Positions 1-64,000 of a stretch of 64,000 nucleotides of DNA are shown here, in pieces. Made by a program: the position numbers and the translations under genes. How positions within the stretch are numbered: the stretch's first letter is position 1; every line of letters begins with the position of its first letter. The DNA comes from Novosphingobium sp. ST904 (GTDB taxonomy: Bacteria; Pseudomonadota; Alphaproteobacteria; Sphingomonadales; Sphingomonadaceae). The notes beneath the pieces were generated by a model that had not been told where the DNA came from, did not search any database, and saw only the letters and a program-made list of their open reading frames with translations. The stretch spans positions 22,492 through 86,491 of the forward strand of contig NZ_LGJH01000140.1 in NCBI RefSeq assembly GCF_001298105.1, read 5' to 3'.

Positions 1-1118
1 AGCTGCTGGTGCCCGGCGGGAACGATGTCGTTCATCACGCGGCTGAGCGAGGCGGCAATGTCCACGGCGGGATATTGGCCGCGCTGGGCAAGATCGCGCG
101 AAAGCACGATGTGCCCGTCGAGGATCGAGCGTGCGGTGTCGACCACCGGATCGTCCTGATTGTCGCCATCGGCCAGCACGGTGTAGAGCCCCGTCACCGA
201 GCCGCCCGATGCGGCGGAATTGCCCGCGCGCTCCACCAGCTTGGTGATCGTGGCCAGCGCCGAGGGCGGATAGCCGCGTGCCGCGCCCGGTTCGCCGAGC
301 AACAGGCCAATCTCGCGCGCGGCATGGGCGACGCGGGTGAGGCTGTCCATGATGAGCAGCACCCGCCGTCCGCGCGCGCGGAAATGCTCCGCCATCGCGG
401 TTGCCAGCATCGCGCCGCGCAGGCGCAGGTTGGGGGCATGGTCGGCGGGCACGGCGACGACGACGGTCTTGTCCTTCTTCTCCGCCTGCATGTGCCGTTC
501 CACGAAATCCGAGACCTCGCGCGCGCGTTCGCCGATCAGGCCGACCACCACGACTTCGGCCGATGCGCCGCGCGCGATCATGTCGATCAGCACCGATTTC
601 CCGACGCCGGAGCCTGCCATCACGCCGATACGCTGGCCGACGCCGAATGTGGTGAGCGCATTGAGCGCGCGCACGCCGGTGTCGAAAGGCAGGCGCACCG
701 GGCTGCGGTCGAGCGCCGAGGTGCGCACGCCGCCGGACGGCCATTCCAGGCGGCTGTGGATCGGAAAGCCGCCGTCGATCGGCAACCCTTCGCCATCCAC
801 CGCGCGGCCGAGGAAGGATTCCCCCACCGGCAGCAGTCCGGGCCGCCCTTCCGCCCAGACCCGCGCGCCGGGCCGCAGCAGGATCATGTCGCCGAGCAGC
901 ATCATCATCGTCCGCCCGTTGCGAAAGCCGATCACTTCGGCGGCGAGCGACTTGCCCGGCGCGTGGGAGACGCGGCACATCGCCCCCACCGGCACGGAAA
1001 GGCCGCTCACTTCAAGAAGCCCGCCGTCGCAGGCGGCGACAAGGCCGAAGCGACGGGGTGCTAGGTCCAGCGGTTCCGCTGCGAGATCGGCGAGGATCGG
1101 TTCCCAGAGCTTCAGCAC
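1..1118 (-). CDS. fliI: Flagellum-specific ATP synthase FliI (partial, C-terminus beyond left edge)
   Basis: ATPase of the flagellar type III export apparatus, which with FliH drives export of rod, hook and filament subunits at the cytoplasmic face of the basal body. About 372 codons are in the window; roughly the last 70-80 of the family's usual 440-450 residues are missing. Walker A GSGVGKS lies near residues 167-173, followed by the IGERAREV segment and the Walker B region LLIMDSLTRVA, all typical of the F1-beta-like export ATPases. I chose the GTG at 1116-1118: it overlaps the fliH stop by 7 nt, the tight coupling seen throughout this operon, and gives a normal N-terminus (LKLWEPILADL). 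The frame is intact up to the edge. Confidence 0.93.
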   Translation of the reverse strand, partial: MLKLWEPILADLAAEPLDLAPRRFGLVAACDGGLLEVSGLSVPVGAMCRVSHAPGKSLAAEVIGFRNGRTMMMLLGDMILLRPGARVWAEGRPGLLPVGESFLGRAVDGEGLPIDGGFPIHSRLEWPSGGVRTSALDRSPVRLPFDTGVRALNALTTFGVGQRIGVMAGSGVGKSVLIDMIARGASAEVVVVGLIGERAREVSDFVERHMQAEKKDKTVVVAVPADHAPNLRLRGAMLATAMAEHFRARGRRVLLIMDSLTRVAHAAREIGLLLGEPGAARGYPPSALATITKLVERAGNSAASGGSVTGLYTVLADGDNQDDPVVDTARSILDGHIVLSRDLAQRGQYPAVDIAASLSRVMNDIVPAGHQQ

Positions 1119-1786
1119 CGGTGAAGCGCCTCGGCGATGGCGCGGCGCCAGTTGGCGGGGCCGTCCTCGACGCCGCCGGTCGCCGTTTCGACACGAACTG
1201 TTCCGCGTTCGAGCGTGGTATCGGGCTGGACCTGCCATTCCGCCGAAAGGGGGGAGGAGACAAGCCTGAGGTCTTCGGGGTGGAGCCGAACGAGCCGCTC
1301 GTCCTCGGCGCGAGTCAGCATGGAAACCGCCACGCTCACCCTGCGCAGGAGGGCATCGGGATCGATCGCCAGCGGCGCGATGGCGGATTCGCACAGGGCG
1401 GACACCGTGTCTCGCAGGCGCAGGCGCAGTTCCTCCTCCAGCACCTCGTCGAGACGCGCGAATGCGAGAGAGAGCTTTTCCCGCGCGGCGTCGTCGGTTT
1501 CGGCACGAAGCCGGGCTTCGTGCGAGGCCTGTTCGTGGCCCACCGCGAAGCCATGGCTGAAGGCCTCCGCAACGGGATCGCCGCTTTCGCTTTCCGGGGC
1601 AGCAGGGGCCGGATCCGGTTCGTGCGGGGAAGGGGCCTGCGCCTTGCTGCCGAAGCGGGCATCCGCCTTGAAACCCTCGGGCTGGATTCCGGGAACCTGA
1701 TGACGGGGCGGCCGGGCCAGCGTATCGAGCAGCCTTGCGGAGGCCCGGCCCGGTTCGGTCCGGCGGGAGAAGGCGAGGTCAGACAT
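1112..1786 (-). CDS. fliH: Flagellar assembly protein FliH
   Basis: Regulatory stator-like partner of the export ATPase FliI; it binds FliI and links it to the C-ring. 224 residues, within the usual size range. The N-terminal ~70 residues are proline/charge-rich and poorly conserved, the middle (about 75-130) is Ala/Glu-rich helix (EKLSLAFARLDEVLEEELRLR), and the C-terminal globular part resembles FliH/YscL proteins. Identification relies heavily on position: between fliG (8-nt overlap) and fliI (7-nt overlap), the standard alphaproteobacterial order. It belongs to the minus-strand flagellar operon that begins with the sigma-54-type activator at 5931. Confidence 0.85.
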   Translation of the reverse strand: MSDLAFSRRTEPGRASARLLDTLARPPRHQVPGIQPEGFKADARFGSKAQAPSPHEPDPAPAAPESESGDPVAEAFSHGFAVGHEQASHEARLRAETDDAAREKLSLAFARLDEVLEEELRLRLRDTVSALCESAIAPLAIDPDALLRRVSVAVSMLTRAEDERLVRLHPEDLRLVSSPLSAEWQVQPDTTLERGTVRVETATGGVEDGPANWRRAIAEALHRC

Positions 1787-2807
1787 AGTCGTCGTCTCCC
1801 GACCCGAAGGCTATCGCGCCGTCCGCGGCAAGGCGGCGGGCGATGGCCACGATCTCCTTCTGCGCGGCAACCACGTCGGCCAGGCGTGTCCGCCCCCGCG
1901 CGACGATCTCGTCCTTCACGCCGTCCGCGGCGCGGCTCGACATGGCGCGGAAGAAGTGCTCGCGCTCGTCCTCGCTCACGCCTTTCAATGCATCGATCAG
2001 CGAATCGTTGGGCACGTCGCGCAGCAGCGTGCCCATGGACTTGGGATCAAGCACGAAGAGATGCTCGAACTTGAACATCTCGTCCTCGATGCGCCGGGCC
2101 AGCAGCTTGTCGCGGCGGGTCAGTTCGCCCAGCACGCGCTTTTCCACGACCTTGCCGACACCGTTGATGATCTCGGCGGCCTCGCGCGCGCCGCCGATGG
2201 TGAGCGGGCGCTGGCCGTGGCATTCGGTGATGCGGCGGGCAAGCAGTTCCTCCAGCATCATGATGGCCTGCGGCGAAACCGGGCCGAGCGTGGCGATGCG
2301 GTGGACGATCTCGGGCTGGGATTCGGCGGGCAGGGCATGAAGGACGGCGGCGGCCACTTCGGGATCGAGCTGCACCAGCAGCACGGCGATGGCCTGCGGA
2401 TGTTCGCCGCGCACCAGCGGAACCAGCGATTCAGGCGTGAGCCAGCGTGCGAGTTCGAGGGTCGAATGCGGCGCGGCGCCGGGCAGGATGCGGCGCATCA
2501 TGTTGTCCGCCTTCACCTCGCCCACCGCTCTGGCGAACATGCCGCGCACTTGCCCCACCCGGTCATGCGCGACGAGGCCGAGCGCCTCGGTCCGGGAGAC
2601 GAATCCGGCGATGGCCTCCGCGATCACGTCCGGCCCGATCTCGCCGAGCGCGCACATCTTCTCGCCAAGACGGCGCAATTCTTCCGGTTCGAGTTCGGAG
2701 AGGATGCGGCTTGTCTGGTCCTCGTCGAGCAGCATCATCATGATCGCGGCATTGTCGGCGGCGGGCAGGTCTGACGTGGCGGGGGGCGGGGTGGGAGGTT
2801 CGCTCAT
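1779..2807 (-). CDS. fliG: Flagellar motor switch protein FliG
   Basis: Rotor protein of the flagellar C-ring that contacts the MotAB stator and the FliF MS-ring. 342 residues, family-typical. After a Pro-rich start, AAIMMMLLDEDQTSRILSEL matches the FliG N-terminal FliF-binding domain. The middle domain carries the diagnostic RGEHPQAIAVLLVQL (EHPQ motif, about residues 133-147). The C-terminal domain has FVLDPKSMGTLLRDV and the charged DEREHFFRAMSSR torque helix. The start ATG shares one base with the fliF stop (TGATG), implying translational coupling. Confidence 0.95.
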   Translation of the reverse strand: MSEPPTPPPATSDLPAADNAAIMMMLLDEDQTSRILSELEPEELRRLGEKMCALGEIGPDVIAEAIAGFVSRTEALGLVAHDRVGQVRGMFARAVGEVKADNMMRRILPGAAPHSTLELARWLTPESLVPLVRGEHPQAIAVLLVQLDPEVAAAVLHALPAESQPEIVHRIATLGPVSPQAIMMLEELLARRITECHGQRPLTIGGAREAAEIINGVGKVVEKRVLGELTRRDKLLARRIEDEMFKFEHLFVLDPKSMGTLLRDVPNDSLIDALKGVSEDEREHFFRAMSSRAADGVKDEIVARGRTRLADVVAAQKEIVAIARRLAADGAIAFGSGDDDYV

Positions 2808-4235
2808 CAGGCCGCTTTCGCCCGCCCGGGTGCTGCCGATCCCGGCTCGCCGTCAGGGGCAGGCTCGTTGATCATCTGGCGCAGCGCGGCCACCGCGCTG
2901 TCGGGCTTTTCGGAAACGAGGCGCTGGGCGAGGTTGACCTGGCGGGAAAGCAGGTCGGCCCGGCGCAAGTCGATGTCGAGCCCGTCGGCGCCGGGGATTT
3001 CCGGGCGGTGCGGCAGGGCCCCGGCGAGCGGCACGGCGTCCAGCGGACGCTCCAGCGCACGTTCGAGGGCGAGCTGGACGGCATCGTCCCGGTCTTCCTC
3101 GTCGGCGGCGGCGCCGGACTTGCGCCGCTTCCGCCCCTTCGGCGGGGCCTTTTCACCGCGCATCGCCGCGATCAGCGGACGAACGCCAAGCAGCAGGACC
3201 ATCAGCACCGCCAGCAATGCGGCGCCGTTGCGCACGACCATGGCGAACCACGGGGCCTCGTAGAAGGGCAGGGTCTCGCCGCTTTCCGGCTCGAACCGCC
3301 GCACGACGACCTTGACCTGATCGCCGCGCTGCGGATCGGCGCCCACGGCCGCGCTCACCAGCGACTGGATGTCCTGCGCCTCCTGCGCGCGCGCGCCTTT
3401 CATGGCGTCCGCCTTGATGGCCACCGCCACGGAAATCCGCCGGACTCCGCCAGGCCGGGTATTGGCGACCGAGACCTGGCGGCCCAGTTCGTAAGTGCGG
3501 CTGGAGGAGGATTCGCCGTTGCTGGTCCACCACTTTCACCGCATCGGGGGAAAGGCCCGGCACCGAGCCGGCGACGAGGTTGACGATGGCGGAGACCTGG
3601 CTCTCGGAAAGCTGGCGCCCGGCCTTCAGCCGCACCATCACCGAGGCGGTGGGCGGCACGTTGTCACGCACGAACACGGACTTCTCGCCCTCGGCAACGT
3701 GGACGCGCACGGATTCCACGCCGTCGATCTCGCCGATGGTCAGTTGCAGGTCATGCTCGCGGGCGGAACGCAGGCGCTCGCCTTCCAGCGTGCGGCTGGC
3801 GCCCATCGGCAGCTTGTCGAGCATCTGGTCGCCGCTCTCGGGCGTAGCCAGTGCGCCGTCGGAGGCCACGAGCATCCGCGCCTTGTAGAAATCGCCTTCG
3901 CCCACGGTGAGAGCGCCGGTCCGGTTGTCTATCCGGTAGTCGATCCCCGCCTGGTCCAGCGCCGCGGCGACACCGGCGCGGTCGGCATCGCCGAGCTGAG
4001 CGTAGAGCACGCGCTGCGATGACGGGGCCAGCATGGTCCACGCCAGCAGCGCCCCGCCCACGGCGGCAAGCCCGATGAAGGCAGGCAGCATCTTCTTCAC
4101 CGCCGGTTGCGCGGTGAATGTGCCGAGGCGTGTCAGCACCGAGCCGCCGGAACGATCGGTGAATGGCGCGAACATGGAGGTGGTGGCGGGAAGCCGGGCG
4201 CCGCCATCGGCGGCCGCGGGTACGAGGTCGGCCAT
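2807..4235 (-). pseudogene. fliF: Flagellar MS-ring protein FliF, frameshifted and internally deleted as sequenced
   Basis: FliF forms the inner-membrane MS-ring on which the basal body is built. The first ~240 codons are normal: a TM segment (LPAFIGLAAVGGALLAW, about residues 50-66) and two ring-building domains ending at VKVVDQ. The C-terminal ~225 codons, in another frame, run from NGESSSSRTYELG through a second TM (AALLAVLMVLLLGVRPLI) to a lysine-rich, FliG-binding tail. The join is near 3511-3525. Relatives carry roughly 100 more residues at this point (start of RBM3 and the beta-collar), so this is not a single-base slip but a missing segment plus a frame change. It starts 6 nt after fliE. 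Real deletion or assembly collapse cannot be told from the sequence. Confidence 0.85.
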
Positions 4236-4241
4236 GCTGGA

Positions 4242-4625
4242 TCAGACTCCCATCCGCATGATGTCCTGGTAGGCGGACAGCAGCTTGTTGCGCACCTGCA
4301 TGGTCGCTTCGAAGGCGACGCCAGCCTCCTGCCGCGCGAGCATGACCTTGGCGACATCGGTGACTTCGCCCTTCTGGTAGGCTTCGGTCACGCCGTCGGC
4401 GCGGGACTGGACCGCGTTCACACCGTCGAGCGCGGACTTCAGCGTATCGGCGAACCCCTGCGCCGGAGCCGCCGTCGTCCCGGCAGAGCCGACCGCGGTG
4501 GGCGCCGCGCCCTGAGCGGCGTGAATCTGCTGGAGCAGGTCGCTGCGCTGGATGATCTGCTGGCGCATGGCCATGATCTGCTGGATACCGCCCGCGTTGG
4601 CGGAAAGGGCGGGGATGGCGCTCAC
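4242..4625 (-). CDS. fliE: Flagellar hook-basal body protein FliE
   Basis: FliE is the small periplasmic adaptor between the MS-ring and the rod, among the first exported substrates. 127 residues from a GTG start at 4623-4625 ([17 protein letters not shown]). The C-terminal signature TDVAKVMLARQEAGVAFEA then MQVRNKLLSAYQDIMRM is characteristic. The GTG overlaps the stop of the restored upstream regulator by 4 nt (GTGA), which fixes both gene ends. The longer open frame running upstream to 5030 is only a shadow of that regulator. Confidence 0.93.
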   Translation of the reverse strand: MSAIPALSANAGGIQQIMAMRQQIIQRSDLLQQIHAAQGAAPTAVGSAGTTAAPAQGFADTLKSALDGVNAVQSRADGVTEAYQKGEVTDVAKVMLARQEAGVAFEATMQVRNKLLSAYQDIMRMGV

Positions 4626-5931
4626 CGGATGCCTCCCACCGCGCTGCGGCCGATCTCGATGCCGGCTTCGCGCAGGGAAGCGAGGCGATAGCGCAGGGTC
4701 CGCTCGGAAATGCCCAGCTCGCGCGCGCGCGCACGCGGTTGCCGCCGCAGGCTTCAAGGGTTTCGGCGATGGCGCGGGCCTCGGAGTTCTGGACGATGCT
4801 CGACAGTTTGCGGCCGCCGTCGCTTTCGGGGCCGTCGCCCGGCATTGCGCCAAGGCCGGTTCCGCCGCCTGCCGCGAAGGGAAGCAGGCGCGCCGGGCTG
4901 TCGAACACGATGTGCGCGGGCGTGATCGTGCCCTTGCCATGTGCCAGCAACAGGGCGCGGCGCATGACGTTCTCCAGTTCGCGCACGTTGCCCGGCCAGG
5001 GGTGAAGCCGCAGCAGGGCCAGCGCGGCATCGTTCAGGCAGGGCACGCGTGCCGGATCTGGCGCATGGCGCAGGGTCATGCCGAAGGCGAGCGGGGCGAT
5101 ATCGTCCGCCCGCTCGCGCAAGGGGCGCAGGGTGAGCGGGAAGACGTTGAGGCGGTAATAGAGGTCCGCGCGAAAGCGGCCTTCGGCCACTTCGGTCGGC
5201 AGGTCGCGGTTGGCGCAGGCGATCACGCGAATGTCCACCTTGATCGGGCGTGTCGAGCCGATCGGCACCACTTCCTGTTCCTGCAAGGCGCGCAGCAGCT
5301 TGGCCTGGAGGGAAAGCGGCAGTTCGGCGATCTCGTCCAGCAGCAGGGTGCCGCCGTCCGCGGCGCGCATGAAGCCCTCGCTCGACTGGGTGGCGCCGGT
5401 GAAGGCGCCCTTCTGGTGGCCGAACAGCATGGCCTCCAGCATGGTTTCGGGCATGGCGGCGCAGTTCACCGCGATGAACGGGCCGCTGCGGCGCGGGCTG
5501 CGGTTGTGGATGAAGCGGCTGAGCACTTCCTTGCCGGTGCCGGTCGGCCCGTTGACGAGCACGGGAATGTCGCTGTTCGCCAGACGGTCAGCCAGGGCGA
5601 AAACCGAGATGCTCTCGGGATCGGCGGCGATCGGTTCGTCAGGCGCAGCCATGGCGGCGAGCAGCATGGCGAGCGACGCCTCGCTCACGGGGTCGGCGTA
5701 AGTCAGCGCGATTTCGGATCCGCCTTCGCGTGAGAGCGCCGGCACGGCGCCGCGCGACAGCCGCACCTTGCGCGAAGTCGGCATGGCCGAAATCGTGCCG
5801 ATGGATGCGTCCGCACCGTCCCGAAGTTCGATCGCCGAACAGTCGAGCAAAGATCCGGCAATAGCCACTGCCCGGTGAGCGAGCGGACCGTGCCGGCGAT
5901 TAAATTCCGTGTCGAAAACCGGTTCGACCAT
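4622..5931 (-). CDS. Sigma-54-dependent flagellar regulator (FlbD/FleR-like), frameshifted as sequenced
   Basis: Enhancer-binding AAA+ activator of sigma-54 RNA polymerase, probably controlling flagellar genes given its place at the head of the fliEFGHI operon. Residues 1-100 show no recognisable receiver domain. The AAA+ domain has Walker [10 protein letters not shown] (about 127-135), the sigma-54-contacting GAFTGA loop (175-180), Walker B GGTLLLDE (193-200) and the [12 protein letters not shown] segment. A C-terminal Fis-type HTH ([21 protein letters not shown]) is readable only after restoring one base near 4727 in a GC-alternating run; repair yields about 436 residues and the stop at 4622. 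As sequenced, the frame runs on into fliE and fliF in the wrong phase. FlbD and FleR normally have a receiver, so the exact orthology is uncertain. Confidence 0.85.
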
Positions 5932-6187
5932 GTCTCGCGTCCCCGTGGAATTAACAAGTTCCGGGGTTCGATATGCGTGCCTAACGGCGAATCTTTGGGA
6001 AATTTAAGGCCCCGTAGCGACCCTTAGTGAAAGTGAATTTTCGCGGAAGTCCGGGGGTTTCGGGGATGAAGCGTGCCGCAGGCGGGCTTAAATTCGCCGT
6101 CCCGTTGCCGGTCTTAGCCCCGACAGCCGCACCGGATGGGCCGGCAGACGCTGTTTCCACCTCGAGACACTCAACGGGAGCCAATAC
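5932..6187. promoter_or_regulatory. Divergent intergenic region between flagellar operon and flagellin gene
   Basis: 256 bp between two divergent flagellar units, relatively AT-rich. For the flagellin side a weak sigma-28-like candidate is TAAA at 6089-6092 followed 14 nt later by GCCGGTCT at 6107-6114 (consensus spacing is about 15). A Shine-Dalgarno GGGAG lies at 6176-6180, 7 nt before the flagellin ATG. On the minus strand a GGCACG element around 5971-5976 resembles a sigma-54 -24 box, but no GC follows at the -12 spacing. No operator could be assigned with confidence. Confidence 0.3.
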
Positions 6188-7010
6188 ATGTCCGTTATCA
6201 ACACCAACATCAGCGCGATTCGCGCTGCCAATGCGTCGAATTCCGCCAACAAGATGCTCGGCACCGCCATGGAGCGCCTGTCGACCGGCAAGCGCATCAA
6301 TTCCGCCAAGGACGATGCCGCCGCCTTGCCATCTCCACTTCGATGACCGCGCAGGTCCGCGGCATGAGCCAGGGCATCCGCAATGCCAATGACGGCATCT
6401 CGCTCGCCCAGACGGCGGAAGGTGCGCTTTCCGAAGTTTCCAACATGCTCCAGCGCGTTCGCGAACTGGCGATCCAGTCGGCCTCGGGCACGTACCAGGA
6501 TTCGGATCGCACGGCGATGCAGTCGGAAGTGACGGCGCTGACCAGCCAGATCGACGATATCCTCTCGGACACGACCTTCAACGGCAACACGCTGTTCTCG
6601 ACCACTTCGGGCAGCGACGTGACCTTCGACATCCAGACCGGCGCAAATTCGGGCGAGACGATCACGCTGACCTCCTCGGCGATCGACGGCACCAATATCG
6701 ACGCTTCCGCGCTCGACGTCTCCTCGGCCTCGGCCGCTTCGGACACCATCGACAGCGTCATCTCGCGCTGGCGGATGTGAACAAGACCCGCGCCTCGCTC
6801 GGCGCCGGCCAGAACCGACTGGAATCGGCGGTGAACAACCTCACCAACAACGTGACCAACCTGTCGGACGCGCGCTCGCGGATCGAGGATGCCGACTATT
6901 CGAGCGAGACCACGCAGATGGCCAAGGCCCAGATCCTGAGCCAGGCGTCCACTGCGATGATCGCGCAGGCCAACCAGAGCCAGCAGAACGTGCTGTCGCT
7001 GCTCCGCTAA
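6188..7010 (+). CDS. fliC: Flagellin (filament subunit), two frameshifts as sequenced
   Basis: Structural protein of the flagellar filament, exported through the flagellar type III system. The N-terminus [17 protein letters not shown] and the segment [16 protein letters not shown] are the conserved D0/D1 coiled coil. The C-terminus [20 protein letters not shown] to [16 protein letters not shown], ending QQNVLSLLR, is the matching partner. A short variable middle makes this a small flagellin of about 274 residues. Two single-base losses break it: near 6323 (GGCCTT read as GCCTT) and near 6765 (TCGGCG read as TCGCG). Restoring one G at each gives one continuous protein. Start ATG 6188 with GGGAG upstream. 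Confidence 0.95.
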
Positions 7011-7027
7011 GCGAAGCTCATCGACTG

Positions 7028-7053
7028 GCGGCCGGTCCTGCGTGACCGGCCGC
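7028..7053 (+). terminator. Hairpin downstream of flagellin
   Basis: Perfect 10-bp stem GCGGCCGGTC / GACCGGCCGC with a 6-nt loop, 17 nt after the flagellin stop. No strong T-run follows, so it may stabilise the message 3' end rather than act as a full intrinsic terminator. Confidence 0.55.
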
Positions 7054-7232
7054 GCGGCCCGGCGCCAGTCCCCAGAGCGCCGGGCCCGTTCGCGTGTCGG
7101 CATGCCGTTCGTATGCCGGCATCGGGGGGCTGGCCGAAGAACGCGCGGCCACGAGCGAATACAGGCAGGACACGACCGGGCAACGGACGGTTCATAGAGG
7201 AGCATGACCCGCTTCCTCGATCTGGACATTTC

Positions 7233-7934
7233 ATGCGCCGCGCTTCCCCCATCCGCCTCGCCAGCCGTTTCGCCATGGCCTTCGCCTCGTTCCTGCCGGT
7301 AGCCGCCGCTGCCGAAACGCGGGAGGACGAGCAGGTCTGGGTAAATCTTACGGCGATGGGGCCGATCTCGGGCGATGTCGTCTACTTCGCCGAGCTTCAG
7401 CCGCGCATGGGTGATGGAGCCTCGCGGCTGGACCAGCTCCTGCTGCGCGGGGCGGTGGGCCTGAAGCTTTCTCCTTCCGTCACGCTCTATCAGGGCTATG
7501 CCCATGTCGTGGTGCCGGTGGACGGCGGCAGGGACGTGAACGAGGAGCGCAGCTTCCAGCAGCTCAACTGGTTCATGGGCAGGCCGCTGGGCGGCGAACT
7601 CACCTCGCGTACGCGGCTGGAGCAGCGCTGGCGTTCGGACGGCGGCGATACCGGCTGGCGCCTGCGCGAGATGCTGCGTTACGAAAAGCCGCTGCAGCCC
7701 GGAAGCAATGCCGTGAACGCGCTGGTCTATGCGGAAGGCTTCCTTGCGCTCAACGACACGGACTGGGGCGCGCGCGGCGGCTTCGACCAGCTCCGCTCCT
7801 TCGTCGGCGTGGAACTGGGCGTGAAGGATGCGACTACCGTGGAACTGGGCTATCTCAACCAGGTGATAGACCAGAGCCGGGGCCGGACGCGAGTGAACCA
7901 CGTCGCCTCGGTGACCCTGTTCTTCCGTCACTGA
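7233..7934 (+). CDS. DUF2490 family outer-membrane beta-barrel protein
   Basis: 233 residues from the ATG at 7233. A signal peptide is visible (RRASPIRLASRFAMAFASFLPVAAAAET, cleavage about residue 28). The mature part has alternating short beta-strands with aromatic ends (VWVNLTAMG, VVYFAELQPRM, TLYQGYAHVVV, ending VASVTLFFRH), the layout of the DUF2490 family of small outer-membrane barrels. The final Phe-Phe-Arg-His fits an outer-membrane C-terminal strand. Function is unknown. It stands alone between flagellin and a convergent DUF1489 gene. I rejected the upstream in-frame start at 7113 because it would bury the signal peptide. Confidence 0.75.
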   Translation: MRRASPIRLASRFAMAFASFLPVAAAAETREDEQVWVNLTAMGPISGDVVYFAELQPRMGDGASRLDQLLLRGAVGLKLSPSVTLYQGYAHVVVPVDGGRDVNEERSFQQLNWFMGRPLGGELTSRTRLEQRWRSDGGDTGWRLREMLRYEKPLQPGSNAVNALVYAEGFLALNDTDWGARGGFDQLRSFVGVELGVKDATTVELGYLNQVIDQSRGRTRVNHVASVTLFFRH

Positions 7935-7987
7935 ACATCAGGAATGCCCCGCTTTGGCGCGGGACAGGCCTTTTGCACCCGTCCCTG

Positions 7988-8389
7988 TCAGACCAGTCCC
8001 AGCTTGGCCAGTTCGCGGGCGAGCGCAGGGGGCATGGCATCGCCGGCGCTCTCGCCCTCGCCAAGGTCGCGCGGGGCCTGTTCCTCGGCAAGATAGCGCC
8101 ATCCCTGATGGGCGCGCTTGGGCTGGGTGACGACCGGGATCAGGGTGGGGGCGAGGCGGATGTGCCAGCGCCCGTCCTCGCGTTGCTCGAACCCGAGGAT
8201 GGGCGAGCGTCCGATCAGCGCATGTTCGTAGATCCAGTAGAGCGAGCCGCCGACCATCTCTTCCTGCCGCTTGGGCAGGTAGCGGGTGGTCAGGCGGGCT
8301 TCACCGATCGCTTCGTGGCTCTCCAGCCAGGCGCGCAGGTCCGCCGGGCTCTCGGCGGAAAAGGCGATCTTGGTCATGTGCAGCGGCAT
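7988..8389 (-). CDS. DUF1489 family protein
   Basis: 133-residue cytoplasmic protein of a conserved alphaproteobacterial family of unknown function. Family-like segments are TRYLPKRQEEMVGGSLYWI and the central IGRSPILGFE followed by WHIRLAPTLIPV. No signal peptide or membrane segment. It lies 25 nt downstream of the mgtE stop in the same orientation, so the two may be co-transcribed. The frame is intact. Confidence 0.75.
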   Translation of the reverse strand: MPLHMTKIAFSAESPADLRAWLESHEAIGEARLTTRYLPKRQEEMVGGSLYWIYEHALIGRSPILGFEQREDGRWHIRLAPTLIPVVTQPKRAHQGWRYLAEEQAPRDLGEGESAGDAMPPALARELAKLGLV

Positions 8390-8413
8390 GGGCGCTAGAT
8401 AGGTACTGGAGGT

Positions 8414-9851
8414 TTAACCCACCAGACCGGAAACCGTCGCCAGCCCGAGGAAGACGAGGAAGCCCATCGAGTCCGTTGTCATCGTCACGAAGATGGACGA
8501 GGCGATGGCCGGGTCCGCCTTGAGCCGTTCCAATGTCAGCGGCACGAACACGCCCGCCATGCCGGCGATCAGGATATTGGTCATCATCGCCAGCGCAATG
8601 ACCAGGCCCAGCGTGACATTGCCGAAGATCAGGCTGACGACGATGCCGATGACCACCGCGATCGTGCAGCCATTCAGCAGCGCGATGGACATCTCGCGCC
8701 GCACCGCGCGCCAGGCGTTGGACGCGGTAAGCTGGTTGGTGGCCAGCGCGCGGACGGTGACGGCCAGCGTCTGCGTACCGGCATTGCCGCCGAGGCCCGC
8801 CACGATCGGCATGAGCGTGGCCAGCGCGACCATCTTCGAGATCGTCCCTTCGAACATCGCGATGACCGACGAGGCGAGAGTGGCGGTGAGCAGGTTGGCG
8901 ATCAGCCAGCGCACGCGCGCCGAATAGGCATCGCGGATCGGCTCGTTGATGTCGCCGTCGCCCGCGCCGGACAGCAGCAGGGTATCCTCGCCCGCTTCTT
9001 CCTGAATGATGTGGACGATGTCGTCGACCGTGACCTGGCCGATCAGCCGCCCGGCCTCGTCGACCACGGCGGCGGAGATCAGCGCATATTTCTGGAAGCG
9101 CAGCGCGACTTCCTCCTGATCCATGTCGGCCGGGATCAGGGTCTGGTCGCGCGCCATCACGTCGTAGAGCGGGATGTTGCGGGGGGTGCGAAGTATCCAG
9201 GAGAGCGCGCAAGTACCGATCGGGCGGTGCATCGGATCGACGATGAACACTTCCCAGAACTCCGTCGGCAGCTCGCGGTGTTCGCGCAGGAAATCGATGA
9301 GGTCGCCGAGGTCATCGATTCGTGGACGGCCACGAAATCGCGGCTCATCAGGCGGCCGGCGGATTCTTCCGGATAGGACAGCGCGTTTTCGATGGCGGCG
9401 CGGTCTTCCGGCTCCATCTCGGCCAGGACGGCCTGCTGGTCCTCCTCGTCGAGATCCTCCAGCATGGCGACCGCGTCGTCGGTGTCGAGCTGTTCGGCGA
9501 TCTCGGCGACGACTTCGGCGGGCAGCGCCTCCATCAGCGCCTCGCGCACCCAGTCGTTCAGCTCCGCGATGACCTCCACGCCCATCAGGTCGCGGATGGC
9601 CCGGGCAGACCGAGACGCTCGTTCTCGTCGACCAGCTCGAACAAGTCGGCGATGTCGGCGGGGTGGAGCGGTTCGACGAGATCGTAGACGCGCTCGAAAT
9701 CCTCGTCGTCCAGCGCGTCCTTCACGCTGCGGACGAATTCGGCCTTCAGGCGGTTGTCGTCGTCGAGGCTTTCGGACGGCGCTTCGGGAGGAGCGTCCTG
9801 CGCTTCATGGGCGCGATCCTTCAGCTCTTCTTCGAGGTCCGTTTCCGTCAT
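8414..9851 (-). CDS. mgtE: Magnesium transporter MgtE, two frameshifts as sequenced
   Basis: Mg2+ channel/transporter of the inner membrane with a cytosolic Mg2+-sensing half. The N-domain (LHPADIADLFELVDENER and repeats to PEESAGRLMSRDFVAV) is followed by two CBS domains (EFWEVFIVDPMHRPIG; YALISAAVVDEAGRLIG). After an amphipathic linker come five TM helices, including the conserved MPIVAGLGGNAGTQTLAV pore region. Three frames must be joined: one base is missing near 9606 (GCC-CGG) and one near 9318, where the spacing to the family consensus then fits exactly. The repaired protein is about 479 residues, a normal length. I start at MTETDLEEEL (9849-9851); two in-frame ATGs lie upstream, up to 9896. 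Confidence 0.9.
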
Positions 9852-10016
9852 GCTGGCCGGTCTACGCGCCATTTTCGCAATTGCAACAGCGCGCATTCGA
9901 TTTGCCGGGCCGAGGCCAAACTACCATGTCCTGACGTGACATTGCCGCGCCATTCCCTATATCGGGCGCCAATGCCCGACCGGCGCGCAGCTCGCGCCGG
10001 CAGAAGGAGATAGGCA

Positions 10017-10487
10017 ATGGCTGACGAATACCTGACGCTCACTCTCGACACCGGCAACGGCGAAGGCGGCGACGTCAAGATCAAGCTGCGCCCCGACCTC
10101 GCCCCCGGCCACGTCGAGCGCATCAAGGAACTGACCGGCGAAGGTTTCTACGACGGTATCAAGTTCCACCGCGTGATCCCGGGCTTCATGGCGCAGGGCG
10201 GCTGCCCCAACGGCACCGGCATGGGCGGTTCGGAAAAGCCCGACCTGCAGGCGGAATTCAACGCCGAACCGCACGTGCGCGGCGTCTGCTCGATGGCCCG
10301 CACCAGCTATCCGCACTCGGCCAACAGCCAGTTCTTCATCTGCTTCGACGATGCACGCTTCCTCGACAAGCAGTACACCGTGTGGGGCCAGGTGGTCGAA
10401 GGCATGGGACTCGTCGACGCGCTGCCCAAGGGCGAGCCGCCGCGTGAGCCGGGCAAGATCGTCAAGGCGACCGTTTCGGAAGGCTGA
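10017..10487 (+). CDS. ppiB: Peptidyl-prolyl cis-trans isomerase, cyclophilin type
   Basis: Cytoplasmic cyclophilin that interconverts proline peptide bonds. 156 residues, no signal peptide. The catalytic signature FHRVIPGFMAQGG (about 44-56) contains the active-site Arg, and SANSQFFICFDD (about 100-111) completes the pocket. A short acidic insertion is typical of alphaproteobacterial PpiB. A GGAG-type ribosome site precedes the ATG and a strong terminator follows, so it is probably monocistronic. Confidence 0.95.
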   Translation: MADEYLTLTLDTGNGEGGDVKIKLRPDLAPGHVERIKELTGEGFYDGIKFHRVIPGFMAQGGCPNGTGMGGSEKPDLQAEFNAEPHVRGVCSMARTSYPHSANSQFFICFDDARFLDKQYTVWGQVVEGMGLVDALPKGEPPREPGKIVKATVSEG

Positions 10488-10513
10488 TCCTTTCCGGGCT
10501 CTTGCCGACAGTG

Positions 10514-10545
10514 AAAAGGGCGGTGCCGCTGGCGCCGCCCTTTTT
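10514..10545 (+). terminator. Intrinsic terminator of ppiB
   Basis: AAGGGCGGTGCC / GGCGCCGCCCTT stem (12 bp, one G-T pair) with a 3-nt loop, followed by TTTTT at 10541-10545. It sits 29 nt after the ppiB stop and faces the convergent gene ending at 10559. Confidence 0.85.
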
Positions 10546-10558
10546 CGTTACCCCTTCG

Positions 10559-11304
10559 TTACTGCGCGGCCTTTGCCTTTTCGCTCTTCTCGAGCTCCGT
10601 TTCCGATATGCCGAGCAGTTTGGCGAGGCGGGCCTTCTCGCTCTTCGAAAGCTCCGCGTAGCTGCGCGGTGCCGGCAGTCCGGCGCTGGCGGCCTTCACT
10701 TTTTCGACGATGGACGGCATCTGTTCCATCAGCTTGGGAGCGAAGGCCTGCATCTTCTCCATGACTTCGGGCGACATCATGATGAGATAGGAATCGGCGG
10801 CATAAGCCTTGCCGGTCGGCGTCGCGAAGAAGGTGTTGAGTTCGTCGAGCTGGGCGGCGGTGTACTTCCCGGCATAAGCCTGCGTCAGCCCGGCGCGAAC
10901 GTCCGGTTCGACCTGGGTCATCAGCGGGATCATCTCGCTCATCATGGTGCGCGTGGAGATCTGCATGCGCTGTTTGAAGGCCGGATCGTAGATTTCCATG
11001 ATCTCGGCGAGGGAGGCGGGACCAAGCTTCCCGGGATCGACGCCGCTCAGCCCCGCCAGCTGCCGGAGCGGCATTTTCATGGTGGAATCCATGATGGAGT
11101 CCATCATCTTGTCGAGCGTGCCGTTCATCAGGCGGGCGTAAGTCCCGGCTGGAAACACGTAGTCCACCGTCTGGCGGGCGGCGGCGATGCGCGCGGGGTC
11201 GGTGACGGGGGTGGCAGCCGCCGGTGCGGCAGGCTCCGCGGCCCATGCCGGCGCGTCGATGCAATGACGGCCGCCGTGGCAGCGGTAAGGAAAGCGGATT
11301 TCAT
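10559..11304 (-). CDS. Secreted DUF2059-type protein, frameshifted as sequenced
   Basis: Probable periplasmic protein of unknown function. The ATG at 11302-11304 begins a signal peptide (MKSAFLTAATAAVIAST). One base is missing near 11254 (ACGGCG read as ACGCG); after repair the peptide continues APAWAAEPAAPAA with cleavage near AWA-AE. The mature part is all-helical with a DUF2059-like stretch (AGKYTAAQLDELNTFFATP, GKAYAADSYLIMMSPEVM) and a charged C-terminal SKSEKARLAKLLG. Repaired length is about 248 residues. An overlong frame extending to 11485 is spurious. Confidence 0.7.
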
Positions 11305-11381
11305 GCAAGGCCCCCGGATGTCGCGATAAAGTCGCTTGCAACATAGACCGCGCGGCGATCCGGGGGAATGGTATTCGGGCG

Positions 11382-12266
11382 TCAGAGGCCCGCTTGCAGC
11401 AGCCATTCGTGGAAGATGCGCACTGGGCGCGATTCCAGGGCCTTGGGCTTGCAGACGAACCAGTAGCGGTAGGGGCTTTCCACATCGATATCGAACAGCC
11501 GCGCCAGGCGATTGTCGTGGCTGCGGCGGAAGTGGTCGTCGTGCATGATGGCGATGCCGAGGCCTTGCGCCGCCGCTTCGAGCACGAGCTGGCCGGAGTC
11601 GAAACGGTCCACCGATGCCGGTTCCAGCTTGGACAGGCCGATCGCGTTCTTCCACGCGTCGAGGCTCTGCGGGAGATCCTGATGGATCAGGAACGTCTGC
11701 TTGGACAGGATCGCCTCGTCCGGGACGTTGCCGATCTCCTGCGCCATCTCCTTGGAGGTGATGGCGTAGACCTTGTTGTGGTCAAGCTGGATGCGGTAAT
11801 AGGCCGGGTCCGGCTCGGGCGAGAGGATGATCGCGGCGTCCAGCGTGTCGCCTACGCGGTCTTCCAGATGGGCGCCGGTGTCGATGTCGATGTGCAGGCG
11901 CGGGTGCAGCTTGCGCAGTTCCGGCAGGCGCGGGAACAGGCGTTGGCCGCCAAACAGCGAAGGCACGCCGAGATGAAGGCGCAGCACCTGGCCACGGTCG
12001 ATCTGCGATTCCACCGCTTCGGCCAGTTCTTCCAGCTTGGGGCCGACCACGTTGTAGAAGGCCATGCCTTCGTCGGTCAGCTTCATCGACTGGTGCTGGC
12101 GCGTGAACAGGCGCTTGCCGGTGAAGTCCTCCAGCGCGGCGACGCGGCGCGAGAGGGCGGAAGGCGAGAGTGCCAGTTCGTTGGCCGCCGCCTTGGCCGA
12201 ACCGAGGCGGACGACGCGGACGAAGGCTTCAAGCGCGCGCAGAGGTGGGAGACGACGTACAGGCAA
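11382..12266 (-). CDS. LysR-family transcriptional regulator (GcvA-like)
   Basis: 294-residue DNA-binding regulator. The N-terminal winged HTH (LPPLRALEAFVRVVRLGSAK, AAANELALSPSALSRRVAAL, then LFTRQHQSMKLTDEG) matches GcvA/AmpR-type LysR proteins, followed by a periplasmic-binding-like effector domain (about 90-290). It sits 53 nt downstream of corC in the same orientation, but the usual neighbour there in relatives is lnt, so its link to the corC operon is probably incidental. No divergently transcribed target is adjacent, so its regulon cannot be inferred. Confidence 0.88.
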   Translation of the reverse strand: MPVRRLPPLRALEAFVRVVRLGSAKAAANELALSPSALSRRVAALEDFTGKRLFTRQHQSMKLTDEGMAFYNVVGPKLEELAEAVESQIDRGQVLRLHLGVPSLFGGQRLFPRLPELRKLHPRLHIDIDTGAHLEDRVGDTLDAAIILSPEPDPAYYRIQLDHNKVYAITSKEMAQEIGNVPDEAILSKQTFLIHQDLPQSLDAWKNAIGLSKLEPASVDRFDSGQLVLEAAAQGLGIAIMHDDHFRRSHDNRLARLFDIDVESPYRYWFVCKPKALESRPVRIFHEWLLQAGL

Positions 12267-12319
12267 TGGCTTGTCTTTTCACTCGGGGTCTGGAGCCGCC
12301 GGCAGGGCGGCACCATGGG

Positions 12320-13243
12320 TTAATCTGTCTCTTCGGCCGATTCCGTGGCCGGAGGATGGAGGCGAAGCCGCGTGACGCGTCGCTCGTCGCCGTCGGTGAC
12401 TTCTATGCGCCAGCCGCTGTCATGCTCCAGGACGGTGCCGACCTGCGGAACCTGTCCGGCCAGCACGAAAGCAAGTCCGCCCAGGGTATCCACGGCTTCC
12501 TCGACTTCGGCCAGGCGCGGGTCGATCCGCTCCGCAACGTCATCGAGTTCGACGCGGGCATCGGCGTCCCAGATACCGCTCTCTTGCGAAATTAGCAACT
12601 CCTCGGGGGCGTCGTCGTGCTCGTCCTCGATATTGCCCACGATTTCCTCGACGAGGTCCTCGATGGTGATGATACCGTCGGTGCCGGTATACTCGTCGAT
12701 GACGACGGCGAGGTGCGTGCGCTGGGCCCGCATGTCCACCAGCACGTCGAGCGCGCCGCGGGACTGCGGCACGTAGAGCGGCTGGCGCAGCAGGGCCGAC
12801 CAGTCCTCGGGCGGCTGTTCGCCGCGGGCGAGGATCGGGAACACGTCCTTGATGTGGATCATGCCCTTTATCGCGTCGAGCGATTCGCCATAGACCGGCA
12901 TGCGGCTGTGGCCATGTTCGGCAAATGCCTCGACCACTTCGGCCCAGCTTGCCGAGGCTGGAATCGCCACGATCTCGCTGCGCGGCACGGCGACGTCGTC
13001 GGCATCGTGCTCGCTGAAGTGGAGCAGATTGCGGAGCATCTGCCGTTCAAGCTGGGATAGATCGCCGTTGGCGGGACCGCTATCGTCGGCGTCGCCTTCG
13101 TGCTCGTTGATGACGTCCTCGATCTGTGCGCGAAGCGACTGATCGCCGTCGTTCTGGAAAAGTCGCCTGAAGACACGCCAGAGCGTGCCTGTACTGTCCC
13201 CATCTCCCGAGCCGGACTCGGTATGGCGGCCATTGTCGGCCAT
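12320..13243 (-). CDS. corC: CorC/HlyC-type hemolysin-family protein with paired CBS domains
   Basis: 307-residue cytoplasmic protein of the CorC group, associated in other bacteria with Mg2+/Co2+ homeostasis. Order: acidic N-terminus; two CBS domains (about 75-200: VPRSEIVAIPASASWAEVV, MPVYGESLDAIKGMIHIKD, VLVDMRAQRTHLAVVIDEYTG); a linker with EEIVGNIEDEHDD; and the C-terminal CorC_HlyC domain (about 220-295). There is no TM domain, as in true CorC. Third gene of a phoH-ybeY-corC operon, 22 nt after ybeY. Confidence 0.88.
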   Translation of the reverse strand: MADNGRHTESGSGDGDSTGTLWRVFRRLFQNDGDQSLRAQIEDVINEHEGDADDSGPANGDLSQLERQMLRNLLHFSEHDADDVAVPRSEIVAIPASASWAEVVEAFAEHGHSRMPVYGESLDAIKGMIHIKDVFPILARGEQPPEDWSALLRQPLYVPQSRGALDVLVDMRAQRTHLAVVIDEYTGTDGIITIEDLVEEIVGNIEDEHDDAPEELLISQESGIWDADARVELDDVAERIDPRLAEVEEAVDTLGGLAFVLAGQVPQVGTVLEHDSGWRIEVTDGDERRVTRLRLHPPATESAEETD

Positions 13244-13265
13244 CGTTTTATGATACCCCTACAGG

Positions 13266-13756
13266 TTAAGATCTGTCGCCATATGGGTCGGCAATGCCGA
13301 TGAGGGCAAGAGCCTTTGTTTCGAGGGCCTCCATTGCCTCGGCATCATCGTCCGAAATCTCGTGATCGTGCCCCGCAAGGTGCAGCAGGCCGTGGATGAT
13401 GAGGTGGCTGGCATGGTGTTCCACCGGCACGCCTTTCTCCTGCGCCTCACGCGCGCAGGTCTCGAAGGCGAGGGCGAGATCGCCCAGCATTTCGGGCGGC
13501 CGTCCGGTGCGAGGGCCAGCAGGTCGGCGCGTTCGAGCATGGGGAAGGAAAGCACGTTGGTGGGCTTGTCCTTGGCCCGCCATTCGCGGTTCAGGACGTG
13601 GACTTCCTCGTCCGATGTGAACAGCAGGCTGGCGAGAAGCCGCGGATTTTCAAGCTCCGGGGCTACTTCCACCAGCGCTTCCAGCGCGGCTTCGGCAAGG
13701 TCGGCCCAGTCGGTCGCAGGGGGCCAGGGCGCTTCGATATCGATTTCGAGATCCAT
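13266..13756 (-). CDS. ybeY: Endoribonuclease YbeY, frameshifted as sequenced
   Basis: Zn-dependent single-strand endoribonuclease for 16S rRNA 3'-end maturation and ribosome quality control. The zinc site HGLLHLAGHDH (HxxxHxxxxxH) is intact near the C-terminus, and KPTNVLSFPM is the family's central motif. One base is missing near 13493 (CCGGAAATG read as CCGAAATG), so the second half is in another frame; repair gives about 163 residues ending at 13266. Lies between phoH (33 nt upstream) and corC, the standard order. Confidence 0.92.
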
Positions 13757-13789
13757 CCCTGGCCCCTTGGCGCAAAATGCCGCTCGGCG

Positions 13790-14833
<1,044 letters not shown>

Positions 14834-15109
14834 GTGCTCCTTTCGAATGAGGATGCTTCGTTCTGTCTCGAAGATGGCTCCGCGCATCGTTTCCTGCAAG
14901 GCGCTTCTATTCGAAAATTGCTCGCTTCATGGGGGATAACCTCCCGTTTCGGCGCGCTGCCCGCGATTTGTCGCAGGCTTGCGACACACCTGAAATTTTC
15001 CTGCAAACAACATTTTAAGTCCGTTCAGCTTGCGGGGTGCAAACCTGAACTCACAGACCGACCAGGCCCCTTCGGGGATCATGGGTCGCTCGGTTCAAGG
15101 AGAAGCATA
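14834..15109. other. Intergenic region between divergent phoH and RcnB-like gene
   Basis: 276 bp carrying the promoters of two divergent units. AAAGGAG precedes phoH, and CAAGGAGAAG (15096-15105) lies just before the RcnB-like ATG. The stretch 14990-15020 is AT-rich (GAAATTTTCCTGCAAACAAC), a plausible promoter zone, but no clear -35/-10 pair or operator was identified. Confidence 0.4.
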
Positions 15110-15601
15110 ATGCGCAAGTTCATCATGGCCGCCCTGGCAGCAAGCGTCATCATTCCCGCAGCGGCGGTGCCGACCATGGCTTCGGCGCAGAGCGCCCGCG
15201 AAGTCCGCGAAAGCGCCCGCGATGTCCGCCAGAGCGAACGCCGCGTCGATCGCGACGTGCGCCGCGGCGATTACCGCGCGGCCGACAAGTCGCAGCGCCA
15301 GCTCAACCGCGACCGCCGCGAACTGCGCGAAGACTGGCGCGACTATCGCCAGGCCCATCGCGGCGATTACCGCCGTCCCGCCTATGTCGGCCCGCGCGGC
15401 TATCACTATCGCCCGGTCGCCGTCGGCCACCGCTTCCAGCCGTCCTACTACGGCAGCCGCTACTGGGTGAACGACTATGGCCGCTATCGCCTTCCCGCGC
15501 CGCGCGCCGGCCATCGCTGGGTTCGTTACGGCAATGACGTGGCCATGGTGAACATGCGTTCGGGCCGGGTCGTCACCATCCACAATGGTTTCTTCTGGTA
15601 A
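15110..15601 (+). CDS. RcnB-family periplasmic protein
   Basis: 163-residue secreted protein. The signal peptide is RKFIMAALAASVIIPAAAVPTMASAQ (cleavage about residue 27). It is followed by an Arg/Asp-rich helical stretch (REVRESARDVRQSERRVDRD...) and a C-terminal RcnB module with Tyr/Arg-rich strands and the family motif RAGHRWVRYGNDVAMVN then VVTIHNGFFW. In enterobacteria RcnB modulates nickel/cobalt export, but most sphingomonad paralogues have no tested role, so metal function is only an inference. A terminator follows directly. Confidence 0.8.
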   Translation: MRKFIMAALAASVIIPAAAVPTMASAQSAREVRESARDVRQSERRVDRDVRRGDYRAADKSQRQLNRDRRELREDWRDYRQAHRGDYRRPAYVGPRGYHYRPVAVGHRFQPSYYGSRYWVNDYGRYRLPAPRAGHRWVRYGNDVAMVNMRSGRVVTIHNGFFW

Positions 15602-15638
15602 GAATACCGCCGCCGGGCTTGACCCGGGCGGGTCGCGG

Positions 15639-15668
15639 AGGGCCTCCGGCAAAAGCCGGGGGCCCTTT
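15639..15668 (+). terminator. Intrinsic terminator after RcnB-like gene
   Basis: AGGGCCTCCGGC / GCCGGGGGCCCT stem (12 bp with one mismatch), AAAA loop, then TTT. Located 38 nt past the stop codon. Confidence 0.75.
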
Positions 15669-15745
15669 CCATGCGTGCCGTTCGTGCGCCGTCTGCGACA
15701 GGGCGATCTTGCGGCAGGGGTGGGCAAGCGGCTAGCCTTGCGGGC

Positions 15746-16342
15746 ATGAGCAGGAAAACTCCCGCCGCCAGGATTCTGGCGCTCGCCCCCGTCCTGGCCC
15801 CCGTTCTGGTCCTTGGCCTCTCGCTGGCGGGCTGCAAGAAGGATGCCGCCCCGCCCGAGGCCACCGCTTCGGCGGAACCGGCGGAGGATGTCACCGCACC
15901 CGCAACGATGACGGTGGAGGACTGGATTCGCGCCAATCACAAGGATGCGCTCTCCACCGACCTCGGCAAGTTGCAGTACGCCGCCGCCGAGACCGACCTC
16001 GACGGCGACGGCATGCCCGAGGTGCTCGTCTATCTCGGCGGGCCGATGTTCTGCGGCACCGGCGGATGCAATCTCGTGGTGCTGAAGCGCGAGGGCGCCG
16101 ATCTTCGCAAGGTGAGCGAAACCAGCGTCGTCCAGCTTCCGGTGGGCGTGCTGGAGAGCAAGTCCCACGGTTGGCGCGATCTGGCCGTCACCGTTTCGGG
16201 TGGCGGCATGGCGGAAGGTGTCTCGCGGCTGCGCTTCACCGGCAAAAGCTATCCCACCAATGCCAGCGTGGAAGTGAGCGCCGACGCGGAGCCGGTAAGC
16301 AAGCCGCTGATCGCGGAAGGCGCGCTCAAGCCGCTCGACTGA
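15746..16342 (+). CDS. Putative lipoprotein of unknown function
   Basis: 198 residues from the ATG at 15746 (SRKTPAARILALAPVLAPV...). A lipoprotein signal ends in the lipobox LSLAGC (Cys about residue 30), followed by an Ala/Glu/Pro linker and a compact domain with a DLDGDGMPEVLVYLGGP segment reminiscent of calcium-binding/VCBS-like loops and a conserved-looking CGTGGCNLVVL. Similar small lipoproteins occur in other sphingomonads, but I recognise no function. The last 17 nt overlap the 3' end of the convergent hydrolase gene. The upstream in-frame ATG at 15671 is rejected because it places the signal internally. Confidence 0.65.
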   Translation: MSRKTPAARILALAPVLAPVLVLGLSLAGCKKDAAPPEATASAEPAEDVTAPATMTVEDWIRANHKDALSTDLGKLQYAAAETDLDGDGMPEVLVYLGGPMFCGTGGCNLVVLKREGADLRKVSETSVVQLPVGVLESKSHGWRDLAVTVSGGGMAEGVSRLRFTGKSYPTNASVEVSADAEPVSKPLIAEGALKPLD

Positions 16343-17048
16343 TAAGCCAGCGGCGGAAGGCGGCGTTGACGGCGTCTGGCTGCTCCATCGGCGCCATGTG
16401 CCCGGCTCCCGCGATCACTTCGTAAGTGGCGCCGGGCAGGGCCTGCACCATTTCCTCGGCAAGCCGGGGCGGGGTGAGGGCATCGGCCGCTCCGACCATG
16501 ACCATGGCGGGCACGGTGACGGTGGCGAGCGTCTCCAGCGAATCGGCGCGGTCGATGATCGCGGCCTGCTGGTCCATGTACGTGCCGAAACCCACGCGCT
16601 GGGCCATCTGCACGACCTCCTCGAACAGCGCTTCGGGGCATTCCGGCGCGACGAGCTGGCGCAGCGAACCGCGCAGCACGCTTTCGAAGCCGCGGGTCTG
16701 CGCGGTGCGGATCGCGGCGCGGCGCAAGTCTGCCTGTTCCGGGGTGTCCCCCCGCGCATTGGTGTCGACAAGGGCGAGGCGAAGCACCCGCTCGGGCGCG
16801 CGGCGCCAGATTTCCATGGCGACATAACCGCCCATCGAGAACCCGGCCAGGGCGAACCGTGCCGGTGCCGCTTCAAGCACGCGGCTGGCCATCAGGGCGA
16901 TCGAATCGTCCTTCAGGGTATCGCCGATGGAGATATCCGCGATCCCGGAAAGGCCCGAGACCTGCGCCTGCCAGACGTGCCGGTCGCAGGACAGGCCGGG
17001 GATGAGAACCAGTGCCGCCCGCTGTTCCGCCGCCAGCTCTTCCGTCAC
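16326..17048 (-). CDS. Alpha/beta-fold hydrolase
   Basis: 240-residue cytoplasmic serine hydrolase. Visible: oxyanion segment [14 protein letters not shown] near the start, nucleophile elbow GFSMGGY (about 94-100), acid region [12 protein letters not shown] (about 190-201) and catalytic His in [14 protein letters not shown] (about 217-230). The His-proximal segment resembles esterase/3-oxoadipate enol-lactonase-like enzymes, but no substrate can be named. Its ATG overlaps the miaB stop by 4 nt (ATGA), so it is translated as part of the miaB unit. Confidence 0.8.
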
Positions 17049-18379
17049 GGGTGGGCCGGGCTCAGCAGCCTGGCGGAGATCGCGTTGTAGCCGGCTTCGG
17101 TCAGTTCCACCGTGACCAGATCGCCTACCGCGACATCACCGTCGAAATAGACCGACTGCAGCCATGGCGACTTGCCGAGCCACTGGCCGGGGAACTTGCC
17201 CTTGCGTTCCACCAGCACGTCGCAGGTCTTGCCGACCGAGGCCTGGTTGAAGGCGGTCTGGTCCCGGCCCAGCGCGGCCTGAAGGCGCAGGATCCGTTCG
17301 GTCATGACTTCGGCGGGAACCTGGCCGGCCATCGTCGCGGCGGGCGTGCCTGCGCGCGGGCTGTACTTGAAGCTGAAGCACTGGGCATAGCCGACCGCAT
17401 CGACGAGCTTGAGCGTATCCTCGAACTCGGCATCGGTCTCGCCGGGGAAACCGACGATGAAGTCGCCGGAAAGGGCGATGCCCGGCCGCGCCGCACGTAC
17501 CTTGTCCAGCACTTTGAGATAGCTTTCGGCGGTGTGGCTGCGGTTCATCGCCTTCAGCACCCGGTCGCTCCCCGCCTGTACCGGCAGGTGTAGGTAGGGC
17601 ATCAGCTTTTCGACTTCCGCGTGGGCCGCGATCAGCCCGTCCGCCATGTCGTTGGGATGGCTGGTGGTATAGCGGATGCGGGCGAGATCGGCGATCCCGG
17701 CCAGTTCGCGGATCAGCCCGTCAAGGCCGACGCGGCGCCCCCTGGCGTCCTCGCCGGTCCAGGCGTTGACGTTCTGGCCCAGCAGCATGATTTCGCGCGC
17801 GCCGGCGTCTACCAGCCGCTTCGCCTCGTCGACCAGATCGGCGTGCGGGCGCGAGACTTCGGCGCCGCGGGTATAGGGAACCACGCAATACGTGCAGAAC
17901 CGGTCGCAGCCTTCCTGAACGGTGAGGAAGGCGGTGGGGCCCGAGCGCCTGCGTTTCGGCAGGGCGCCGAACTTGGTTTCCGCCGGCATGTCGGTATCGG
18001 TGACGCGGCGGCCTTCGCCGGCTTCGCGGATCATGTCGGGCAGGCGGTGATAGGCCTGCGGGCCGACCACCATCTTCACCGCGGGCGCGCGCTTCATGAT
18101 CTCGTTGCCTTCGGCCTGCGCGACGCAGCCGGCAACGGCGATCAGCGGCGAGGACCCGTCGGCGCGGCGAAGGCGGCCGATATCGGAATAGACCTTCTCC
18201 GCCGCCTTTTCGCGGATGTGGCAGGTGTTGAGGACGACGAGATCGGCATCCTCGCCCTCGGGCGCGGCGGCAATGCCCTGTTCGGCGAGCAGTTCGGCCA
18301 TGCGTTCGCCGTCATAGACGTTCATCTGGCAGCCGAAGCTCTTGACCCGGTAGGTCCTGGGATTCTGGGTGGAAGGCAT
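17045..18379 (-). CDS. miaB: tRNA-2-methylthio-N6-dimethylallyladenosine synthase MiaB
   Basis: Radical-SAM methylthiotransferase adding the ms2 group to i6A37 of tRNAs reading UNN codons. 444 residues. N-terminal UPF0004 domain with three cluster cysteines ([25 protein letters not shown]), the radical-SAM motif [16 protein letters not shown] (about 158-173) and a C-terminal TRAM domain (about 375-440). In many alphaproteobacteria miaB is next to phoH; here about 2.2 kb of small genes separates them. Confidence 0.96.
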
Positions 18380-18470
18380 GGCCGGGCGAATACACGCCTT
18401 CGCGCGGCTTTTGAAGGGGCGCCGCCGCGCGGTCGGAACGGTGCCGACTCAGGCATTTTGCGGTTGCAAT

Positions 18471-18509
18471 CTGAACAACTGTTAATGTTGGAGATTAACC
18501 GTTGTTCAG
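18471..18509. repeat. Long inverted repeat upstream of lipoprotein gene
   Basis: CTGAACAACTGTTAA and TTAACCGTTGTTCAG form 15-bp arms with one mismatch around a 9-nt centre (18486-18494). There is no open frame here. It lies 80 nt from the start of miaB and 150 nt from the plus-strand lipoprotein ATG, in the divergent promoter region, so an operator or transcript hairpin is plausible. Confidence 0.6.
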
Positions 18510-18513
18510 GCTG

Positions 18514-18533
18514 GAAATGAACCTTTGTTCATA
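18514..18533. repeat. Second short inverted repeat with the GTTCA motif
   Basis: ATGAAC-CTTT-GTTCAT, 6-bp perfect arms around 4 nt at about 18517-18532, immediately beyond the longer inverted repeat and sharing its GTTCA/TGAAC half. The repetition suggests a multi-site operator. Confidence 0.4.
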
Positions 18534-18637
18534 CTCGAAACCCACGGAATGCGCGGGCCTCCGTTCACCTGAGCAGAAGCACGACCGGCCAGAATCGCGT
18601 TGTCGGAAAAGCGCTGCTGGGCTTGGACAATTGCACA

Positions 18638-18649
18638 ATTGTTAACAAT
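18638..18649. promoter_or_regulatory. Palindrome ATTGTTAACAAT before lipoprotein start
   Basis: Perfect 12-bp palindrome 12 nt before the ATG at 18662, between a TTGCACAATT element and the AGGAG ribosome site. Overlap with the likely 5' leader would suit a repressor site or local AT-rich structure. It shares the GTTAA core with the inverted repeat at 18471-18509. Confidence 0.4.
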
Positions 18650-18661
18650 CAGGAGAATTCC

Positions 18662-18964
18662 ATGTCGCCGTCACTTTTGAAGCTTGCTCCCGCCGTCGTC
18701 GTTATGGTTGGCGCCATGGGTCTGGGCGGCTGCGCCAGCAAGGGCTTCGTGCGCGAACAGATCGCGACCGTGAACCAGCGCATCGACGGGCTCGACTCGC
18801 GTCTCCAGCAGACCGACGGCACCGCCAAGCAGGCTCTTGCCGAAGCGCAGGCTGCATCGGGCCAGGCCCAGAACAACGGCCAGCGCATCGACCAGCTCAA
18901 CGGCCGCGTCGATGGCGTCGAGCAGCAGATGGCCCAGGCCCAGCGCAAGCGCGCCCGCAACTGA
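18662..18964 (+). CDS. Small coiled-coil lipoprotein
   Basis: 100 residues from ATG 18662, preceded by AGGAG at 18651-18655. Lipoprotein signal ending in LGGC (MGAMGLGGCASKG), then a continuous heptad-like helix with IDGLDSRL, IDQLNGRV and VDGVEQQMAQ repeats, ending in the basic KRARN. The layout resembles Braun-lipoprotein/alanine-zipper or OmpA-tether proteins, but no peptidoglycan-binding domain is present. Function unknown. The upstream region carries three inverted repeats. Confidence 0.8.
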   Translation: MSPSLLKLAPAVVVMVGAMGLGGCASKGFVREQIATVNQRIDGLDSRLQQTDGTAKQALAEAQAASGQAQNNGQRIDQLNGRVDGVEQQMAQAQRKRARN

Positions 18965-18984
18965 CGGACCGCTTCTGACGGCAC

Positions 18985-19005
18985 GTCCGGGGTTTCGCCC
19001 CGGAC
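18985..19005 (+). terminator. Hairpin after small lipoprotein gene
   Basis: GTCCGGGG / CCCCGGAC perfect 8-bp stem with a TTTCG loop, 20 nt after the stop; flanking GGCA...TGCC can extend it. No T-run follows. Confidence 0.5.
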
Positions 19006-19081
19006 ACTTGCCGGTTACAGGCCGACTACAAGCGTCGGCGCCGCTCCTGGCGCCGACCGTTCTTCCCGAGTGCCCCGATCG

Positions 19082-19837
19082 ATGATGAAGGTGTTCCTGG
19101 CGCTGGCCGGTCTGGCCACGCTGGCCGTTGCCCCGGCCGCGCAGGCGGCGAATGCGCCCGCTTCCGCCACTACTGCCGCGAAGAAGGCCAAGGCGCCTGC
19201 CGGGAAGACCGGCACTTCTGCGAAGACCGCCGGGAAGAAGCGGGCGAAAAAGGCTGCCCCCGCACCGAAGCCGCCGATGGCGCGTTCCGAGGATACCGCG
19301 CGGGTCGCCGACTGGGTGGCCTCCTCCGGCGACAACCGTTCGCTGCCCTATGTCATCGTCGACAAGAAGTCCGCTGCGGTCTTCCTGTTCAATGCCAAGG
19401 GCGAACTGGTTTCCGAAGGGCCTGCGCTGGTGGGCATCGCCCCGGGCGACGACGCCACGCCCGGCGTCGGGGCGAAATCCCTTTCCGAGATCGGGCCTGC
19501 CGAGAAGACCACGCCTGCCGGGCGGTTCCTTGCCCGGTTCGGCTGGGCCGCGGGACGCCAGCGGGTGCTGTGGGTGGACTATGCGACCTCGGTGGCGCTT
19601 CACACCATTCCGCCCGCCAACAAGGAACACCGCCGCGACCGAATGCTGTCGCCCACGATCGAGGACAACCGGATCACTTTCGGGTGCATCAACGTCCCGG
19701 TCGCCTTCTACGGCAAGGTTCGCCCGCTGTTCGAGAAGAAGGGTGGATATGTCTATGTCCTGCCCGATACCAAGCCGATCGAGGAAGTGTTCCCGCGCCT
19801 GCGCGTCCAGGCATTCGTGAACGCCGGGGCTTCCTGA
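19082..19837 (+). CDS. L,D-transpeptidase (YkuD-like) family protein
   Basis: 251 residues from the ATG at 19082. Signal peptide MKVFLALAGLATLAVAPAAQA, then a long Lys/Ala-rich linker (about 30-65) that could contact the cell wall. The catalytic domain follows: LPYVIVDKKSAAVFLFNAKGE at its start and RITFGCINVP with the active-site Cys near residue 197, preceded by the HTIPP segment. Such enzymes form 3-3 cross-links or attach proteins to peptidoglycan in the periplasm. The Cys context is GCINV instead of the usual GC(I/V)R, so it belongs to a divergent subgroup. Start could also be the adjacent ATG at 19085. Confidence 0.75.
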   Translation: MMKVFLALAGLATLAVAPAAQAANAPASATTAAKKAKAPAGKTGTSAKTAGKKRAKKAAPAPKPPMARSEDTARVADWVASSGDNRSLPYVIVDKKSAAVFLFNAKGELVSEGPALVGIAPGDDATPGVGAKSLSEIGPAEKTTPAGRFLARFGWAAGRQRVLWVDYATSVALHTIPPANKEHRRDRMLSPTIEDNRITFGCINVPVAFYGKVRPLFEKKGGYVYVLPDTKPIEEVFPRLRVQAFVNAGAS

Positions 19838-20011
19838 TCCTGCGCTTTCCGGGGCGGCCGGGGCTCCCGCGAGGCGCTATCGCGCATCGCGGCGCGAGCG
19901 TGGCTCCGCAGGATTGACCGGGGTCGGGCCCCGATCGGGCGTGCCGCGTAAACCCGTCCGTCCTCGTGCAGCCTGTTTCCCTTTCGCTGCACTTCGGCTA
20001 TCCGCGCGCGG

Positions 20012-21759
20012 ATGAGCGATAACCAGACCCTTTACGCCGCCTTCGCAGGCCACCTCAACGCCGCGCTCGATGCGCTCGAAGCAGCAGGCACGCTGCCCGG
20101 CGGCCTGAAGCGAAGCGCGATCACGGTCGAGCCGCCGCGCGATACTTCGCACGGCGATCTTTCGACCAATGCGGCGATGGTGCTCTCCAAGCCCGCCGGC
20201 ATGAAGCCGCGCGACCTGGCCGAAGCGCTGGTGGCGGAGCTGTCGAAGCTCGATTCGGTGACTTCGGCGGAGATCGCCGACCCGGTTTCATCAACCTTCG
20301 CCTTTCTGACGCCACCTGGATCGCCGAACTGCGTGCGATCGGCGCAATGGGCGCGGACTATGGCCGCTCGGCCATGGGCGGCGGCGCCACCGTCAACGTG
20401 GAATACGTTTCGGCGAACCCCACGGGTCCGATGCACATGGGCCACTGCCGCGGCGCGGTCGTCGGCGATGCACTGGCGACTCTGCTGGAGTTCGCGGGCC
20501 ACAAGGTCATCAAGGAATACTACGTCAACGATGCCGGCGCGCAGGTGCAGGTGCTCGCCCGCTCGGCGCATGTGCGTTATCGTGAAGCGCTGGGCCATGA
20601 CGTCGGCGCGATCCCCGAGGGGCTCTATCCGGGCGAATACCTGATCCCGGTCGGCCAGCAGCTTGCCGCCGAATTCGGCGACAAGTACGCGGACGCGCCC
20701 GAATCGGAATGGCTTGTGCTGTTCCGCGAGAAGGCCGTTGCCGCCATGCTGGTGATGATCAAGCAGGACCTCGCGCTGCTGGGCATCCATCACGACCTGT
20801 TCTCCTCGGAAGCCGAGCTTCAGGCCTCGGGCAAGCCGGACGAGGCCGAGGCATGGCTGCGTTCGAAGGGCCTCGTCTACGACGGCGTGCTCGAAGCGCC
20901 CAAGGGCAAGACGCTTGAGGACTGGGAAGCGGTGGAACTGCCGCTGTTCAGGTCCACCCAGTTCGGCGACGATCAGGACCGCCCGATCAAGAAGTCGGAC
21001 GGCACCTGGACCTACTTCGGCGCTGACCTCGCCTACCACTTCCAGAAGGCCCAGAGCGCCGACGCGCTGGTGGACATCTGGGGGGCGGACCACGCGGGCA
21101 CCGTCAAGCGCATCAAGGCCGCCGTGGCTGCCATGACCGGCGCCGATGGAGAACCCACGCCGTTCGAGATCAAGCTGGTGCAGATGGTCCAGCTCCTGCG
21201 CGACGGCGAGCCGGTGAAGATGTCCAAGCGTTCGGGCAACTTCGTCACGCTGGCCGAAGTCGTCACCGAAGTGGGCAAGGACGTGGTGCGCTTCACCATG
21301 CTGACCCGCAAGCCGGAAGCGCAGATGGACTTCGACTTCGCCAAGGTGGTCGAAGCCTCGAAGGACAACCCGGTGTTCTACGTGCAGTACGCCAATGCCC
21401 GCGTCCACTCGACCCTGCGCAAGGGTGAGGCCGAGGGCGGATTCAAGCCTTCGTCCGAGCACCTCGAACTGCTGGGCGCGGAAGAACTGGAGCTGGTCAA
21501 GCTGGCCGCGCAGTTCCCGCGCATCGTCGAAGCCGCCGCCGCCGCGCGCGAACCGCACCGCATCGCCTTCTTCCTCGGCGACGTCGCGGCCGCGTTCCAC
21601 GGCTACTGGAATCTCGGCAACGACCGCGTCGAAAAGCGCTTTGTTAACGCCGCCGACGGTAATCTTACCAGCGCCCGGCTTTTCCTGGCGGCGCAGATCG
21701 GGCAGCTTGTCCGCAATGGTCTCGCGCTGCTGGGCGTCGAGGCAGTGGAGGAAATGTAA
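20012..21759 (+). CDS. argS: Arginyl-tRNA synthetase, frameshifted as sequenced
   Basis: Charges tRNA-Arg with arginine; essential. The N-terminal Arg-S additional domain is in one frame to about 20278. One G is missing there (GCCGGACCC read as GCCGACCC) and the rest continues in the next frame: [19 protein letters not shown] contains the HIGH-type signature (HMGH), followed by the KMSKRSGN loop and the DALR anticodon-binding domain at the C-terminus. The repaired length of about 582 residues is normal. A disrupted sole argS could not support growth, so sequence error is the likelier explanation. First gene of a run ending in tatC. Confidence 0.96.
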
Positions 21760-21762
21760 GCC

Positions 21763-22590
21763 ATGGCGAACTGGGGCCAGAATCAGGAAGGCGGAGAGGA
21801 TCGCAGGGGCACGTTTCACGACGACCTGAACGCGAACCGCTCCGGCAGCATCTCGGGTTACGACGAACCCGGCCCGATGGAACCCGGTAAGCTGGAACCC
21901 GGTAAGCTGGAACTGGGCGACGAGGATGTCCGCCTGCCCTGGCTCGAAGGCGAGGATGAGGAATTCGAAGACCAGCAGGGTGGCGGCTCAGGCCAGACCC
22001 TGCTGCTCGTCGCGCTGGCGGTCGTTGCCATTCTCGTCATCGTCGGCGGTATCTGGTGGGCTACGCGCCAGAGTTCGGAGCAGCCGCTGGTCGCCAGCGG
22101 CGGCGTGATCGAAGCGCCCAAGACCCCTTACAAGACTCGGCCGGAAAATCCCGGCGGAGACGTCGTGGCCGGCACCGGGGATACGAGCTACGCCGTCGCC
22201 GAAGGTCAGAGCCGCATCCCGCAGATCGGCCAGGGCGATGCGCCGGGTCCGGGCTTCGACGGTCAGCCCGCCCCGCAGCCTTCGCCCGCCGCCAAGCCCG
22301 ACGCCAAGCCTTCGCCGGCTGCCAGCGCCGCGGCGAAGCCGGAACCGGTCGTGAGCGGTGTAGGCGTGCAGGTCGGCGCCTATACCTCCAAGCCCACCGC
22401 CGAAGCCGGCTGGAATGCGCTCAAGGTGCAATATCCCGCGCTCTCCGGCGTCAGCCACCGCATCGTCGAAGGGCAGGCGGACATCGGCAAGGTCTACCGT
22501 CTTCAGGCCGTACCGGGCGATCTCGCTGCGGCGCGGGCGCTGTGCAGCGGCATGAAATCGGCCGGGCTGAGCTGCCAGGTGAAGCAGTAA
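21763..22590 (+). CDS. SPOR-domain membrane protein
   Basis: 275 residues, starting 4 nt after the argS stop. Cytoplasmic acidic N-terminus with a tandem PGKLEPGKLELG repeat (DNA repeat GAACCCGGTAAGCTG at about 21885-21915), a single TM helix (LLLVALAVVAILVIVGGIWWA, about 80-100), a Pro/Ala/Lys linker (about 165-195) and a C-terminal SPOR domain (VGVQVGAYTSKPTAEAGWNAL to the end) that binds denuded septal glycan. Likely acts in the periplasm in cell division. Fixed position between argS and nagZ. Confidence 0.85.
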   Translation: MANWGQNQEGGEDRRGTFHDDLNANRSGSISGYDEPGPMEPGKLEPGKLELGDEDVRLPWLEGEDEEFEDQQGGGSGQTLLLVALAVVAILVIVGGIWWATRQSSEQPLVASGGVIEAPKTPYKTRPENPGGDVVAGTGDTSYAVAEGQSRIPQIGQGDAPGPGFDGQPAPQPSPAAKPDAKPSPAASAAAKPEPVVSGVGVQVGAYTSKPTAEAGWNALKVQYPALSGVSHRIVEGQADIGKVYRLQAVPGDLAAARALCSGMKSAGLSCQVKQ

Positions 22591-22604
22591 GGCAGGGAAA
22601 GGCA

Positions 22605-22636
22605 GGGAGCCCCTGGCTTTCCGGGCTCCCCCTTTC
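22605..22636 (+). terminator. Hairpin after SPOR gene
   Basis: GGGAGCCC / GGGCTCCC 8-bp perfect stem around 10 nt, followed by CCTTT. It could separate argS-SPOR from nagZ-scpAB, or only attenuate. Confidence 0.5.
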
Positions 22637-22739
22637 CCCATGGCGGTGGCGCCGGGGAGGGGGTTCTCCCTGTCCTGTCCACACTTCCCGAAGCCCGAAT
22701 TCTTGCGAAAATCGCAGAATCCTGCGACCAAGCGCGCTT

Positions 22740-23750
22740 ATGACACCCGCCATCTTCGGCCTTTCCGGGCTGACCCTCAGCGCCGACGAGCGCGCGTTCT
22801 TTCGCGATGCCGACCCCGCCGGCTACATCCTGTTCGGCCGCAACGTGCAGGACCGCGAGCAGCTTCGCGCGCTTACCGATGAACTGCGGACCATCCACGG
22901 GCGCGATCGGCTTTACATCACCATCGACCAGGAAGGCGGCCGCGTCGCGCGGATGAAGCCGCCGGTATGGTGCGCCTATCCGCCGGGCGAGGTGTTCGAC
23001 AGGCTTTACGACCTCGCCCCCGCCAGTGCGATCGAGGCGGCGCGGGACAATGCCGAAGCGCTGGGGCTCGACCTTGCGGAAGTGGGCGTCACCGCCGATT
23101 GCCATCCGCCGCTCGACGTGCGCCATCCCGGCGCGCACGACATCGTGGGAGACCGCTCCTTCGGCGCCGACCCGATGCGCGTCGCCGCGTTCGGTCGCGC
23201 CACGCTCCAGGGCCTTGCCCGCGCCGGGATCGTCGGCTGCGTCAAGCATATCCCCGGCCACGGCCGCGCCATGGCGGACAGTCACAAGGAACTGCCGACC
23301 GTCGAAGCCGGCGAAGAGGAACTGGAACGCGACATCGCGCCGTTCCGCATACTGAAGGACGCGGCGTTCGGAATGACCGCGCATGTGCGCTACACGGCCT
23401 GGGATGCGGAAAATCCGGCGACATTGTCTCCCGTGGTGATCCGGGAGATCATTCGCGGGCGCATCGGCTTCACCGGCCTGCTGATGAGCGACGACCTCGA
23501 CATGCAGGCGCTGTCCGGCAGCGTGCCCGAACTGGCCGAGCGCGCGATCGCCGCGGGCTGCGACCTGGCGCTCAACTGCTGGGCGAAGATGGACGACATG
23601 GTCGGCATCGCCAATCGCGTGCCGGCTATGCCGGTGCAGGCGGCAGAGCGGATGGAGCGTGCGCTGGCCTCGGTCGCCGGTGCGACGCCGACGGGCACTC
23701 ACGCCGAACTTCTCGCCCGGCGCGATGCCTTGCTGGCGCAGGCGGCCTGA
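22740..23750 (+). CDS. nagZ: Beta-N-acetylhexosaminidase NagZ (GH3)
   Basis: Cytoplasmic GH3 enzyme cleaving GlcNAc from anhydro-muropeptides in cell-wall recycling. 336 residues from the ATG at 22740 (TPAIFGLSGLTLSADE). Signatures: YILFGRNVQDREQL, LYITIDQEGGRVARM with the substrate-binding region, KHIPGHGRAMADSHKELP (about 163-180) containing the Asp-His general acid/base pair, and GLLMSDDLDMQAL with the nucleophile Asp. The much longer open frame that begins at 22056 overlaps the SPOR gene and is not real upstream of 22740. scpA follows after 2 nt. Confidence 0.93.
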   Translation: MTPAIFGLSGLTLSADERAFFRDADPAGYILFGRNVQDREQLRALTDELRTIHGRDRLYITIDQEGGRVARMKPPVWCAYPPGEVFDRLYDLAPASAIEAARDNAEALGLDLAEVGVTADCHPPLDVRHPGAHDIVGDRSFGADPMRVAAFGRATLQGLARAGIVGCVKHIPGHGRAMADSHKELPTVEAGEEELERDIAPFRILKDAAFGMTAHVRYTAWDAENPATLSPVVIREIIRGRIGFTGLLMSDDLDMQALSGSVPELAERAIAAGCDLALNCWAKMDDMVGIANRVPAMPVQAAERMERALASVAGATPTGTHAELLARRDALLAQAA

Positions 23751-23752
23751 GC

Positions 23753-24565
23753 ATGGACGCGCCTTCGCAGCTTTCCCTCGACGTTTCCGGTGCCGATGCC
23801 GGTTGGGATGGAGAGGAACGGGCCGAAGCCCGCAAGGAAGCGCTCTATCTGGAGATCGACGGCTGGGAAGGGCCGCTCGACCTGCTGCTCGACCTTGCGC
23901 GGCGGCAGAAAGTGGACTTGCGCCGTATCTCGATCCTCGAACTGGTCGCGGCCTACCTCGATTATATCGAGCAGGCCGAAGCGCTGCGGCTGGAACTGGC
24001 GGCGGACTATCTGGTGATGGCGGCCTGGCTTGCCTACCTCAAGTCCGCGCTGCTGCTCCCCAAAGAGGAGCAGGCCGATCCGGGGCCGGAAGAACTGGCC
24101 TTGCGCCTGCAGCTGCGACTGCAACGCCTGGGTGCGATGCGCGAGGCGGCAGCACGCCTGATGGGGCGCGATCGCCTTGGCCGCGATGTCTTCGTGCGCG
24201 GCGCGCCGGAAGGTCTCAGGGTGGAGCGCAAGTCGGCCTGGCAGTGCTCTTGGTATGACCTCGTGCGCGCTTATGGCGATGTGAAGGTGCGCAGCCAGCC
24301 GGTGGTCCACATGGTTCGCGAACGCATGGTCATGACGCTGGACAGCGCGATTGCCCGCGTATCCTCGATGCTGGGCGTATCGCTGGAGTGGATGGACCTG
24401 CGCGATTTCCTTCCCCCTGCGAGCGAAAGCTGGGCCAACCCGCAACTGCGCCGCTCCGCACTGGCCTCCAGCTTCGTGGCCGCGCTCGAACTGGCGCGTA
24501 CCGGCAGGGCCGAGATCGCGCAGGAACGGACCTTCGGGCCGCTTCGCCTCAAGGCCTGCAAGTAA
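23753..24565 (+). CDS. scpA: Segregation and condensation protein A
   Basis: Kleisin subunit of the SMC-ScpAB chromosome condensin. 270 residues from ATG 23753. The kleisin N-terminal signature LEIDGWEGPLDLLLDLARRQ is at about 30-49, LAADYLVMAAWLAYLKS follows, and the C-terminal winged-helix part ends at LRLKACK. Starts 2 nt after nagZ; scpB begins 1 nt after its stop, so all three are probably coupled. Confidence 0.95.
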   Translation: MDAPSQLSLDVSGADAGWDGEERAEARKEALYLEIDGWEGPLDLLLDLARRQKVDLRRISILELVAAYLDYIEQAEALRLELAADYLVMAAWLAYLKSALLLPKEEQADPGPEELALRLQLRLQRLGAMREAAARLMGRDRLGRDVFVRGAPEGLRVERKSAWQCSWYDLVRAYGDVKVRSQPVVHMVRERMVMTLDSAIARVSSMLGVSLEWMDLRDFLPPASESWANPQLRRSALASSFVAALELARTGRAEIAQERTFGPLRLKACK

Positions 24566-24566
24566 G

Positions 24567-25217
24567 ATGACACAATCCATGGATGACCTACTCCGCGCGG
24601 TGGAGGCGACGCTGTTCGCCGCCGAGCAGCCGCTGACGGTCGAGCAGATATCGAACCACCTCGGACAGGCGGAGGTCCGCTCCGCGCTCGTCCAACTTCA
24701 GGCGCATTACCAGGGGCGCGGCGTGCTCCTGGTGGAACGCGGCAAGCGCTGGCATTTCGAGACCGCGCCCGATCTTGCCCATCTGCTGCGCCGCGAGAAG
24801 GAGGACGTGCGCCGCCTTTCCCGCGCCGCCACCGAGGTGCTGGCGATCGTCGCCTATCACGAGCCGGTCAGCCGCGCCGAGATCGAGGCGATTCGCGGCG
24901 TGCAGACGGCCAAGGGCACGCTCGACGTGCTGATGGAGGCGGGCTGGGTGCGCGTTGCCGGCCGCCGCGAGGTGCCGGGGCGTCCGGTGATCTACGCGAC
25001 GACGCCGGATTTCCTGGCGCATTTCGGGCTCGGCTCCTTGCGGGAACTGCCGGGCTTGGAGGAACTGCGCGCGGCGGGCCTGCTCGATCCTGTGGATGAC
25101 GAGATGATCGAAACCGCGCTGCGCCCCGGCAAGGTGCCCGGCGAGGACGAGGAAGCGGCGGCCGATGCCGCAGAGGACTGCGACGACGTGGACCTCTCCC
25201 CGGAAGATGACCGCTGA
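24567..25217 (+). CDS. scpB: Segregation and condensation protein B
   Basis: Dimeric winged-helix partner of ScpA and SMC. 216 residues from ATG 24567, with MDDLLRAVEATLFAAEQPLT at the start and the central family motif ATEVLAIVAYHEPVSRAEIE then IRGVQTAKGTLDVLMEAGWV. The C-terminus is strongly acidic (EDEEAAADAAEDCDDVDLS), as in alphaproteobacterial ScpB. The scpB-tatA order is conserved in this group. Confidence 0.95.
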   Translation: MTQSMDDLLRAVEATLFAAEQPLTVEQISNHLGQAEVRSALVQLQAHYQGRGVLLVERGKRWHFETAPDLAHLLRREKEDVRRLSRAATEVLAIVAYHEPVSRAEIEAIRGVQTAKGTLDVLMEAGWVRVAGRREVPGRPVIYATTPDFLAHFGLGSLRELPGLEELRAAGLLDPVDDEMIETALRPGKVPGEDEEAAADAAEDCDDVDLSPEDDR

Positions 25218-25324
25218 GCGACTGCACTTGGTCAGATCAATGACGGACTGGCAAGTTCGCGCCAAAGTGCCTAGATGGACCCTATGCGATCGGAATCGGT
25301 CGCACGGTTTTTGGAGTTGAGGTT

Positions 25325-25567
25325 ATGGGTAGCTTCTCGATCTGGCACTGGATGATCGTCCTGGTGATCGTGCTCGTGCTGTTCGGACGCGGCCGCGTGT
25401 CGGAAATCATGGGTGACTTCGGCAAGGGCATCAAGAGCTTCAAGCAGGGCATGAACGAGGAAGAGGCGAGTAAGACGCCGTCCGCTCCGGCCCCGCAGAT
25501 CACGGCTCAGCAGCCCGACGCTCCGGTTGCTCCGGCGAATGCCGAGAACAAGACCGAGCAGTCGTAA
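25325..25567 (+). CDS. tatA: Twin-arginine translocase subunit TatA
   Basis: Pore-forming subunit of the Tat system that exports folded proteins across the inner membrane. 80 residues: N-terminal TM helix ([16 protein letters not shown]), hinge FGRGR, amphipathic helix ([18 protein letters not shown]) and a disordered Pro/Ala tail. First of tatABC, 107 nt after scpB, enough for its own promoter. At least one candidate Tat substrate (the GH43 lipoprotein at 57112) lies in the window. Confidence 0.95.
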
Positions 25568-25591
25568 GAACGCGCCGGACCCGCTCTCGCG

Positions 25592-26014
25592 ATGTTCGAC
25601 GTAGGTGCTTCAGAGCTGCTTCTGATCGTCATCGTGGCGGTCGTTGTCATCGGGCCGAAGGACATGCCCCTGGCAATGCGCACGGCTGGCCGCTGGATCG
25701 GCAAGATGCGCAAGATTTCCGGCCACTTCCGTGCAGGCATCGACGCCATGGTGCGCGAGGCCGAACTGGAGGACATGGAACGCAAGTGGCGTGAACAGAA
25801 CGAAGCCATCATGAAGGCGAATCCGGTCTTGCCGGATATCAACGACATGCAGGCTCCCACTGCTTCGCCTTCGATCCCGCAGCTTGCCGAAGACAAGCCG
25901 GTTGCGGATGGCCCGGTTACGGATGCGGGGGCCGACAAGGGCGACCCCGCCAAGCCCGAAACCGTCTCTTCCAGCGGGAAGGCCGAATTCCACCTCCCGC
26001 CGCCGCCCCCCTGA
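25592..26014 (+). CDS. tatB: Twin-arginine translocase subunit TatB
   Basis: Receptor-complex subunit of the Tat system, binding signal peptides with TatC. 140 residues: MFDVGASELLLIVIVAVVVIGP gives the TM helix with the conserved Glu8, followed by the amphipathic APH segment (MPLAMRTAGRWIGKMRKI) and a long Pro/Asp-rich C-terminal tail. Lies 24 nt after tatA and 12 nt before tatC. Confidence 0.95.
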   Translation: MFDVGASELLLIVIVAVVVIGPKDMPLAMRTAGRWIGKMRKISGHFRAGIDAMVREAELEDMERKWREQNEAIMKANPVLPDINDMQAPTASPSIPQLAEDKPVADGPVTDAGADKGDPAKPETVSSSGKAEFHLPPPPP

Positions 26015-26026
26015 TAGAAGCGCGCC

Positions 26027-26845
26027 ATGCAGCCATTCCGCATTTCCGATATCGACGATTCGCAGGCTCCACTGCTCGATCACCTGATCGAACTGCGGGC
26101 CCGTCTGCTGCGGGCTTTCCTCGCCTTTGCGGTAGCGTTCGGCATCTGCTTCTACTTTTCCGGCGACATCTTCTCGTTCCTCGTCCGGCCGCTGACCGAA
26201 GCGTTCCCGCCGGGGCAGGGCAAGCTGATCTACACCAAACTCTACGAAGCCTTCTTCGTCGAGGTGAAGATCGCGCTGTTCGCGGCCTTCTTCGTCAGTT
26301 TCCCGGTCATCGCCAACCAGATCTGGGCTTTCGTGGCGCCCGGCCTCTACGCCAAGGAAAAGAAGGCGTTCCTGCCGTTCCTGGTGGCGACGCCGATCCT
26401 CTTCACGATGGGCGCCGCGCTGGCCTACTACGTGGTCATGCCCACCGCGTTCCACTTCTTCCTCGGTTTCGAGGGGCAGAAGGGCGGCCTCAAGCTGGAA
26501 GCGCTGCCCGGCACCGGCGATTATCTCGCGCTCGTCATGCAGTTCATCCTCGCCTTCGGCATCAGCTTCCTGCTGCCGGTGCTGCTGATGCTGCTTAACC
26601 GCGCCGGGATCATAACCCGCGCGCAGTGCGTCAGTGCGCGTCGCTATGCCGTTGTCGCCATCTTCATCATCGCGGCCGTGGCGACCCCGCCGGACGTCGT
26701 TTCGCAGCTCCTGCTCGCGGTGCCGCTGCTGGCGCTCTACGAAGGCACGCTGCTGTTCATGTGGTTCACCGAAAAGCGCGACGCGCGCGAAAAGACCCCG
26801 GAAGAGGCAGAAGCCCCTGCCGAGAGCGGCACGCCGGTCGCCTGA
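26027..26845 (+). CDS. tatC: Twin-arginine translocase subunit TatC
   Basis: Multi-spanning core of the Tat receptor. 272 residues, six TM helices. Conserved start HLIELRARLLRAFLAFAVAF, the FVAPGLYAKEKKAFLPF loop with essential Phe-x-x-x-Gly/Glu residues, and VIATPPDVVSQLLLAVP-type sequence (VATPPDVVSQLLLA) in TM5. C-terminal tail is charged and cytosolic. A strong bidirectional hairpin follows. Confidence 0.97.
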   Translation: MQPFRISDIDDSQAPLLDHLIELRARLLRAFLAFAVAFGICFYFSGDIFSFLVRPLTEAFPPGQGKLIYTKLYEAFFVEVKIALFAAFFVSFPVIANQIWAFVAPGLYAKEKKAFLPFLVATPILFTMGAALAYYVVMPTAFHFFLGFEGQKGGLKLEALPGTGDYLALVMQFILAFGISFLLPVLLMLLNRAGIITRAQCVSARRYAVVAIFIIAAVATPPDVVSQLLLAVPLLALYEGTLLFMWFTEKRDAREKTPEEAEAPAESGTPVA

Positions 26846-26872
26846 ACCTCCGGCAATATCCTGAACGCCTGA

Positions 26873-26897
26873 GGCAAGGGGATCCGATCCCCTTGCC
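26873..26897. terminator. Bidirectional hairpin between tatC and amidohydrolase
   Basis: GGCAAGGGGAT-CCG-ATCCCCTTGCC, perfect 11-bp stem with a 3-nt loop, between convergent genes (tatC ends 26845; amidohydrolase ends 26915). No long T-run on either side. Confidence 0.65.
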
Positions 26898-26914
26898 GGC
26901 TTACGCGGCGCGGT

Positions 26915-28636
26915 TCACTTTTCCGCCTCGTCCTTGGCCGGGATCACGCGGTCCTTGGACGCCGACCATGCCAACTGACCGCCGATCCACGTTTCAAGCA
27001 CGCGGGTAGCACGAAGCTTCTCGGGCGTGGCCAGCATCGGGTCTGCATCGACGAACAGAAAATCGGCCCGGTATCCCTTGGCGATGCGCCCCAGGCGATC
27101 CTCCGCGAACATCGCGTAGGCTGCCCCGGTTGTATAGGCATTGAGCGCGGCTTCGCGGCTGAGCGCTTCCTGCGGCTGCCAGCCGTTGAAGGGCTGCCCG
27201 TCTGCCCCCTGGCGGGTGATGGCAACGGCAAGGCCGACGAAAGGCTGCGAAGGCTCCACCGGCGTGTCGGAACCGAAGGCCAGCGTTGCCCCCGCTGCCG
27301 CGATCGATTTCCACGCATAGGCGCCGGCAAGGCGGTCAGGCCCGAGCCGGGCTTCCGCCATCGTGCGGTCCGAAGCTTCATGCTGGGGTTGCATGGAAGC
27401 TATCGTGCCGAATTTTCCGAAGCGGGCGATATCCGCAGGGTCCACGATCTGGGCATGTTCGATGCGCCAGCGCCGGTCGCCCTTGTAGGTCGCCGACAGG
27501 TCCTGGATCGAATCGAGCACGGTGGCGTTGGCCTGGTCGCCGATGGCGTGAACGGCGACCTGGAAGTGGTCCATCGCCGCGCGGCTCATGAGATTGCCGA
27601 GCTGGGTCTCGTTCAGGCGCGGAAGGCCCTTGTTGTTCGGCGCATCGGCGTAGGGCCGCTTGAGCCAGGCCCCTCGCGAACCCAGCGCACCGTCGAGATA
27701 GAGCTTCACCCCGTTCATCTTCAGCCGGTCTTCATAGAGCCACGGCGTGGGGCGGGGGCCGCCGATCAGCGCCATATTGTCGATGCCGTCGGCATAGCTG
27801 ACGATGCGGATGCGCAGGTGCCCCGAATCGGCGGCACGGCGCATGGCCTGCCAGTCCTCGATCGAAGTGCCCATGTCCGCGATCGCGGTGACTCCCTGAG
27901 CGAGCAGTGCAAGCTGCGCTTCGCCCAGGGCGGTGTCGCGGTCCTCGGGGCGGGGCTTGGGCAGCTTCGTCTCGATCAGCGGCATGGCGCCGTCCACGAA
28001 GACGCCGGAGGGCTGCTTGCCCCCGGCGATGCGCAGGATTTCGCCGCCGGGCGGGGTGGCTGTCGTCGCGGTGATGCCGGCGGCCGAGATGGCGGCACCG
28101 TTGGCCCAGCCAGCATGGCCGTCCACGCGGGTCAGCCAGGCGGGCCTGCCGCCCGTCACCCGGTCGAGTTCGGCGGCGGTGGGCATGCGGTCGAGGCCCC
28201 ATTGCACCTGGTTCCACCCGCTGCCGAGGATCCACGGCGCATCCGGGTGCGCCGCGGCCCAGGCGGCGACGCGGGAAAGCGCCTCGTCGAGCGATTTCGT
28301 GGCCGAGAGGTCCAGCGTCATCTTCGCGAAGCCGGTGCCCATGACATGGCCGTGCGCATCTATCATGCCGGGCACGATCACGCGGCCCTTGCCGTCCACC
28401 TGATAGTCGACCTTCTTGGGCCGCTTGTCGCCATGGCGGTAGACTTCGGCGATGCGGCCGTCATTGGCGATCAGGAAGCCTGCGAAGCGCTCCACGCCGC
28501 CCTTGCCGTCGGGCGTGACGCCATCGACGTTATCGACGAGAACGTCGGCATGGGCTTTCGAGGCCAGCACCGGGGATGCGGCGATGGCCGTGGAGGCGAG
28601 CAGCAGCGCGAAGGCTGCGCCGTTCCGTGAATTCAC
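26915..28636 (-). CDS. Secreted amidohydrolase-family protein (YtcJ-like, amidohydrolase 3)
   Basis: 573 residues. Signal peptide NGAAFALLLASTAIAASPVLA, then VIVPGMIDAHGHVMGTG with the metal-binding HxH, and late metal/catalytic segments (HAIGDQANATVLD, FGSDTPVEP with the Asp). The composite beta-sandwich ends near LATPEKLRATRVLETWIGG. Members hydrolyse amides, N-acyl amino acids or cyclic amides; the substrate cannot be deduced. The ATG overlaps the stop of the upstream dehydrogenase by 4 nt (ATGA), so the pair is an operon. Confidence 0.85.
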   Translation of the reverse strand: MNSRNGAAFALLLASTAIAASPVLASKAHADVLVDNVDGVTPDGKGGVERFAGFLIANDGRIAEVYRHGDKRPKKVDYQVDGKGRVIVPGMIDAHGHVMGTGFAKMTLDLSATKSLDEALSRVAAWAAAHPDAPWILGSGWNQVQWGLDRMPTAAELDRVTGGRPAWLTRVDGHAGWANGAAISAAGITATTATPPGGEILRIAGGKQPSGVFVDGAMPLIETKLPKPRPEDRDTALGEAQLALLAQGVTAIADMGTSIEDWQAMRRAADSGHLRIRIVSYADGIDNMALIGGPRPTPWLYEDRLKMNGVKLYLDGALGSRGAWLKRPYADAPNNKGLPRLNETQLGNLMSRAAMDHFQVAVHAIGDQANATVLDSIQDLSATYKGDRRWRIEHAQIVDPADIARFGKFGTIASMQPQHEASDRTMAEARLGPDRLAGAYAWKSIAAAGATLAFGSDTPVEPSQPFVGLAVAITRQGADGQPFNGWQPQEALSREAALNAYTTGAAYAMFAEDRLGRIAKGYRADFLFVDADPMLATPEKLRATRVLETWIGGQLAWSASKDRVIPAKDEAEK

Positions 28637-29529
28637 TTGCTGCCCTTCTTCGGGAGGCGCTTGATGATGGCGCTGGTATCGAGGCGGCCGCCGCCCTGTG
28701 CCTGGATGTCGGCGAAGAACTGGTCGATCAGCGCGGCAACGGGAAGCGAGACGCCGAGCCCGCGTCCCTCATCAAGGCTGAGGCCGAGATCCTTGCGCAT
28801 CCAGTCGATCGCGAAGCCGAAATCGAAATCGTCGGCGTTCATCGAGTGCCAGCGATTGTCCATCTGCCAGGACTGCGCCGCGCCGCCGGAAATCGCCTCG
28901 TAGACCTTGTCCATGTCGAGATGGGAGGCCTGCGCGAAGCGCACGGCTTCGGCCAGCGCGGCGACATTGCCCGCGATGCAGATCTGGTTGGCCATCTTGG
29001 CGATCTGGCCGGAGCCCGCCTTGCCGACGTGGACGATGCGGCTGGAATAGGCCTCCATCACCGGATGCGCGGCTTCGACGGCTTCATCGCGGCCGCCGCA
29101 CATCAGGGTGAGCGTGCCCTTTTCGGCGCCGATCTGCGATCCGGTCATCGGTGCGTCCACGCAATGGATGCGCAGGTCCCGCGCCTCGACCGAGATCTGG
29201 CGGGCGATGCGTGCCGAGACGGTGGTGTGATCGATGAACACGCCGCCTTTCTTGAGCATGCGGAACACGCCGTTCGGGCCGAGCACGACTTCCGAGAGAT
29301 CGTCGTCGTTGCCCACGCAGGTTATCACCACGTCGGCGTCCTGCGCCGCATGGGCAGGGTTGGCGGCAATGCGATGGGCAAGGCCCGGATTGTCTTCGGA
29401 CCACTTGCGCGCCCGCTCGGGCGAGCGGTTGAAGATGGTGAGTTCGTGCCCGGCCAGCGCGATATGCCGCGCGATCGCGCCGCCCATCACACCCAGCCCG
29501 ATGAAGGAAACCTTGCGTTTTTCGCTCAT
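28633..29529 (-). CDS. NAD(P)-dependent beta-hydroxyacid dehydrogenase (3-hydroxyisobutyrate dehydrogenase family)
   Basis: 298-residue cytoplasmic oxidoreductase. Rossmann motif VSFIGLGVMGGAIARHI at the N-terminus, substrate-binding DAPMTGSQIGAEKGTL (about 131-146) and the catalytic-Lys segment GKAGSGQIAKMANQI (Lys about 181) define the HIBADH/tartronate-semialdehyde reductase superfamily. The true substrate (3-hydroxyisobutyrate, tartronate semialdehyde, succinate semialdehyde) cannot be told. First gene of a two-gene operon with the amidohydrolase, divergent from ilvA. Confidence 0.88.
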   Translation of the reverse strand: MSEKRKVSFIGLGVMGGAIARHIALAGHELTIFNRSPERARKWSEDNPGLAHRIAANPAHAAQDADVVITCVGNDDDLSEVVLGPNGVFRMLKKGGVFIDHTTVSARIARQISVEARDLRIHCVDAPMTGSQIGAEKGTLTLMCGGRDEAVEAAHPVMEAYSSRIVHVGKAGSGQIAKMANQICIAGNVAALAEAVRFAQASHLDMDKVYEAISGGAAQSWQMDNRWHSMNADDFDFGFAIDWMRKDLGLSLDEGRGLGVSLPVAALIDQFFADIQAQGGGRLDTSAIIKRLPKKGSK

Positions 29530-29760
29530 GGCAAGGGTTCTAGCGGTTTTTGCACGAAAGCAAACCGCAAGCGGGATCGAATCTGTTCGTTCCGGGGTGG
29601 AACATGCGCCTGCACGGCGTCAACGGCGAGCGGCGTTGCGATCTGGGCATGTCTTCGGTAGCGGCATTCCGGACAATAATATTACCCGGTTGATCGCGGC
29701 CGGGAATTTTTCCGAACGCTTTGCTTTCCATTTGTCCCGCTTTCCGTTAGGCGCGGCGCC

Positions 29761-31013
29761 ATGGAACAGCCATTGCTCAAGATCGCCGCGGAGCCTCAAG
29801 AGGCCCTGCTGACTGCCGAAGACATTCGTGCGGCGGCCGAGCGCATTATCGGCAAGGTCGTCCACACGCCGACGCTCTATTCGAAGACGCTCAGCGCGAT
29901 CACCGGCGCCGATATCTGGCTCAAGTTCGAAAACCTCCAGTTCACCGCCGCCTACAAGGAACGCGGCGCGCTCAATGCCCTTCTTCTGCTTGACGACGAG
30001 CGCAAATCGCGAGGCGTGATCGCGGCCTCGGCTGGCAACCATGCGCAGGGCCTGTCCTATCACGGCACCCGGCTCGGCGTGCCGGTTACCACGTGATGCC
30101 GCGCACCACCCCCACCGTGAAAGTCATGCAGACCGAGAGCGTGGGCGGGAAAGTGGTCCTGGAGGGTGAGAGCTTCGATGAGGCTTATGCCCATGCCCGC
30201 AAGCTGGAAACCGAACTCGGCCTGACCTTCATCCACCCCTTCGACCATCCGCACGTCGCCGCAGGGCAGGGCACCGTCGCGCTTGAAATGCTGGAGGACG
30301 TCCCGGAAATCGATACGCTGGTGCTGCCGATCGGCGGCGGCGGCCTTGCCACCGGGATGGGTACGGCCGCCCGCGCGATCAAGCCGGATATCCGCCTCGT
30401 CGGTGTGGAGGCACAGCTCTATCCCTCGATGTACAACCTGCTCAAGGGCACCAGCCTGCCGATCGGCGGCGATACGCTGGCGGAAGGTATCGCGGTCTTC
30501 GCGCCCGGCCAGTTCACCTCGTCGGTGCTGCGCGAACTGCTCGACGAGTTCCTGCTGGTAAGCGAATCAGGCATCGAGAGCGCGCTGGCGCTCCTGCTCC
30601 AGATCGAGAAGACGCTGGTGGAAGGCGCCGGCGCCACCGGGCTCGCGGCGGTCATGGCCAACCGCGAACTGTTCGCGGGCCGCAAGGTGGGCATCGTCCT
30701 GTCGGGCGGCAACATTGATACCCGTCTGCTGGCGAACGTGCTGCTGCGCGACCTTGCCCGATCCGGCCGGCTTGCCCGCCTGCGGATCGGCCTTCAGGAC
30801 CGTGCCGGCGCGCTGTTCAAGGTCGCCAAGGTGTTCCACGAGCATAACGTCAACATCATCGAGGTGTTCCACCAGCGCATCTTCACGCACCTGCCCGCCA
30901 AGGGCCTGGTGACCGAGATCGAGTGCGAGGCGCGTGACAAGGCGCAGCTCGACGCGCTCGTCGCGGGGCTGCGGCGTGAAGGCTACGAAGTGAAGCAGGT
31001 CGAGACCGAGTAG
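29761..31013 (+). CDS. ilvA: Threonine ammonia-lyase (short ACT-containing form), frameshifted as sequenced
   Basis: PLP enzyme converting L-threonine to 2-oxobutyrate. The PLP-lysine motif FTAAYKERGALN is at about residues 61-72, the Ser/Gly phosphate loop VLPIGGGGLATGMG further on, and a C-terminal ACT-like domain begins at LRIGLQDRAGALFKVAK. The frame breaks at about 30091: GVPVTT then stop, where relatives read GVPVT(I/T)VMPRTTP; restoring one base gives about 417 residues. Length and the single ACT domain fit the TdcB/IlvA form common in alphaproteobacteria. A terminator follows. Confidence 0.9.
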
Positions 31014-31331
31014 TTATCGGCTCGAACGGCATTCGTCCGGATCAACGTAAAAGCGCGGAGGGGCATTCCCTCCGCCGCCTTTTGCTTTTTTCGGACAAGC
31101 GGCAGTGTTAACTGTGTGGGCCATATCTGCTAACGGTCTCAGGCTGGAAAGAACCGATCCGGGACAACCTGACGAAAACGGAACCCACTTGGTCACGATT
31201 CAGGCGAGGCTGAACCGGATTCGTGGTTAAAACGCTTTCAACAGCCCCATCGGCTATGCATATTCAGGGCTAACGCGGAGAATCCCCCGGGAGGGGCGGC
31301 TTTCCATCAGTCTAGAGGATAACCTTCGTCC
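31014..31331. other. Intergenic region between ilvA and bpt
   Basis: 318 bp. It holds the ilvA terminator (31055-31091), then about 240 bp of moderately AT-rich sequence with GTTAACTGTG (31109-31118) and GTGGTTAAAACGC as possible promoter pieces. AATCCCCCGGGAGGGG (31281-31296) lies about 40 nt before bpt. No open frame, tRNA or riboswitch was recognised. Confidence 0.4.
31055..31091 (+). terminator. Intrinsic terminator of ilvA
   Basis: GCGGAGGG-GCATT-CCCTCCGC, perfect 8-bp stem, followed by CGCCTTTTGCTTTTTT. 42 nt past the ilvA stop. Confidence 0.85.
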
Positions 31332-32171
31332 GTGACGGCACCCGTTCGTTTTCCCCGGTTCTTCGTGACCAGCCCGGCCCCGTGCCCCTATCTGCCGGGC
31401 CGCAGCGAACGGAAAGTGTTCACCGAACTCAAGGGCCCTCACGCCGATTCGCTGAACGACGCGCTGGGCCGCATCGGCTTCCGCCGCAGCCAGACGGTGG
31501 CCTATCGTCCGTCCTGCCTCGATTGCAACGCTTGCGTCTCGGTGCGGGTGGTCGCGGATGAATTCGTCGCCTCCAGCACGCAGAAGCGCCTGATGAAGCG
31601 CAACGGCGATCTGGTCGCCACGGTCTGCCGGCCATGGTCCACCAGCGAACAGTTCGAACTGCTCCAGAACTATCTCTCGGTGCGCCATCCCGAAGGCGGG
31701 ATGACCTCGATGGACGAAGTCGACTTTGCGGACATGGTCGAACATACCCCCGTCACCAGCTACGTCATCGAGTATCGCGAACCTTCGGTGGACGGCGTTA
31801 CGCCGGGCCGTCTCGTCGGCGCCTGCCTGACCGACCGCCAGTGCGACGGTCTGTCGATGATCTACAGCTTCTACGATCCCCATCACGAAGCGCGGCAGGG
31901 GCTGGGGACCTACATCATCCTCGATCATATCCAGCGTGCCACCGAGATGGGGCTATCCTACGTCTACCTTGGTTACTGGGTCGAAGGCTCGCCGCGGATG
32001 CAGTACAAGGTGCGCTTCCGCCCCATGGAAAAGCTCGGCCGCACCGGGTGGGAGCGTCTTGCCGCCGAGGATCAGGAACGCCTGATCGCCGCCGCCGTGG
32101 CCAATCCCCGCAGTCGTGCCGACGTGGGCGAAGGTGTGCGCAAGGACGGCGTGCCCTCCATCGCCCAGTAA
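31332..32171 (+). CDS. bpt: Aspartate/glutamate leucyltransferase (arginyltransferase family)
   Basis: Transfers leucine from Leu-tRNA to proteins with N-terminal Asp or Glu, marking them for ClpAP through the N-degron route. 279 residues from a GTG start ([10 protein letters not shown]). Conserved N-terminal Cys-rich segment [15 protein letters not shown], central RLMKRNGDL, and the C-terminal acyltransferase (GNAT-like) region with [20 protein letters not shown] and [15 protein letters not shown]. Bacterial Bpt and eukaryotic ATE1 share this fold; the Bpt assignment follows from length and lineage. The lysozyme gene is convergent, 12 nt away. Confidence 0.92.
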
Positions 32172-32183
32172 GCGCGGTATCCT

Positions 32184-32777
32184 TCAGGCGAGGGCGTAAA
32201 GCTTCGCTTCGTCCTCGCGCCTGCGTTTCAGGCCTTCCAGCACCTTGCCGTCATTGTAGATCCATTTCCCGAACTGCGCCGCCGCTTCGGCGAAGCGGCC
32301 CTCCCTGTGCAGGCGGGTGAGCGTGGCCTTGGCGATGGCCCCGGTGTTGTAGTGGAAAGAGACCAGCGCATTGAACTGGTTGGGCGTGGTGGCCGCGCCG
32401 CCGATTGCCGTGCGGACCTGGCGGACGTAACGCTCGATCTCGCTTTCGAACCGGGCGTCACACTGAGCCTGCGTCCAGACTGTGCCCGGACCGATATCGG
32501 TGCCGGTCGATCCCCAGCCGATGGTCCAGGGCTTGCCGTCCCTGCTGCCGGGATCGGGGTAGGCTTCGAAAAGGCCATCGGCGCGGCGCCTGGCGCAACC
32601 CTCCCATTTGTGGATCAGCGCGCGGCCGGACGCGCCGAGGGTGGGAACGGCGGCGGCGGGCGGTTCCTCGCCCAGTCCCCGGTCGATCGCGGCGTCCAGC
32701 GCGATGACGTCGGCGGCGGTGAACCCGCGGCCGAGCAACTGTCGAACTTCGTCGAAAATCGGCTTGCGATCGAGCAT
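32184..32777 (-). CDS. GH24 (phage-type) lysozyme
   Basis: 197 residues, muramidase cleaving the MurNAc-GlcNAc bond. An N-terminal ~50-residue segment (FDEVRQLLGRGFTAADVIALD) of unknown role precedes the GH24 domain: catalytic Glu in HKWEGC (about residue 58), then TIGWGSTGTDIGPG, NQFNALVSFHYNTGA and FGKWIYNDGKVLEGLKRRR. No classical signal peptide is evident, as in endolysins needing a holin or in cytoplasmic-stored lysozymes. No phage structural genes are nearby, so a stand-alone or domesticated endolysin is likelier than a prophage. Confidence 0.85.
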   Translation of the reverse strand: MLDRKPIFDEVRQLLGRGFTAADVIALDAAIDRGLGEEPPAAAVPTLGASGRALIHKWEGCARRRADGLFEAYPDPGSRDGKPWTIGWGSTGTDIGPGTVWTQAQCDARFESEIERYVRQVRTAIGGAATTPNQFNALVSFHYNTGAIAKATLTRLHREGRFAEAAAQFGKWIYNDGKVLEGLKRRREDEAKLYALA

Positions 32778-32863
32778 CTGCCTCTCCTTGCTGGTGGGAA
32801 AGGCCGATCAATTAAGCCGGACCGGGGGGTGTAGGAAAATGGTTTTTACAGGCGCGGGCCCGA

Positions 32864-33439
32864 TCAGAGCTTCTTCAGCACACCGTTGACCGGGATCGCG
32901 ATGCTGGAACCGCCTGCCACGGGATCGCCGTCGAAGCTTGCCTGCGTGCCGTCCTCGGCGGTCACGGTCACGGTAGGGCCGGCCTGCGTGAAGGTCAGGG
33001 TGCCGCCGCCCAGCGTGGGAATCTCGATCTTGCCGTCCTTGCTGGCCTTGATGGCCGCGGAAATGTCCTGCGGCGTCATGTAGCCGGTCAGCATGTGGTC
33101 CTTGATGAGCGCGGCAAGGGCGGCATGGTCGTCCGCCTCGGTAAGCTGCTTGGCCGGATCGCCCAGCTTTGCGAAAGCATCGTCCTCCGGCGCGATCAGG
33201 GTGTAGCTGGCCTTCTCGCGGAACACGCCTTCGATGCCGGTTTCCTTGAGCGCTTCGGCCACGGTCTGCAGGCCGTCCGTATTGTCGAGCGCATCGGGCA
33301 GCGATGCTGACGCCGGCATCGCGCCATCCGCCGCGGACGTCGCGCCGGCCTGTTCCCCGGCGCCGTCCTTCCCCGAACAGGCGGCAAGCGAGAGCCCCGC
33401 AGCGGCGAGCAGCACGATTCCGATACCTTCCTTGCGCAT
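32864..33439 (-). CDS. Fasciclin-domain lipoprotein
   Basis: 191 residues. Lipoprotein signal with lipobox LSLAAC (Cys about 21), a Gly/Ala-rich linker, then one FAS1 domain (about 55-191) with the H1-box-like YTLIAPEDDAFAKL and the H2-like SIAIPVNGVLKKL terminus. FAS1 domains usually mediate adhesion or matrix interaction at the cell surface. It starts 22 nt after the stop of the upstream secreted repeat protein on the same strand, suggesting co-expression. Confidence 0.88.
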   Translation of the reverse strand: MRKEGIGIVLLAAAGLSLAACSGKDGAGEQAGATSAADGAMPASASLPDALDNTDGLQTVAEALKETGIEGVFREKASYTLIAPEDDAFAKLGDPAKQLTEADDHAALAALIKDHMLTGYMTPQDISAAIKASKDGKIEIPTLGGGTLTFTQAGPTVTVTAEDGTQASFDGDPVAGGSSIAIPVNGVLKKL

Positions 33440-33461
33440 GTACTTCCTCCAGTAACGCCGG

Positions 33462-34628
33462 TCAGGCGAGCAGTTTCGATAGCCGCCCGGACAAGGCGTG
33501 TGGCCGGATCGAGCTGGTAGATATAGCCGTCGCTGTAGCGGTAGAGTGCGTCCGTCCCGTCCGAATACTGATCGCGGTAGCCGTAGGGCACGTTGTAGAC
33601 GTCATAGCCCGCTGGCATGGCCTGGCCGACCTGTACACGACTGCCGACGAGAAGCGCGGCAATCCCGGTGATCGCGGCATTTTCGGGTTTCACCCGGTAG
33701 ATCGTGTTGTCGTAGTAGCGATAGGAGCCTTCGGAACCGAGGCCGTAATAGCTCGTGTAATAGCCCGGCAGCGCTACCGGCTTGTAGGTTCCTGGCCAGT
33801 TCCGCCCTACCGCCAGCGCACCGCCCAACAGGGGTACGTAGCTGGCCACGGAATTGCCCGTGCCGATGCGCAACATGTAGCCGTCCGCATAGCGATAGCG
33901 CGTCTCGTCGTCGTAGCCGCGCGAGAACCAGCCGGGGTCATGCCATGCATGGCTGGGAGGATGCGTTTCGGCGGGGAGCTTGCAGCCGGCGAACTTCCGA
34001 TCGAGCCCGGGCGGCAGCCATTGAAATGCGGCTGCCTGTCGGCGGCGGCCCATCCCATGTCGTCCTTCCGGGTGACGACCCGTACCCGGTCGTTGGTGGG
34101 GACGCGGAATTCGCGGCCATGTGCGTCCTTGTAACCGATCTCGCGGATATCCTCCCGGCGCGCGGGTTGCCCGGAACGTGGGGTTTCGGGGCGGGCGCCG
34201 TCAGGCTGGCGCTCGTTGTTCTTTTTCACTTGCTCGGGATGGGACTGGCCAGGCTGTTCGCGCCGCGCCTGATCCTGCTGGCGCTGCTCTCGCTGGGCGG
34301 TTTCGCGGTTTTGCGCCTCGGCGGATGCGCGCTGCTCCGGGCTCGTGCGGCCCGGCTGGTCGCGGCTGGACTGCTCCCGATTCCCCTCCTCTCGACTCCC
34401 CTGTTCGCGAGGTGCCTGATCCCGAGGGGGTGCTTCCTTGCGGGCTTGCTCGGCGTGCTGCTGTTCGGAGCGTTGCTGCTGTTGGCGGGCTTCCGGTCGA
34501 TCGGGCCGGGGCCCGCTCTCGGCAGGCCTATCTCCCGAAGGCCGATCTCCGGCAGGCTGGGCAACGGCAGAACCGGCGGCAAGCGCCAGAGCGGCAGCCC
34601 CCGCAAGCCATGTGCAATTCCTGGGCAT
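33462..34628 (-). CDS. Secreted low-complexity protein with GYxYRY-type repeats, two frameshifts as sequenced
   Basis: Unknown function. Signal peptide (CTWLAGAAALALAAGSAVAQ), then about 130 residues very rich in Gln, Arg, Glu and Pro (EARQQQQRSEQQHAEQARKE). A structured C-terminal half repeats the pattern RYADGYMLRI, YRYYDNTIYRVKP, YRYSDGYIYQLDP, with a GYYTSYYGL segment between. One T is missing near 34026 (TTTT read as TTT) and two bases near 33480; repair gives about 389 residues ending AAISKLLA, the kind of ending seen in related sphingomonad proteins. The low-complexity part suggests an extended cell-wall or periplasm-spanning linker. Confidence 0.6.
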
Positions 34629-34742
34629 CGCTGCTTCTCCTTTTCGGCGAAGGGAAACGCGGGGCGACGATAGCTGTTCCAGACTGGGTTGTCGTCAACC
34701 GCCGTAACGGAACGTCGCGCGGCAAGAGCATATGACCTAACG

Positions 34743-34772
34743 AAAAGGGCGCCCGGATTGCTCCGGGCGCCC
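34743..34772 (-). terminator. Intrinsic terminator of glnA (minus strand)
   Basis: GGGCGCCCGGA-TTGC-TCCGGGCGCCC, perfect 11-bp stem; on the minus strand it is followed by TTTTCGTT. It lies 45 nt beyond the glnA stop. Confidence 0.85.
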
Positions 34773-34817
34773 CACTCGGCGAACTGATGCTCCTTCCCCG
34801 AAGGGGAGGAGGCGCGA

Positions 34818-36226
34818 TCAGGCGCTGTAGTACATGTCGAACTCGACGGCCGACGGCGTGGTTTCCCAGCGCAGCACTTCCGGCCACTTCAGTTCGAGGT
34901 ACGATTCGATCTGGTCGACGGTGAACACGCCGCCTTCGAGAAGGAAGGCATGGTCGGCCTGGAGCGAATCGAGCGCTTCACGCAGCGAACCGCAGACGGT
35001 CGGCACTTCGGCGAGTTCGGCCGGCGGCAGATCGTAAAGGTTCTTGTCCATGGCTTCGCCCGGGTGGATCTTGTTCTTGATCCCGTCGAGACCGGCCATG
35101 AGCAGCGCGGCGTAGCAGAGGTAGGGGTTGGCCATCGCGTCGGGGAAGCGGAATTCCACGCGCTTTGCCTTGTCACCCGCACCGTAGGGGATGCGGCACG
35201 AAGCGGAGCGGTTGCGGGCCGAGTAGGCCAGCAGCACCGGAGCTTCGTAGCCCGGCACCAGGCGCTTGTAGCTGTTGGTGGTCGGGTTGGTGAAGGCGTT
35301 CAGGGCCTTGGCGTGCTTGATGACGCCGCCGATGAAGTACAGGCACATGTCCGACAGGCCGGCATAGCCGTTACCGGCGAACAGCGGGTTACCCTTGTCC
35401 CAGATCGAGATGTGGGTGTGCATGCCCGAGCCGTTGTCCTTCATGATCGGCTTCGGCATGAACGTGGCGGTCTTGCCATATGCCTGTGCAACCATGTGGA
35501 CGACGTACTTGTAGATCTGCATGCGGTCGGCAGTGGTGACCAGCGTGCCGAAGGTCAGGCCGAGTTCGTGCTGGGCAGCAGCCACTTCGTGGTGGTGCTT
35601 GTCGCAGGGCAGGCCCATTTCGAGCATGGTGGTGACCATCTCGCCGCGGATGTCCACGGCCGAGTCAACCGGAGCGACCGGGAAGTAGCCGCCCTTGGCG
35701 CGCGGACGGTGGGCAAGGTTGCCGGTGTCATAGGACTTGTCCGAGTTGCCGGGCAGCTCGATGTCGTCGATCTTGAAGCCGTTGCCTTCGTAGCCGTCGT
35801 AGAACTTCACGTCGTCGAACATGAAGAATTCGGCTTCGGGGCCGACGTACACGGTGTCGCCGAAACCGGCCGACTTGACGAAGGCTTCGGCGCGCTTCGC
35901 GGTCGAGCGCGGGTCGCGGGCGTAGAGGTCACCGGTCGAGGGTTCCACGATGTCGCAGAACAGGATGAGCATCGGGGTGGCCGAGAACGGATCGACGTAA
36001 ACGGCGTCGAGGTCGGGCTTGAGGATCATGTCCGACTCGTTGATGGCCTTCCAGCCCTCGATCGACGAACCGTCGAACATCAGGCCGTCTTCCAGCTCTC
36101 CTCGCCGAGGATCGAAGCGACCATGGTGAGGTGCTGCCACTTGCCCTTCGGGTCGGTGAAACGCAGATCAACCCACTCGATCTCTTCGTCCTTGATCCTC
36201 TTGAGGACGTCCTTTGCACTAGCCAT
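34818..36226 (-). CDS. glnA: Glutamine synthetase type I, frameshifted as sequenced
   Basis: ATP-dependent amidation of glutamate; dodecameric, main ammonia-assimilating enzyme. The true start is ATG 36224-36226 ([18 protein letters not shown]), with GGAG upstream. One base is lost near 36097 (GAGGAGGAG read as GAGGAGAG), which pushes the rest, from [12 protein letters not shown], into another frame. Repaired length is about 469 residues. Active-site segments are present: [34 protein letters not shown] and the Tyr adenylylation loop NLYDLPP of GSI-beta. It lies 168 nt downstream of glnB. No ntrBC follows. Confidence 0.96.
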
Positions 36227-36394
36227 TAGAGTAGTCTCCAGTGATGCTCTTCCGATCCCGAAAGAGGCTTGGGTTTGTCATTGTCCACGGGACGTCCCCG
36301 GCCCCCGCCGGTTCATCCCGATCCGGCCGAAGCCGGGCAATAGGATTCCGGCCTGCGCCGGGATAAATGCGATAAGCGGGGGCCGACCCCTATA

Positions 36395-37131
<737 letters not shown>

Positions 37132-38055
37132 TCAGAGCCGCAGGCCCGCTGTCTCGGGAAGACCGGCCATCAGGTTGAGGTTCTGCACTGCGGCGCCGCT
37201 CGCCCCCTTGCCCAGATTGTCGAGCGTGGCGACGAGACGGGCCTGAGAGCCGTCCTTCGCGCCGAGGACCCGCAGCGTCAGGCTGTCCACCGGCTCCATG
37301 GAGGCGCGCAGCAGCAATTCGTCGGGCTGGTCGTCCACCACGGTGACGATTTCGCTGCCGGCATAGAAGCCGGAGAGCGCGGCGCGCAGGTCGGCAGGCG
37401 TTCCGGCACCGGACATCATCGAGAGGTGCAGGGGGACTTCCACCAGCATCCCGCGATGGGCAGGTACCACCGCCGGTGCGAAGATCGGGGCGTGAGCGAG
37501 GCCGACGTGCGTCGTCATCTCGGGCACATGCTTGTGGCCGAGCGCCAGGCCGTAAGCGCGGAAGGCGATGTCGCGGTCTTCCTCGAAACGGCCGATCAGC
37601 GCCTTGCCGCCGCCCGAATAGCCGGAGACCGCGTGGCAGACGTAAGGCCAGTCAGCCGGGAGCAGGCCCGCCTTGACCAAGGGAGCGACCAGCGCGATGA
37701 ACCCGGTCGGGTAACAGCCGGGATTGCTGACGAAACGCGCGGCGGCAACTGCTTCTCGGCCGATCACTTCGGGGAAGCCGTAAGTCCAGTCCGGTGCCAC
37801 GCGGTGCGCCGAGGAGGCGTCGATCACGCGGGTCGTGTCATTGCGGATCATGCCGACGGCGGCTTTCGCTGCATCGTCGGGCAGGCAGAGGATCACGAAA
37901 TCCGCCGCGTTCAGTGCTTCGGCGCGGGCATCGTCGTCCTTGCGGCGGGCATCGTCGAGGACGATCAGTTCGAACTCGGCGCGGCCCTCGAGCCGCTCGG
38001 CGATTTCGAGGCCGGTGGTGCCGGCCGCGCCGTCGATGAAGACCGTCTTCGTCAT
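37132..38055 (-). CDS. argC: N-acetyl-gamma-glutamyl-phosphate reductase
   Basis: NADPH-dependent reduction of N-acetylglutamyl phosphate to the semialdehyde, third step of arginine biosynthesis. 307 residues, the short (type 2) ArgC. N-terminal nucleotide-binding FIDGAAGTTGLEIAERL, catalytic Cys in FVSNPGCYPTGFIALV (about residue 111), and GYSGGGKALIGRFEED. The ATG shares one base with the stop of the upstream SH3-domain gene (TGATG). Terminal gene of a three-gene operon beginning with the aminopeptidase at 39866. Confidence 0.95.
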   Translation of the reverse strand: MTKTVFIDGAAGTTGLEIAERLEGRAEFELIVLDDARRKDDDARAEALNAADFVILCLPDDAAKAAVGMIRNDTTRVIDASSAHRVAPDWTYGFPEVIGREAVAAARFVSNPGCYPTGFIALVAPLVKAGLLPADWPYVCHAVSGYSGGGKALIGRFEEDRDIAFRAYGLALGHKHVPEMTTHVGLAHAPIFAPAVVPAHRGMLVEVPLHLSMMSGAGTPADLRAALSGFYAGSEIVTVVDDQPDELLLRASMEPVDSLTLRVLGAKDGSQARLVATLDNLGKGASGAAVQNLNLMAGLPETAGLRL

Positions 38056-38408
38056 CAGTCTTGCGCCTTCAGAGCATCGAGCGGGAGATAGCCGACCTGG
38101 CCGTCTTCGCCGAACTGGCCCCAGGCCCAGTTTCCGGCGATGTCGAGCACGTTGAAGGTTTCACCCTCGGGCAGGTCGCGAATCGGTTCTGCATCCGTGC
38201 GTCCGGTAACGCGCAGCACCGCGCCGGCCAGGATCGCGTGCGGCATCGGCACGGCGTAATGCGGTACGAAGCAAAGCCCGGCCAGCTTGATGTGCGCAAG
38301 GTCGCCGCGCACGGGCAGGCATCCGGGATCCGCGGTCACGCTCGGCCCGGTCATGGCAAGCAGCCCATCGATCCGGGGAGGGCGGGTATAGGAATCCTCA
38401 GTGGCCAA
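38055..38408 (-). CDS. SH3-domain protein
   Basis: 117-residue cytoplasmic protein with no signal peptide. The C-terminal half is a bacterial SH3-type barrel (VLRVTGRTDAEPIRDLPEGE, FNVLDIAGNWAWGQF, GQVGYLPLDAL). The N-terminal half (CLPVRGDLAHIKLAGLCFVPHYAVP) resembles the region seen in proteins paired with leucyl-aminopeptidase/NlpC genes in alphaproteobacteria. No catalytic Cys-His pair is obvious in this short product, so it may be a lone SH3 module. Lies 63 nt after the aminopeptidase and overlaps argC by one base. Confidence 0.7.
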   Translation of the reverse strand: MATEDSYTRPPRIDGLLAMTGPSVTADPGCLPVRGDLAHIKLAGLCFVPHYAVPMPHAILAGAVLRVTGRTDAEPIRDLPEGETFNVLDIAGNWAWGQFGEDGQVGYLPLDALKAQD

Positions 38409-38471
38409 CGCGGGTGCTTCTCCAAATGCAAAGATGCGCGCGCTTAGCGGGGGCGTGGCAAAGACGCAAGT

Positions 38472-39866
38472 TCAGCCACGTTCGCCAGTGTAGCGCTGCT
38501 GCAACATGTACCATGCCGCGCGCAGGCCCAGGGCATCGCCGCCCTTGGGACGACCCGGCTTCGAAGCGGGGCGCCAGGCGAAAGTATCGAAGTGCGCCCA
38601 GTCGAGCCCCTTGGCCACGAAGCGGTCCATGAACAGCGCCGCGGTGCTGGCTCCGGCGAAGCCGCTGGACCCGGCATTGTTGATGTCGGCAATGTCCGAC
38701 TTCAGGTAATCGCGGTAGCCGTCGTAAAGCGGGAGGCGCCAGCAGGGATCGTCCACGCCGATCCCGGCGTCGAGAATGGCTTGTGCGGTGGCATCCTCGC
38801 GGGCGAACAGGGCTGGCAGGTCCGGCCCTACGGCCACGCGGGCAGCGCCGGTGAGGGTGGCGAAATCGATCACCAGTTCCGGTTCCTTCTCGCTCGCGCG
38901 GGTGAGCGCATCGCCGAGGATCAGGCGGCCTTCGGCATCGGTGTTGCCGATTTCCACGGTGATGCCGGCGCGGCTGCGCAGCACGTCGCCGGGGCGGAAG
39001 GAATTGCCCGAAATGGCGTTTTCGACTGCGGGGATCACGAGGTGGAGGCGCACGGGAAGCCTGGCGCCCATGATGAGGCGCGCCAGGGCGAGGGCATGGG
39101 CAGCGCCGCCCATGTCCTTCTTCATCAGCAGCATGCCCGCGCCCGGCTTGATATCCAGCCCGCCTGAATCGAAGCATACGCCCTTGCCGACGACGGCGAT
39201 CCGGGGATGCTTGGGATCGCCCCATTCGAGTTCGATCAGGCGGGGGGCATGGGCGCGGCCCGCCGCGCGGCCGACGGCATGGACCATCGGGTATTCGCGT
39301 TCGAGCATTTCTCCGCGCGTGATCTTCACCTCCGCGCGGAAGGCCTTGGCGAGCGATTCCGCTTCGGATTCGAGCTGGCCCGGACCCATGTCCTCGGCCG
39401 GGGTGTTGACGAGATCGCGCACGAGTTCGATCGCTTCGGCTTCGGCGATCACCGCGTCGATCGCCTTGACCTCACCGGTGAGGAGAATGCGTGGGCCTTC
39501 CTCGGAAGGATCGGACAGGTAGCGGTCGAAGCTGTACTGACCGGCGATCCAGCCCAGCGCAGCCTTGCCCGGTTCGCCCGAGGCGCGGCGATAGGTTCCG
39601 GCGGGCAGGACTTCAGCCAGCCTGGCAAGGCACCAGGTCGACAGCTTGGCCGGGTCGGCCACGCCAGCGGCGACGAACCAGCCGTCCCCATCGGGCAGGA
39701 TTGCGTGGCTGCCGGCCGCGCCTGCGAACTTCTGCGCTTCCAGCGCGGCGCGCTGTGGAACCGACAGGCCCTTGATGAATTGCTCCAGTCCATCCTTGCC
39801 AATGAGGTGGAGGGCGACGGCCTTCTGGCCGCGATCGGGCTGAATCAATGCGTTCTTGTCGGTCAT
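38472..39866 (-). CDS. Leucyl aminopeptidase family protein (M17)
   Basis: Cytoplasmic di-metal aminopeptidase. 464 residues from ATG 39864-39866 (MTDKNALIQPD); the open frame upstream to 40274 overlaps the divergent lipoprotein gene and is spurious. The N-terminal macro-like domain (1-160) is followed by the M17 catalytic domain: GKGVCFDSGGLDIKPG with metal Lys/Asp, KKDMGGAAHALALA, and the signature NTDAEGRLILGDAL. Conserved DIADINNAGSSGFAGAS near the end. Relatives often sit next to an NlpC/P60-SH3 gene; here only the SH3 part is present. Confidence 0.92.
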   Translation of the reverse strand: MTDKNALIQPDRGQKAVALHLIGKDGLEQFIKGLSVPQRAALEAQKFAGAAGSHAILPDGDGWFVAAGVADPAKLSTWCLARLAEVLPAGTYRRASGEPGKAALGWIAGQYSFDRYLSDPSEEGPRILLTGEVKAIDAVIAEAEAIELVRDLVNTPAEDMGPGQLESEAESLAKAFRAEVKITRGEMLEREYPMVHAVGRAAGRAHAPRLIELEWGDPKHPRIAVVGKGVCFDSGGLDIKPGAGMLLMKKDMGGAAHALALARLIMGARLPVRLHLVIPAVENAISGNSFRPGDVLRSRAGITVEIGNTDAEGRLILGDALTRASEKEPELVIDFATLTGAARVAVGPDLPALFAREDATAQAILDAGIGVDDPCWRLPLYDGYRDYLKSDIADINNAGSSGFAGASTAALFMDRFVAKGLDWAHFDTFAWRPASKPGRPKGGDALGLRAAWYMLQQRYTGERG

Positions 39867-39911
39867 GGCCACATTCTCTAGCCTTCCCGCAAGCATGAGC
39901 CGAGAGGAAAA

Positions 39912-40757
39912 ATGATGCGATTTGGTGCCTGGTGTCTTGTCTCCGCTGCAACGGCTGCCCTGCTCCTGGGCGGGTGCAAGGGTGAGGCGCCGGTTGCCGC
40001 CACCTCGGATGCGGCCTCCGGCGAGGCGATGGCCGAAACCGAAGCCGCTACCGAGCCCGCCGCGCAAGCCAGCGAAGTTCCGGTGGGGGGCGGCCGCGAG
40101 GAGAAGGTGGAGAACGACCTCTACGAGTTCAGCTATTCCTATCCCGATGCGGCGGGCGCGATCCCGGGTCTCAAGGCGAACCTCGACAAGCAGCTGGAAC
40201 AGTCCCGCGCGGATCTTATCGGCAGCGCGAAATCCGGACAGGCGGAATCGAAGCAGAACGACTATCCCTACCATGCCTACAGCTATGGCGAGGACTGGAA
40301 GGTCGTCACCAGCCTGCCGGGCTGGCTATCGCTGTCTTCGGAAATCTATACTTATTCCGGCGGCGCGCACGGCATGACCATCTTCGATACCCTGCTGTGG
40401 GACCGCCAGGCCGAGCAGGCGCGCAAGCCGATCGACCTCTTCACCAGCAAGGAGGTGCTCTCGAAGGCACTGCGCACGCCGTTCTGCGCCGCGCTGGACA
40501 AGGAGCGCGTCAAGCGCCGGGGCGGCCCGATCGACAAGAGCGATGACATGTTCTCCGAGTGCATCGATCCGATCGAGCAGATCGTGATCCTGGGCTCGGC
40601 CAACGGCAGGACATTCGATCGCGTCGGCCTGCTGGTCCCGCCCTACAATGCCGGGCCATATGCCGAGGGCAGCTACGAGGTGACGGTTCCGGTAACGGGC
40701 GCGGTCATGGCGGCGCTCAAGCCGCAGTACCGGTCGAGCTTCTCGGTCGCAAAATGA
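39912..40757 (+). CDS. DUF4163/DUF3298-type lipoprotein
   Basis: 281 residues; start at ATG 39912 (or the next codon, 39915). Lipobox LLLGGC (Cys about 22), a Glu/Ala linker, then a domain with the DUF4163-like start (YEFSYSYPDAAGAIPGL) and the RsiV/DUF3298-like YTYSGGAHGMTIFDTLLWD (about 145-163), ending in a beta-rich ANGRTFDRVGLLVPPYNAG, YAEGSYEVTVPV. Family members (RsiV type) can bind lysozyme or peptidoglycan; here that is only a fold-level analogy. Divergent from the aminopeptidase. Confidence 0.72.
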   Translation: MMRFGAWCLVSAATAALLLGGCKGEAPVAATSDAASGEAMAETEAATEPAAQASEVPVGGGREEKVENDLYEFSYSYPDAAGAIPGLKANLDKQLEQSRADLIGSAKSGQAESKQNDYPYHAYSYGEDWKVVTSLPGWLSLSSEIYTYSGGAHGMTIFDTLLWDRQAEQARKPIDLFTSKEVLSKALRTPFCAALDKERVKRRGGPIDKSDDMFSECIDPIEQIVILGSANGRTFDRVGLLVPPYNAGPYAEGSYEVTVPVTGAVMAALKPQYRSSFSVAK

Positions 40758-40830
40758 GGTGAGGGAAACGCAAATGCGCGAGGTCACGCACGATCTCGCA
40801 ATTTGCGCGTACAATCGTTATGTACCCCTC

Positions 40831-41661
40831 ATGACCGAATACCAGATCGTCGAACCCGGAAGCGAAACCGTCCTGCGTGACGGCACCATCAAGCTGCACG
40901 GCCCCGAGGGCTTCGAGGGCATGCGCAAGGCCGGGCGCCTTGCCGCCATGATCCTCGACGAGATTGCGCCGATGGTGCAGCCCGGCGTGACCACGGCGGC
41001 GATCGACGACAAGGTGCGCGAACTCACGCTCGATGGCGGTGCGGTGCCGGCGACGCTCGGCTACCGGGGCTATGCGCATTCCTGCTGCATCTCGATCAAC
41101 CATGTGGTCTGCCACGGCATTCCGTCGGAAAAGACGATCAAGGACGGCGATATCGTCAATATCGACGTGACCCCGCTGCTCGATGGCTGGCACGGTGACA
41201 CCAGCCGCATGTACCTTGCCGGCGACGTTTCGCTGAAGGCCCGCCGTCTGGTGGACGTGACGTACGAGTGCCTGATGATCGGCATCGAACAGGCCAGGCC
41301 CGGCAACCGGGTGGGTGACATCGGCGCGGCCATCCAGGCCCATGCCGAATCGTTCCGCTATGGCGTCGTGCGGGAATTCTGCGGCCATGGCCTGGGCCGT
41401 TTGTTCCACGATGCGCCGGAAGTGGTCCATGCCGGCCGCCCCGGCACCGGTCCGCTGCTCAAGCCCGGCATGTTCATGACCATCGAGCCGATGATAAATC
41501 TTGGCAAGCCGCCGGTTAAGCTTCTGGCCGATGGCTGGACGGCGGTAACGCGCGACAAGTCGCTTTCAGCGCAGTTCGAGCATTCGATCGGCATTACCGA
41601 GACGGGCTGCGAGATATTCACCACCAGCCTCAAGGGTCTCCACAAGCCCCCCTACGCCTGA
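40831..41661 (+). CDS. map: Methionine aminopeptidase type I
   Basis: Removes initiator Met from nascent proteins. 276 residues from ATG 40831; an earlier in-frame ATG at 40759 is less likely. Five metal ligands are in their family contexts: NIDVTPLLDGWHGDTSRM (two Asp), CGHGLGRLFHDAPEVV (His), TIEPMINLG (Glu) and AQFEHSIGITE (Glu). The N-terminal IKLHGPEGFEGMRKAGRLAA is typical. Confidence 0.96.
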   Translation: MTEYQIVEPGSETVLRDGTIKLHGPEGFEGMRKAGRLAAMILDEIAPMVQPGVTTAAIDDKVRELTLDGGAVPATLGYRGYAHSCCISINHVVCHGIPSEKTIKDGDIVNIDVTPLLDGWHGDTSRMYLAGDVSLKARRLVDVTYECLMIGIEQARPGNRVGDIGAAIQAHAESFRYGVVREFCGHGLGRLFHDAPEVVHAGRPGTGPLLKPGMFMTIEPMINLGKPPVKLLADGWTAVTRDKSLSAQFEHSIGITETGCEIFTTSLKGLHKPPYA

Positions 41662-41780
41662 GCCTCGTCGCCCTCGGGCGGATCGGAGCCGATGAAGTCA
41701 TCGCCCCGGCGCATGTCCGGGGCGTGACCTGACGCCTGCGCCATGACAGCCTCCCGCCCGGAAAAACGGAAGGGAGAGCT

Positions 41781-42830
41781 ATGGCGACCGCGGCGATGGA
41801 CCTGACCGGCGGCGTTCCCGAGGATCGCGAGTATGTCGTGGCGAAAAAGCCCGACGAAGGGCTGCGCGATGCGGTGAACGTCTGGATCGAGGAAGAGAAC
41901 GGCCTTTTCGCCATGCGCATCGGCGTGGAAGCGGTGGGCAATGCCTGGGACCGGCATGAGTTCTGGCTGGACGTCGCCTTTGCCGATGGCCGCCTGCTAT
42001 CCAGGCGCGGCGATGGTGAAACCCATTCGCCCTACGGGGCCGACGGTCGCCCTACCGTGCGCGGAACCGGGCCGGTGCGCTTCGAATGCATCGAGCCGTT
42101 CCGCAAATGGATTGCCACCTACAAGGGGCAGGCTGCCGAGACCTCGGCGCAGCAGGTCATCGACAATCCCGATTTCGAGGAAACCTGCTGGACCGATCTC
42201 GAGATCGCGGTGGAGATGGAGATGGCGGCACCGCCCTGGGTGCCGGGTTCGCTCCTGCCGGAGGCGGCCGCGGCGCTGGGGGGCGAGCAGGGCAGTTTCA
42301 TGAGCCCGCGCTACGAACAGTTGTTCCGTTGCACGGGAACGCTCACTCTCGATGGCGAGACCCGCAGGTTCAACGCCAACGGACTGCGCATCCGTCGCAC
42401 CGGCTTTCGTGCATTTGCCGGGTTCTGGGGGCACTGCTGGCAATCGGCGACATTCCCGGACGGCCGCGCATTCGGCTTCAACATCTATCCCCCGCGCGAG
42501 GATGGCGAACCGAACTACGCGGAAGGATGGATCATCGACGGCGAAGGCGTGCGCGTACCTGCCCGCCCGGTGGAAGTGCCATGGCTTCGCCGCTTCGTGA
42601 CCGGCGACGAGGACGTATCTTTCGTGCTGGAAACGATCGACGGTCGCCGCATCGCGATTGCGGGGCGAACTTTCGTCAACACCCGCTCGCGCGGCGGTTT
42701 CGCCAAGCCGGTGGATTGGCCTGCGGACTTCCCGCTCGTCCAGCAGAGCCATGCATTCTACACCTGGGACGGTGAGCGGACGACCGGGATGATCGAACGA
42801 TCGAGCAAGCCCAGCGTGATGGAGCCTTAG
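41781..42830 (+). CDS. AttH/hydroxyneurosporene-synthase-like protein (DUF7064/DUF7065 type)
   Basis: 349 residues, no signal peptide or TM segment. The architecture is two lipocalin-like halves: beta-rich with GLFAMRIGVEAVGNAWDRHEFW early, PVRFECIEPFRKWIATYKG at the middle and FAGFWGHCWQSATFPDGRAF, FVNTRSRGG late. This is the pattern of AttH-like proteins found in steroid/terpenoid or aromatic-degradation neighbourhoods of sphingomonads. Function unproven. Adjacent to the start of the sugar locus but convergent with it, and ended by a shared terminator, so probably not part of it. Confidence 0.6.
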   Translation: MATAAMDLTGGVPEDREYVVAKKPDEGLRDAVNVWIEEENGLFAMRIGVEAVGNAWDRHEFWLDVAFADGRLLSRRGDGETHSPYGADGRPTVRGTGPVRFECIEPFRKWIATYKGQAAETSAQQVIDNPDFEETCWTDLEIAVEMEMAAPPWVPGSLLPEAAAALGGEQGSFMSPRYEQLFRCTGTLTLDGETRRFNANGLRIRRTGFRAFAGFWGHCWQSATFPDGRAFGFNIYPPREDGEPNYAEGWIIDGEGVRVPARPVEVPWLRRFVTGDEDVSFVLETIDGRRIAIAGRTFVNTRSRGGFAKPVDWPADFPLVQQSHAFYTWDGERTTGMIERSSKPSVMEP

Positions 42831-42834
42831 AAAG

Positions 42835-42870
42835 GCCGCGCGGAGAAGCGTTTCCGCCTCCCCGCGCGGC
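42835..42870. terminator. Bidirectional hairpin between AttH-like gene and lactonase
   Basis: GCCGCGCGG (42835-42843) pairs perfectly with CCGCGCGGC (42862-42870); the inside contains a smaller CGGAGAAGCG...CGCCTCCCCG fold. Lies between convergent genes, 4 nt after one stop and 5 nt before the other. Confidence 0.6.
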
Positions 42871-42875
42871 GGATA

Positions 42876-43730
42876 TCAGCCGAGATAGATGCCCGCGGGA
42901 TTGCCGGTGACGCCGGATTCCACCTCGAACAGCGCGCCGTCGAATTCGGAATCGGGCAGGCCGGTCGCCGCCGAGGTCACGAACATGCGGTCCAGCTTTT
43001 CGCCTGCGAAAGCGATGTTGGTGATGCGCCTGGCCGGAAGCTCGATCGAGCGCTCGCGCGTGCCGTCGGGAGCAAAGCGGCTGATCCGGCCGCCGTCCCA
43101 ATGTGCCGTCCAGAGATAACCTTCGGCGTCCGTGGTCATGCCGTCGGGATAGCCGTCTTCCTCGGAGAAGCGGATGAATTCCTCGCGCGAATGGGCACCG
43201 CTCTCGTCCAGGGCGAAGCGGTAGATCACCCGGCGGCCCGAATCGGCATGGTAGAGCCACTGGCCGCAAGGCGAGAACGCCGGGCCGTTGGGCACGGTAT
43301 AGTCGGTGTCGATCACCTGCCATTCGCCCGAGGGCGAGAGGCGGTAGAGCGAGCCGGTCACTTCTTCCTCTGCCATGTCCATCGTGCCGCACCAGATCGC
43401 GCCGTGGCGGTCGGCCTTACCGTCGTTCATGCGGTTGCCGGGCAGGTGGGGCTCGGGATCGTTACGCTCGGAAATCGTCAACGGATCCAGCGTGATATTG
43501 GCCACGCCGTCCTGGAAGCCGCCGATCAGGCCGCCTTGCGCGCGCGGAGCGACCCAGCCGAGGCGTGCGGGCATATCCCAGCGAGTTACCGTGTTGTCCG
43601 CGAGGCTGAGGCGGTTGAGGGCAGGGGCGAGGATGTCGACCCAGTAGAAGGCATTGTCGCGCTCGCACCAGAGCGCGCCTTCGCCGAGGGTATCGCGCAC
43701 GTCGCGATCGATCTTGCGCCAAAGCGTCAT
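42876..43730 (-). CDS. SMP-30/gluconolactonase-family sugar lactonase
   Basis: Hydrolyses an aldonolactone to the aldonate, second step of oxidative sugar catabolism. 284 residues, six-bladed propeller family: metal Glu in DTLGEGALWCERDNAFYWVD (near residue 18), the Asn ligand in ENRMNDGKADRHGAIWCGTM-type sequence (NRMNDGKADRHG) and the Asp in DGMTTDAEGYLWTAHW. No signal peptide, so cytosolic. Next to the IlvD/Edd dehydratase on the same strand, 133 nt downstream of it; L-arabinonolactone and D-galactonolactone are the expected substrates from context. Confidence 0.88.
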   Translation of the reverse strand: MTLWRKIDRDVRDTLGEGALWCERDNAFYWVDILAPALNRLSLADNTVTRWDMPARLGWVAPRAQGGLIGGFQDGVANITLDPLTISERNDPEPHLPGNRMNDGKADRHGAIWCGTMDMAEEEVTGSLYRLSPSGEWQVIDTDYTVPNGPAFSPCGQWLYHADSGRRVIYRFALDESGAHSREEFIRFSEEDGYPDGMTTDAEGYLWTAHWDGGRISRFAPDGTRERSIELPARRITNIAFAGEKLDRMFVTSAATGLPDSEFDGALFEVESGVTGNPAGIYLG

Positions 43731-43760
43731 GAGAACTCTCCCTATGCTGTGAAAACGGTT

Positions 43761-43813
43761 CGGCCCCCGCCCCCGCCTTTCCCTTGTTCAGGGACAGGCA
43801 GGGGCGGGGGCCG
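43761..43813 (-). repeat. Long GC hairpin between dehydratase and lactonase genes
   Basis: CGGCCCCCGCCCC (43761-43773) and GGGGCGGGGGCCG (43801-43813) are perfect 13-bp arms, with an inner CCCT-TGTTC-AGGG hairpin. It lies 3' of the dehydratase and 5' of the lactonase on the minus strand, with no T-run; it may tune the ratio of the two products by attenuation or mRNA stability. Confidence 0.6.
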
Positions 43814-43863
43814 ATAGGTCATCCGGCGGCTAGGCCGGACAGGATATCAATCGGAGCCAAAAG

Positions 43864-45660
43864 TCAGTGATTGTCGCGCGGCAGGCCCATGGTCTGGGCG
43901 ATGCGCTGGTACTTTTCGGCGCCTTCGAGGATGGCGCCGGTGTTCATCTGGCCGACCACCGAGCGCTGGATTTCCTGCCACGGGGTCTGCGAGGCCGGGT
44001 AGGCGTAGCCGCCCTTGGCTTCGAGAGCGGCGCGGCGGGTCGCCAGTTCCTCGTCGGAGATGAGCACGTCCACGCGGCCCTTCTTGAGGTCCATGCGCAC
44101 GCGGTCACCGGTTTCGAGCAGGGCGAGACCGCCCATCGCCGCCGCTTCGGGCGAGGCGTTGAGGATCGAGGGGCTGCCCGAGGTGCCCGACTGGCGACCG
44201 TCACCGATGCACGGCAGCGAGTGCACGCCTTCGGTGATGAGGTACGAAGGCGGACGCATGTTCACGACTTCGGCTGCACCCGGATAGCCGATCGGGCCGG
44301 CGCCGCGCATGAACAGCAGGGTTTCGGGGGTGATGCCGGTCGCCGGATCGTCGATGCGGTGGTGGTAGTCCTCGGGACCGTCGAACACCACGGCATTGCC
44401 TTCGAAGGCGTCCGGGTCTGCGGGGTTCGAGAGGTAACGGTCGCGGAACTCCTTGGAGATCACGCTGGTCTTCATCACGGCCGCGTCGAACAGGTTGCCC
44501 GACAGCACGAGGAAGCCGGCTTCTTCCACCAGCGGCTGGTCGAAGGGCTTGATGACCTTCTCGTCCTCGATCGTGGCGTCGCGGCAGTTGTCGCCCATGG
44601 TCTGGCCATTGACGGTCATCGCGTCTTCCTTGATCAGCCCCTGGCCGATCAGCTGCGCGACGACGGCGGGTACGCCGCCTGCACGGTAGTAGTCCTCGCC
44701 GAGATATTCGCCGGCGGGCTGCAGGTTCACCAGCAGCGGGATCTTGTGGCCGTAGGTTTCCCAGTCCTTGAGCGGCAGGTCGACACCGATGTGGCGCGCG
44801 ATTGCGGCAAGGTGGATCGGGGCGTTGGTCGAACCGCCGATCGCGGCGTTTACGACGATGGCGTTATGGAACGCGTCGAGCGTCATGATGTCCGAGGGCT
44901 TGAGGTCCTCGTGAACCATGTCGACGATGCGCTTGCCGGTGCGCCATGCGCATTCCTGGCGGTCACGGTAAGGCGCGGGGATCGCGGCCGAACCGGGCAG
45001 CATCATGCCGAGCGCTTCGGCGAGCGAGTTCATCGTCGTCGCCGTGCCCATGGTGTTGCAGTAGCCGGTCGACGGGGCCGACGAGGCGACGAGCTTGATG
45101 AAGCCGTCCGCGTCGAGTTCGCCGGCGGCCATCATCTCGCGGCCCTTCCAGACGATCGTGCCCGAACCGGTACGCTCGCCCTTGTGCCAGCCGTTGAGCA
45201 TCGGGCCGACCGAAAGCGCGATCGCCGGGATGTTCACGGTTGCCGCTGCCATCAGCAGCGCCGGGGTGGTCTTGTCGCAGCCGGTGGTCAGCACCACGCC
45301 GTCGAGCGGGTAGCCGTAGATCGCTTCGACCAGGCCGAGGTAGGCGAGGTTGCGGTCAAGCCCGGCGGTCGGGCGCTTGCCGGTTTCCTGGATCGGGTGG
45401 ACCGGGAATTCCAGCGCGATGCCGCCCGCTTCGCGAATGCCCTCGCGAATGCGCTCGGCCAGCACGATGTGATGGCGGTTGCAGGGCGACAGGTCGCTGC
45501 CGGTCTGGGCGATACCGATGATCGGCTTGCCCGAGCGAAGCTCTTCAAGGCTGATGCCGAAGTTCAGGTAACGCTCCAGGTAGAGCGAGGTCATGTCGAT
45601 GTTGTCGGGATTGTCGAACCAGGCGCGCGAGCGCAGCTTGGGAGCGGTCTTGTCGGTCAT
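43864..45660 (-). CDS. IlvD/Edd-family sugar-acid dehydratase (L-arabinonate or D-xylonate type)
   Basis: Dehydrates an aldonate to the 2-keto-3-deoxy acid using an Fe-S cluster. 598 residues, the length of pentonate dehydratases such as Caulobacter XylD rather than IlvD itself. Motifs: [37 protein letters not shown] (cluster Cys), [20 protein letters not shown] (cluster Cys), [18 protein letters not shown] and [17 protein letters not shown]. The surrounding genes (arabinose-type dehydrogenase, AraD1, arabinosidases) favour L-arabinonate, but sequence alone does not exclude D-xylonate or D-galactonate. Lies 21 nt downstream of the epimerase gene, likely one operon. Confidence 0.9.
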
Positions 45661-45681
45661 GGGCGTTCGTTTCTTTTCGGG

Positions 45682-46863
45682 TCAGCGCGAAGAAGTGGAA
45701 ACGCGGTAGATCATGACATGCTTGTAGGGCTTGCCGGGATCGACGCGGGTGGAAGGGAAGTTCGGGTGATTCGGCGAATCCGGGAACTTCTGCGGTTCCA
45801 GTGCGATGCCGTCGCCCATGCGGTAGAGGTGGCCGTTCTTGCCGATGAAGGTGCCGTCCAGGAAGTTGCCGGCGTAGAACTGCACGCCCGGTTCGGTCGT
45901 CAGCAGTTCGAGCACGCGGCCCGAGGCAGGATCTTCGAGGCGGGCGGCCAGTTCGGGAGTCTTGGTCACGCCCTTGTCGAGCGCGAAGTTGTGATCGTAG
46001 CCACGGCCCATGACGATCTGCTCGTCCTTGCCGTCGCGGATGCCTTCGCCGACCAGGCGGGCCTTGCGGAAGTCGAACACGGTGCCGGTTACGTCACGCA
46101 GTTCGCCGGTGGGGATCAGCTTGTCGTTGACCGGGGTGTAGTGGCCGGCCGGGATCGTCAGCAGGCTCTGCAGGGCGTCGCGCGGACTGCCTTCGCCGGC
46201 CATGTTGAAGATGGCGTGATTGGTCATGTTGAGCACGGTCGGCTTGTCGGTGGTCGCTTCGAACACGACTTGCAGGTTGCCCTTCTCGTCAAGCGAGTAG
46301 GTCACCCTGGTCTTCACCGTGCCGGGGTAGCCCGAATCGCCGTCGGGGCTGACGAGCGAGAACACCGCCGTCGCCACCGGGCCGGACTTGATCGATTCGA
46401 CCTTCCAGTTCTGGACGTCGAAGCCCTTGCCGCCGCCGTGCAGCGACTGGCCGTGATCGTTCTGGGGAAGCTGGTAGGTCTTGCCGTCGAGCGTGAACTT
46501 GCCGTCGGCGATGCGGTTGCCGTAGCGGCCGATGGTGGCGCCCCAGTAATTCGGGCGCTTTTCATAGCTGGCGACATCGTCATAGCCGAGCAGGATGTCG
46601 GCCGACTTACCCTCGCGGTCGGGGGCCATCATCTTCCACAGCGTGGCGCCGTAAGTCAGGATCGTCGCCGAGACGCCGTTGGCGGCCTTGAGCGTGACCG
46701 CGCTGACTTGCGTGCCATCGGAAAGTGCGCCCGCCGGAGCCTGCGAGGCATCGGCGGCGAGTGCCGGATTCGAAAGGGAAAGGGCTGCAATGGCCAGGGC
46801 TGGGGCGGATATCGCCGTGCTTACAAACGCCTTGCGCAGTTTCCTCATTGCCCTAGCTCCCAT
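45682..46863 (-). CDS. Secreted aldose 1-epimerase
   Basis: Interconverts alpha and beta anomers of free aldoses. 393 residues with a signal peptide (STAISAPALAIAALSLSNPALA), so it acts in the periplasm. Catalytic His in VLNMTNHAIFNMAGEG, the second His in GRGYDHNFALDK and the general base Glu in TTEPGVQFYAGNFLDG. It would convert sugar released by the secreted hydrolases to the anomer taken by the transporter or dehydrogenase. First gene of the minus-strand operon, divergent from the MFS transporter, with a proposed operator in between. Confidence 0.92.
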   Translation of the reverse strand: MGARAMRKLRKAFVSTAISAPALAIAALSLSNPALAADASQAPAGALSDGTQVSAVTLKAANGVSATILTYGATLWKMMAPDREGKSADILLGYDDVASYEKRPNYWGATIGRYGNRIADGKFTLDGKTYQLPQNDHGQSLHGGGKGFDVQNWKVESIKSGPVATAVFSLVSPDGDSGYPGTVKTRVTYSLDEKGNLQVVFEATTDKPTVLNMTNHAIFNMAGEGSPRDALQSLLTIPAGHYTPVNDKLIPTGELRDVTGTVFDFRKARLVGEGIRDGKDEQIVMGRGYDHNFALDKGVTKTPELAARLEDPASGRVLELLTTEPGVQFYAGNFLDGTFIGKNGHLYRMGDGIALEPQKFPDSPNHPNFPSTRVDPGKPYKHVMIYRVSTSSR

Positions 46864-46930
46864 ATCTTTGTGTAAGTCGATTCTGCATCTTGGTTTCCGA
46901 CGCGGCCCATTGACGACGCCGTGTCGCGCA

Positions 46931-46945
46931 TATAGTCCGACAAAT
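46931..46945. promoter_or_regulatory. Candidate GntR/FadR-type operator, site 1
   Basis: TATAGTCCGACAAAT. It matches the odd palindrome ATTAGTC-N-GACTAAT at 11 of the 14 arm positions. It lies in the divergent region between the aldose epimerase (start 46863) and the sugar transporter (start 47010), where it could control both. The same motif recurs at 49279, 58659 and 58675. Confidence 0.55.
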
Positions 46946-47009
46946 AGAAAGAGCGCAAGCCGGTTTGCCGCAGGGCACGGCGCGGTTCTCTGGTAAAGAG
47001 AGGATAGTC

Positions 47010-48326
47010 ATGCCCCCAGTGGTTTCATCTGGAGATGCCCCGGTGCTTCACGCGCAGCCAGCGGGCGTCCGCTACGGCCCGGCGCTGACGCTGCTTGCCA
47101 GCCTGTTTTTCATGTGGGGCTTCATCACCGTCATCAACAACACGCTGCTGCCGCACCTGCGCAGCGTGTTCGACCTGAGCTACACCCAGACGACGCTGAT
47201 CGAATCGGTGTGGTTCATCGCCTATTTCGTGGCCTCGATTCCCTCGGCGAAGCTGATCGAACGCGTCGGCTACCAGAAGTCGCTGGTCACCGGCCTGCTG
47301 ATCATGGCCGCCGGCGCGCTGGGCATGATGCTGGCTGCCAGCATCCCGTCCTACGGCATCACGCTGGTCATGCTCTTCGTGATCGCCAGCGGCATCACCC
47401 TGCTTCAGGTTGCGGCGAATCCCTATGTCGCCGTCGTCGGCAAGCCCGAGACCGCGTCCTCGCGCCTCAACCTGGTGCAGGCGCTCAACTCGGCCGGCAC
47501 CATGTTGGCCCCGCTGTTCGGCGCCTACCTGATTCTCGGCCGTTCCAAGAGCGGGACTTCGGCCGCCGGCACGGTCCTGACCGATGCCGAGCGTCTGGCT
47601 GACGCCCATTCGGTGATCCTGCCTTACGCGCTGGTCGCGGTGGTGCTGGTCATTCTCGCTGTGGTGATCGCCAAGTTCCCGCTGCCCTCGATGGGTACGG
47701 CGAACTCGCGCCTTGCCAAGGAGCAGCGCAAACACCTCTCGCTGTGGAATCACCGCAACCTCGTATTCGGCATTCCCGCGATCTTCATCTACCTGATCGC
47801 CGAGATCGGCGTGGCGAATCTCTTCGTGAACTTCGTCAGCCAGCCCGACATCGCCAACCTGACGCATGAACAGGCGGGCAAGTACCTTACCTTCCTGTGG
47901 GGCGGCATGATGGTCGGCCGTTTCGCGGGCTCCGCGATCATGCAGCGTTTCGACGCGGGCAAGGTTCTGGCGTTCTTCTCGGTCGGCGCCTTCGCGGTAA
48001 TGGTCGTGACGATCTTCGCCCATGGCCCGGTTGCGATGTGGTCGCTGATCCTTGTCGGCCTGTTCCACTCGATCATGTTCCCGACCATTTTCACCCTCGG
48101 CATCAAGGGTCTTGGCCCGCTGACCGAAGAAGGCTCGGGCCTGCTGGTCATGGCGATCGCCGGCGGCGCGCTGGTGATCGTGCAGGGATGGCTGGCCGAC
48201 AACTTCGGTCTCCAGAACTCGTTCATCCTGACCGCGGTATGCGAACTCTACGTGCTGTTCTACGCTCTGTGGGGCAGCAAGGTCACGAACGCGGAGCCGG
48301 ATCTGGTTCCCGAGGTGGCCGAGTAA
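47010..48326 (+). CDS. FucP-family sugar:H+ symporter (MFS)
   Basis: Inner-membrane transporter of the FHS/FucP branch of the major facilitator superfamily. 438 residues from ATG 47010, with GAGGA upstream, and about 12 TM helices. Family marks: FFMWGFITVINNTLLPHLR in TM1, LLQVAANPYVAVVGKPETAS and SRLNLVQALNSAGTMLAPLFG in TM4-5, and FPTIFTLGIKGLGPLTEEGSG in TM10. FucP relatives carry L-fucose, L-arabinose, D-galactose or glucose; the locus suggests L-arabinose and/or D-galactose. A strong terminator follows. Confidence 0.9.
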   Translation: MPPVVSSGDAPVLHAQPAGVRYGPALTLLASLFFMWGFITVINNTLLPHLRSVFDLSYTQTTLIESVWFIAYFVASIPSAKLIERVGYQKSLVTGLLIMAAGALGMMLAASIPSYGITLVMLFVIASGITLLQVAANPYVAVVGKPETASSRLNLVQALNSAGTMLAPLFGAYLILGRSKSGTSAAGTVLTDAERLADAHSVILPYALVAVVLVILAVVIAKFPLPSMGTANSRLAKEQRKHLSLWNHRNLVFGIPAIFIYLIAEIGVANLFVNFVSQPDIANLTHEQAGKYLTFLWGGMMVGRFAGSAIMQRFDAGKVLAFFSVGAFAVMVVTIFAHGPVAMWSLILVGLFHSIMFPTIFTLGIKGLGPLTEEGSGLLVMAIAGGALVIVQGWLADNFGLQNSFILTAVCELYVLFYALWGSKVTNAEPDLVPEVAE

Positions 48327-48348
48327 TCCGCGCTATCCAGCGTCAACG

Positions 48349-48388
48349 AAAAGGCCCCGGCGAGCGATCGCCGGGGCCTTTTCTTTTT
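48349..48388 (+). terminator. Strong intrinsic terminator after sugar transporter
   Basis: AAAAGGCCCCGGCGA / TCGCCGGGGCCTTTT, a perfect 15-bp stem with a GCGA loop, then CTTTTTT. The 5' A-run also gives a T-run on the opposite strand, so it can serve the convergent gntR gene (ends 48437). Confidence 0.93.
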
Positions 48389-48436
48389 TGGATTATGGAT
48401 GGGCCCGGACTTGGTCCGGGCGCGTTGGCGTCGGGC

Positions 48437-49195
48437 TTACTTTTTCTCCATGGCGCTGCGCGTGTCCTCCAGTGCCAGATCGACCAGCACGTTCATCGCT
48501 TCGGCAGCGGTCGCCGCATCCCCGGCGGCGATCGCGTCATAGACGCGGACGTGATCGGGGATCGGGTTGCGGGGCAGGGCGCGGGCCCGCTGCTTGAACT
48601 GGGTGGTCCAGTTCACCGCAGCACCGATCGAGGCGCTGAGCACGAGCAGGGCGTCGTTGCGGGTGGCCTGGAGAATCGCGTTGTGGAAGTCGCGATCCGC
48701 CGCCCGGCCGGCCTCGGTGGTCAGGGTGTGCCGCCGCATCGCGGCCAGCGCATCCTTCATCGCCTTGAGGTCGTTCTTGTCCCGGCGCTGCGCGGCAAGC
48801 CGCGCGGCGGCAGGCTCCACGATGGCGCGCAGTTCGAAGAGGCTGCGCACGAACTCGATGTCCGGCTCTCCCGCGAAGGCCCAGCCGAGCACTTCGGGAT
48901 CGAGCAGGTTCCAGCGGTCTCTCGGCAGCACCCGCGTTCCGGCCTTGGGGCGGCTGGCGACCAGGCCCTTGGCGGTGAGGACCTGAATGGCTTCCCGATA
49001 GGCGCTGCGCGAGACCTGGAGTTCCTCGGCGAAGGCGACTTCACCAGAAAGAATGTCCCCGGGCGCATATTTGCCGGACAAGATGGCCGTTCCCAGTTTA
49101 TGGGCGATCGCACCGTGCAGGCGGCGGCCCGGACCCCGAGCCTCGTCGGCCGGCCTTGCACTTTCTTCATCGTTCACGAAATTGGCTTCTGACAC
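48437..49195 (-). CDS. GntR-family (FadR subfamily) transcriptional regulator, likely regulator of the sugar locus
   Basis: About 252 residues. N-terminal winged HTH: LHGAIAHKLGTAILSGKYAP, GEVAFAEELQVSRSAYREAI, VLTAKGLVASRPKAGTRV. The C-terminal all-helical FCD ligand domain follows (EPDIEFVRSLFELRAIVEPA; RDFHNAILQATRNDAL with metal/ligand His; DHVRVYDAIAAGD). FCD regulators respond to sugar acids or other organic acids. I prefer the GTG at 49193-49195, because GGGAGG lies 11 nt upstream; the outer GTG at 49207 touches that site. Divergent from the dehydrogenase-led catabolic operon. Confidence 0.88.
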   Translation of the reverse strand: MSEANFVNDEESARPADEARGPGRRLHGAIAHKLGTAILSGKYAPGDILSGEVAFAEELQVSRSAYREAIQVLTAKGLVASRPKAGTRVLPRDRWNLLDPEVLGWAFAGEPDIEFVRSLFELRAIVEPAAARLAAQRRDKNDLKAMKDALAAMRRHTLTTEAGRAADRDFHNAILQATRNDALLVLSASIGAAVNWTTQFKQRARALPRNPIPDHVRVYDAIAAGDAATAAEAMNVLVDLALEDTRSAMEKK

Positions 49196-49278
49196 TGTTA
49201 TTGGCACCTCCCGAAGGGAACGTAACAGCCCTTCTCACGCGAAGGAACGACAAACATTGCGTTTCCTGTGCGCTGGGA

Positions 49279-49293
49279 ATATGTCGGAGTAAA
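49279..49293. promoter_or_regulatory. Candidate GntR/FadR-type operator, site 2
   Basis: ATATGTCGGAGTAAA, a degenerate copy of ATTAGTC-N-GACTAAT (GTC-G-GA core and TAA half kept). It lies between the divergent gntR gene and the catabolic operon, 15 nt before the ATG at 49308 and overlapping the zone of its ribosome site, a position suited to repression. Confidence 0.45.
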
Positions 49294-49307
49294 TAGGGAG
49301 ACCCCAA

Positions 49308-50834
49308 ATGACCGAATTCCGTTCCATCGTGGCCGAAACCGGTGAGCCGCACGGCGAACCTCTGGCCGTGAACGGCCCCGCCGACGTCGCCGCAGCCTGC
49401 GCCGCCGCTGCCGCTGCTTTCGACACTTATCGCGCCACCGATCGTGAAACGCGCGCTGCGTTCCTCGAACGAATCGCCGACGAGATCATCGCCATCGGCG
49501 ATTCGCTGATCGAAGCCTACATTGCCGAAAGCGGACTGCCCCGTGGTCGCGGCGAGGGCGAGCGTGGCCGTACCGTCGGCCAGCTGCGCCTGTTCGCCGA
49601 TGTCGTCCGCAAGGGTCAGTGGCAGCAGCTGCGTATCGATCCGGCTCTGCCGGACCGCGCCCCGCTGCCTCGTCCCGACCTGCGCCTGCGCATGATTCCG
49701 GTGGGTCCGGTTGCCGTGTTCGGCGCCTCGAACTTCCCGCTCGCCTTCTCGACCGCCGGTGGTGACACCGCTTCGGCGCTCGCCGCCGGTTGCCCGGTCG
49801 TGGTAAAGGGTCACCCGGCCCACCCGATCACCGGCAGCCTGATTGCCGCAGCGATCACCAAGGCCGTGAAGGACGCCGGTCTTCCCGAAGGCGTGTTCCA
49901 GCACCTCGTCGGCCCGTCGAACGAACTCGGCGCCGCGCTGGTCCAGGATCCGCGCATCATGGCGGTCGGCTTCACCGGCTCGCGCGGTGGCGGCCTTGCC
50001 CTCGCCAAGCTGGCGCAGGCCCGCGAAGTGCCGATCCCGGTCTATGCCGAAATGTCGAGCATCAACCCCGTCCTGCTGCTTCCCGAAGCGCTGAAGGCAC
50101 GCGGTGAAGCACTCGGCACCGCTTTCGTCGGTTCGCTGACGATGGGCGCCGGCCAGTTCTGCACCAACCCCGGCCTGATCCTGGCTGTCGAGGGTGAAGG
50201 TCTGGACGCCTTCGTCGCGGCCGCCACCGGCGGTGTTGCCGAAGCCAAGCCGCAGACCATGCTCACCACCGGCATCGCCGCTGCTTATGCCAAGGGCGTC
50301 GAAGCGCTTGAAGGCAATGCCGGCGTCGAAACCATCGCCAAGGGCGAAGAAGGCAGCAAGACCACCGGCGGTGCGATCCTGTTCCAGACCACGGCTGCCC
50401 AGTTTCTCGCCGACAAGGCGATCGGCCACGAAGTGTTCGGCGCCGCGTCGATCGTCGTGCGCTGCAAGGACGAAGCCGAACTCGCCGGCCTGCTTGAAGG
50501 TCTGGAAGGCCAGCTGACCGCCACCCTGCACATGGACGAAGCCGACGAAGCCGCCGCTTCGCGCCTGCTGCCCGTGCTGGAGCGCAAGGTCGGCCGCATC
50601 CTCGTCAACGGCTGGCCCACCGGCGTCGAAGTGTGCCACGCGATGGTGCACGGCGGCCCGTTCCCCTCGACCACCGACCCGCGCACCACGTCGGTCGGCA
50701 GCATGGCGATCGACCGCTTCCTGCGCCCGGTCAGCTACCAGAACTTCGCTCAGGGCCTGCTTCCGGCAGAACTGCGCGACGCGGCCTTCGGTGACGGCGC
50801 TCCCCGCCTGATCGACGGCGCACTTACCCTCTAA
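49308..50834 (+). CDS. 2,5-dioxovalerate (2-oxoglutaric semialdehyde) dehydrogenase
   Basis: NAD(P)-dependent aldehyde dehydrogenase giving 2-oxoglutarate, last step of the non-phosphorylating pentose route. 508 residues. Cofactor region VGPVAVFGASNFPLAFSTAG, general base Glu248 in PVYAEMSSINPVLLLP, nucleophile Cys285 in MGAGQFCTNPGLIL. The AFGASNFPLAFS and PTGVEVCHAMVHGGPFPSTTD features mark the KGSADH group of Azospirillum-type pentose pathways. GGGAG precedes the ATG. First gene of a plus-strand operon continuing through dgoA. Confidence 0.92.
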   Translation: MTEFRSIVAETGEPHGEPLAVNGPADVAAACAAAAAAFDTYRATDRETRAAFLERIADEIIAIGDSLIEAYIAESGLPRGRGEGERGRTVGQLRLFADVVRKGQWQQLRIDPALPDRAPLPRPDLRLRMIPVGPVAVFGASNFPLAFSTAGGDTASALAAGCPVVVKGHPAHPITGSLIAAAITKAVKDAGLPEGVFQHLVGPSNELGAALVQDPRIMAVGFTGSRGGGLALAKLAQAREVPIPVYAEMSSINPVLLLPEALKARGEALGTAFVGSLTMGAGQFCTNPGLILAVEGEGLDAFVAAATGGVAEAKPQTMLTTGIAAAYAKGVEALEGNAGVETIAKGEEGSKTTGGAILFQTTAAQFLADKAIGHEVFGAASIVVRCKDEAELAGLLEGLEGQLTATLHMDEADEAAASRLLPVLERKVGRILVNGWPTGVEVCHAMVHGGPFPSTTDPRTTSVGSMAIDRFLRPVSYQNFAQGLLPAELRDAAFGDGAPRLIDGALTL

Positions 50835-50913
50835 CCAGTCCACTCAATCCCTGCGGCGCGCTCCCCCAAGAAGGCGCGCCGCAGATAGGGCCAAGAGCCC
50901 GGGAGAGATCTCC

Positions 50914-51918
50914 ATGACCTACCTTCGCCTGCTCCAGCATCGCGCGCCTGACGGCGTGCGCTCCGTCATTCTTGCCGAGGGCGATGCCGCCCACTTCCTT
51001 CAGGGCGTCACCAGCACCCGCGAACTCGCCCAGCGCGCCATCGCCGAAGGCGTGACGCTGGCCGAAGCCGCCAAGGCTGCCGGACAGGGCGAAGCGGTCG
51101 ACATCAAGGCCGAATTCGCGGCCGGCAACCTGCTTGCCCCGATCGACCACGAAGATTCCGCTCACCTGCTGATGACCGGCACGGGCCTGACACACCTCGG
51201 TTCGGCCGAGGGTCGCAACAAGATGCACCAGGCTGCCGCCTCGGGTGAGCATGTCACCGATTCCATGCGCATGTTCCTTGAGGGCCTTGAAGGCGGCAAG
51301 CCCGCCGCGGGCACCGAAGGCCAGCAGCCGGAATGGTTCTACAAGGGCGACGGCCAGTTGCTCGTCGGCCCCGGCGATGCGCTGACCATGCCCGCCTTCG
51401 CCAAGGACGGCGGCGAAGAGCCGGAACTGGCGGGCATCTACCTCGTCGGCGAAGACGGCCATGTCTACCGCCTCGGCCTCGCGCTCGCCAACGAGTTCTC
51501 GGACCACGTCACCGAGCGTCACAACTACCTGTGGCTTGCGCACTCGAAGCTGCGCCAGGCCGCGCTCGGCCCGGAACTGCTGCTGGGCACCCCGCCGGAG
51601 AAGATCGAGGGCACCAGCAAGATCGTGCGCGGCGGCGAGACGATCTGGGAAAAGCCCTTCCTCTCGGGCGAAGGCAACATGTCGCACACCTTTGCGAACC
51701 TTGAGCATCACCACTTCAAGTACGACCTGTTCCGCCGTTCGGGCGACGTGCATGTCCACTTCTTCGGCACCGCGACGCTCTCGTTCGCCGACGGCGTGGC
51801 CACGCAGGAAGGCGATGTATTCGAGATCGACGCCGCACCCTTCACCCTGCCGGTTTCCAACCCGCTTGCCCGCGCTGCCGCTTCGGGCGAGGCGACGACA
51901 ACCGTGAAGGCACTCTGA
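50914..51918 (+). CDS. araD1: L-2-keto-3-deoxyarabonate dehydratase-type protein (AraD1, FAH family)
   Basis: Predicted to dehydrate the 2-keto-3-deoxypentonate to 2,5-dioxovalerate. 334 residues. It belongs to the fumarylacetoacetate-hydrolase-fold AraD1 group: LLMTGTGLTHLGSAEGRNKM, EWFYKGDGQLLVGPGD, ELAGIYLVGEDGHVYRLG, ANEFSDHVTERHNYLWLAHSK and the metal/active-site SHTFANLEHHHFKYDLF. The classical Azospirillum AraD is a DapA-fold enzyme, so this is the alternative, non-homologous solution. 79 nt after the dehydrogenase, 3 nt before the next gene. Confidence 0.85.
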   Translation: MTYLRLLQHRAPDGVRSVILAEGDAAHFLQGVTSTRELAQRAIAEGVTLAEAAKAAGQGEAVDIKAEFAAGNLLAPIDHEDSAHLLMTGTGLTHLGSAEGRNKMHQAAASGEHVTDSMRMFLEGLEGGKPAAGTEGQQPEWFYKGDGQLLVGPGDALTMPAFAKDGGEEPELAGIYLVGEDGHVYRLGLALANEFSDHVTERHNYLWLAHSKLRQAALGPELLLGTPPEKIEGTSKIVRGGETIWEKPFLSGEGNMSHTFANLEHHHFKYDLFRRSGDVHVHFFGTATLSFADGVATQEGDVFEIDAAPFTLPVSNPLARAAASGEATTTVKAL

Positions 51919-51921
51919 GCC

Positions 51922-52848
51922 ATGGATCCGATCCGTATCGCCATCGTTGGCGTGGGCAAGATCGCCCGCGACCAGCATATCCCCGCGATCGAGGGCAACC
52001 CGAACTTCAGCCTCGGTGCCACGGTCAGCCCGCACCATCGCGGCCCTGAAGGCATCCCGCACTTCAGCAGCCTCGAAGACCTGGTCGAGAACGGCCCGGC
52101 CATCGACGCGGTGGCGCTCTGCACCCCGCCGCAGGTCCGTTACGACCTCGCCGCGCTGGCGCTGGCCAAGGGCATGCACGTGTTCCTGGAAAAGCCGCCG
52201 GGCGCCACGCTGGCCGAAGTGGCGGCGCTGGAAAGCCGTGCCGACAAGGTGGGCGTGACGCTGTTCGCTTCGTGGCACTCGCGCTACGCCGCGGGTGTTG
52301 CCCCGGCCCGCGCCTGGCTTGCCGAGCGTACGATCAAGAGCGCCAGGATCGTCTGGCGCGAAGACGTGCGCGTCTGGCATCCGGGTCAGGACTGGATCTG
52401 GGAACCGGGCGGCCTTGGCGTGTTCGATCCGGGCATCAATGCCCTCTCGATCGCCACCCACATCATGCCGCGCCCGTTCTTCCTCAAGGAAGCGACGCTC
52501 AGCCTGCCGGCCAACCGCGCTGCGCCGATCGCCGCCGATATCGAGTTCCGCGATACCGCCGGAGCCGAAATCCACATGGACCTCGACTGGCGCCAGACCG
52601 GCCCGCAGTCGTGGGACATCATCGTCGAGACTGACGCGGGAACGCTGAAGCTCTCGAACGGCGGCGCCGTGCTCACCCTGCCCACCGGCACAGAGCACAA
52701 CGAAGACCTTGAATATCCGGGTCTTTATTCGCGCTTCGCCAACCTGATCCGTGGCGGCCGCAGCGATGTGGACATCGCGCCGCTGCGCCTCGTGGCCGAC
52801 GCATTCCTGCGCGGACGCCGCGAGCTCGTCGAAGAATTCCACGACTGA
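51922..52848 (+). CDS. L-arabinose/D-galactose 1-dehydrogenase (Gfo/Idh/MocA family)
   Basis: Oxidises the aldose to its lactone, entry step of the pathway. 308 residues. Rossmann motif IRIAIVGVGKIARDQHIPAI, nucleotide/active-site VALCTPPQVRYDLAALAL and HVFLEKPPGATLAEV (catalytic Lys-Pro), FASWHSRYAAGV, and REDVRVWHPGQDWIWEPGG followed by LGVFDPGINALSI. From memory, these stretches closely match Azospirillum brasilense AraA, which oxidises both L-arabinose and D-galactose, and GalD-type galactose dehydrogenases. Dual use would explain dgoKA downstream. No signal peptide. Confidence 0.88.
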   Translation: MDPIRIAIVGVGKIARDQHIPAIEGNPNFSLGATVSPHHRGPEGIPHFSSLEDLVENGPAIDAVALCTPPQVRYDLAALALAKGMHVFLEKPPGATLAEVAALESRADKVGVTLFASWHSRYAAGVAPARAWLAERTIKSARIVWREDVRVWHPGQDWIWEPGGLGVFDPGINALSIATHIMPRPFFLKEATLSLPANRAAPIAADIEFRDTAGAEIHMDLDWRQTGPQSWDIIVETDAGTLKLSNGGAVLTLPTGTEHNEDLEYPGLYSRFANLIRGGRSDVDIAPLRLVADAFLRGRRELVEEFHD

Positions 52849-52870
52849 TTTCCCAGGGAGGGGACAAGAC

Positions 52871-54434
52871 ATGTTGAAGGCGCTTCGCCTGACCACCGCA
52901 GCCGTCCTGCTGAGCGCCACCGCGCTCGCAGGCACGGCTCATGCCGATACCGACGGACAGCCCACCACGGCGACCATCGACGCCGACAAGCCCGGCGCGG
53001 TCTATCACAAGGAAGTCTTCACCCAGTTTGCCGAGCACCTCGGCACGGGGATCTACGGCGGCCTGTGGGTCGGCAAGAACAGCAAGATTCCGAACACCAA
53101 CGGTTTCCGCAACGACGTCGTCCGGGCGCTCAAGGACCTCTCGGTCCCCGTGATCCGCTGGCCCGGCGGCTGCTTCGCCGACGAGTACAACTGGCGTGAA
53201 GGCATCGGCCCGCAGAACAAGCGTCCGGTCAAGGTCAACACCCACTGGGGCGGCGTGACCGAGCCGAACACCGTGGGCACGCACGAATTCTTCGAACTGC
53301 TGCGCCAGGTCGGCGCGGAAGCCTATATCGCCGGAAACGTCGGCGACGGCACGCCGCGCGAAATGGCCGAATGGGTCGAATACATGACCGCACCTGCCGG
53401 TTCGCTGGCTGAGCTGCGCGCCAAAAACGGCCACAAGGAGCCCTGGAAGGTCGCCTACTTCGGCGTCGGCAACGAACTTTGGGGTTGCGGCGGGAACATG
53501 CGTCCCGAATTCGCGGCCGACGAGACCCGCCGTTATGCCACCTTCGTGAAGGCGCTGCCGGCACCAAGATCCTGAAGGTCGCCGCAGGCGCCAATGTCGA
53601 CGACTACAACTGGACCGAGACGATGATGCGCGTCGCGGCCCCGCAGCTCGACGGCGTTTCGCTGCATTACTACGTCCACCCCGCCGGTGGCTGGCGCCGC
53701 GTGCGCCCGCCGTCGATTTCGACGAACATGGCTGGGCCGATGCGCTGAACGGCGCGCGCCACATGGACGAGCTGATCACCAGGCACTCGGCGATCATGGA
53801 CAAGTACGACCCCGAGAAGCGGGTCTTCCTGGCCGTGGACGAATGGGGTTCGTGGTACGCCCAGGATCCGGGCACGCATCCGGGCTTCCTGCGCCAGCAG
53901 AACACCCTGCGTGACGCGCTGATCGCCTCGGTACATCTCGATATCTTCGCCAAGCATGCCGACCGCGTGCGCATGACCGCCATCGCCCAGATGGTGAACG
54001 TGCTCCAGGCGATGATCTTCACCGAAGACAACAAGATGGTGCTCACGCCCACCTACCACGTCTTCGAGATGTACAAGCCGTGGCAGGATGCCACCGTGCT
54101 GCCGATCCAGATCAAGTCGCCCTGGTATCACAAGGACGAGTTCTCGATGCCTGCCGTCAGCGGCTCGGCAGTGAAGGGCAACGACGGCAAGATCCATGTC
54201 GGCCTGTCGAACCTCGATCCGAACCAGTCCAACACGGTGACGATCAAGCTCGGCGGCGTCAGCGCTTCGGCGGTCACGGGCCGTATCCTGACGGCACCCG
54301 CGATCAACGCGCACAACACCTTCGACGCACCGAATGCGGTGAAGCCCGAGGCCTTCTCCGGCGCCACCGTGCAGGGCGGCAACCTTGTCGTCACCCTGCC
54401 GGCCAAGTCGGTCGTGGTGCTCGAACTGCAATGA
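52871..54434 (+). CDS. Secreted GH51 alpha-L-arabinofuranosidase, two frameshifts as sequenced
   Basis: Releases L-arabinose from arabinan or arabinoxylan side chains in the periplasm. Signal peptide [22 protein letters not shown]51 marks: [40 protein letters not shown], acid/base Glu202 in [14 protein letters not shown], and nucleophile Glu in [15 protein letters not shown]-terminal beta-domain ends at [15 protein letters not shown]. One base is missing near 53557 (CTGGCC read as CTGCC) and one near 53694 (TGGGCG or similar read as TGGCG); repair gives about 521 residues. It starts 22 nt after the 1-dehydrogenase and overlaps dgoK by 4 nt. Confidence 0.92.
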
Positions 54435-55330
54435 GCGTGAACCACGTCCCCGCCGCTCCTTATGTCTTGGGAGATTGGGGCACCACCCGGCTGCGGCTGT
54501 TCCGCCTCGACGGCGAGGACGTGGTCGCCCGGCTCAGCGGGCCGGGCGCGCTTGAAGGTCACGCCGAAGCGGCGCTGGCCGAAAGGCTGGAAAGCTGGAA
54601 GGCCGAAGGGCCGCTGTCCGAAGTCGTGCTTTGCGGCATGGCCGGTGCTCCGGGTGCGCTCGTCGCGGCAGGCTATGCGGCCTGCCCGGCGGACGCGGCC
54701 AAGTGGCTGTCCTCACGCACGCGGCTCGAAGTCGCCGGCATTCCGGTTTCGGTGCTGCCGGGGCTGAGCTGCCATGCGGACGGCGTGCCGGAAGTGATGC
54801 GGGGCGAGGAGGCGCAAGTCTTCGGCGCCCTCGCGCTTCACCCGGACCTTGCGGAGGGCGAACATCTCATCGCGCTGCCGGGGACACACTGCAAGTGGGT
54901 CGCGGTCAGGGATGGCACGATCACCATGTTCCGCACTCACCCGACCGGCGAGCTTTTCGCGCTGCTGGCCGGACAGTCGACGCTGACCGGACCCGATACG
55001 CCGGGCGAGGGCACTGTCGACGAAGGCTTCGCACGCGGTCTCGAACGCTGCGGCGAGCCGCTGACCGGCGCGCTGTTCGAAGCGCGGGGTGCACGAATGC
55101 TGGACGGCCGGTCGAAGGACTGGTCGCGCGGTTATATCTCGGGGCTGCTCATCGGCGGCGAAGTGGCAGCCCGTGTCACGCCGGGCGCTTCGGTGGTCCT
55201 GATAGGCGACCCGGCGCTGTCGGCGCTCTATGACCGTGCGCTGGAAGGACTCGGCTGCACCGCCCGCCGTATCGACGGCGACGCGGCGGTCCTTGCCGGT
55301 CTGCGTATCGCAAAGGAATTGAAAGCATGA
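54431..55330 (+). CDS. dgoK: 2-dehydro-3-deoxygalactonokinase
   Basis: Phosphorylates 2-keto-3-deoxygalactonate in the De Ley-Doudoroff pathway. 299 residues. ASKHA-type phosphate loop [16 protein letters not shown] at the N-terminus, [38 protein letters not shown] and [16 protein letters not shown] are characteristic of DgoK. The ATG overlaps the GH51 stop (ATGA). A kinase for a phosphorylating route is not needed for L-arabinose oxidation to 2-oxoglutarate, so it indicates D-galactose use. Confidence 0.92.
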
Positions 55331-55959
55331 AGATCGAACAGGTTCTGGCAGAAGGCGCTGCCCCGGTCGTCGCGATCCTGCGCGGCATCCAGACTCACGA
55401 AGCGGTCGAGATCGGCACGGCGCTGGTCGAGGCCGGCGTGCGGATCATCGAAGTGCCGTTCAACTCGCCCGATCCCGCCGGCTCCATCGGCGCCATGGTC
55501 GAGGCTCTGGGAGACCGCGCCGCGATCGGCGGCGGCACCGTGATCGGCACCGATCTGGCGGAGACGCTGGCGGGTGTCGGCGGTACCTTCATGGTTTCGC
55601 CCAATGTCGATCCGGCGGTCATCAGGCGCTCGATCGAACTCGGCATGGACGTGCTCCCCGGCTTCCTCACCCCGACCGAGGCATTCGCCGCCGTGGCGGC
55701 AGGCGCCAATGACCTCAAGCTGTTCCCCGGCTCGGTGCTGGGCAGCAGCTACATCAAGGCGATCCGCGAAGTCCTGCCCAAGACCAGCCGCGTCTGGGCG
55801 GTGGGCGGTGTGGGCGCGGCCAATGTCGCGGAATACCGCGCAGCGGGCGTCTTCGGCATCGGCGTGGGCGGCAGCCTCTACAAGCCCGGCTTCGATGCCG
55901 CGACGGTTGGCGCAAAGGCCGCCGAGATCGTCGCCGCATGGAACGCCTGCGCGGCATAA
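55327..55959 (+). CDS. dgoA: 2-dehydro-3-deoxy-6-phosphogalactonate aldolase
   Basis: Class I aldolase splitting KDPGal to pyruvate and glyceraldehyde 3-phosphate. 210 residues of the KDPG/KDPGal aldolase family: PVVAILRGIQTHEAVEIG, RIIEVPFNSPDPAGSIGAMV with the catalytic Glu region, GGGTVIGTDLAETLAG and the Schiff-base Lys in AAGANDLKLFPGSVLGSSY. The PFNSP and LKLFPGS variants fit DgoA rather than Eda. 4-nt overlap with dgoK (ATGA). Confidence 0.93.
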   Translation: MKIEQVLAEGAAPVVAILRGIQTHEAVEIGTALVEAGVRIIEVPFNSPDPAGSIGAMVEALGDRAAIGGGTVIGTDLAETLAGVGGTFMVSPNVDPAVIRRSIELGMDVLPGFLTPTEAFAAVAAGANDLKLFPGSVLGSSYIKAIREVLPKTSRVWAVGGVGAANVAEYRAAGVFGIGVGGSLYKPGFDAATVGAKAAEIVAAWNACAA

Positions 55960-55982
55960 CAAAGCAAGTTCGGAGAGAGTAC

Positions 55983-57008
55983 GTGTTCAGGAAATTCCTC
56001 GCTGCCGCCAGCCTTGCCGTGCTGGCCGCCTCCGGTGCGGCCGATGCGCAAGTGCGGGTCGGCGAGAAGGGGGCGGGCACGCTCAATTCCCGGTTGAGCG
56101 GCGACCTCACGGTGCACGATCCGGTCATCATCCGGGAAGGAGATACCTACTACGTCTTCAGCACAGTGGGCCGCTATGTCGGCATCAAGACCTCGAAGGA
56201 CCTGAAGGTCTGGAAGGATGCCGGTTCGGTCTTCGCCGAGATTCCGGCATGGGCCAGGCAGGCGATCCCCGGCACCGAAGGCATCTGGGCGCCCGACATC
56301 TCCTACGTGAACGGCGAATACCGGCTCTATTACTCGGTCTCGACGTTCGGCTCCAACCGTTCCGCCATCGGCCTGGCGACGAGCAAGACGCTTGACCCCA
56401 AGGCCAAGGGTTATGGCTGGAAGGACCAGGGCCTCGTCGTCATGTCGACGCATGAGGACGACTTCAACGCCATCGACCCCAACTTCGTCGAGGATGCGCA
56501 GGGCCGCCAGTGGCTCTCGCTCGGAAGTTTCTGGACGGGCCTGAAGCTGTTCCCGCTCGACGCGAAGACCGGCAAGGTCGCCCCCGGCACCGAGCCCTAT
56601 TCGATCGCCCGCCGCCTCGCTCCTGCAGGTGGCCCGGCCCCGGTCGAGGCGCCTTTCATCATCCCGCACGGCGGCTTCTACTATCTGCTCGCCAGCTATG
56701 ACTATTGCTGCAAGGGCGTGAACAGCACCTACTACACCGTGGTCGGACGCTCGAAGAAGATCACCGGGCCCTACCTCGGCAAGGACGGCAGTTCGATGAT
56801 GGAAGGTCGCGGCACGATCTTCCTGCGCGCCGACCTGGAAGAGCAGCAGCGCTTCCGCGGCCCCGGCCATGCCGGCGCCTTCACCGACAAGGACGGCACC
56901 ACTTACGTCGTCTACCATGCTTACGACAAGCAGGCGAACGGAGCGCCCACGCTGCGCATCGCGCCGATCCGCTGGGACGCGGACGGCTGGCCTGTCGCCG
57001 AATACTGA
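55983..57008 (+). CDS. Secreted GH43 endo-/exo-acting arabinanase (arabinan endo-1,5-alpha-L-arabinosidase type)
   Basis: Cleaves alpha-1,5-arabinan. 341 residues from a GTG at 55983 with GGAGAG 4 nt upstream; the longer in-frame ATG at 55938 overlaps dgoA. Signal peptide FRKFLAAASLAVLAASGAADA. Five-bladed propeller with catalytic residues in place: base Asp in VHDPVIIREGDTYYVF, Asp in NAIDPNFVEDAQGRQW and acid Glu in APVEAPFIIPHGGFYYLL, plus the EGIWAPDISYVNGEYRLYYS motif of GH43 arabinanases. Export by Sec. An intrinsic terminator follows. Confidence 0.92.
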   Translation: MFRKFLAAASLAVLAASGAADAQVRVGEKGAGTLNSRLSGDLTVHDPVIIREGDTYYVFSTVGRYVGIKTSKDLKVWKDAGSVFAEIPAWARQAIPGTEGIWAPDISYVNGEYRLYYSVSTFGSNRSAIGLATSKTLDPKAKGYGWKDQGLVVMSTHEDDFNAIDPNFVEDAQGRQWLSLGSFWTGLKLFPLDAKTGKVAPGTEPYSIARRLAPAGGPAPVEAPFIIPHGGFYYLLASYDYCCKGVNSTYYTVVGRSKKITGPYLGKDGSSMMEGRGTIFLRADLEEQQRFRGPGHAGAFTDKDGTTYVVYHAYDKQANGAPTLRIAPIRWDADGWPVAEY

Positions 57009-57021
57009 TCCCACCTGACGG

Positions 57022-57055
57022 CACCCCGGTCCCCCGACCGGGGTGTCCTTTTTCC
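57022..57055 (+). terminator. Intrinsic terminator between two GH43 genes
   Basis: CACCCCGGTC-CCCC-GACCGGGGTG, perfect 10-bp stem, then TCCTTTTTCCC. It ends the long operon that starts at 49308 and gives partial or full separation of the next GH43 gene. Confidence 0.85.
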
Positions 57056-57111
57056 CATCGCCGGATCAAATCGGACCGGCGCCACGAAACAAGCATCTCG
57101 GAGAGGATGAC

Positions 57112-58542
57112 ATGAACTTTTCCCTTTCGCGCCGCGCTTTTGCCGCCAGTGCCGCCCTGCTTCCCATCGCCTGCAACCGTGCAGCCGATGCCACTCTCGG
57201 TGGTGACGACAAGGCTGCCGTCGCCGATCCGCTCAAGGGCCCGATCAATCCGCTGGTGAAGAACCGCGCCGATTCGCAGGTCTTCCGCCACGAGGACGGC
57301 AACTACTACCTCACCGGCTCGGTCCCCGAATACGATCGCCTGATCCTGCGTCGCTCGAAGACGCTGGCCGGTCTCGCCACCGCCGAGGAGCGCGTGCTCT
57401 GGCGTCATGAGAAGACCGGCCCGATGTCCGGCTTCCTCTGGGCGCCCGAACTGCACCTCATCGACGGCAAGTGGGTCATGTACTTCGCAGCCGGCCCCAG
57501 CGGCGGCGGCGAGGACGTGTTCCGCATCCGCACTTACGCCATCGTTTGCGACGGCTCCGACCCGATGACCGGCAAGTGGTCGGTCCTTGGCGAATTCAAG
57601 ATGCCGTGGGACAGCTTCAACCTCGATTCCACGAGCTTCGTCCACAAGGGCCAGCGCTATTTCGCATGGGCCCAGCGCGAGGAAGGGATCGACACCAATT
57701 CGAACCTCTACATCGCGCCGATGAAGGACGCGCTGACGCTTTCGGCCGATCCCGTCCGCCTTACGGTGCCGACGCTCGACTGGGAAACCCGCGCCTACAA
57801 GGTGGCAGAGGCCCCGGCGGTGCTGGCAAAGAACGGCCGCCTGTTCATGACCTACTCGGCCAGCGGCACCGGCGCCGTCTATTGCCTCGGCATGCTGACG
57901 ATCGACGAGAACGCCAACCTCATGGACCCCAAGGCATGGACCAAGTCGCAGAAGCCGGTCTTCGCGACTTGCGTGGAAACCTCTGTCTACGGCCCCGGCC
58001 ACAACAGCTTCACGGTGGACGAGAACGGCAACGACATCCTCGTCTACCACGGCCGCGACTACGAGAAGATCGAAGGCGACCCGCTGCTCAACCCGGATCG
58101 CCACACCCGCGTCCAGCGCATCTATTACGATGACAAGGGCGCGCCGGACTTCGGCGTTCCGGTCGGCAACGGCGCGCTGCCCGAGCGCTTCACCCCGGCT
58201 GTGAACCGCGAGGTGATGCTGGGTCATGACGGTACGAAGCTGACCCTCGCCAAGGGTACGCCGCTGCCCCGGACCCAGTTCCGCGAGATCGCCGGCGCTG
58301 ACGGCGCGGTGCAGCTTTCGCCGATCCTCCTGCGGGACAAGGGGCTTGCGGTGGGCAAGGACGGCGTGGCTGCGCTGACCGCGCTCGGCACTGCCGACCT
58401 GTTCCTGCGCGAGGCCGGCGAAGTGCAGGGCACCGTGCGCTTCGTTTCCAAGTCCGACTCGTCGAAGGCGCTCGCGTTCTCCGGCGATGCGGTGAAGTTG
58501 GCGGACAAGGGCGATCCGGCGACCAGCTGGCTCGTCGGCTGA
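57112..58542 (+). CDS. GH43-family exo-arabinosidase with AbfB-like C-terminal domain, Tat-type lipoprotein
   Basis: 476 residues from ATG 57112 with GGAGAGGA upstream. The N-terminus LSRRAFAASAALLPIAC combines a twin-arginine motif (SRRAFAA) with a lipobox (LPIAC), so it is probably exported folded by Tat and lipidated. The GH43 propeller (about 45-350) shows base Asp in ADSQVFRHEDGNYYLTGSV, FLWAPELHLIDGKWVMYFA, Asp in FNLDSTSF and acid Glu in YKVAEAPAVLAKNG, resembling GH43_26-type exo-1,5-L-arabinanases. The C-terminal ~120 residues (TRFREIAGADGAVQLSP-like to DPATSWLVG) look like an AbfB/CBM42 arabinose-binding trefoil. Exact specificity is inferred. Confidence 0.82.
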   Translation: MNFSLSRRAFAASAALLPIACNRAADATLGGDDKAAVADPLKGPINPLVKNRADSQVFRHEDGNYYLTGSVPEYDRLILRRSKTLAGLATAEERVLWRHEKTGPMSGFLWAPELHLIDGKWVMYFAAGPSGGGEDVFRIRTYAIVCDGSDPMTGKWSVLGEFKMPWDSFNLDSTSFVHKGQRYFAWAQREEGIDTNSNLYIAPMKDALTLSADPVRLTVPTLDWETRAYKVAEAPAVLAKNGRLFMTYSASGTGAVYCLGMLTIDENANLMDPKAWTKSQKPVFATCVETSVYGPGHNSFTVDENGNDILVYHGRDYEKIEGDPLLNPDRHTRVQRIYYDDKGAPDFGVPVGNGALPERFTPAVNREVMLGHDGTKLTLAKGTPLPRTQFREIAGADGAVQLSPILLRDKGLAVGKDGVAALTALGTADLFLREAGEVQGTVRFVSKSDSSKALAFSGDAVKLADKGDPATSWLVG

Positions 58543-58562
58543 CAGCAACAACTCAGACAAGA

Positions 58563-58590
58563 CCGCCCGGAATCCTCGTGTTCCGGGCGG
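58563..58590 (+). terminator. Hairpin after second GH43 gene
   Basis: CCGCCCGGAA-TCCTCGTG-TTCCGGGCGG, perfect 10-bp stem, 20 nt after the stop. Only AATT follows, so termination may be partial. Confidence 0.6.
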
Positions 58591-58658
58591 AATTGCGGCG
58601 AATCTGCCACACTCCACGTCCCTTTTTGATAGCGCTCCCCCTTTTATCCTTGCATCGC

Positions 58659-58673
58659 ATTAGTCAGACTAAT
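58659..58673. promoter_or_regulatory. Candidate GntR/FadR-type operator, site 3 (perfect palindrome)
   Basis: ATTAGTC-A-GACTAAT, a perfect 7+1+7 palindrome 61 nt before the TonB receptor ATG. The T-GTC-N-GAC-A core agrees with the TGT/ACA-type half-sites used by FadR-subfamily GntR proteins. Immediately next to site 4. Confidence 0.65.
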
Positions 58674-58674
58674 A

Positions 58675-58689
58675 ATTAGTCCGAGTAAT
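58675..58689. promoter_or_regulatory. Candidate GntR/FadR-type operator, site 4
   Basis: ATTAGTC-C-GAGTAAT, one mismatch from the perfect palindrome; its centre is 16 bp from that of site 3. Two adjacent sites suggest cooperative binding at the receptor promoter. A further GGGAGGG ribosome site lies at 58721-58727 before the ATG at 58735. Confidence 0.6.
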
Positions 58690-58734
58690 TCGAAGGGGCA
58701 TGGTATGGGCCAGCCCCAATGGGAGGGTTGATCC

Positions 58735-61563
58735 ATGGCGCTCAAGCCATTTGCATTCTGCACCGCATCCGTCTTCGCCCTGAGCCTCGCCACCGTGGCT
58801 CACGCGCAGGATGCCGCTCCGCAGGCCGCCGACGCCGCTGAACCGACTGCCGAGGACATCATCGTCACCGGCGTGCGCGCCTCGATCGTGGGCGCCATCA
58901 ACAGCCGCAAGGAAAACATCCAGATCGTCGATTCGATCGTGGCTGAAGACGTCGGCAAGCTGCCTGACAACAACGTGATCGAAGCGCTCCAGCGCGTCAC
59001 CGGCATCCAGGTCACCGACCGTGCCGGCGGCGAGACCGGGACCATCACGATCCGTGGCCTGTCCGATCCTGTCACCACCTGGAACGGCCGCAACATCTTC
59101 ACCGCGGCCGGCACCTCGTTCGCGCTGCAGGACATCTCGTCGAACCTCGTCCGCAAGATCGACGTCTACAAGACCCGCTCGGCAGACCAGCTCGAATTCG
59201 GCCTCGCCGGCCAGATCGACGTCGCCACGCGCCGTCCGTTCGACTTCGACGGTTTCACCATTTCCGGCCTTGCGCGCGGTGTCTACAGCGAGCTGGCGGA
59301 CAAGGTGAACCCGAACGTCGCGCTGCTCGTCAGCGATCGCTGGGAAACCGGCATCGGCGACATCGGCTTCCTCATCAACGGCAGCTATACGCGTTCGAAG
59401 TATCGCAACATGAACGTGCAGGCCGGCGCCCTGGTGCCGTTCGCCACCGAAAACCCGCCTTCGGACACCTGGCTGACGCCGCTGCAGCGCATTTTCCCCA
59501 ACACCGACCCGGCGAACCCCTACTGGAAGCCGGGCCTCAACGCGGGTCTGCCGACCACGCCGGGTTCGACCCTCAACATCGACGGCGTAGAGGTACCTTA
59601 CTACCTCTCGCGCGATGCGGTCATCAGCTCGGATCTTTACGGCAAGCGTGAGCGTCCCTCGATCAACGCCGCCCTGCAGTGGGCGCCGAACGACCGTTCG
59701 ACCTACACCGCCGAGTTCTACTACACCGGCTTCCGCGGCAGCACCTTCAACTCGATGCTGTTCAGCTTTGCCGACTGGTGGGGCGATCTGGGTGATGATC
59801 CGGGTTCGACCTTCGAACTCTATGACGGCACCAACGTCATCAAGTCGCGCAAGATCGGCGGCGTTTCGGGCTTCAACAGCGCGGACTACTCCACGAACAA
59901 GACCGACAGCTATGTCTACGCTCTGAACGCGGACTGGGACGTGGGCGATCGCGGCAAGATCACCGCCGACCTCGCCTACCAGGACAGCAAGAACGAAACC
60001 TCGTTCTTCGCCGTGCGCACCAACCGCGCGCCGCTGGACATCGACGTCGACTTCAACGCCGGCGGCGGTATCCCGTCGTACAGCTTCGGCACGCCGGGAG
60101 TCCTGACCGACGCAACCCAGTGGACCGTCGGCGACCTGTTCGACAACGGCAACCGGAGCACCGGCAAGGCTTTGACCTTCCAGCTCGACGGCTACTACGA
60201 ATGGGACGAAGGCTTCCTGCGCCGGATCAAGGCGGGCTTCCGCTACGACGATCGCAAGGCCAGCACCTTCATTCGCGAACAGAGCGCGGGCGCCCTGGGC
60301 GGCACGCTGGCCTCGCTGGGTGACGGTTACAGCTTCACCAACAGCGGCTTCTTCGATGGCCGCGCCGACGTTCCGACCAGCTGGGTGCTGGCAAACGGCC
60401 CGGCGCTGTACAAGAACGCCGACGCCATCCGCACGCTCTACCAGGCGGCCAACCCGAACCTGCTGCTGTCCGATCAGCTTTCGTTCGGCCGCGTGTTCGA
60501 CATCAACGAAGTCACCCTGGCGGCCTACCTCCTGGCTGACGGTCAGGTCGAAATCTTCGGCCGTCCGCTGATGCTCGAAGGCGGCGTGCGCATGGTCACG
60601 ATCGATACCGATTACGACTACTTCGATCGTTACAACGACTATGCCCGCACCGGCGTTTCGACCGGTCAGATGAAGTTCCTGCCGAGCTTCACCGCACGTT
60701 ACGAGATCACGCCGAACCTGCGCGTGCGCTTCAACTACGGTGAAACCCTGCGTCGTCCGGCGTTCGGCGACCTCAACCCGAACGTTTCGCTCACCGGCGA
60801 CCTTTCGGGTCTGGGCTTCGGTACGGGCAGCGCCGGCAACGCCGGCCTGAAGGCGACGACGTCGAAGAACTTCGACCTTGCGCTGGAATGGTACTTCGAG
60901 CGCAACAGCGCAATCTACGTCACCGGTTTCCGCCGCGAAATCAGTGGTCTCGTCGTTCCGCTCACCACGCTCGAGTATATCCCGAACAACGGCATCGAGG
61001 GCAGCACCGCCACCGACTACTTCCAGGTTACCCGTCCGACCAACGCGTCCGACGGCGTGCTGAAGGGCGTGGAACTGGGCCTGACCTACTTCCCGACCTA
61101 CCTGCCGAGCGTGCTCGACGGCCTGGGCTTCCAGGGCAGCGCCACGATCCTCGACTCTTCGCAGACGATCCCGGAAACCGACGACGAGGGCAACACCGTC
61201 CTCACCAAGTCGGCGTTCTTCGCGGTGTCGAAGTTCTCGTACAACGCCACGCTGGCTTACGAGCGCGGTCCGATCGGTGCACGTCTCTCCTACGTGTGGC
61301 GCAAGGGCTTCCTCCAGCGCAACGAGGCGCGTGCCTTCGCCAACCCGATCGGCTTCTGGCGCAAGCCCGAGAAGAGCCTGGACTTCCAGCTCACCTTCGC
61401 CGTGACCGACGACATCGGCCTGACCTTCGACGCGGTGAACATCACCAAGGCGAAGCAGCAGGACTACTACAAGTTCGAGGATGCCGGTGGCCCGGTCACC
61501 ATGAACGCGAATACCCTGCTGATCGACCGCACGTTCGCGGCGGGCGTTCGCTTCAAGTTCTAA
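58735..61563 (+). CDS. TonB-dependent outer-membrane receptor
   Basis: Energised outer-membrane importer, here presumably for arabinan or arabinogalactan oligosaccharides. 942 residues. Signal peptide KPFAFCTASVFALSLATVAHA; a TonB box-like stretch EDIIVTGVRASI; plug domain with VDSIVAEDVGKLPDNNVIEA and LQRVTGIQVTDR, VRKIDVYKTRSADQLEFGLA; then a 22-strand barrel ending in FAAGVRFKF with a terminal Phe. This sequence type is common for carbohydrate receptors of Caulobacter and sphingomonads. Two palindromic operator candidates precede it and two hairpins follow, so it is its own unit. Confidence 0.95.
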   Translation: MALKPFAFCTASVFALSLATVAHAQDAAPQAADAAEPTAEDIIVTGVRASIVGAINSRKENIQIVDSIVAEDVGKLPDNNVIEALQRVTGIQVTDRAGGETGTITIRGLSDPVTTWNGRNIFTAAGTSFALQDISSNLVRKIDVYKTRSADQLEFGLAGQIDVATRRPFDFDGFTISGLARGVYSELADKVNPNVALLVSDRWETGIGDIGFLINGSYTRSKYRNMNVQAGALVPFATENPPSDTWLTPLQRIFPNTDPANPYWKPGLNAGLPTTPGSTLNIDGVEVPYYLSRDAVISSDLYGKRERPSINAALQWAPNDRSTYTAEFYYTGFRGSTFNSMLFSFADWWGDLGDDPGSTFELYDGTNVIKSRKIGGVSGFNSADYSTNKTDSYVYALNADWDVGDRGKITADLAYQDSKNETSFFAVRTNRAPLDIDVDFNAGGGIPSYSFGTPGVLTDATQWTVGDLFDNGNRSTGKALTFQLDGYYEWDEGFLRRIKAGFRYDDRKASTFIREQSAGALGGTLASLGDGYSFTNSGFFDGRADVPTSWVLANGPALYKNADAIRTLYQAANPNLLLSDQLSFGRVFDINEVTLAAYLLADGQVEIFGRPLMLEGGVRMVTIDTDYDYFDRYNDYARTGVSTGQMKFLPSFTARYEITPNLRVRFNYGETLRRPAFGDLNPNVSLTGDLSGLGFGTGSAGNAGLKATTSKNFDLALEWYFERNSAIYVTGFRREISGLVVPLTTLEYIPNNGIEGSTATDYFQVTRPTNASDGVLKGVELGLTYFPTYLPSVLDGLGFQGSATILDSSQTIPETDDEGNTVLTKSAFFAVSKFSYNATLAYERGPIGARLSYVWRKGFLQRNEARAFANPIGFWRKPEKSLDFQLTFAVTDDIGLTFDAVNITKAKQQDYYKFEDAGGPVTMNANTLLIDRTFAAGVRFKF

Positions 61564-61574
61564 CCTGACAAGGC

Positions 61575-61604
61575 GCCGCGACACACGCCATTCCGTGTCG
61601 CGGC
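61575..61604 (+). terminator. First hairpin after TonB receptor
   Basis: GCCGCGACAC / GTGTCGCGGC, perfect 10-bp stem around 10 nt, 11 nt past the stop codon. Confidence 0.6.
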
Positions 61605-61611
61605 CCGCCAT

Positions 61612-61676
61612 AGGCGGCTGTTCTTCCGGGCTCCTCTCCCAACACAGGCCCGGCAGGACGGCCGCCTTTATTTTTC
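61612..61676 (+). terminator. Second hairpin with T-run after TonB receptor
   Basis: AGGCGGC (61612-61618) pairs with GCCGCCT (61661-61667), with an inner CCGGG/CCCGG pairing, followed by TTATTTTT. The T-run makes this the more convincing intrinsic terminator of the pair. Confidence 0.7.
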
Positions 61677-61716
61677 CTGCTATTGCTGACGCTCGCCAGA
61701 CCATGAAGGGGTAACG

Positions 61717-63810
61717 ATGCGCGGAAACATCCGGACGATCCTCGCCACCGCGGCGCTTCTTGCGAGCGGGGCCAGCCTGCCGCCTGCCGCATCCTCCCAA
61801 GAATCCGCGTCTTCCAGGACCTCCGCTTCTTCTGGTGTCGGCCGGGCTGTTCCGAAGCTCGATACCGCCGCCATCGCCAAGGCTCGCTTCGGCAACGACG
61901 CCGCCTGGTACGAACAGCGCATTCCTTTCTTCGAGAGCGCCGATCCGAAGATCGATGCGGTCTACTACTACCGCTGGGGCCTGTTCCGCGCGCACCAGCG
62001 CGACCTTGGCGTGCAGGGCTACGTCACCACCGAATTCGCCGACGACGTGGACTGGCAGCGCGAGCCTTTCGCCAGTCTCAACGACGCCAGCGGTTTCCAC
62101 ATCGCCGAAGGGCGCTGGCTGAACGACCGCCGCTTCACCGACGATTACGTCAACTTCATGTACGAGGGCGGCAACGACCGTCACTTCACCGACCACATGG
62201 CCGACTCGGTCTGGGGCCGCTACCTTGTTGACGGCGACCGCGAGGCGGTGCTCGCGCACCTCAAGACGATGCGCCACATCTACCGGCTGTGGGACGAGAA
62301 GTTCGACTTCACCAAGGGGCTCTACTTCGTGGAGCCGCTGCTCGATGCCACCGAATACACCGTGTCCTCGATCGACGCCTCGGGCGGCAAGGACGGGTTC
62401 CGGGGCGGCGATTCCTTCCGGCCCTCGGTCAACAGCTATATGTTCGCCAATGCCCGTGCCCTTTCGCGCATGGCGGCGCTGGCGGGCGACACGGCTATGG
62501 CCAAGGAATACGCGGGCCGTGCCGAGGCCTTGCGCACGCGCGTTCTCGAAGACCTGTGGAGCCCGAAACTCGGCCATTTCGTGGACCGCTACCAGGTCTC
62601 GAACGAGCATGTGAAATACTGGGACCAGATCCGCAATCGCGAGTTGGTGGGCTACCTGCCGTGGATGTTCGATCTCGTGCCGGACGAGGCGAACTATTCG
62701 GCTGCCTGGGGCCATCTGCTCGATCCCGCCTCGCTGGCGGGCAAGGCGGGGATGCGCACCGTCGAGCAGAACTACGAATATTACATGCGCCAGTATCGCT
62801 ATCTGGGCACCGCGCCCGAGTGTCAGTGGAACGGGCCGATCTGGCCCTACCAGACCACGCAGGTACTGACCGGCATGGCCAACCTGCTCGATCACTATGG
62901 CCAGACGGGTCCGGTGACGCGCAGCGACTACATGCGCCTGCTGCGCCAGTACACCCAGCTTCACTACCAGGGTGAGGGCAGGAACGCGCGGCTCGACCTG
63001 GAAGAGGATTACCACCCGGAGACCGGCAAGCCGATCGTCGGGCTGGACCGCAGCCATCACTATTTCCATTCCGGCTATCTCGACCTGATCCTGACCGGCC
63101 TTGTCGGCATCCGCCCGCGCGCGGACGACGTGCTGGAGGTCAACCCGCTGCTTCCGGCCGCCGGTGACCCGCAGGCGCTGGGCTGGTTCCACATCGAGCG
63201 CGTGCCTTATCACGGTCACGAGGTCTCGGTGACATGGGATGCGGACGGCAAGCATTATGGCCGCAAGGGGCTGACCATCGCGGTGGACGGCGCCGAAGTC
63301 GCTCACCGTGACGATCCGGCCCGGATCGAGGTGCCGCTTGCGCGCAAGGCCAATGCCCCGATCGTGCGGGAGGAGAACCTTGCGGTGCAACTCGTACGGG
63401 GCAACTTCCCCAAGGCCAGCGCGTCCTCCGGCACAGAGGCGGAGAACCTGCACGACGGTATCGACGGCCGCGCCTGGTTCTATCCGGAACTGCCGAACGG
63501 CTGGGATTCGGCGAAGTCTTCCGCGCCGCAGTGGTACGCGGTCGACTTCGGCAAGACGGTCACGCTCGGCCGTGCGGAGCTGGCGTTCTTCGCCGATGGT
63601 GCGAAGTTCGCGGCGCCGCGCCGGGTCTCGGTCGAGGTCTGGCGCGATGGCGGCTGGCAGCAGGTGGCCGCGCCCAAGGCCGTCCCGCTTGCCAATGGCG
63701 TAACCGAGCTGCGCTGGCCCGCCGTTACGGGCGAACGCATTCGCGTGACGATGGTGCCGGCAGCCGGCCGCGCCATCCGCCTTTCCGAACTCAAGGCCTT
63801 CGCCCGCTGA
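61717..63810 (+). CDS. Secreted (alpha/alpha)6-barrel glycoside hydrolase (MGH1/GH63-like) with C-terminal discoidin-like domain
   Basis: 697 residues with signal peptide RTILATAALLASGASLPPAAS. The catalytic part (about 50-540) is an (alpha/alpha)6 barrel of the MGH1-like/GH63 superfamily: VYYYRWGLFRAHQRDLG, FRGGDSFRPSVNSYMFANAR, LVGYLPWMFDLVPDE, ECQWNGPIWPYQTTQVLTGM and DRSHHYFHSGYLDLIL. Acidic residues in GGDSFRP and the late EEDYHPETG are candidate catalysts. Residues about 555-697 form an F5/8-type C (discoidin/CBM32-like) module. The locus suggests an arabinoside or galactoside substrate, but the family covers very different sugars; specificity is not predictable here. Confidence 0.78.
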   Translation: MRGNIRTILATAALLASGASLPPAASSQESASSRTSASSGVGRAVPKLDTAAIAKARFGNDAAWYEQRIPFFESADPKIDAVYYYRWGLFRAHQRDLGVQGYVTTEFADDVDWQREPFASLNDASGFHIAEGRWLNDRRFTDDYVNFMYEGGNDRHFTDHMADSVWGRYLVDGDREAVLAHLKTMRHIYRLWDEKFDFTKGLYFVEPLLDATEYTVSSIDASGGKDGFRGGDSFRPSVNSYMFANARALSRMAALAGDTAMAKEYAGRAEALRTRVLEDLWSPKLGHFVDRYQVSNEHVKYWDQIRNRELVGYLPWMFDLVPDEANYSAAWGHLLDPASLAGKAGMRTVEQNYEYYMRQYRYLGTAPECQWNGPIWPYQTTQVLTGMANLLDHYGQTGPVTRSDYMRLLRQYTQLHYQGEGRNARLDLEEDYHPETGKPIVGLDRSHHYFHSGYLDLILTGLVGIRPRADDVLEVNPLLPAAGDPQALGWFHIERVPYHGHEVSVTWDADGKHYGRKGLTIAVDGAEVAHRDDPARIEVPLARKANAPIVREENLAVQLVRGNFPKASASSGTEAENLHDGIDGRAWFYPELPNGWDSAKSSAPQWYAVDFGKTVTLGRAELAFFADGAKFAAPRRVSVEVWRDGGWQQVAAPKAVPLANGVTELRWPAVTGERIRVTMVPAAGRAIRLSELKAFAR

Positions 63811-64000
63811 ACCTGTCCGCCGGCCGGAGCGGTTGTTTTCGCTTCGCGGCAGGACGTTTCTCCGGCGCCCGCGTCGTGCGCGGGAATTCGGCCACGCCGC
63901 TAGGGTCAGGACCCATTAATCACGCCTGCGAGGTTTGAATCAAAATGGCTCAGAGCGAGGAAGGAAGGCGTAGTAATATGTCTATATTTCAAGCCTTTCT
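63811..64000. other. Right-edge region with possible partial gene
   Basis: 190 bp. The hairpin-like CCGCCGGCCGG lies at 63817-63827. From about 63900 the composition changes: GGGTCAGGACCC (63903-63914) is a palindromic element, then AT-richer sequence. An ATG at 63945 opens a frame (MAQSEEGRRSNMSIFQAF) to the edge of the window. It may be the start of a gene or an insertion-element end; too little sequence is present to decide. Confidence 0.3.

Follow-up and report, generated by a model that had tools for sequence, protein, structure and literature searches.

Four closely similar palindromes lie in the gaps around a GntR-type regulator gene and a set of sugar genes of Novosphingobium sp. ST904, in a stretch of 64,000 nucleotides which was analysed as a whole (the window). 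The question raised by this locus is whether the palindromes are the operators of that regulator, and which sugars it would then control.

A predicted arabinose and galactose locus with four palindromes

Judged by protein family, the locus encodes a predicted oxidative L-arabinose pathway, a D-galactose branch, arabinan hydrolases and a TonB receptor. Family members for all five parts of the L-arabinose pathway are found (dehydrogenase, lactonase, dehydratase, keto-deoxy-acid dehydratase and semialdehyde dehydrogenase), and the De Ley-Doudoroff galactose branch is represented by both a putative 2-keto-3-deoxy-galactonokinase and a putative KDPGal aldolase. The sugars of the regulon would be L-arabinose/arabinan together with the D-galactose branch, which sharpens the 'sugar regulon' of the original prediction.

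42876-43730, minus strand: SMP-30/gluconolactonase-type lactonase (PF08450)
43864-45660, minus strand: IlvD/EDD-type sugar-acid dehydratase (best solved relative galactonate dehydratase 7m3k, 1095 bits; L-arabinonate dehydratase 9evv, 481 bits)
45682-46848, minus strand: aldose 1-epimerase (PF01263)
47010-48326, plus strand: GluP/FucP-type sugar transporter (TIGR01272 above cut-off)
48437-49195, minus strand: GntR-family regulator with FCD domain, predicted repressor (PF00392 and PF07729; nearest solved relative DgoR, 7c7e)
49308-50834, plus strand: aldehyde dehydrogenase, probably alpha-ketoglutaric semialdehyde dehydrogenase (PF00171; closest solved relative 3v4c, 530 bits; substrate suggested by context)
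50914-51918, plus strand: GguC/AraD1 family protein, probably 2-keto-3-deoxy-L-arabinonate dehydratase (NF040903 511.7 bits, cut-off 340; a search for a solved relative of this protein gave none)
51922-52848, plus strand: Gfo/Idh/MocA dehydrogenase, probably L-arabinose/D-galactose 1-dehydrogenase (solved relatives 4ew6, D-galactose, and 6jnj/7cgq, L-arabinose)
52871-54434, plus strand: GH51-type arabinofuranosidase gene, out of frame in this assembly
54431-55330, plus strand: 2-keto-3-deoxy-galactonokinase (PF05035; start picked by inspection)
55327-55959, plus strand: 2-dehydro-3-deoxy-6-phosphogalactonate aldolase (NF006600 above cut-off)
55938-57008, plus strand: GH43, arabinanase-like (PF04616; NF053747 below cut-off)
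57112-58542, plus strand: GH43 (PF04616; start picked by inspection)
58735-61563, plus strand: TonB-dependent receptor (TIGR01782 above cut-off)
61717-63810, plus strand: MGH1-like glycoside hydrolase with F5/8 type C domain, 3' of the receptor (PF22422)

The four palindromes were confirmed by direct reading where the original prediction had placed them, including the perfect one at 58659.

46931-46945, no strand: predicted operator 1, TATAGTCCGACAAAT, in the gap of the divergent epimerase and transporter genes
49279-49293, no strand: predicted operator 2, ATATGTCGGAGTAAA, in the gap of gntR and the catabolic operon
58659-58673, no strand: predicted operator 3, ATTAGTCAGACTAAT, a perfect 7+1+7 palindrome before the TonB receptor
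58675-58689, no strand: predicted operator 4, ATTAGTCCGAGTAAT, adjoining operator 3 (starts 16 bp apart)

The original prediction had noticed the motif nowhere else in the window, and this is confirmed. When the window is scored with a matrix of 30 sites taken from relatives whose regulator is less than 80% identical, sites which were chosen with the pattern taken from the finding itself so that the form of the motif is not independent, the four sites are its four best 15-mers (24.3, 24.0, 23.1 and 20.4 bits) and the fifth scores 12.2 bits. Sites with 0, 1, 2, 3 and 4 mismatches to the consensus ATTAGTCNGACTAAT number 1, 1, 0, 1 and 3 in the window, and the corresponding means of 30 Markov-1 simulations are 0, 0, 0.1, 0.43 and 3.3. 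By their letters the sites at 58659 and 58675 are far beyond chance, and the site at 46931, with 3 mismatches where 0.43 sites are expected, is suggestive. By letters alone the site at 49279 is no better than chance, being one of three with 4 mismatches where 3.3 are expected. Counting mismatches is too weak for this last site, and conservation was used instead; the case for the site at 46931, and still more for that at 49279, depends on it. Genome-wide, WWWWGTCNGACWWWW has 8 matches, against 0 for the reversed control.

Conservation of the motif and its occurrence with the regulator

Of 80 named sphingomonad loci, 76 have the site upstream of gntR; for the transporter the figure is 61 of 63. 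Both locus sites are also present on the PP1Y plasmid, a record without gene annotation. In non-redundant representative loci the site is found upstream of the transporter in 32 of 33 and of gntR in 30 of 46; 209 other half-site arrangements give means of 0.50 and 0.30 in the same representatives. Rearranged palindromes that come near (31 for the transporter, 24 for gntR) have G and C at unchanged positions and hit the very sites found with the motif; a comparison of all 210 arrangements shows this for the one that reaches 31/33 at the transporter. The 16 of 46 representatives in which the site is absent upstream of gntR comprise 11 of the 15 below 70% identity and 5 of the 31 above. Upstream of the receptor it is absent in 4 of 8 representatives, and the second copy of the site there, at the position of operator 4, is present in some relatives and degenerate in others.

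A motif-independent count covered all 576 palindromes of the type 3+k+3 (k 0-8). GTC-N-GAC ranks first upstream of the transporter (57/87 loci) and the epimerase (59/84 loci), and second upstream of TonB receptors (25/59 loci). For gntR, the aldehyde dehydrogenase and the dehydratase it is absent from the six palindromes listed; the site between gntR and the dehydrogenase has a GAG half, so the exact count misses it. GC-rich words swamped the palindrome counts upstream of these three genes.

Among 59 genomes of the genus, enrichment of the motif is confined to those with the regulator: these 26 genomes have 91 matches (control 15), and the 33 without it have 7 (control 14); phylogenetic relatedness is not removed in the Fisher test on these 59 genomes. 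Eleven dehydratase loci with no regulator nearby have no site within one mismatch, save TATAGTATGACTATA at one locus. Across the class, 289 genomes were searched and two, both of Sphingomonadaceae, gave a match to the regulator at E <= 1e-55. Genomes of the genus that carry the regulator tend to be larger.

A GH27 alpha-galactosidase gene outside the window is likely to be a further member of the regulon, which had not been described in the original prediction. It is present in 10 of the 59 genomes, all 10 with the regulator, and the site lies upstream in 9 (the exception is G173). Control of GH27 by a paralogue of the regulator only is not favoured, as the site is retained in two of the three GH27 genomes having no second match to the regulator. 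Several other matches in the genome were rejected as targets. The site at C103:14124, TATAGTCTGACTTAT, lies between an FAD oxidoreductase gene and a divergent gene whose product, on inspection, resembles another GntR regulator. C155:3149 and C155:31234 fall within open reading frames, and C2:45447 and C153:8035 have no clear target gene; the last four were treated as chance.

This genome contains two paralogues of the regulator, at C129:8672 and C78:224889 (50% and 49% identity). Near each there is a TonB receptor gene preceded by a site, ATTACTCAGACAAAA at C129:16327 and ATTACTCGGACAAAT at C78:221800. These sites score 22.3-23.7 and those of the window 21.6-24.2; the operator code therefore does not single out the local regulator, and the recognition helices are nearly identical (VSRSVLREAF vs VSRSAYREAI). 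The palindrome may be common to a group of related FCD regulators, one of the paralogues binding the window sites also or instead; we regard this as rather unlikely, because the sites follow the local gene across genera, because the motif is still close to the regulator in four genomes with a single regulator match each at E <= 1e-40 (G173, G177, G192 and G195), and because of the GH27 sites in single-match genomes. The original prediction held that the local regulator binds all four sites and coordinates import, anomer conversion and catabolism. The motif is indeed common to the import, epimerase/dehydratase and catabolic promoters and co-occurs with the regulator, which supports the predicted coordination; the paralogues beside equal-scoring sites tell against a sole binder. 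That the local regulator alone binds all four sites remains likely from the sequence comparisons.

Predicted promoter overlap, the regulator and its proposed effector

The operators overlap conserved promoter-like boxes at constant spacing, a feature new to this analysis.

46910-46915, plus strand: TTGACG, 21 nt ahead of operator 1, predicted -35 box for the transporter (27/33 aligned sequences have TTGAC at the same offset)
46955-46959, minus strand: CTTGC, reading GCAAG on the plus strand, predicted -35 box for the epimerase (29/33 aligned sequences have GCAA at the same offset, +24)
49257-49262, plus strand: TTGCGT, 22 nt ahead of operator 2, predicted -35 box for the catabolic operon (columns -22, -21 and -19 conserved)
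58650-58653, plus strand: TTGC, 9 nt ahead of operator 3, predicted -35 box for the receptor (same spacing in aligned relatives)

TTGAC at -21 and GCAA at +24 occur together in 26/32 sequences, and shuffles place GCAA at +24 in 0.77 of 32 on average (maximum 4). Operator 1 appears to cover a TATA box common to the transporter and epimerase promoters, which point in opposite directions; this too is new here.

The constant distance to -35-like boxes would also be expected if the motif were a general sphingomonad promoter element, a conserved -10 region rather than an operator. This we consider highly improbable: the motif is at background level in the genomes without the regulator, the dehydratase loci lacking the regulator lack the site too, with the one exception given above, both half-sites are conserved and so exceed a -10 hexamer, and the distance to the box differs by promoter (9, 13, 21 and 22 nt).

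The regulator is a member of the FadR subfamily of GntR regulators, with a GntR winged helix-turn-helix (PF00392, 48.1 bits, cut-off 27) and an FCD domain (PF07729, 83.8 bits, cut-off 24.3). In the predicted model (pLDDT 82.2, pTM 0.74) residues 100-250 form helices only, consistent with an all-helical effector domain. By sequence its closest PDB relative is DgoR (7c7e); with the model as Foldseek query DhdR, PmiR and others lead, and 7c7e is not among the best 50 matches listed. Residues R123, D167, H171 and H215 align with R102, D146, H150 and H195 of DgoR and are invariant in 18 orthologues. The DgoR pocket residues Q173, R179, W181 and T191 are not kept, which differs from the D-galactonate pocket of DgoR. 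The regulator probably works like DgoR and is not classed as a DgoR equivalog. The four retained pocket/metal residues would favour, by analogy with DgoR, an aldonate as the effector over the 2-keto-3-deoxy acid named in the original prediction, whose effector proposal finds no support in the form given there.

We consider it very probable that the four 15-bp palindromes are operators of this regulator, which would repress at its promoters one regulon for import and oxidation of L-arabinose and D-galactose, GH27 included; an aldonate may release it. The protein would sit on the promoters of the import and oxidative breakdown genes, the bound dimer covering the -10 region or spacer and thereby keeping RNA polymerase from starting. 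At 46931 the TATA box apparently serves two opposite promoters, and a single binding event would therefore silence both, the transporter together with the epimerase-dehydratase-lactonase transcript. Two dimers side by side would cover the receptor promoter at 58659/58675. An aldonate formed in the first steps (L-arabinonate and/or D-galactonate, which is its analogue with six carbons) may bind the FCD domain and free the DNA, as D-galactonate does with DgoR.

Activation from the same sites would fit with a simple sigma-70 scan, which found no promoter at the three promoter places, as expected of promoters needing help. It is nonetheless very unlikely: the sites cover the predicted -10 region or spacer, where a bound protein ought to obstruct polymerase, and DgoR, the nearest solved relative, represses from two inverted repeats that overlap its promoter.

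A wider reading of the repressor system is offered tentatively, at somewhat less than even weight. One dimer may act as a switch in both directions, with an operator placed on a symmetric TATA (the -10 of opposite promoters), which silences import and conversion at once and is kept across sphingomonad genera; with the same operator one aldonate-sensing FCD regulator would gather TonB receptors and the alpha-galactosidase elsewhere into one arabinogalactan regulon.

Significance and comparison with known systems

Among the open-licence literature, judged by titles and abstract openings, we found no description of this regulator or operator. If the proposal is correct, a regulator and its operator can be named for the use of arabinan, L-arabinose and D-galactose in Novosphingobium, Sphingobium and Sphingomonas. 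The 15-mer is a ready search key for more regulon members in new genomes, and the regulator is a candidate aldonate sensor for alphaproteobacterial engineering. The gap between transporter and epimerase would hold a naturally occurring bidirectional promoter controlled by a ligand-responsive repressor, a form of control which a 2026 paper calls unknown so far (PMC12825309).

The system is a well-supported further case of a known type of regulation. In the account of Suvorova et al. 2015 (PMC4494728), FadR-subfamily operators are A/T-rich palindromes, usually with 3 nt between GT and AC, and occur as single and double sites. The T-GTC-N-GAC-A symmetry had been said to fit such operators, and GT-N3-AC is indeed the usual geometry given there; the conserved predicted operators of the window type share it. 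They differ from the subfamily consensus TKGT/ACMA in having A or T at the K position. The regulator has Val53 at helix-turn-helix position 28 (assuming an ungapped Pfam match and the numbering of Table 1 of PMC4494728), unlike the Arg which is most frequent there and goes with G/C before GT; the sites here carry A/T before GT.

DgoR of Escherichia coli (7c7e) is a D-galactonate repressor, described as acting at two closely spaced inverted repeats that overlap the promoter, of which IR1 contains TTGTAGTACAA (PMC7674646, PMC12288454). Its ligand/metal pocket comprises R102, D146, H150, H195, Q173, R179, W181 and T191, with D-galactonate as effector (PMC7674646). Like DgoR, the local regulator belongs to the GntR/FadR subfamily, has GT-N3-AC palindromes paired at a promoter, keeps the pocket Arg and Asp-His-His and is linked to a sugar-acid pathway. 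Unlike DgoR, its operator letters are GTC-N-GAC, several pocket residues are changed, and its predicted regulon spans several promoters, including those of TonB receptors, with L-arabinose genes central.

AraR2 of Halomonas, as presented by Leyn et al. 2017 (PMC5507952), is a predicted GntR-family regulator of L-arabinonate genes. Both systems have predicted GntR-family control of the oxidative L-arabinose/L-arabinonate pathway; AraR2 differs in its Halomonas host and its TRAP transporter. The bidirectional promoters reported for E. coli have a symmetric TATA common to both directions with outward -35 boxes on each side, and repressor sites (AcrR) are known among them (PMC12825309). The region at 46931 has conserved boxes that would correspond to the symmetric TATA and outward -35 boxes, and differs in that the operator itself would overlap the shared box, at a catabolic locus.

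The locus and its four palindromes

Read from its sequence, the locus is an oxidative L-arabinose route with a De Ley-Doudoroff D-galactose branch. Its genes and the four 15-bp palindromes, which are predicted operators, are as follows.

Features of the locus
46931: operator 1, between the epimerase and transporter genes
49279: operator 2, between gntR and the catabolic operon
58659 and 58675: operators 3 and 4, before the TonB receptor
48437..49195, minus strand: GntR regulator, a predicted repressor
52871-54434: GH51-type gene, with two frame breaks between ~53560 and 53760
Lactonase
IlvD/EDD-type dehydratase; top solved relative galactonate dehydratase 7m3k (1095 bits)
Aldose 1-epimerase
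GluP/FucP-type transporter
Aldehyde dehydrogenase
GguC/AraD1 protein
Gfo/Idh dehydrogenase, akin to solved D-galactose and L-arabinose 1-dehydrogenases
2-keto-3-deoxy-galactonokinase
KDPGal aldolase
Two GH43 enzymes
TonB receptor
MGH1-like hydrolase

Since L-arabinose and D-galactose do not differ in configuration from C2 to C4, both sugars could plausibly be handled by a single set of dehydrogenase, lactonase and dehydratase. The kinase and aldolase are in the locus in some relatives only. Copies of the GH51-type gene in relatives appear open, judged from the spacing between two matched pieces; the frame breaks may reflect decay or an assembly error.

The four palindromes of the original prediction are all present as written. 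By letters, the sites at 58659 and 58675 match the consensus far above chance, the site at 46931 is suggestive and that at 49279 is no better than chance. Thirty sites of relatives with a regulator <80% identical, none of them from the window, were used to build a scoring matrix; with this matrix the four sites score 24.3, 24.0, 23.1 and 20.4 bits, although the 30 sites were chosen by a pattern derived from the finding, so that the shape of the motif in the matrix is not independent evidence. The fifth-ranked window position reaches only 12.2 bits, which bears out the claim that the motif is absent elsewhere in the window. A weak site-like word, ACAACTCAGACAAGA (58548, 12.0 bits), adjoins a strong GC-rich hairpin (58563-58590) 3' of the second GH43 gene, in the region 58548-58590.

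Conservation of the motif and its association with the regulator

A count independent of the finding tallied 576 palindrome forms upstream of genes of the locus. GTC-N-GAC ranks first upstream of the transporter (57/87) and the epimerase (59/84) and second upstream of receptors (25/59); for gntR, the dehydratase and the aldehyde dehydrogenase it is not in the top listed upstream forms.

Matches to the regulator (E <= 1e-40, paralogues counted) are found in 32 of 149 sampled family genomes and 26 of 59 sampled genus genomes. Stretches of up to 20 kb around these matches were joined with 80 named loci, mostly from Novosphingobium, Sphingobium and Sphingomonas but also from Sphingopyxis, Croceicoccus and Porphyrobacter, and annotated by tblastn with the window proteins; 110 loci with a regulator of at least 55% identity gave 47 representatives <88% identical. 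At no more than one mismatch to WWWWGTCNGACWWWW a site lies upstream of the transporter in 32/33 representatives, of gntR in 30/46 and of the receptor in 4/8. When all 210 half-site arrangements were compared the true one came top at all three places, the other 209 having means of 0.50 (transporter), 0.30 (gntR) and 0.06 (receptor); the few arrangements that score near it retain the G and C positions. The site upstream of gntR is present in 26/31 representatives with a regulator identity of 70% or more and in 4/15 below. Across all 80 named loci it is found in 76 upstream of gntR, and a site is upstream of the transporter in 61/63; no site was found in two named loci, L158 and L159, which hold the regulator with almost no pathway genes around it. 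In strain PP1Y both locus sites are identical to those of the window.

The 59 genus genomes were scanned with the pattern WWTWSTCNGASWAWW and a reversed control. The 26 genomes with the regulator hold 91 motif matches against 15 for the control, and the 33 without it hold 7 against 14. At least one match occurs in 24/26 genomes with the regulator versus 6/33 without (Fisher p 7.5e-9, kinship ignored and genome size differing between the groups), whereas for the control there is no difference between the groups (p 0.50). A stricter earlier pattern showed no general excess of total matches above control in the 149 family genomes; in several of these genomes, G086 (3/3) and G136 (2/2) among them, matches fall no more than ~15 kb from the regulator.

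Eleven dehydratase loci without this regulator nearby, a subset of such copies, were fetched (nine from eight genomes lacking it and two second copies). They contain no site at up to one mismatch, with the sole exception of TATAGTATGACTATA at 8807 of L161, between the transporter and the dehydratase of G076, which has no match to the regulator; hand-over to a different regulator at the same place is possible.

Sites outside the window and placement on predicted promoters

Two more TonB receptors are preceded by sites, on contigs C78 (C78:315397) and C97 (C97:34462), as is a GH27 alpha-galactosidase (C106:6233). The GH27 gene is present in 10/59 genus genomes, all ten of which also encode the regulator (a probability of 8.5e-5 were the two independent). 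An upstream site accompanies it in 9/10; of the three genomes that match the regulator only once, two are among these nine. The C97 receptor site is kept in both other genomes examined, of which one belongs to the same species and the other to the same genus. Near receptors whose sites score similarly there are two paralogues of the regulator (50% and 49% identical), so the C78 and C97 receptors cannot be assigned to one regulator with certainty. In one paralogous module (L077 6600-10390, C78:221800-225590 in ST904) the 49% identical regulator adjoins a TonB receptor 67% identical to that of the window, with ATTACTCGGACAAAT before the receptor. At L007 4130-6274 (contig C103) a second GntR-like gene is divergent from an FAD oxidoreductase; TATAGTCTGACTTAT in the gap is probably the site of a different regulator.

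Sequences aligned on operator 1 (-1 to +14) show conserved columns at TTGA (-21 to -18), single As (+17, +21) and GCAAG (+24 to +28). TTGAC is at -21 in 27/33 sequences and GCAA at +24 in 29/33, both being in position in 26/32 representatives; in shuffled downstream DNA GCAA had a mean of 0.77 and a maximum of 4. TTGAC is read as a predicted -35 box for the transporter and CTTGC, on the opposite strand, as one for the divergently transcribed epimerase or dehydratase; a TATA on the edge of the operator would be the common -10 of both promoters. CTTGC also lies 9 nt before the receptor operator, and TTGC 22 nt before operator 2 and, in 4/5 upstream regions compared, 13 nt before the GH27 operator. 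No promoter was detected at the three operator places by a simple sigma-70 scan, and the promoter boxes are therefore predictions from conservation. The position of the palindrome relative to the -35-like box varies, yet it overlies the spacer or the -10 region, a layout that suits a steric repressor: the regulator bound at the palindromes would block the promoters. A moderately conserved block, GGAANNACAA (49244-49253), lies 5' of the -35 box predicted for the catabolic operon; it may be part of the gntR promoter or belong to a different factor.

The regulator and known systems

A profile search identifies the regulator as a GntR/FCD protein. Its structure model is usable (pLDDT 82.2, pTM 0.74); a fold comparison places DhdR and others at the top, and the best 50 matches do not include 7c7e, the structure of the E. 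coli D-galactonate repressor DgoR. In FadR-subfamily GntR proteins Arg at position 28 of the HTH is reported to go with G/C before GT (PMC4494728); if its Pfam match is ungapped the regulator has Val there, and its sites have A/T before GT, which is consistent with this correlation; as the paralogues also have Val this is not specific to the regulator.

The nearest PDB relative by sequence is DgoR. According to PMC12288454, DgoR dimers repress via two closely spaced inverted repeats overlapping the promoter, with D-galactonate as effector; the abstract of PMC7674646 states the ligand effect in the opposite direction. The counterparts of DgoR R102, D146, H150 and H195 are identical in the regulator and invariant across 18 orthologues, whereas Q173, R179, W181 and T191 are not retained. 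A sugar acid, L-arabinonate and/or D-galactonate, is therefore tentatively favoured as the putative effector over the 2-keto-3-deoxy acid first suggested.

A search of open-licence papers, covering titles and the openings of abstracts, returned no account of the present regulon. In the portion of Leyn et al. (PMC5507952) available a GntR regulator of L-arabinonate genes is predicted in Halomonas; their set has one Erythrobacter and one Porphyrobacter genome, and that portion names no such regulator for either. Systems of this kind are well known; what appears to be new is the present member, with the extent of its regulon and its promoter layout.
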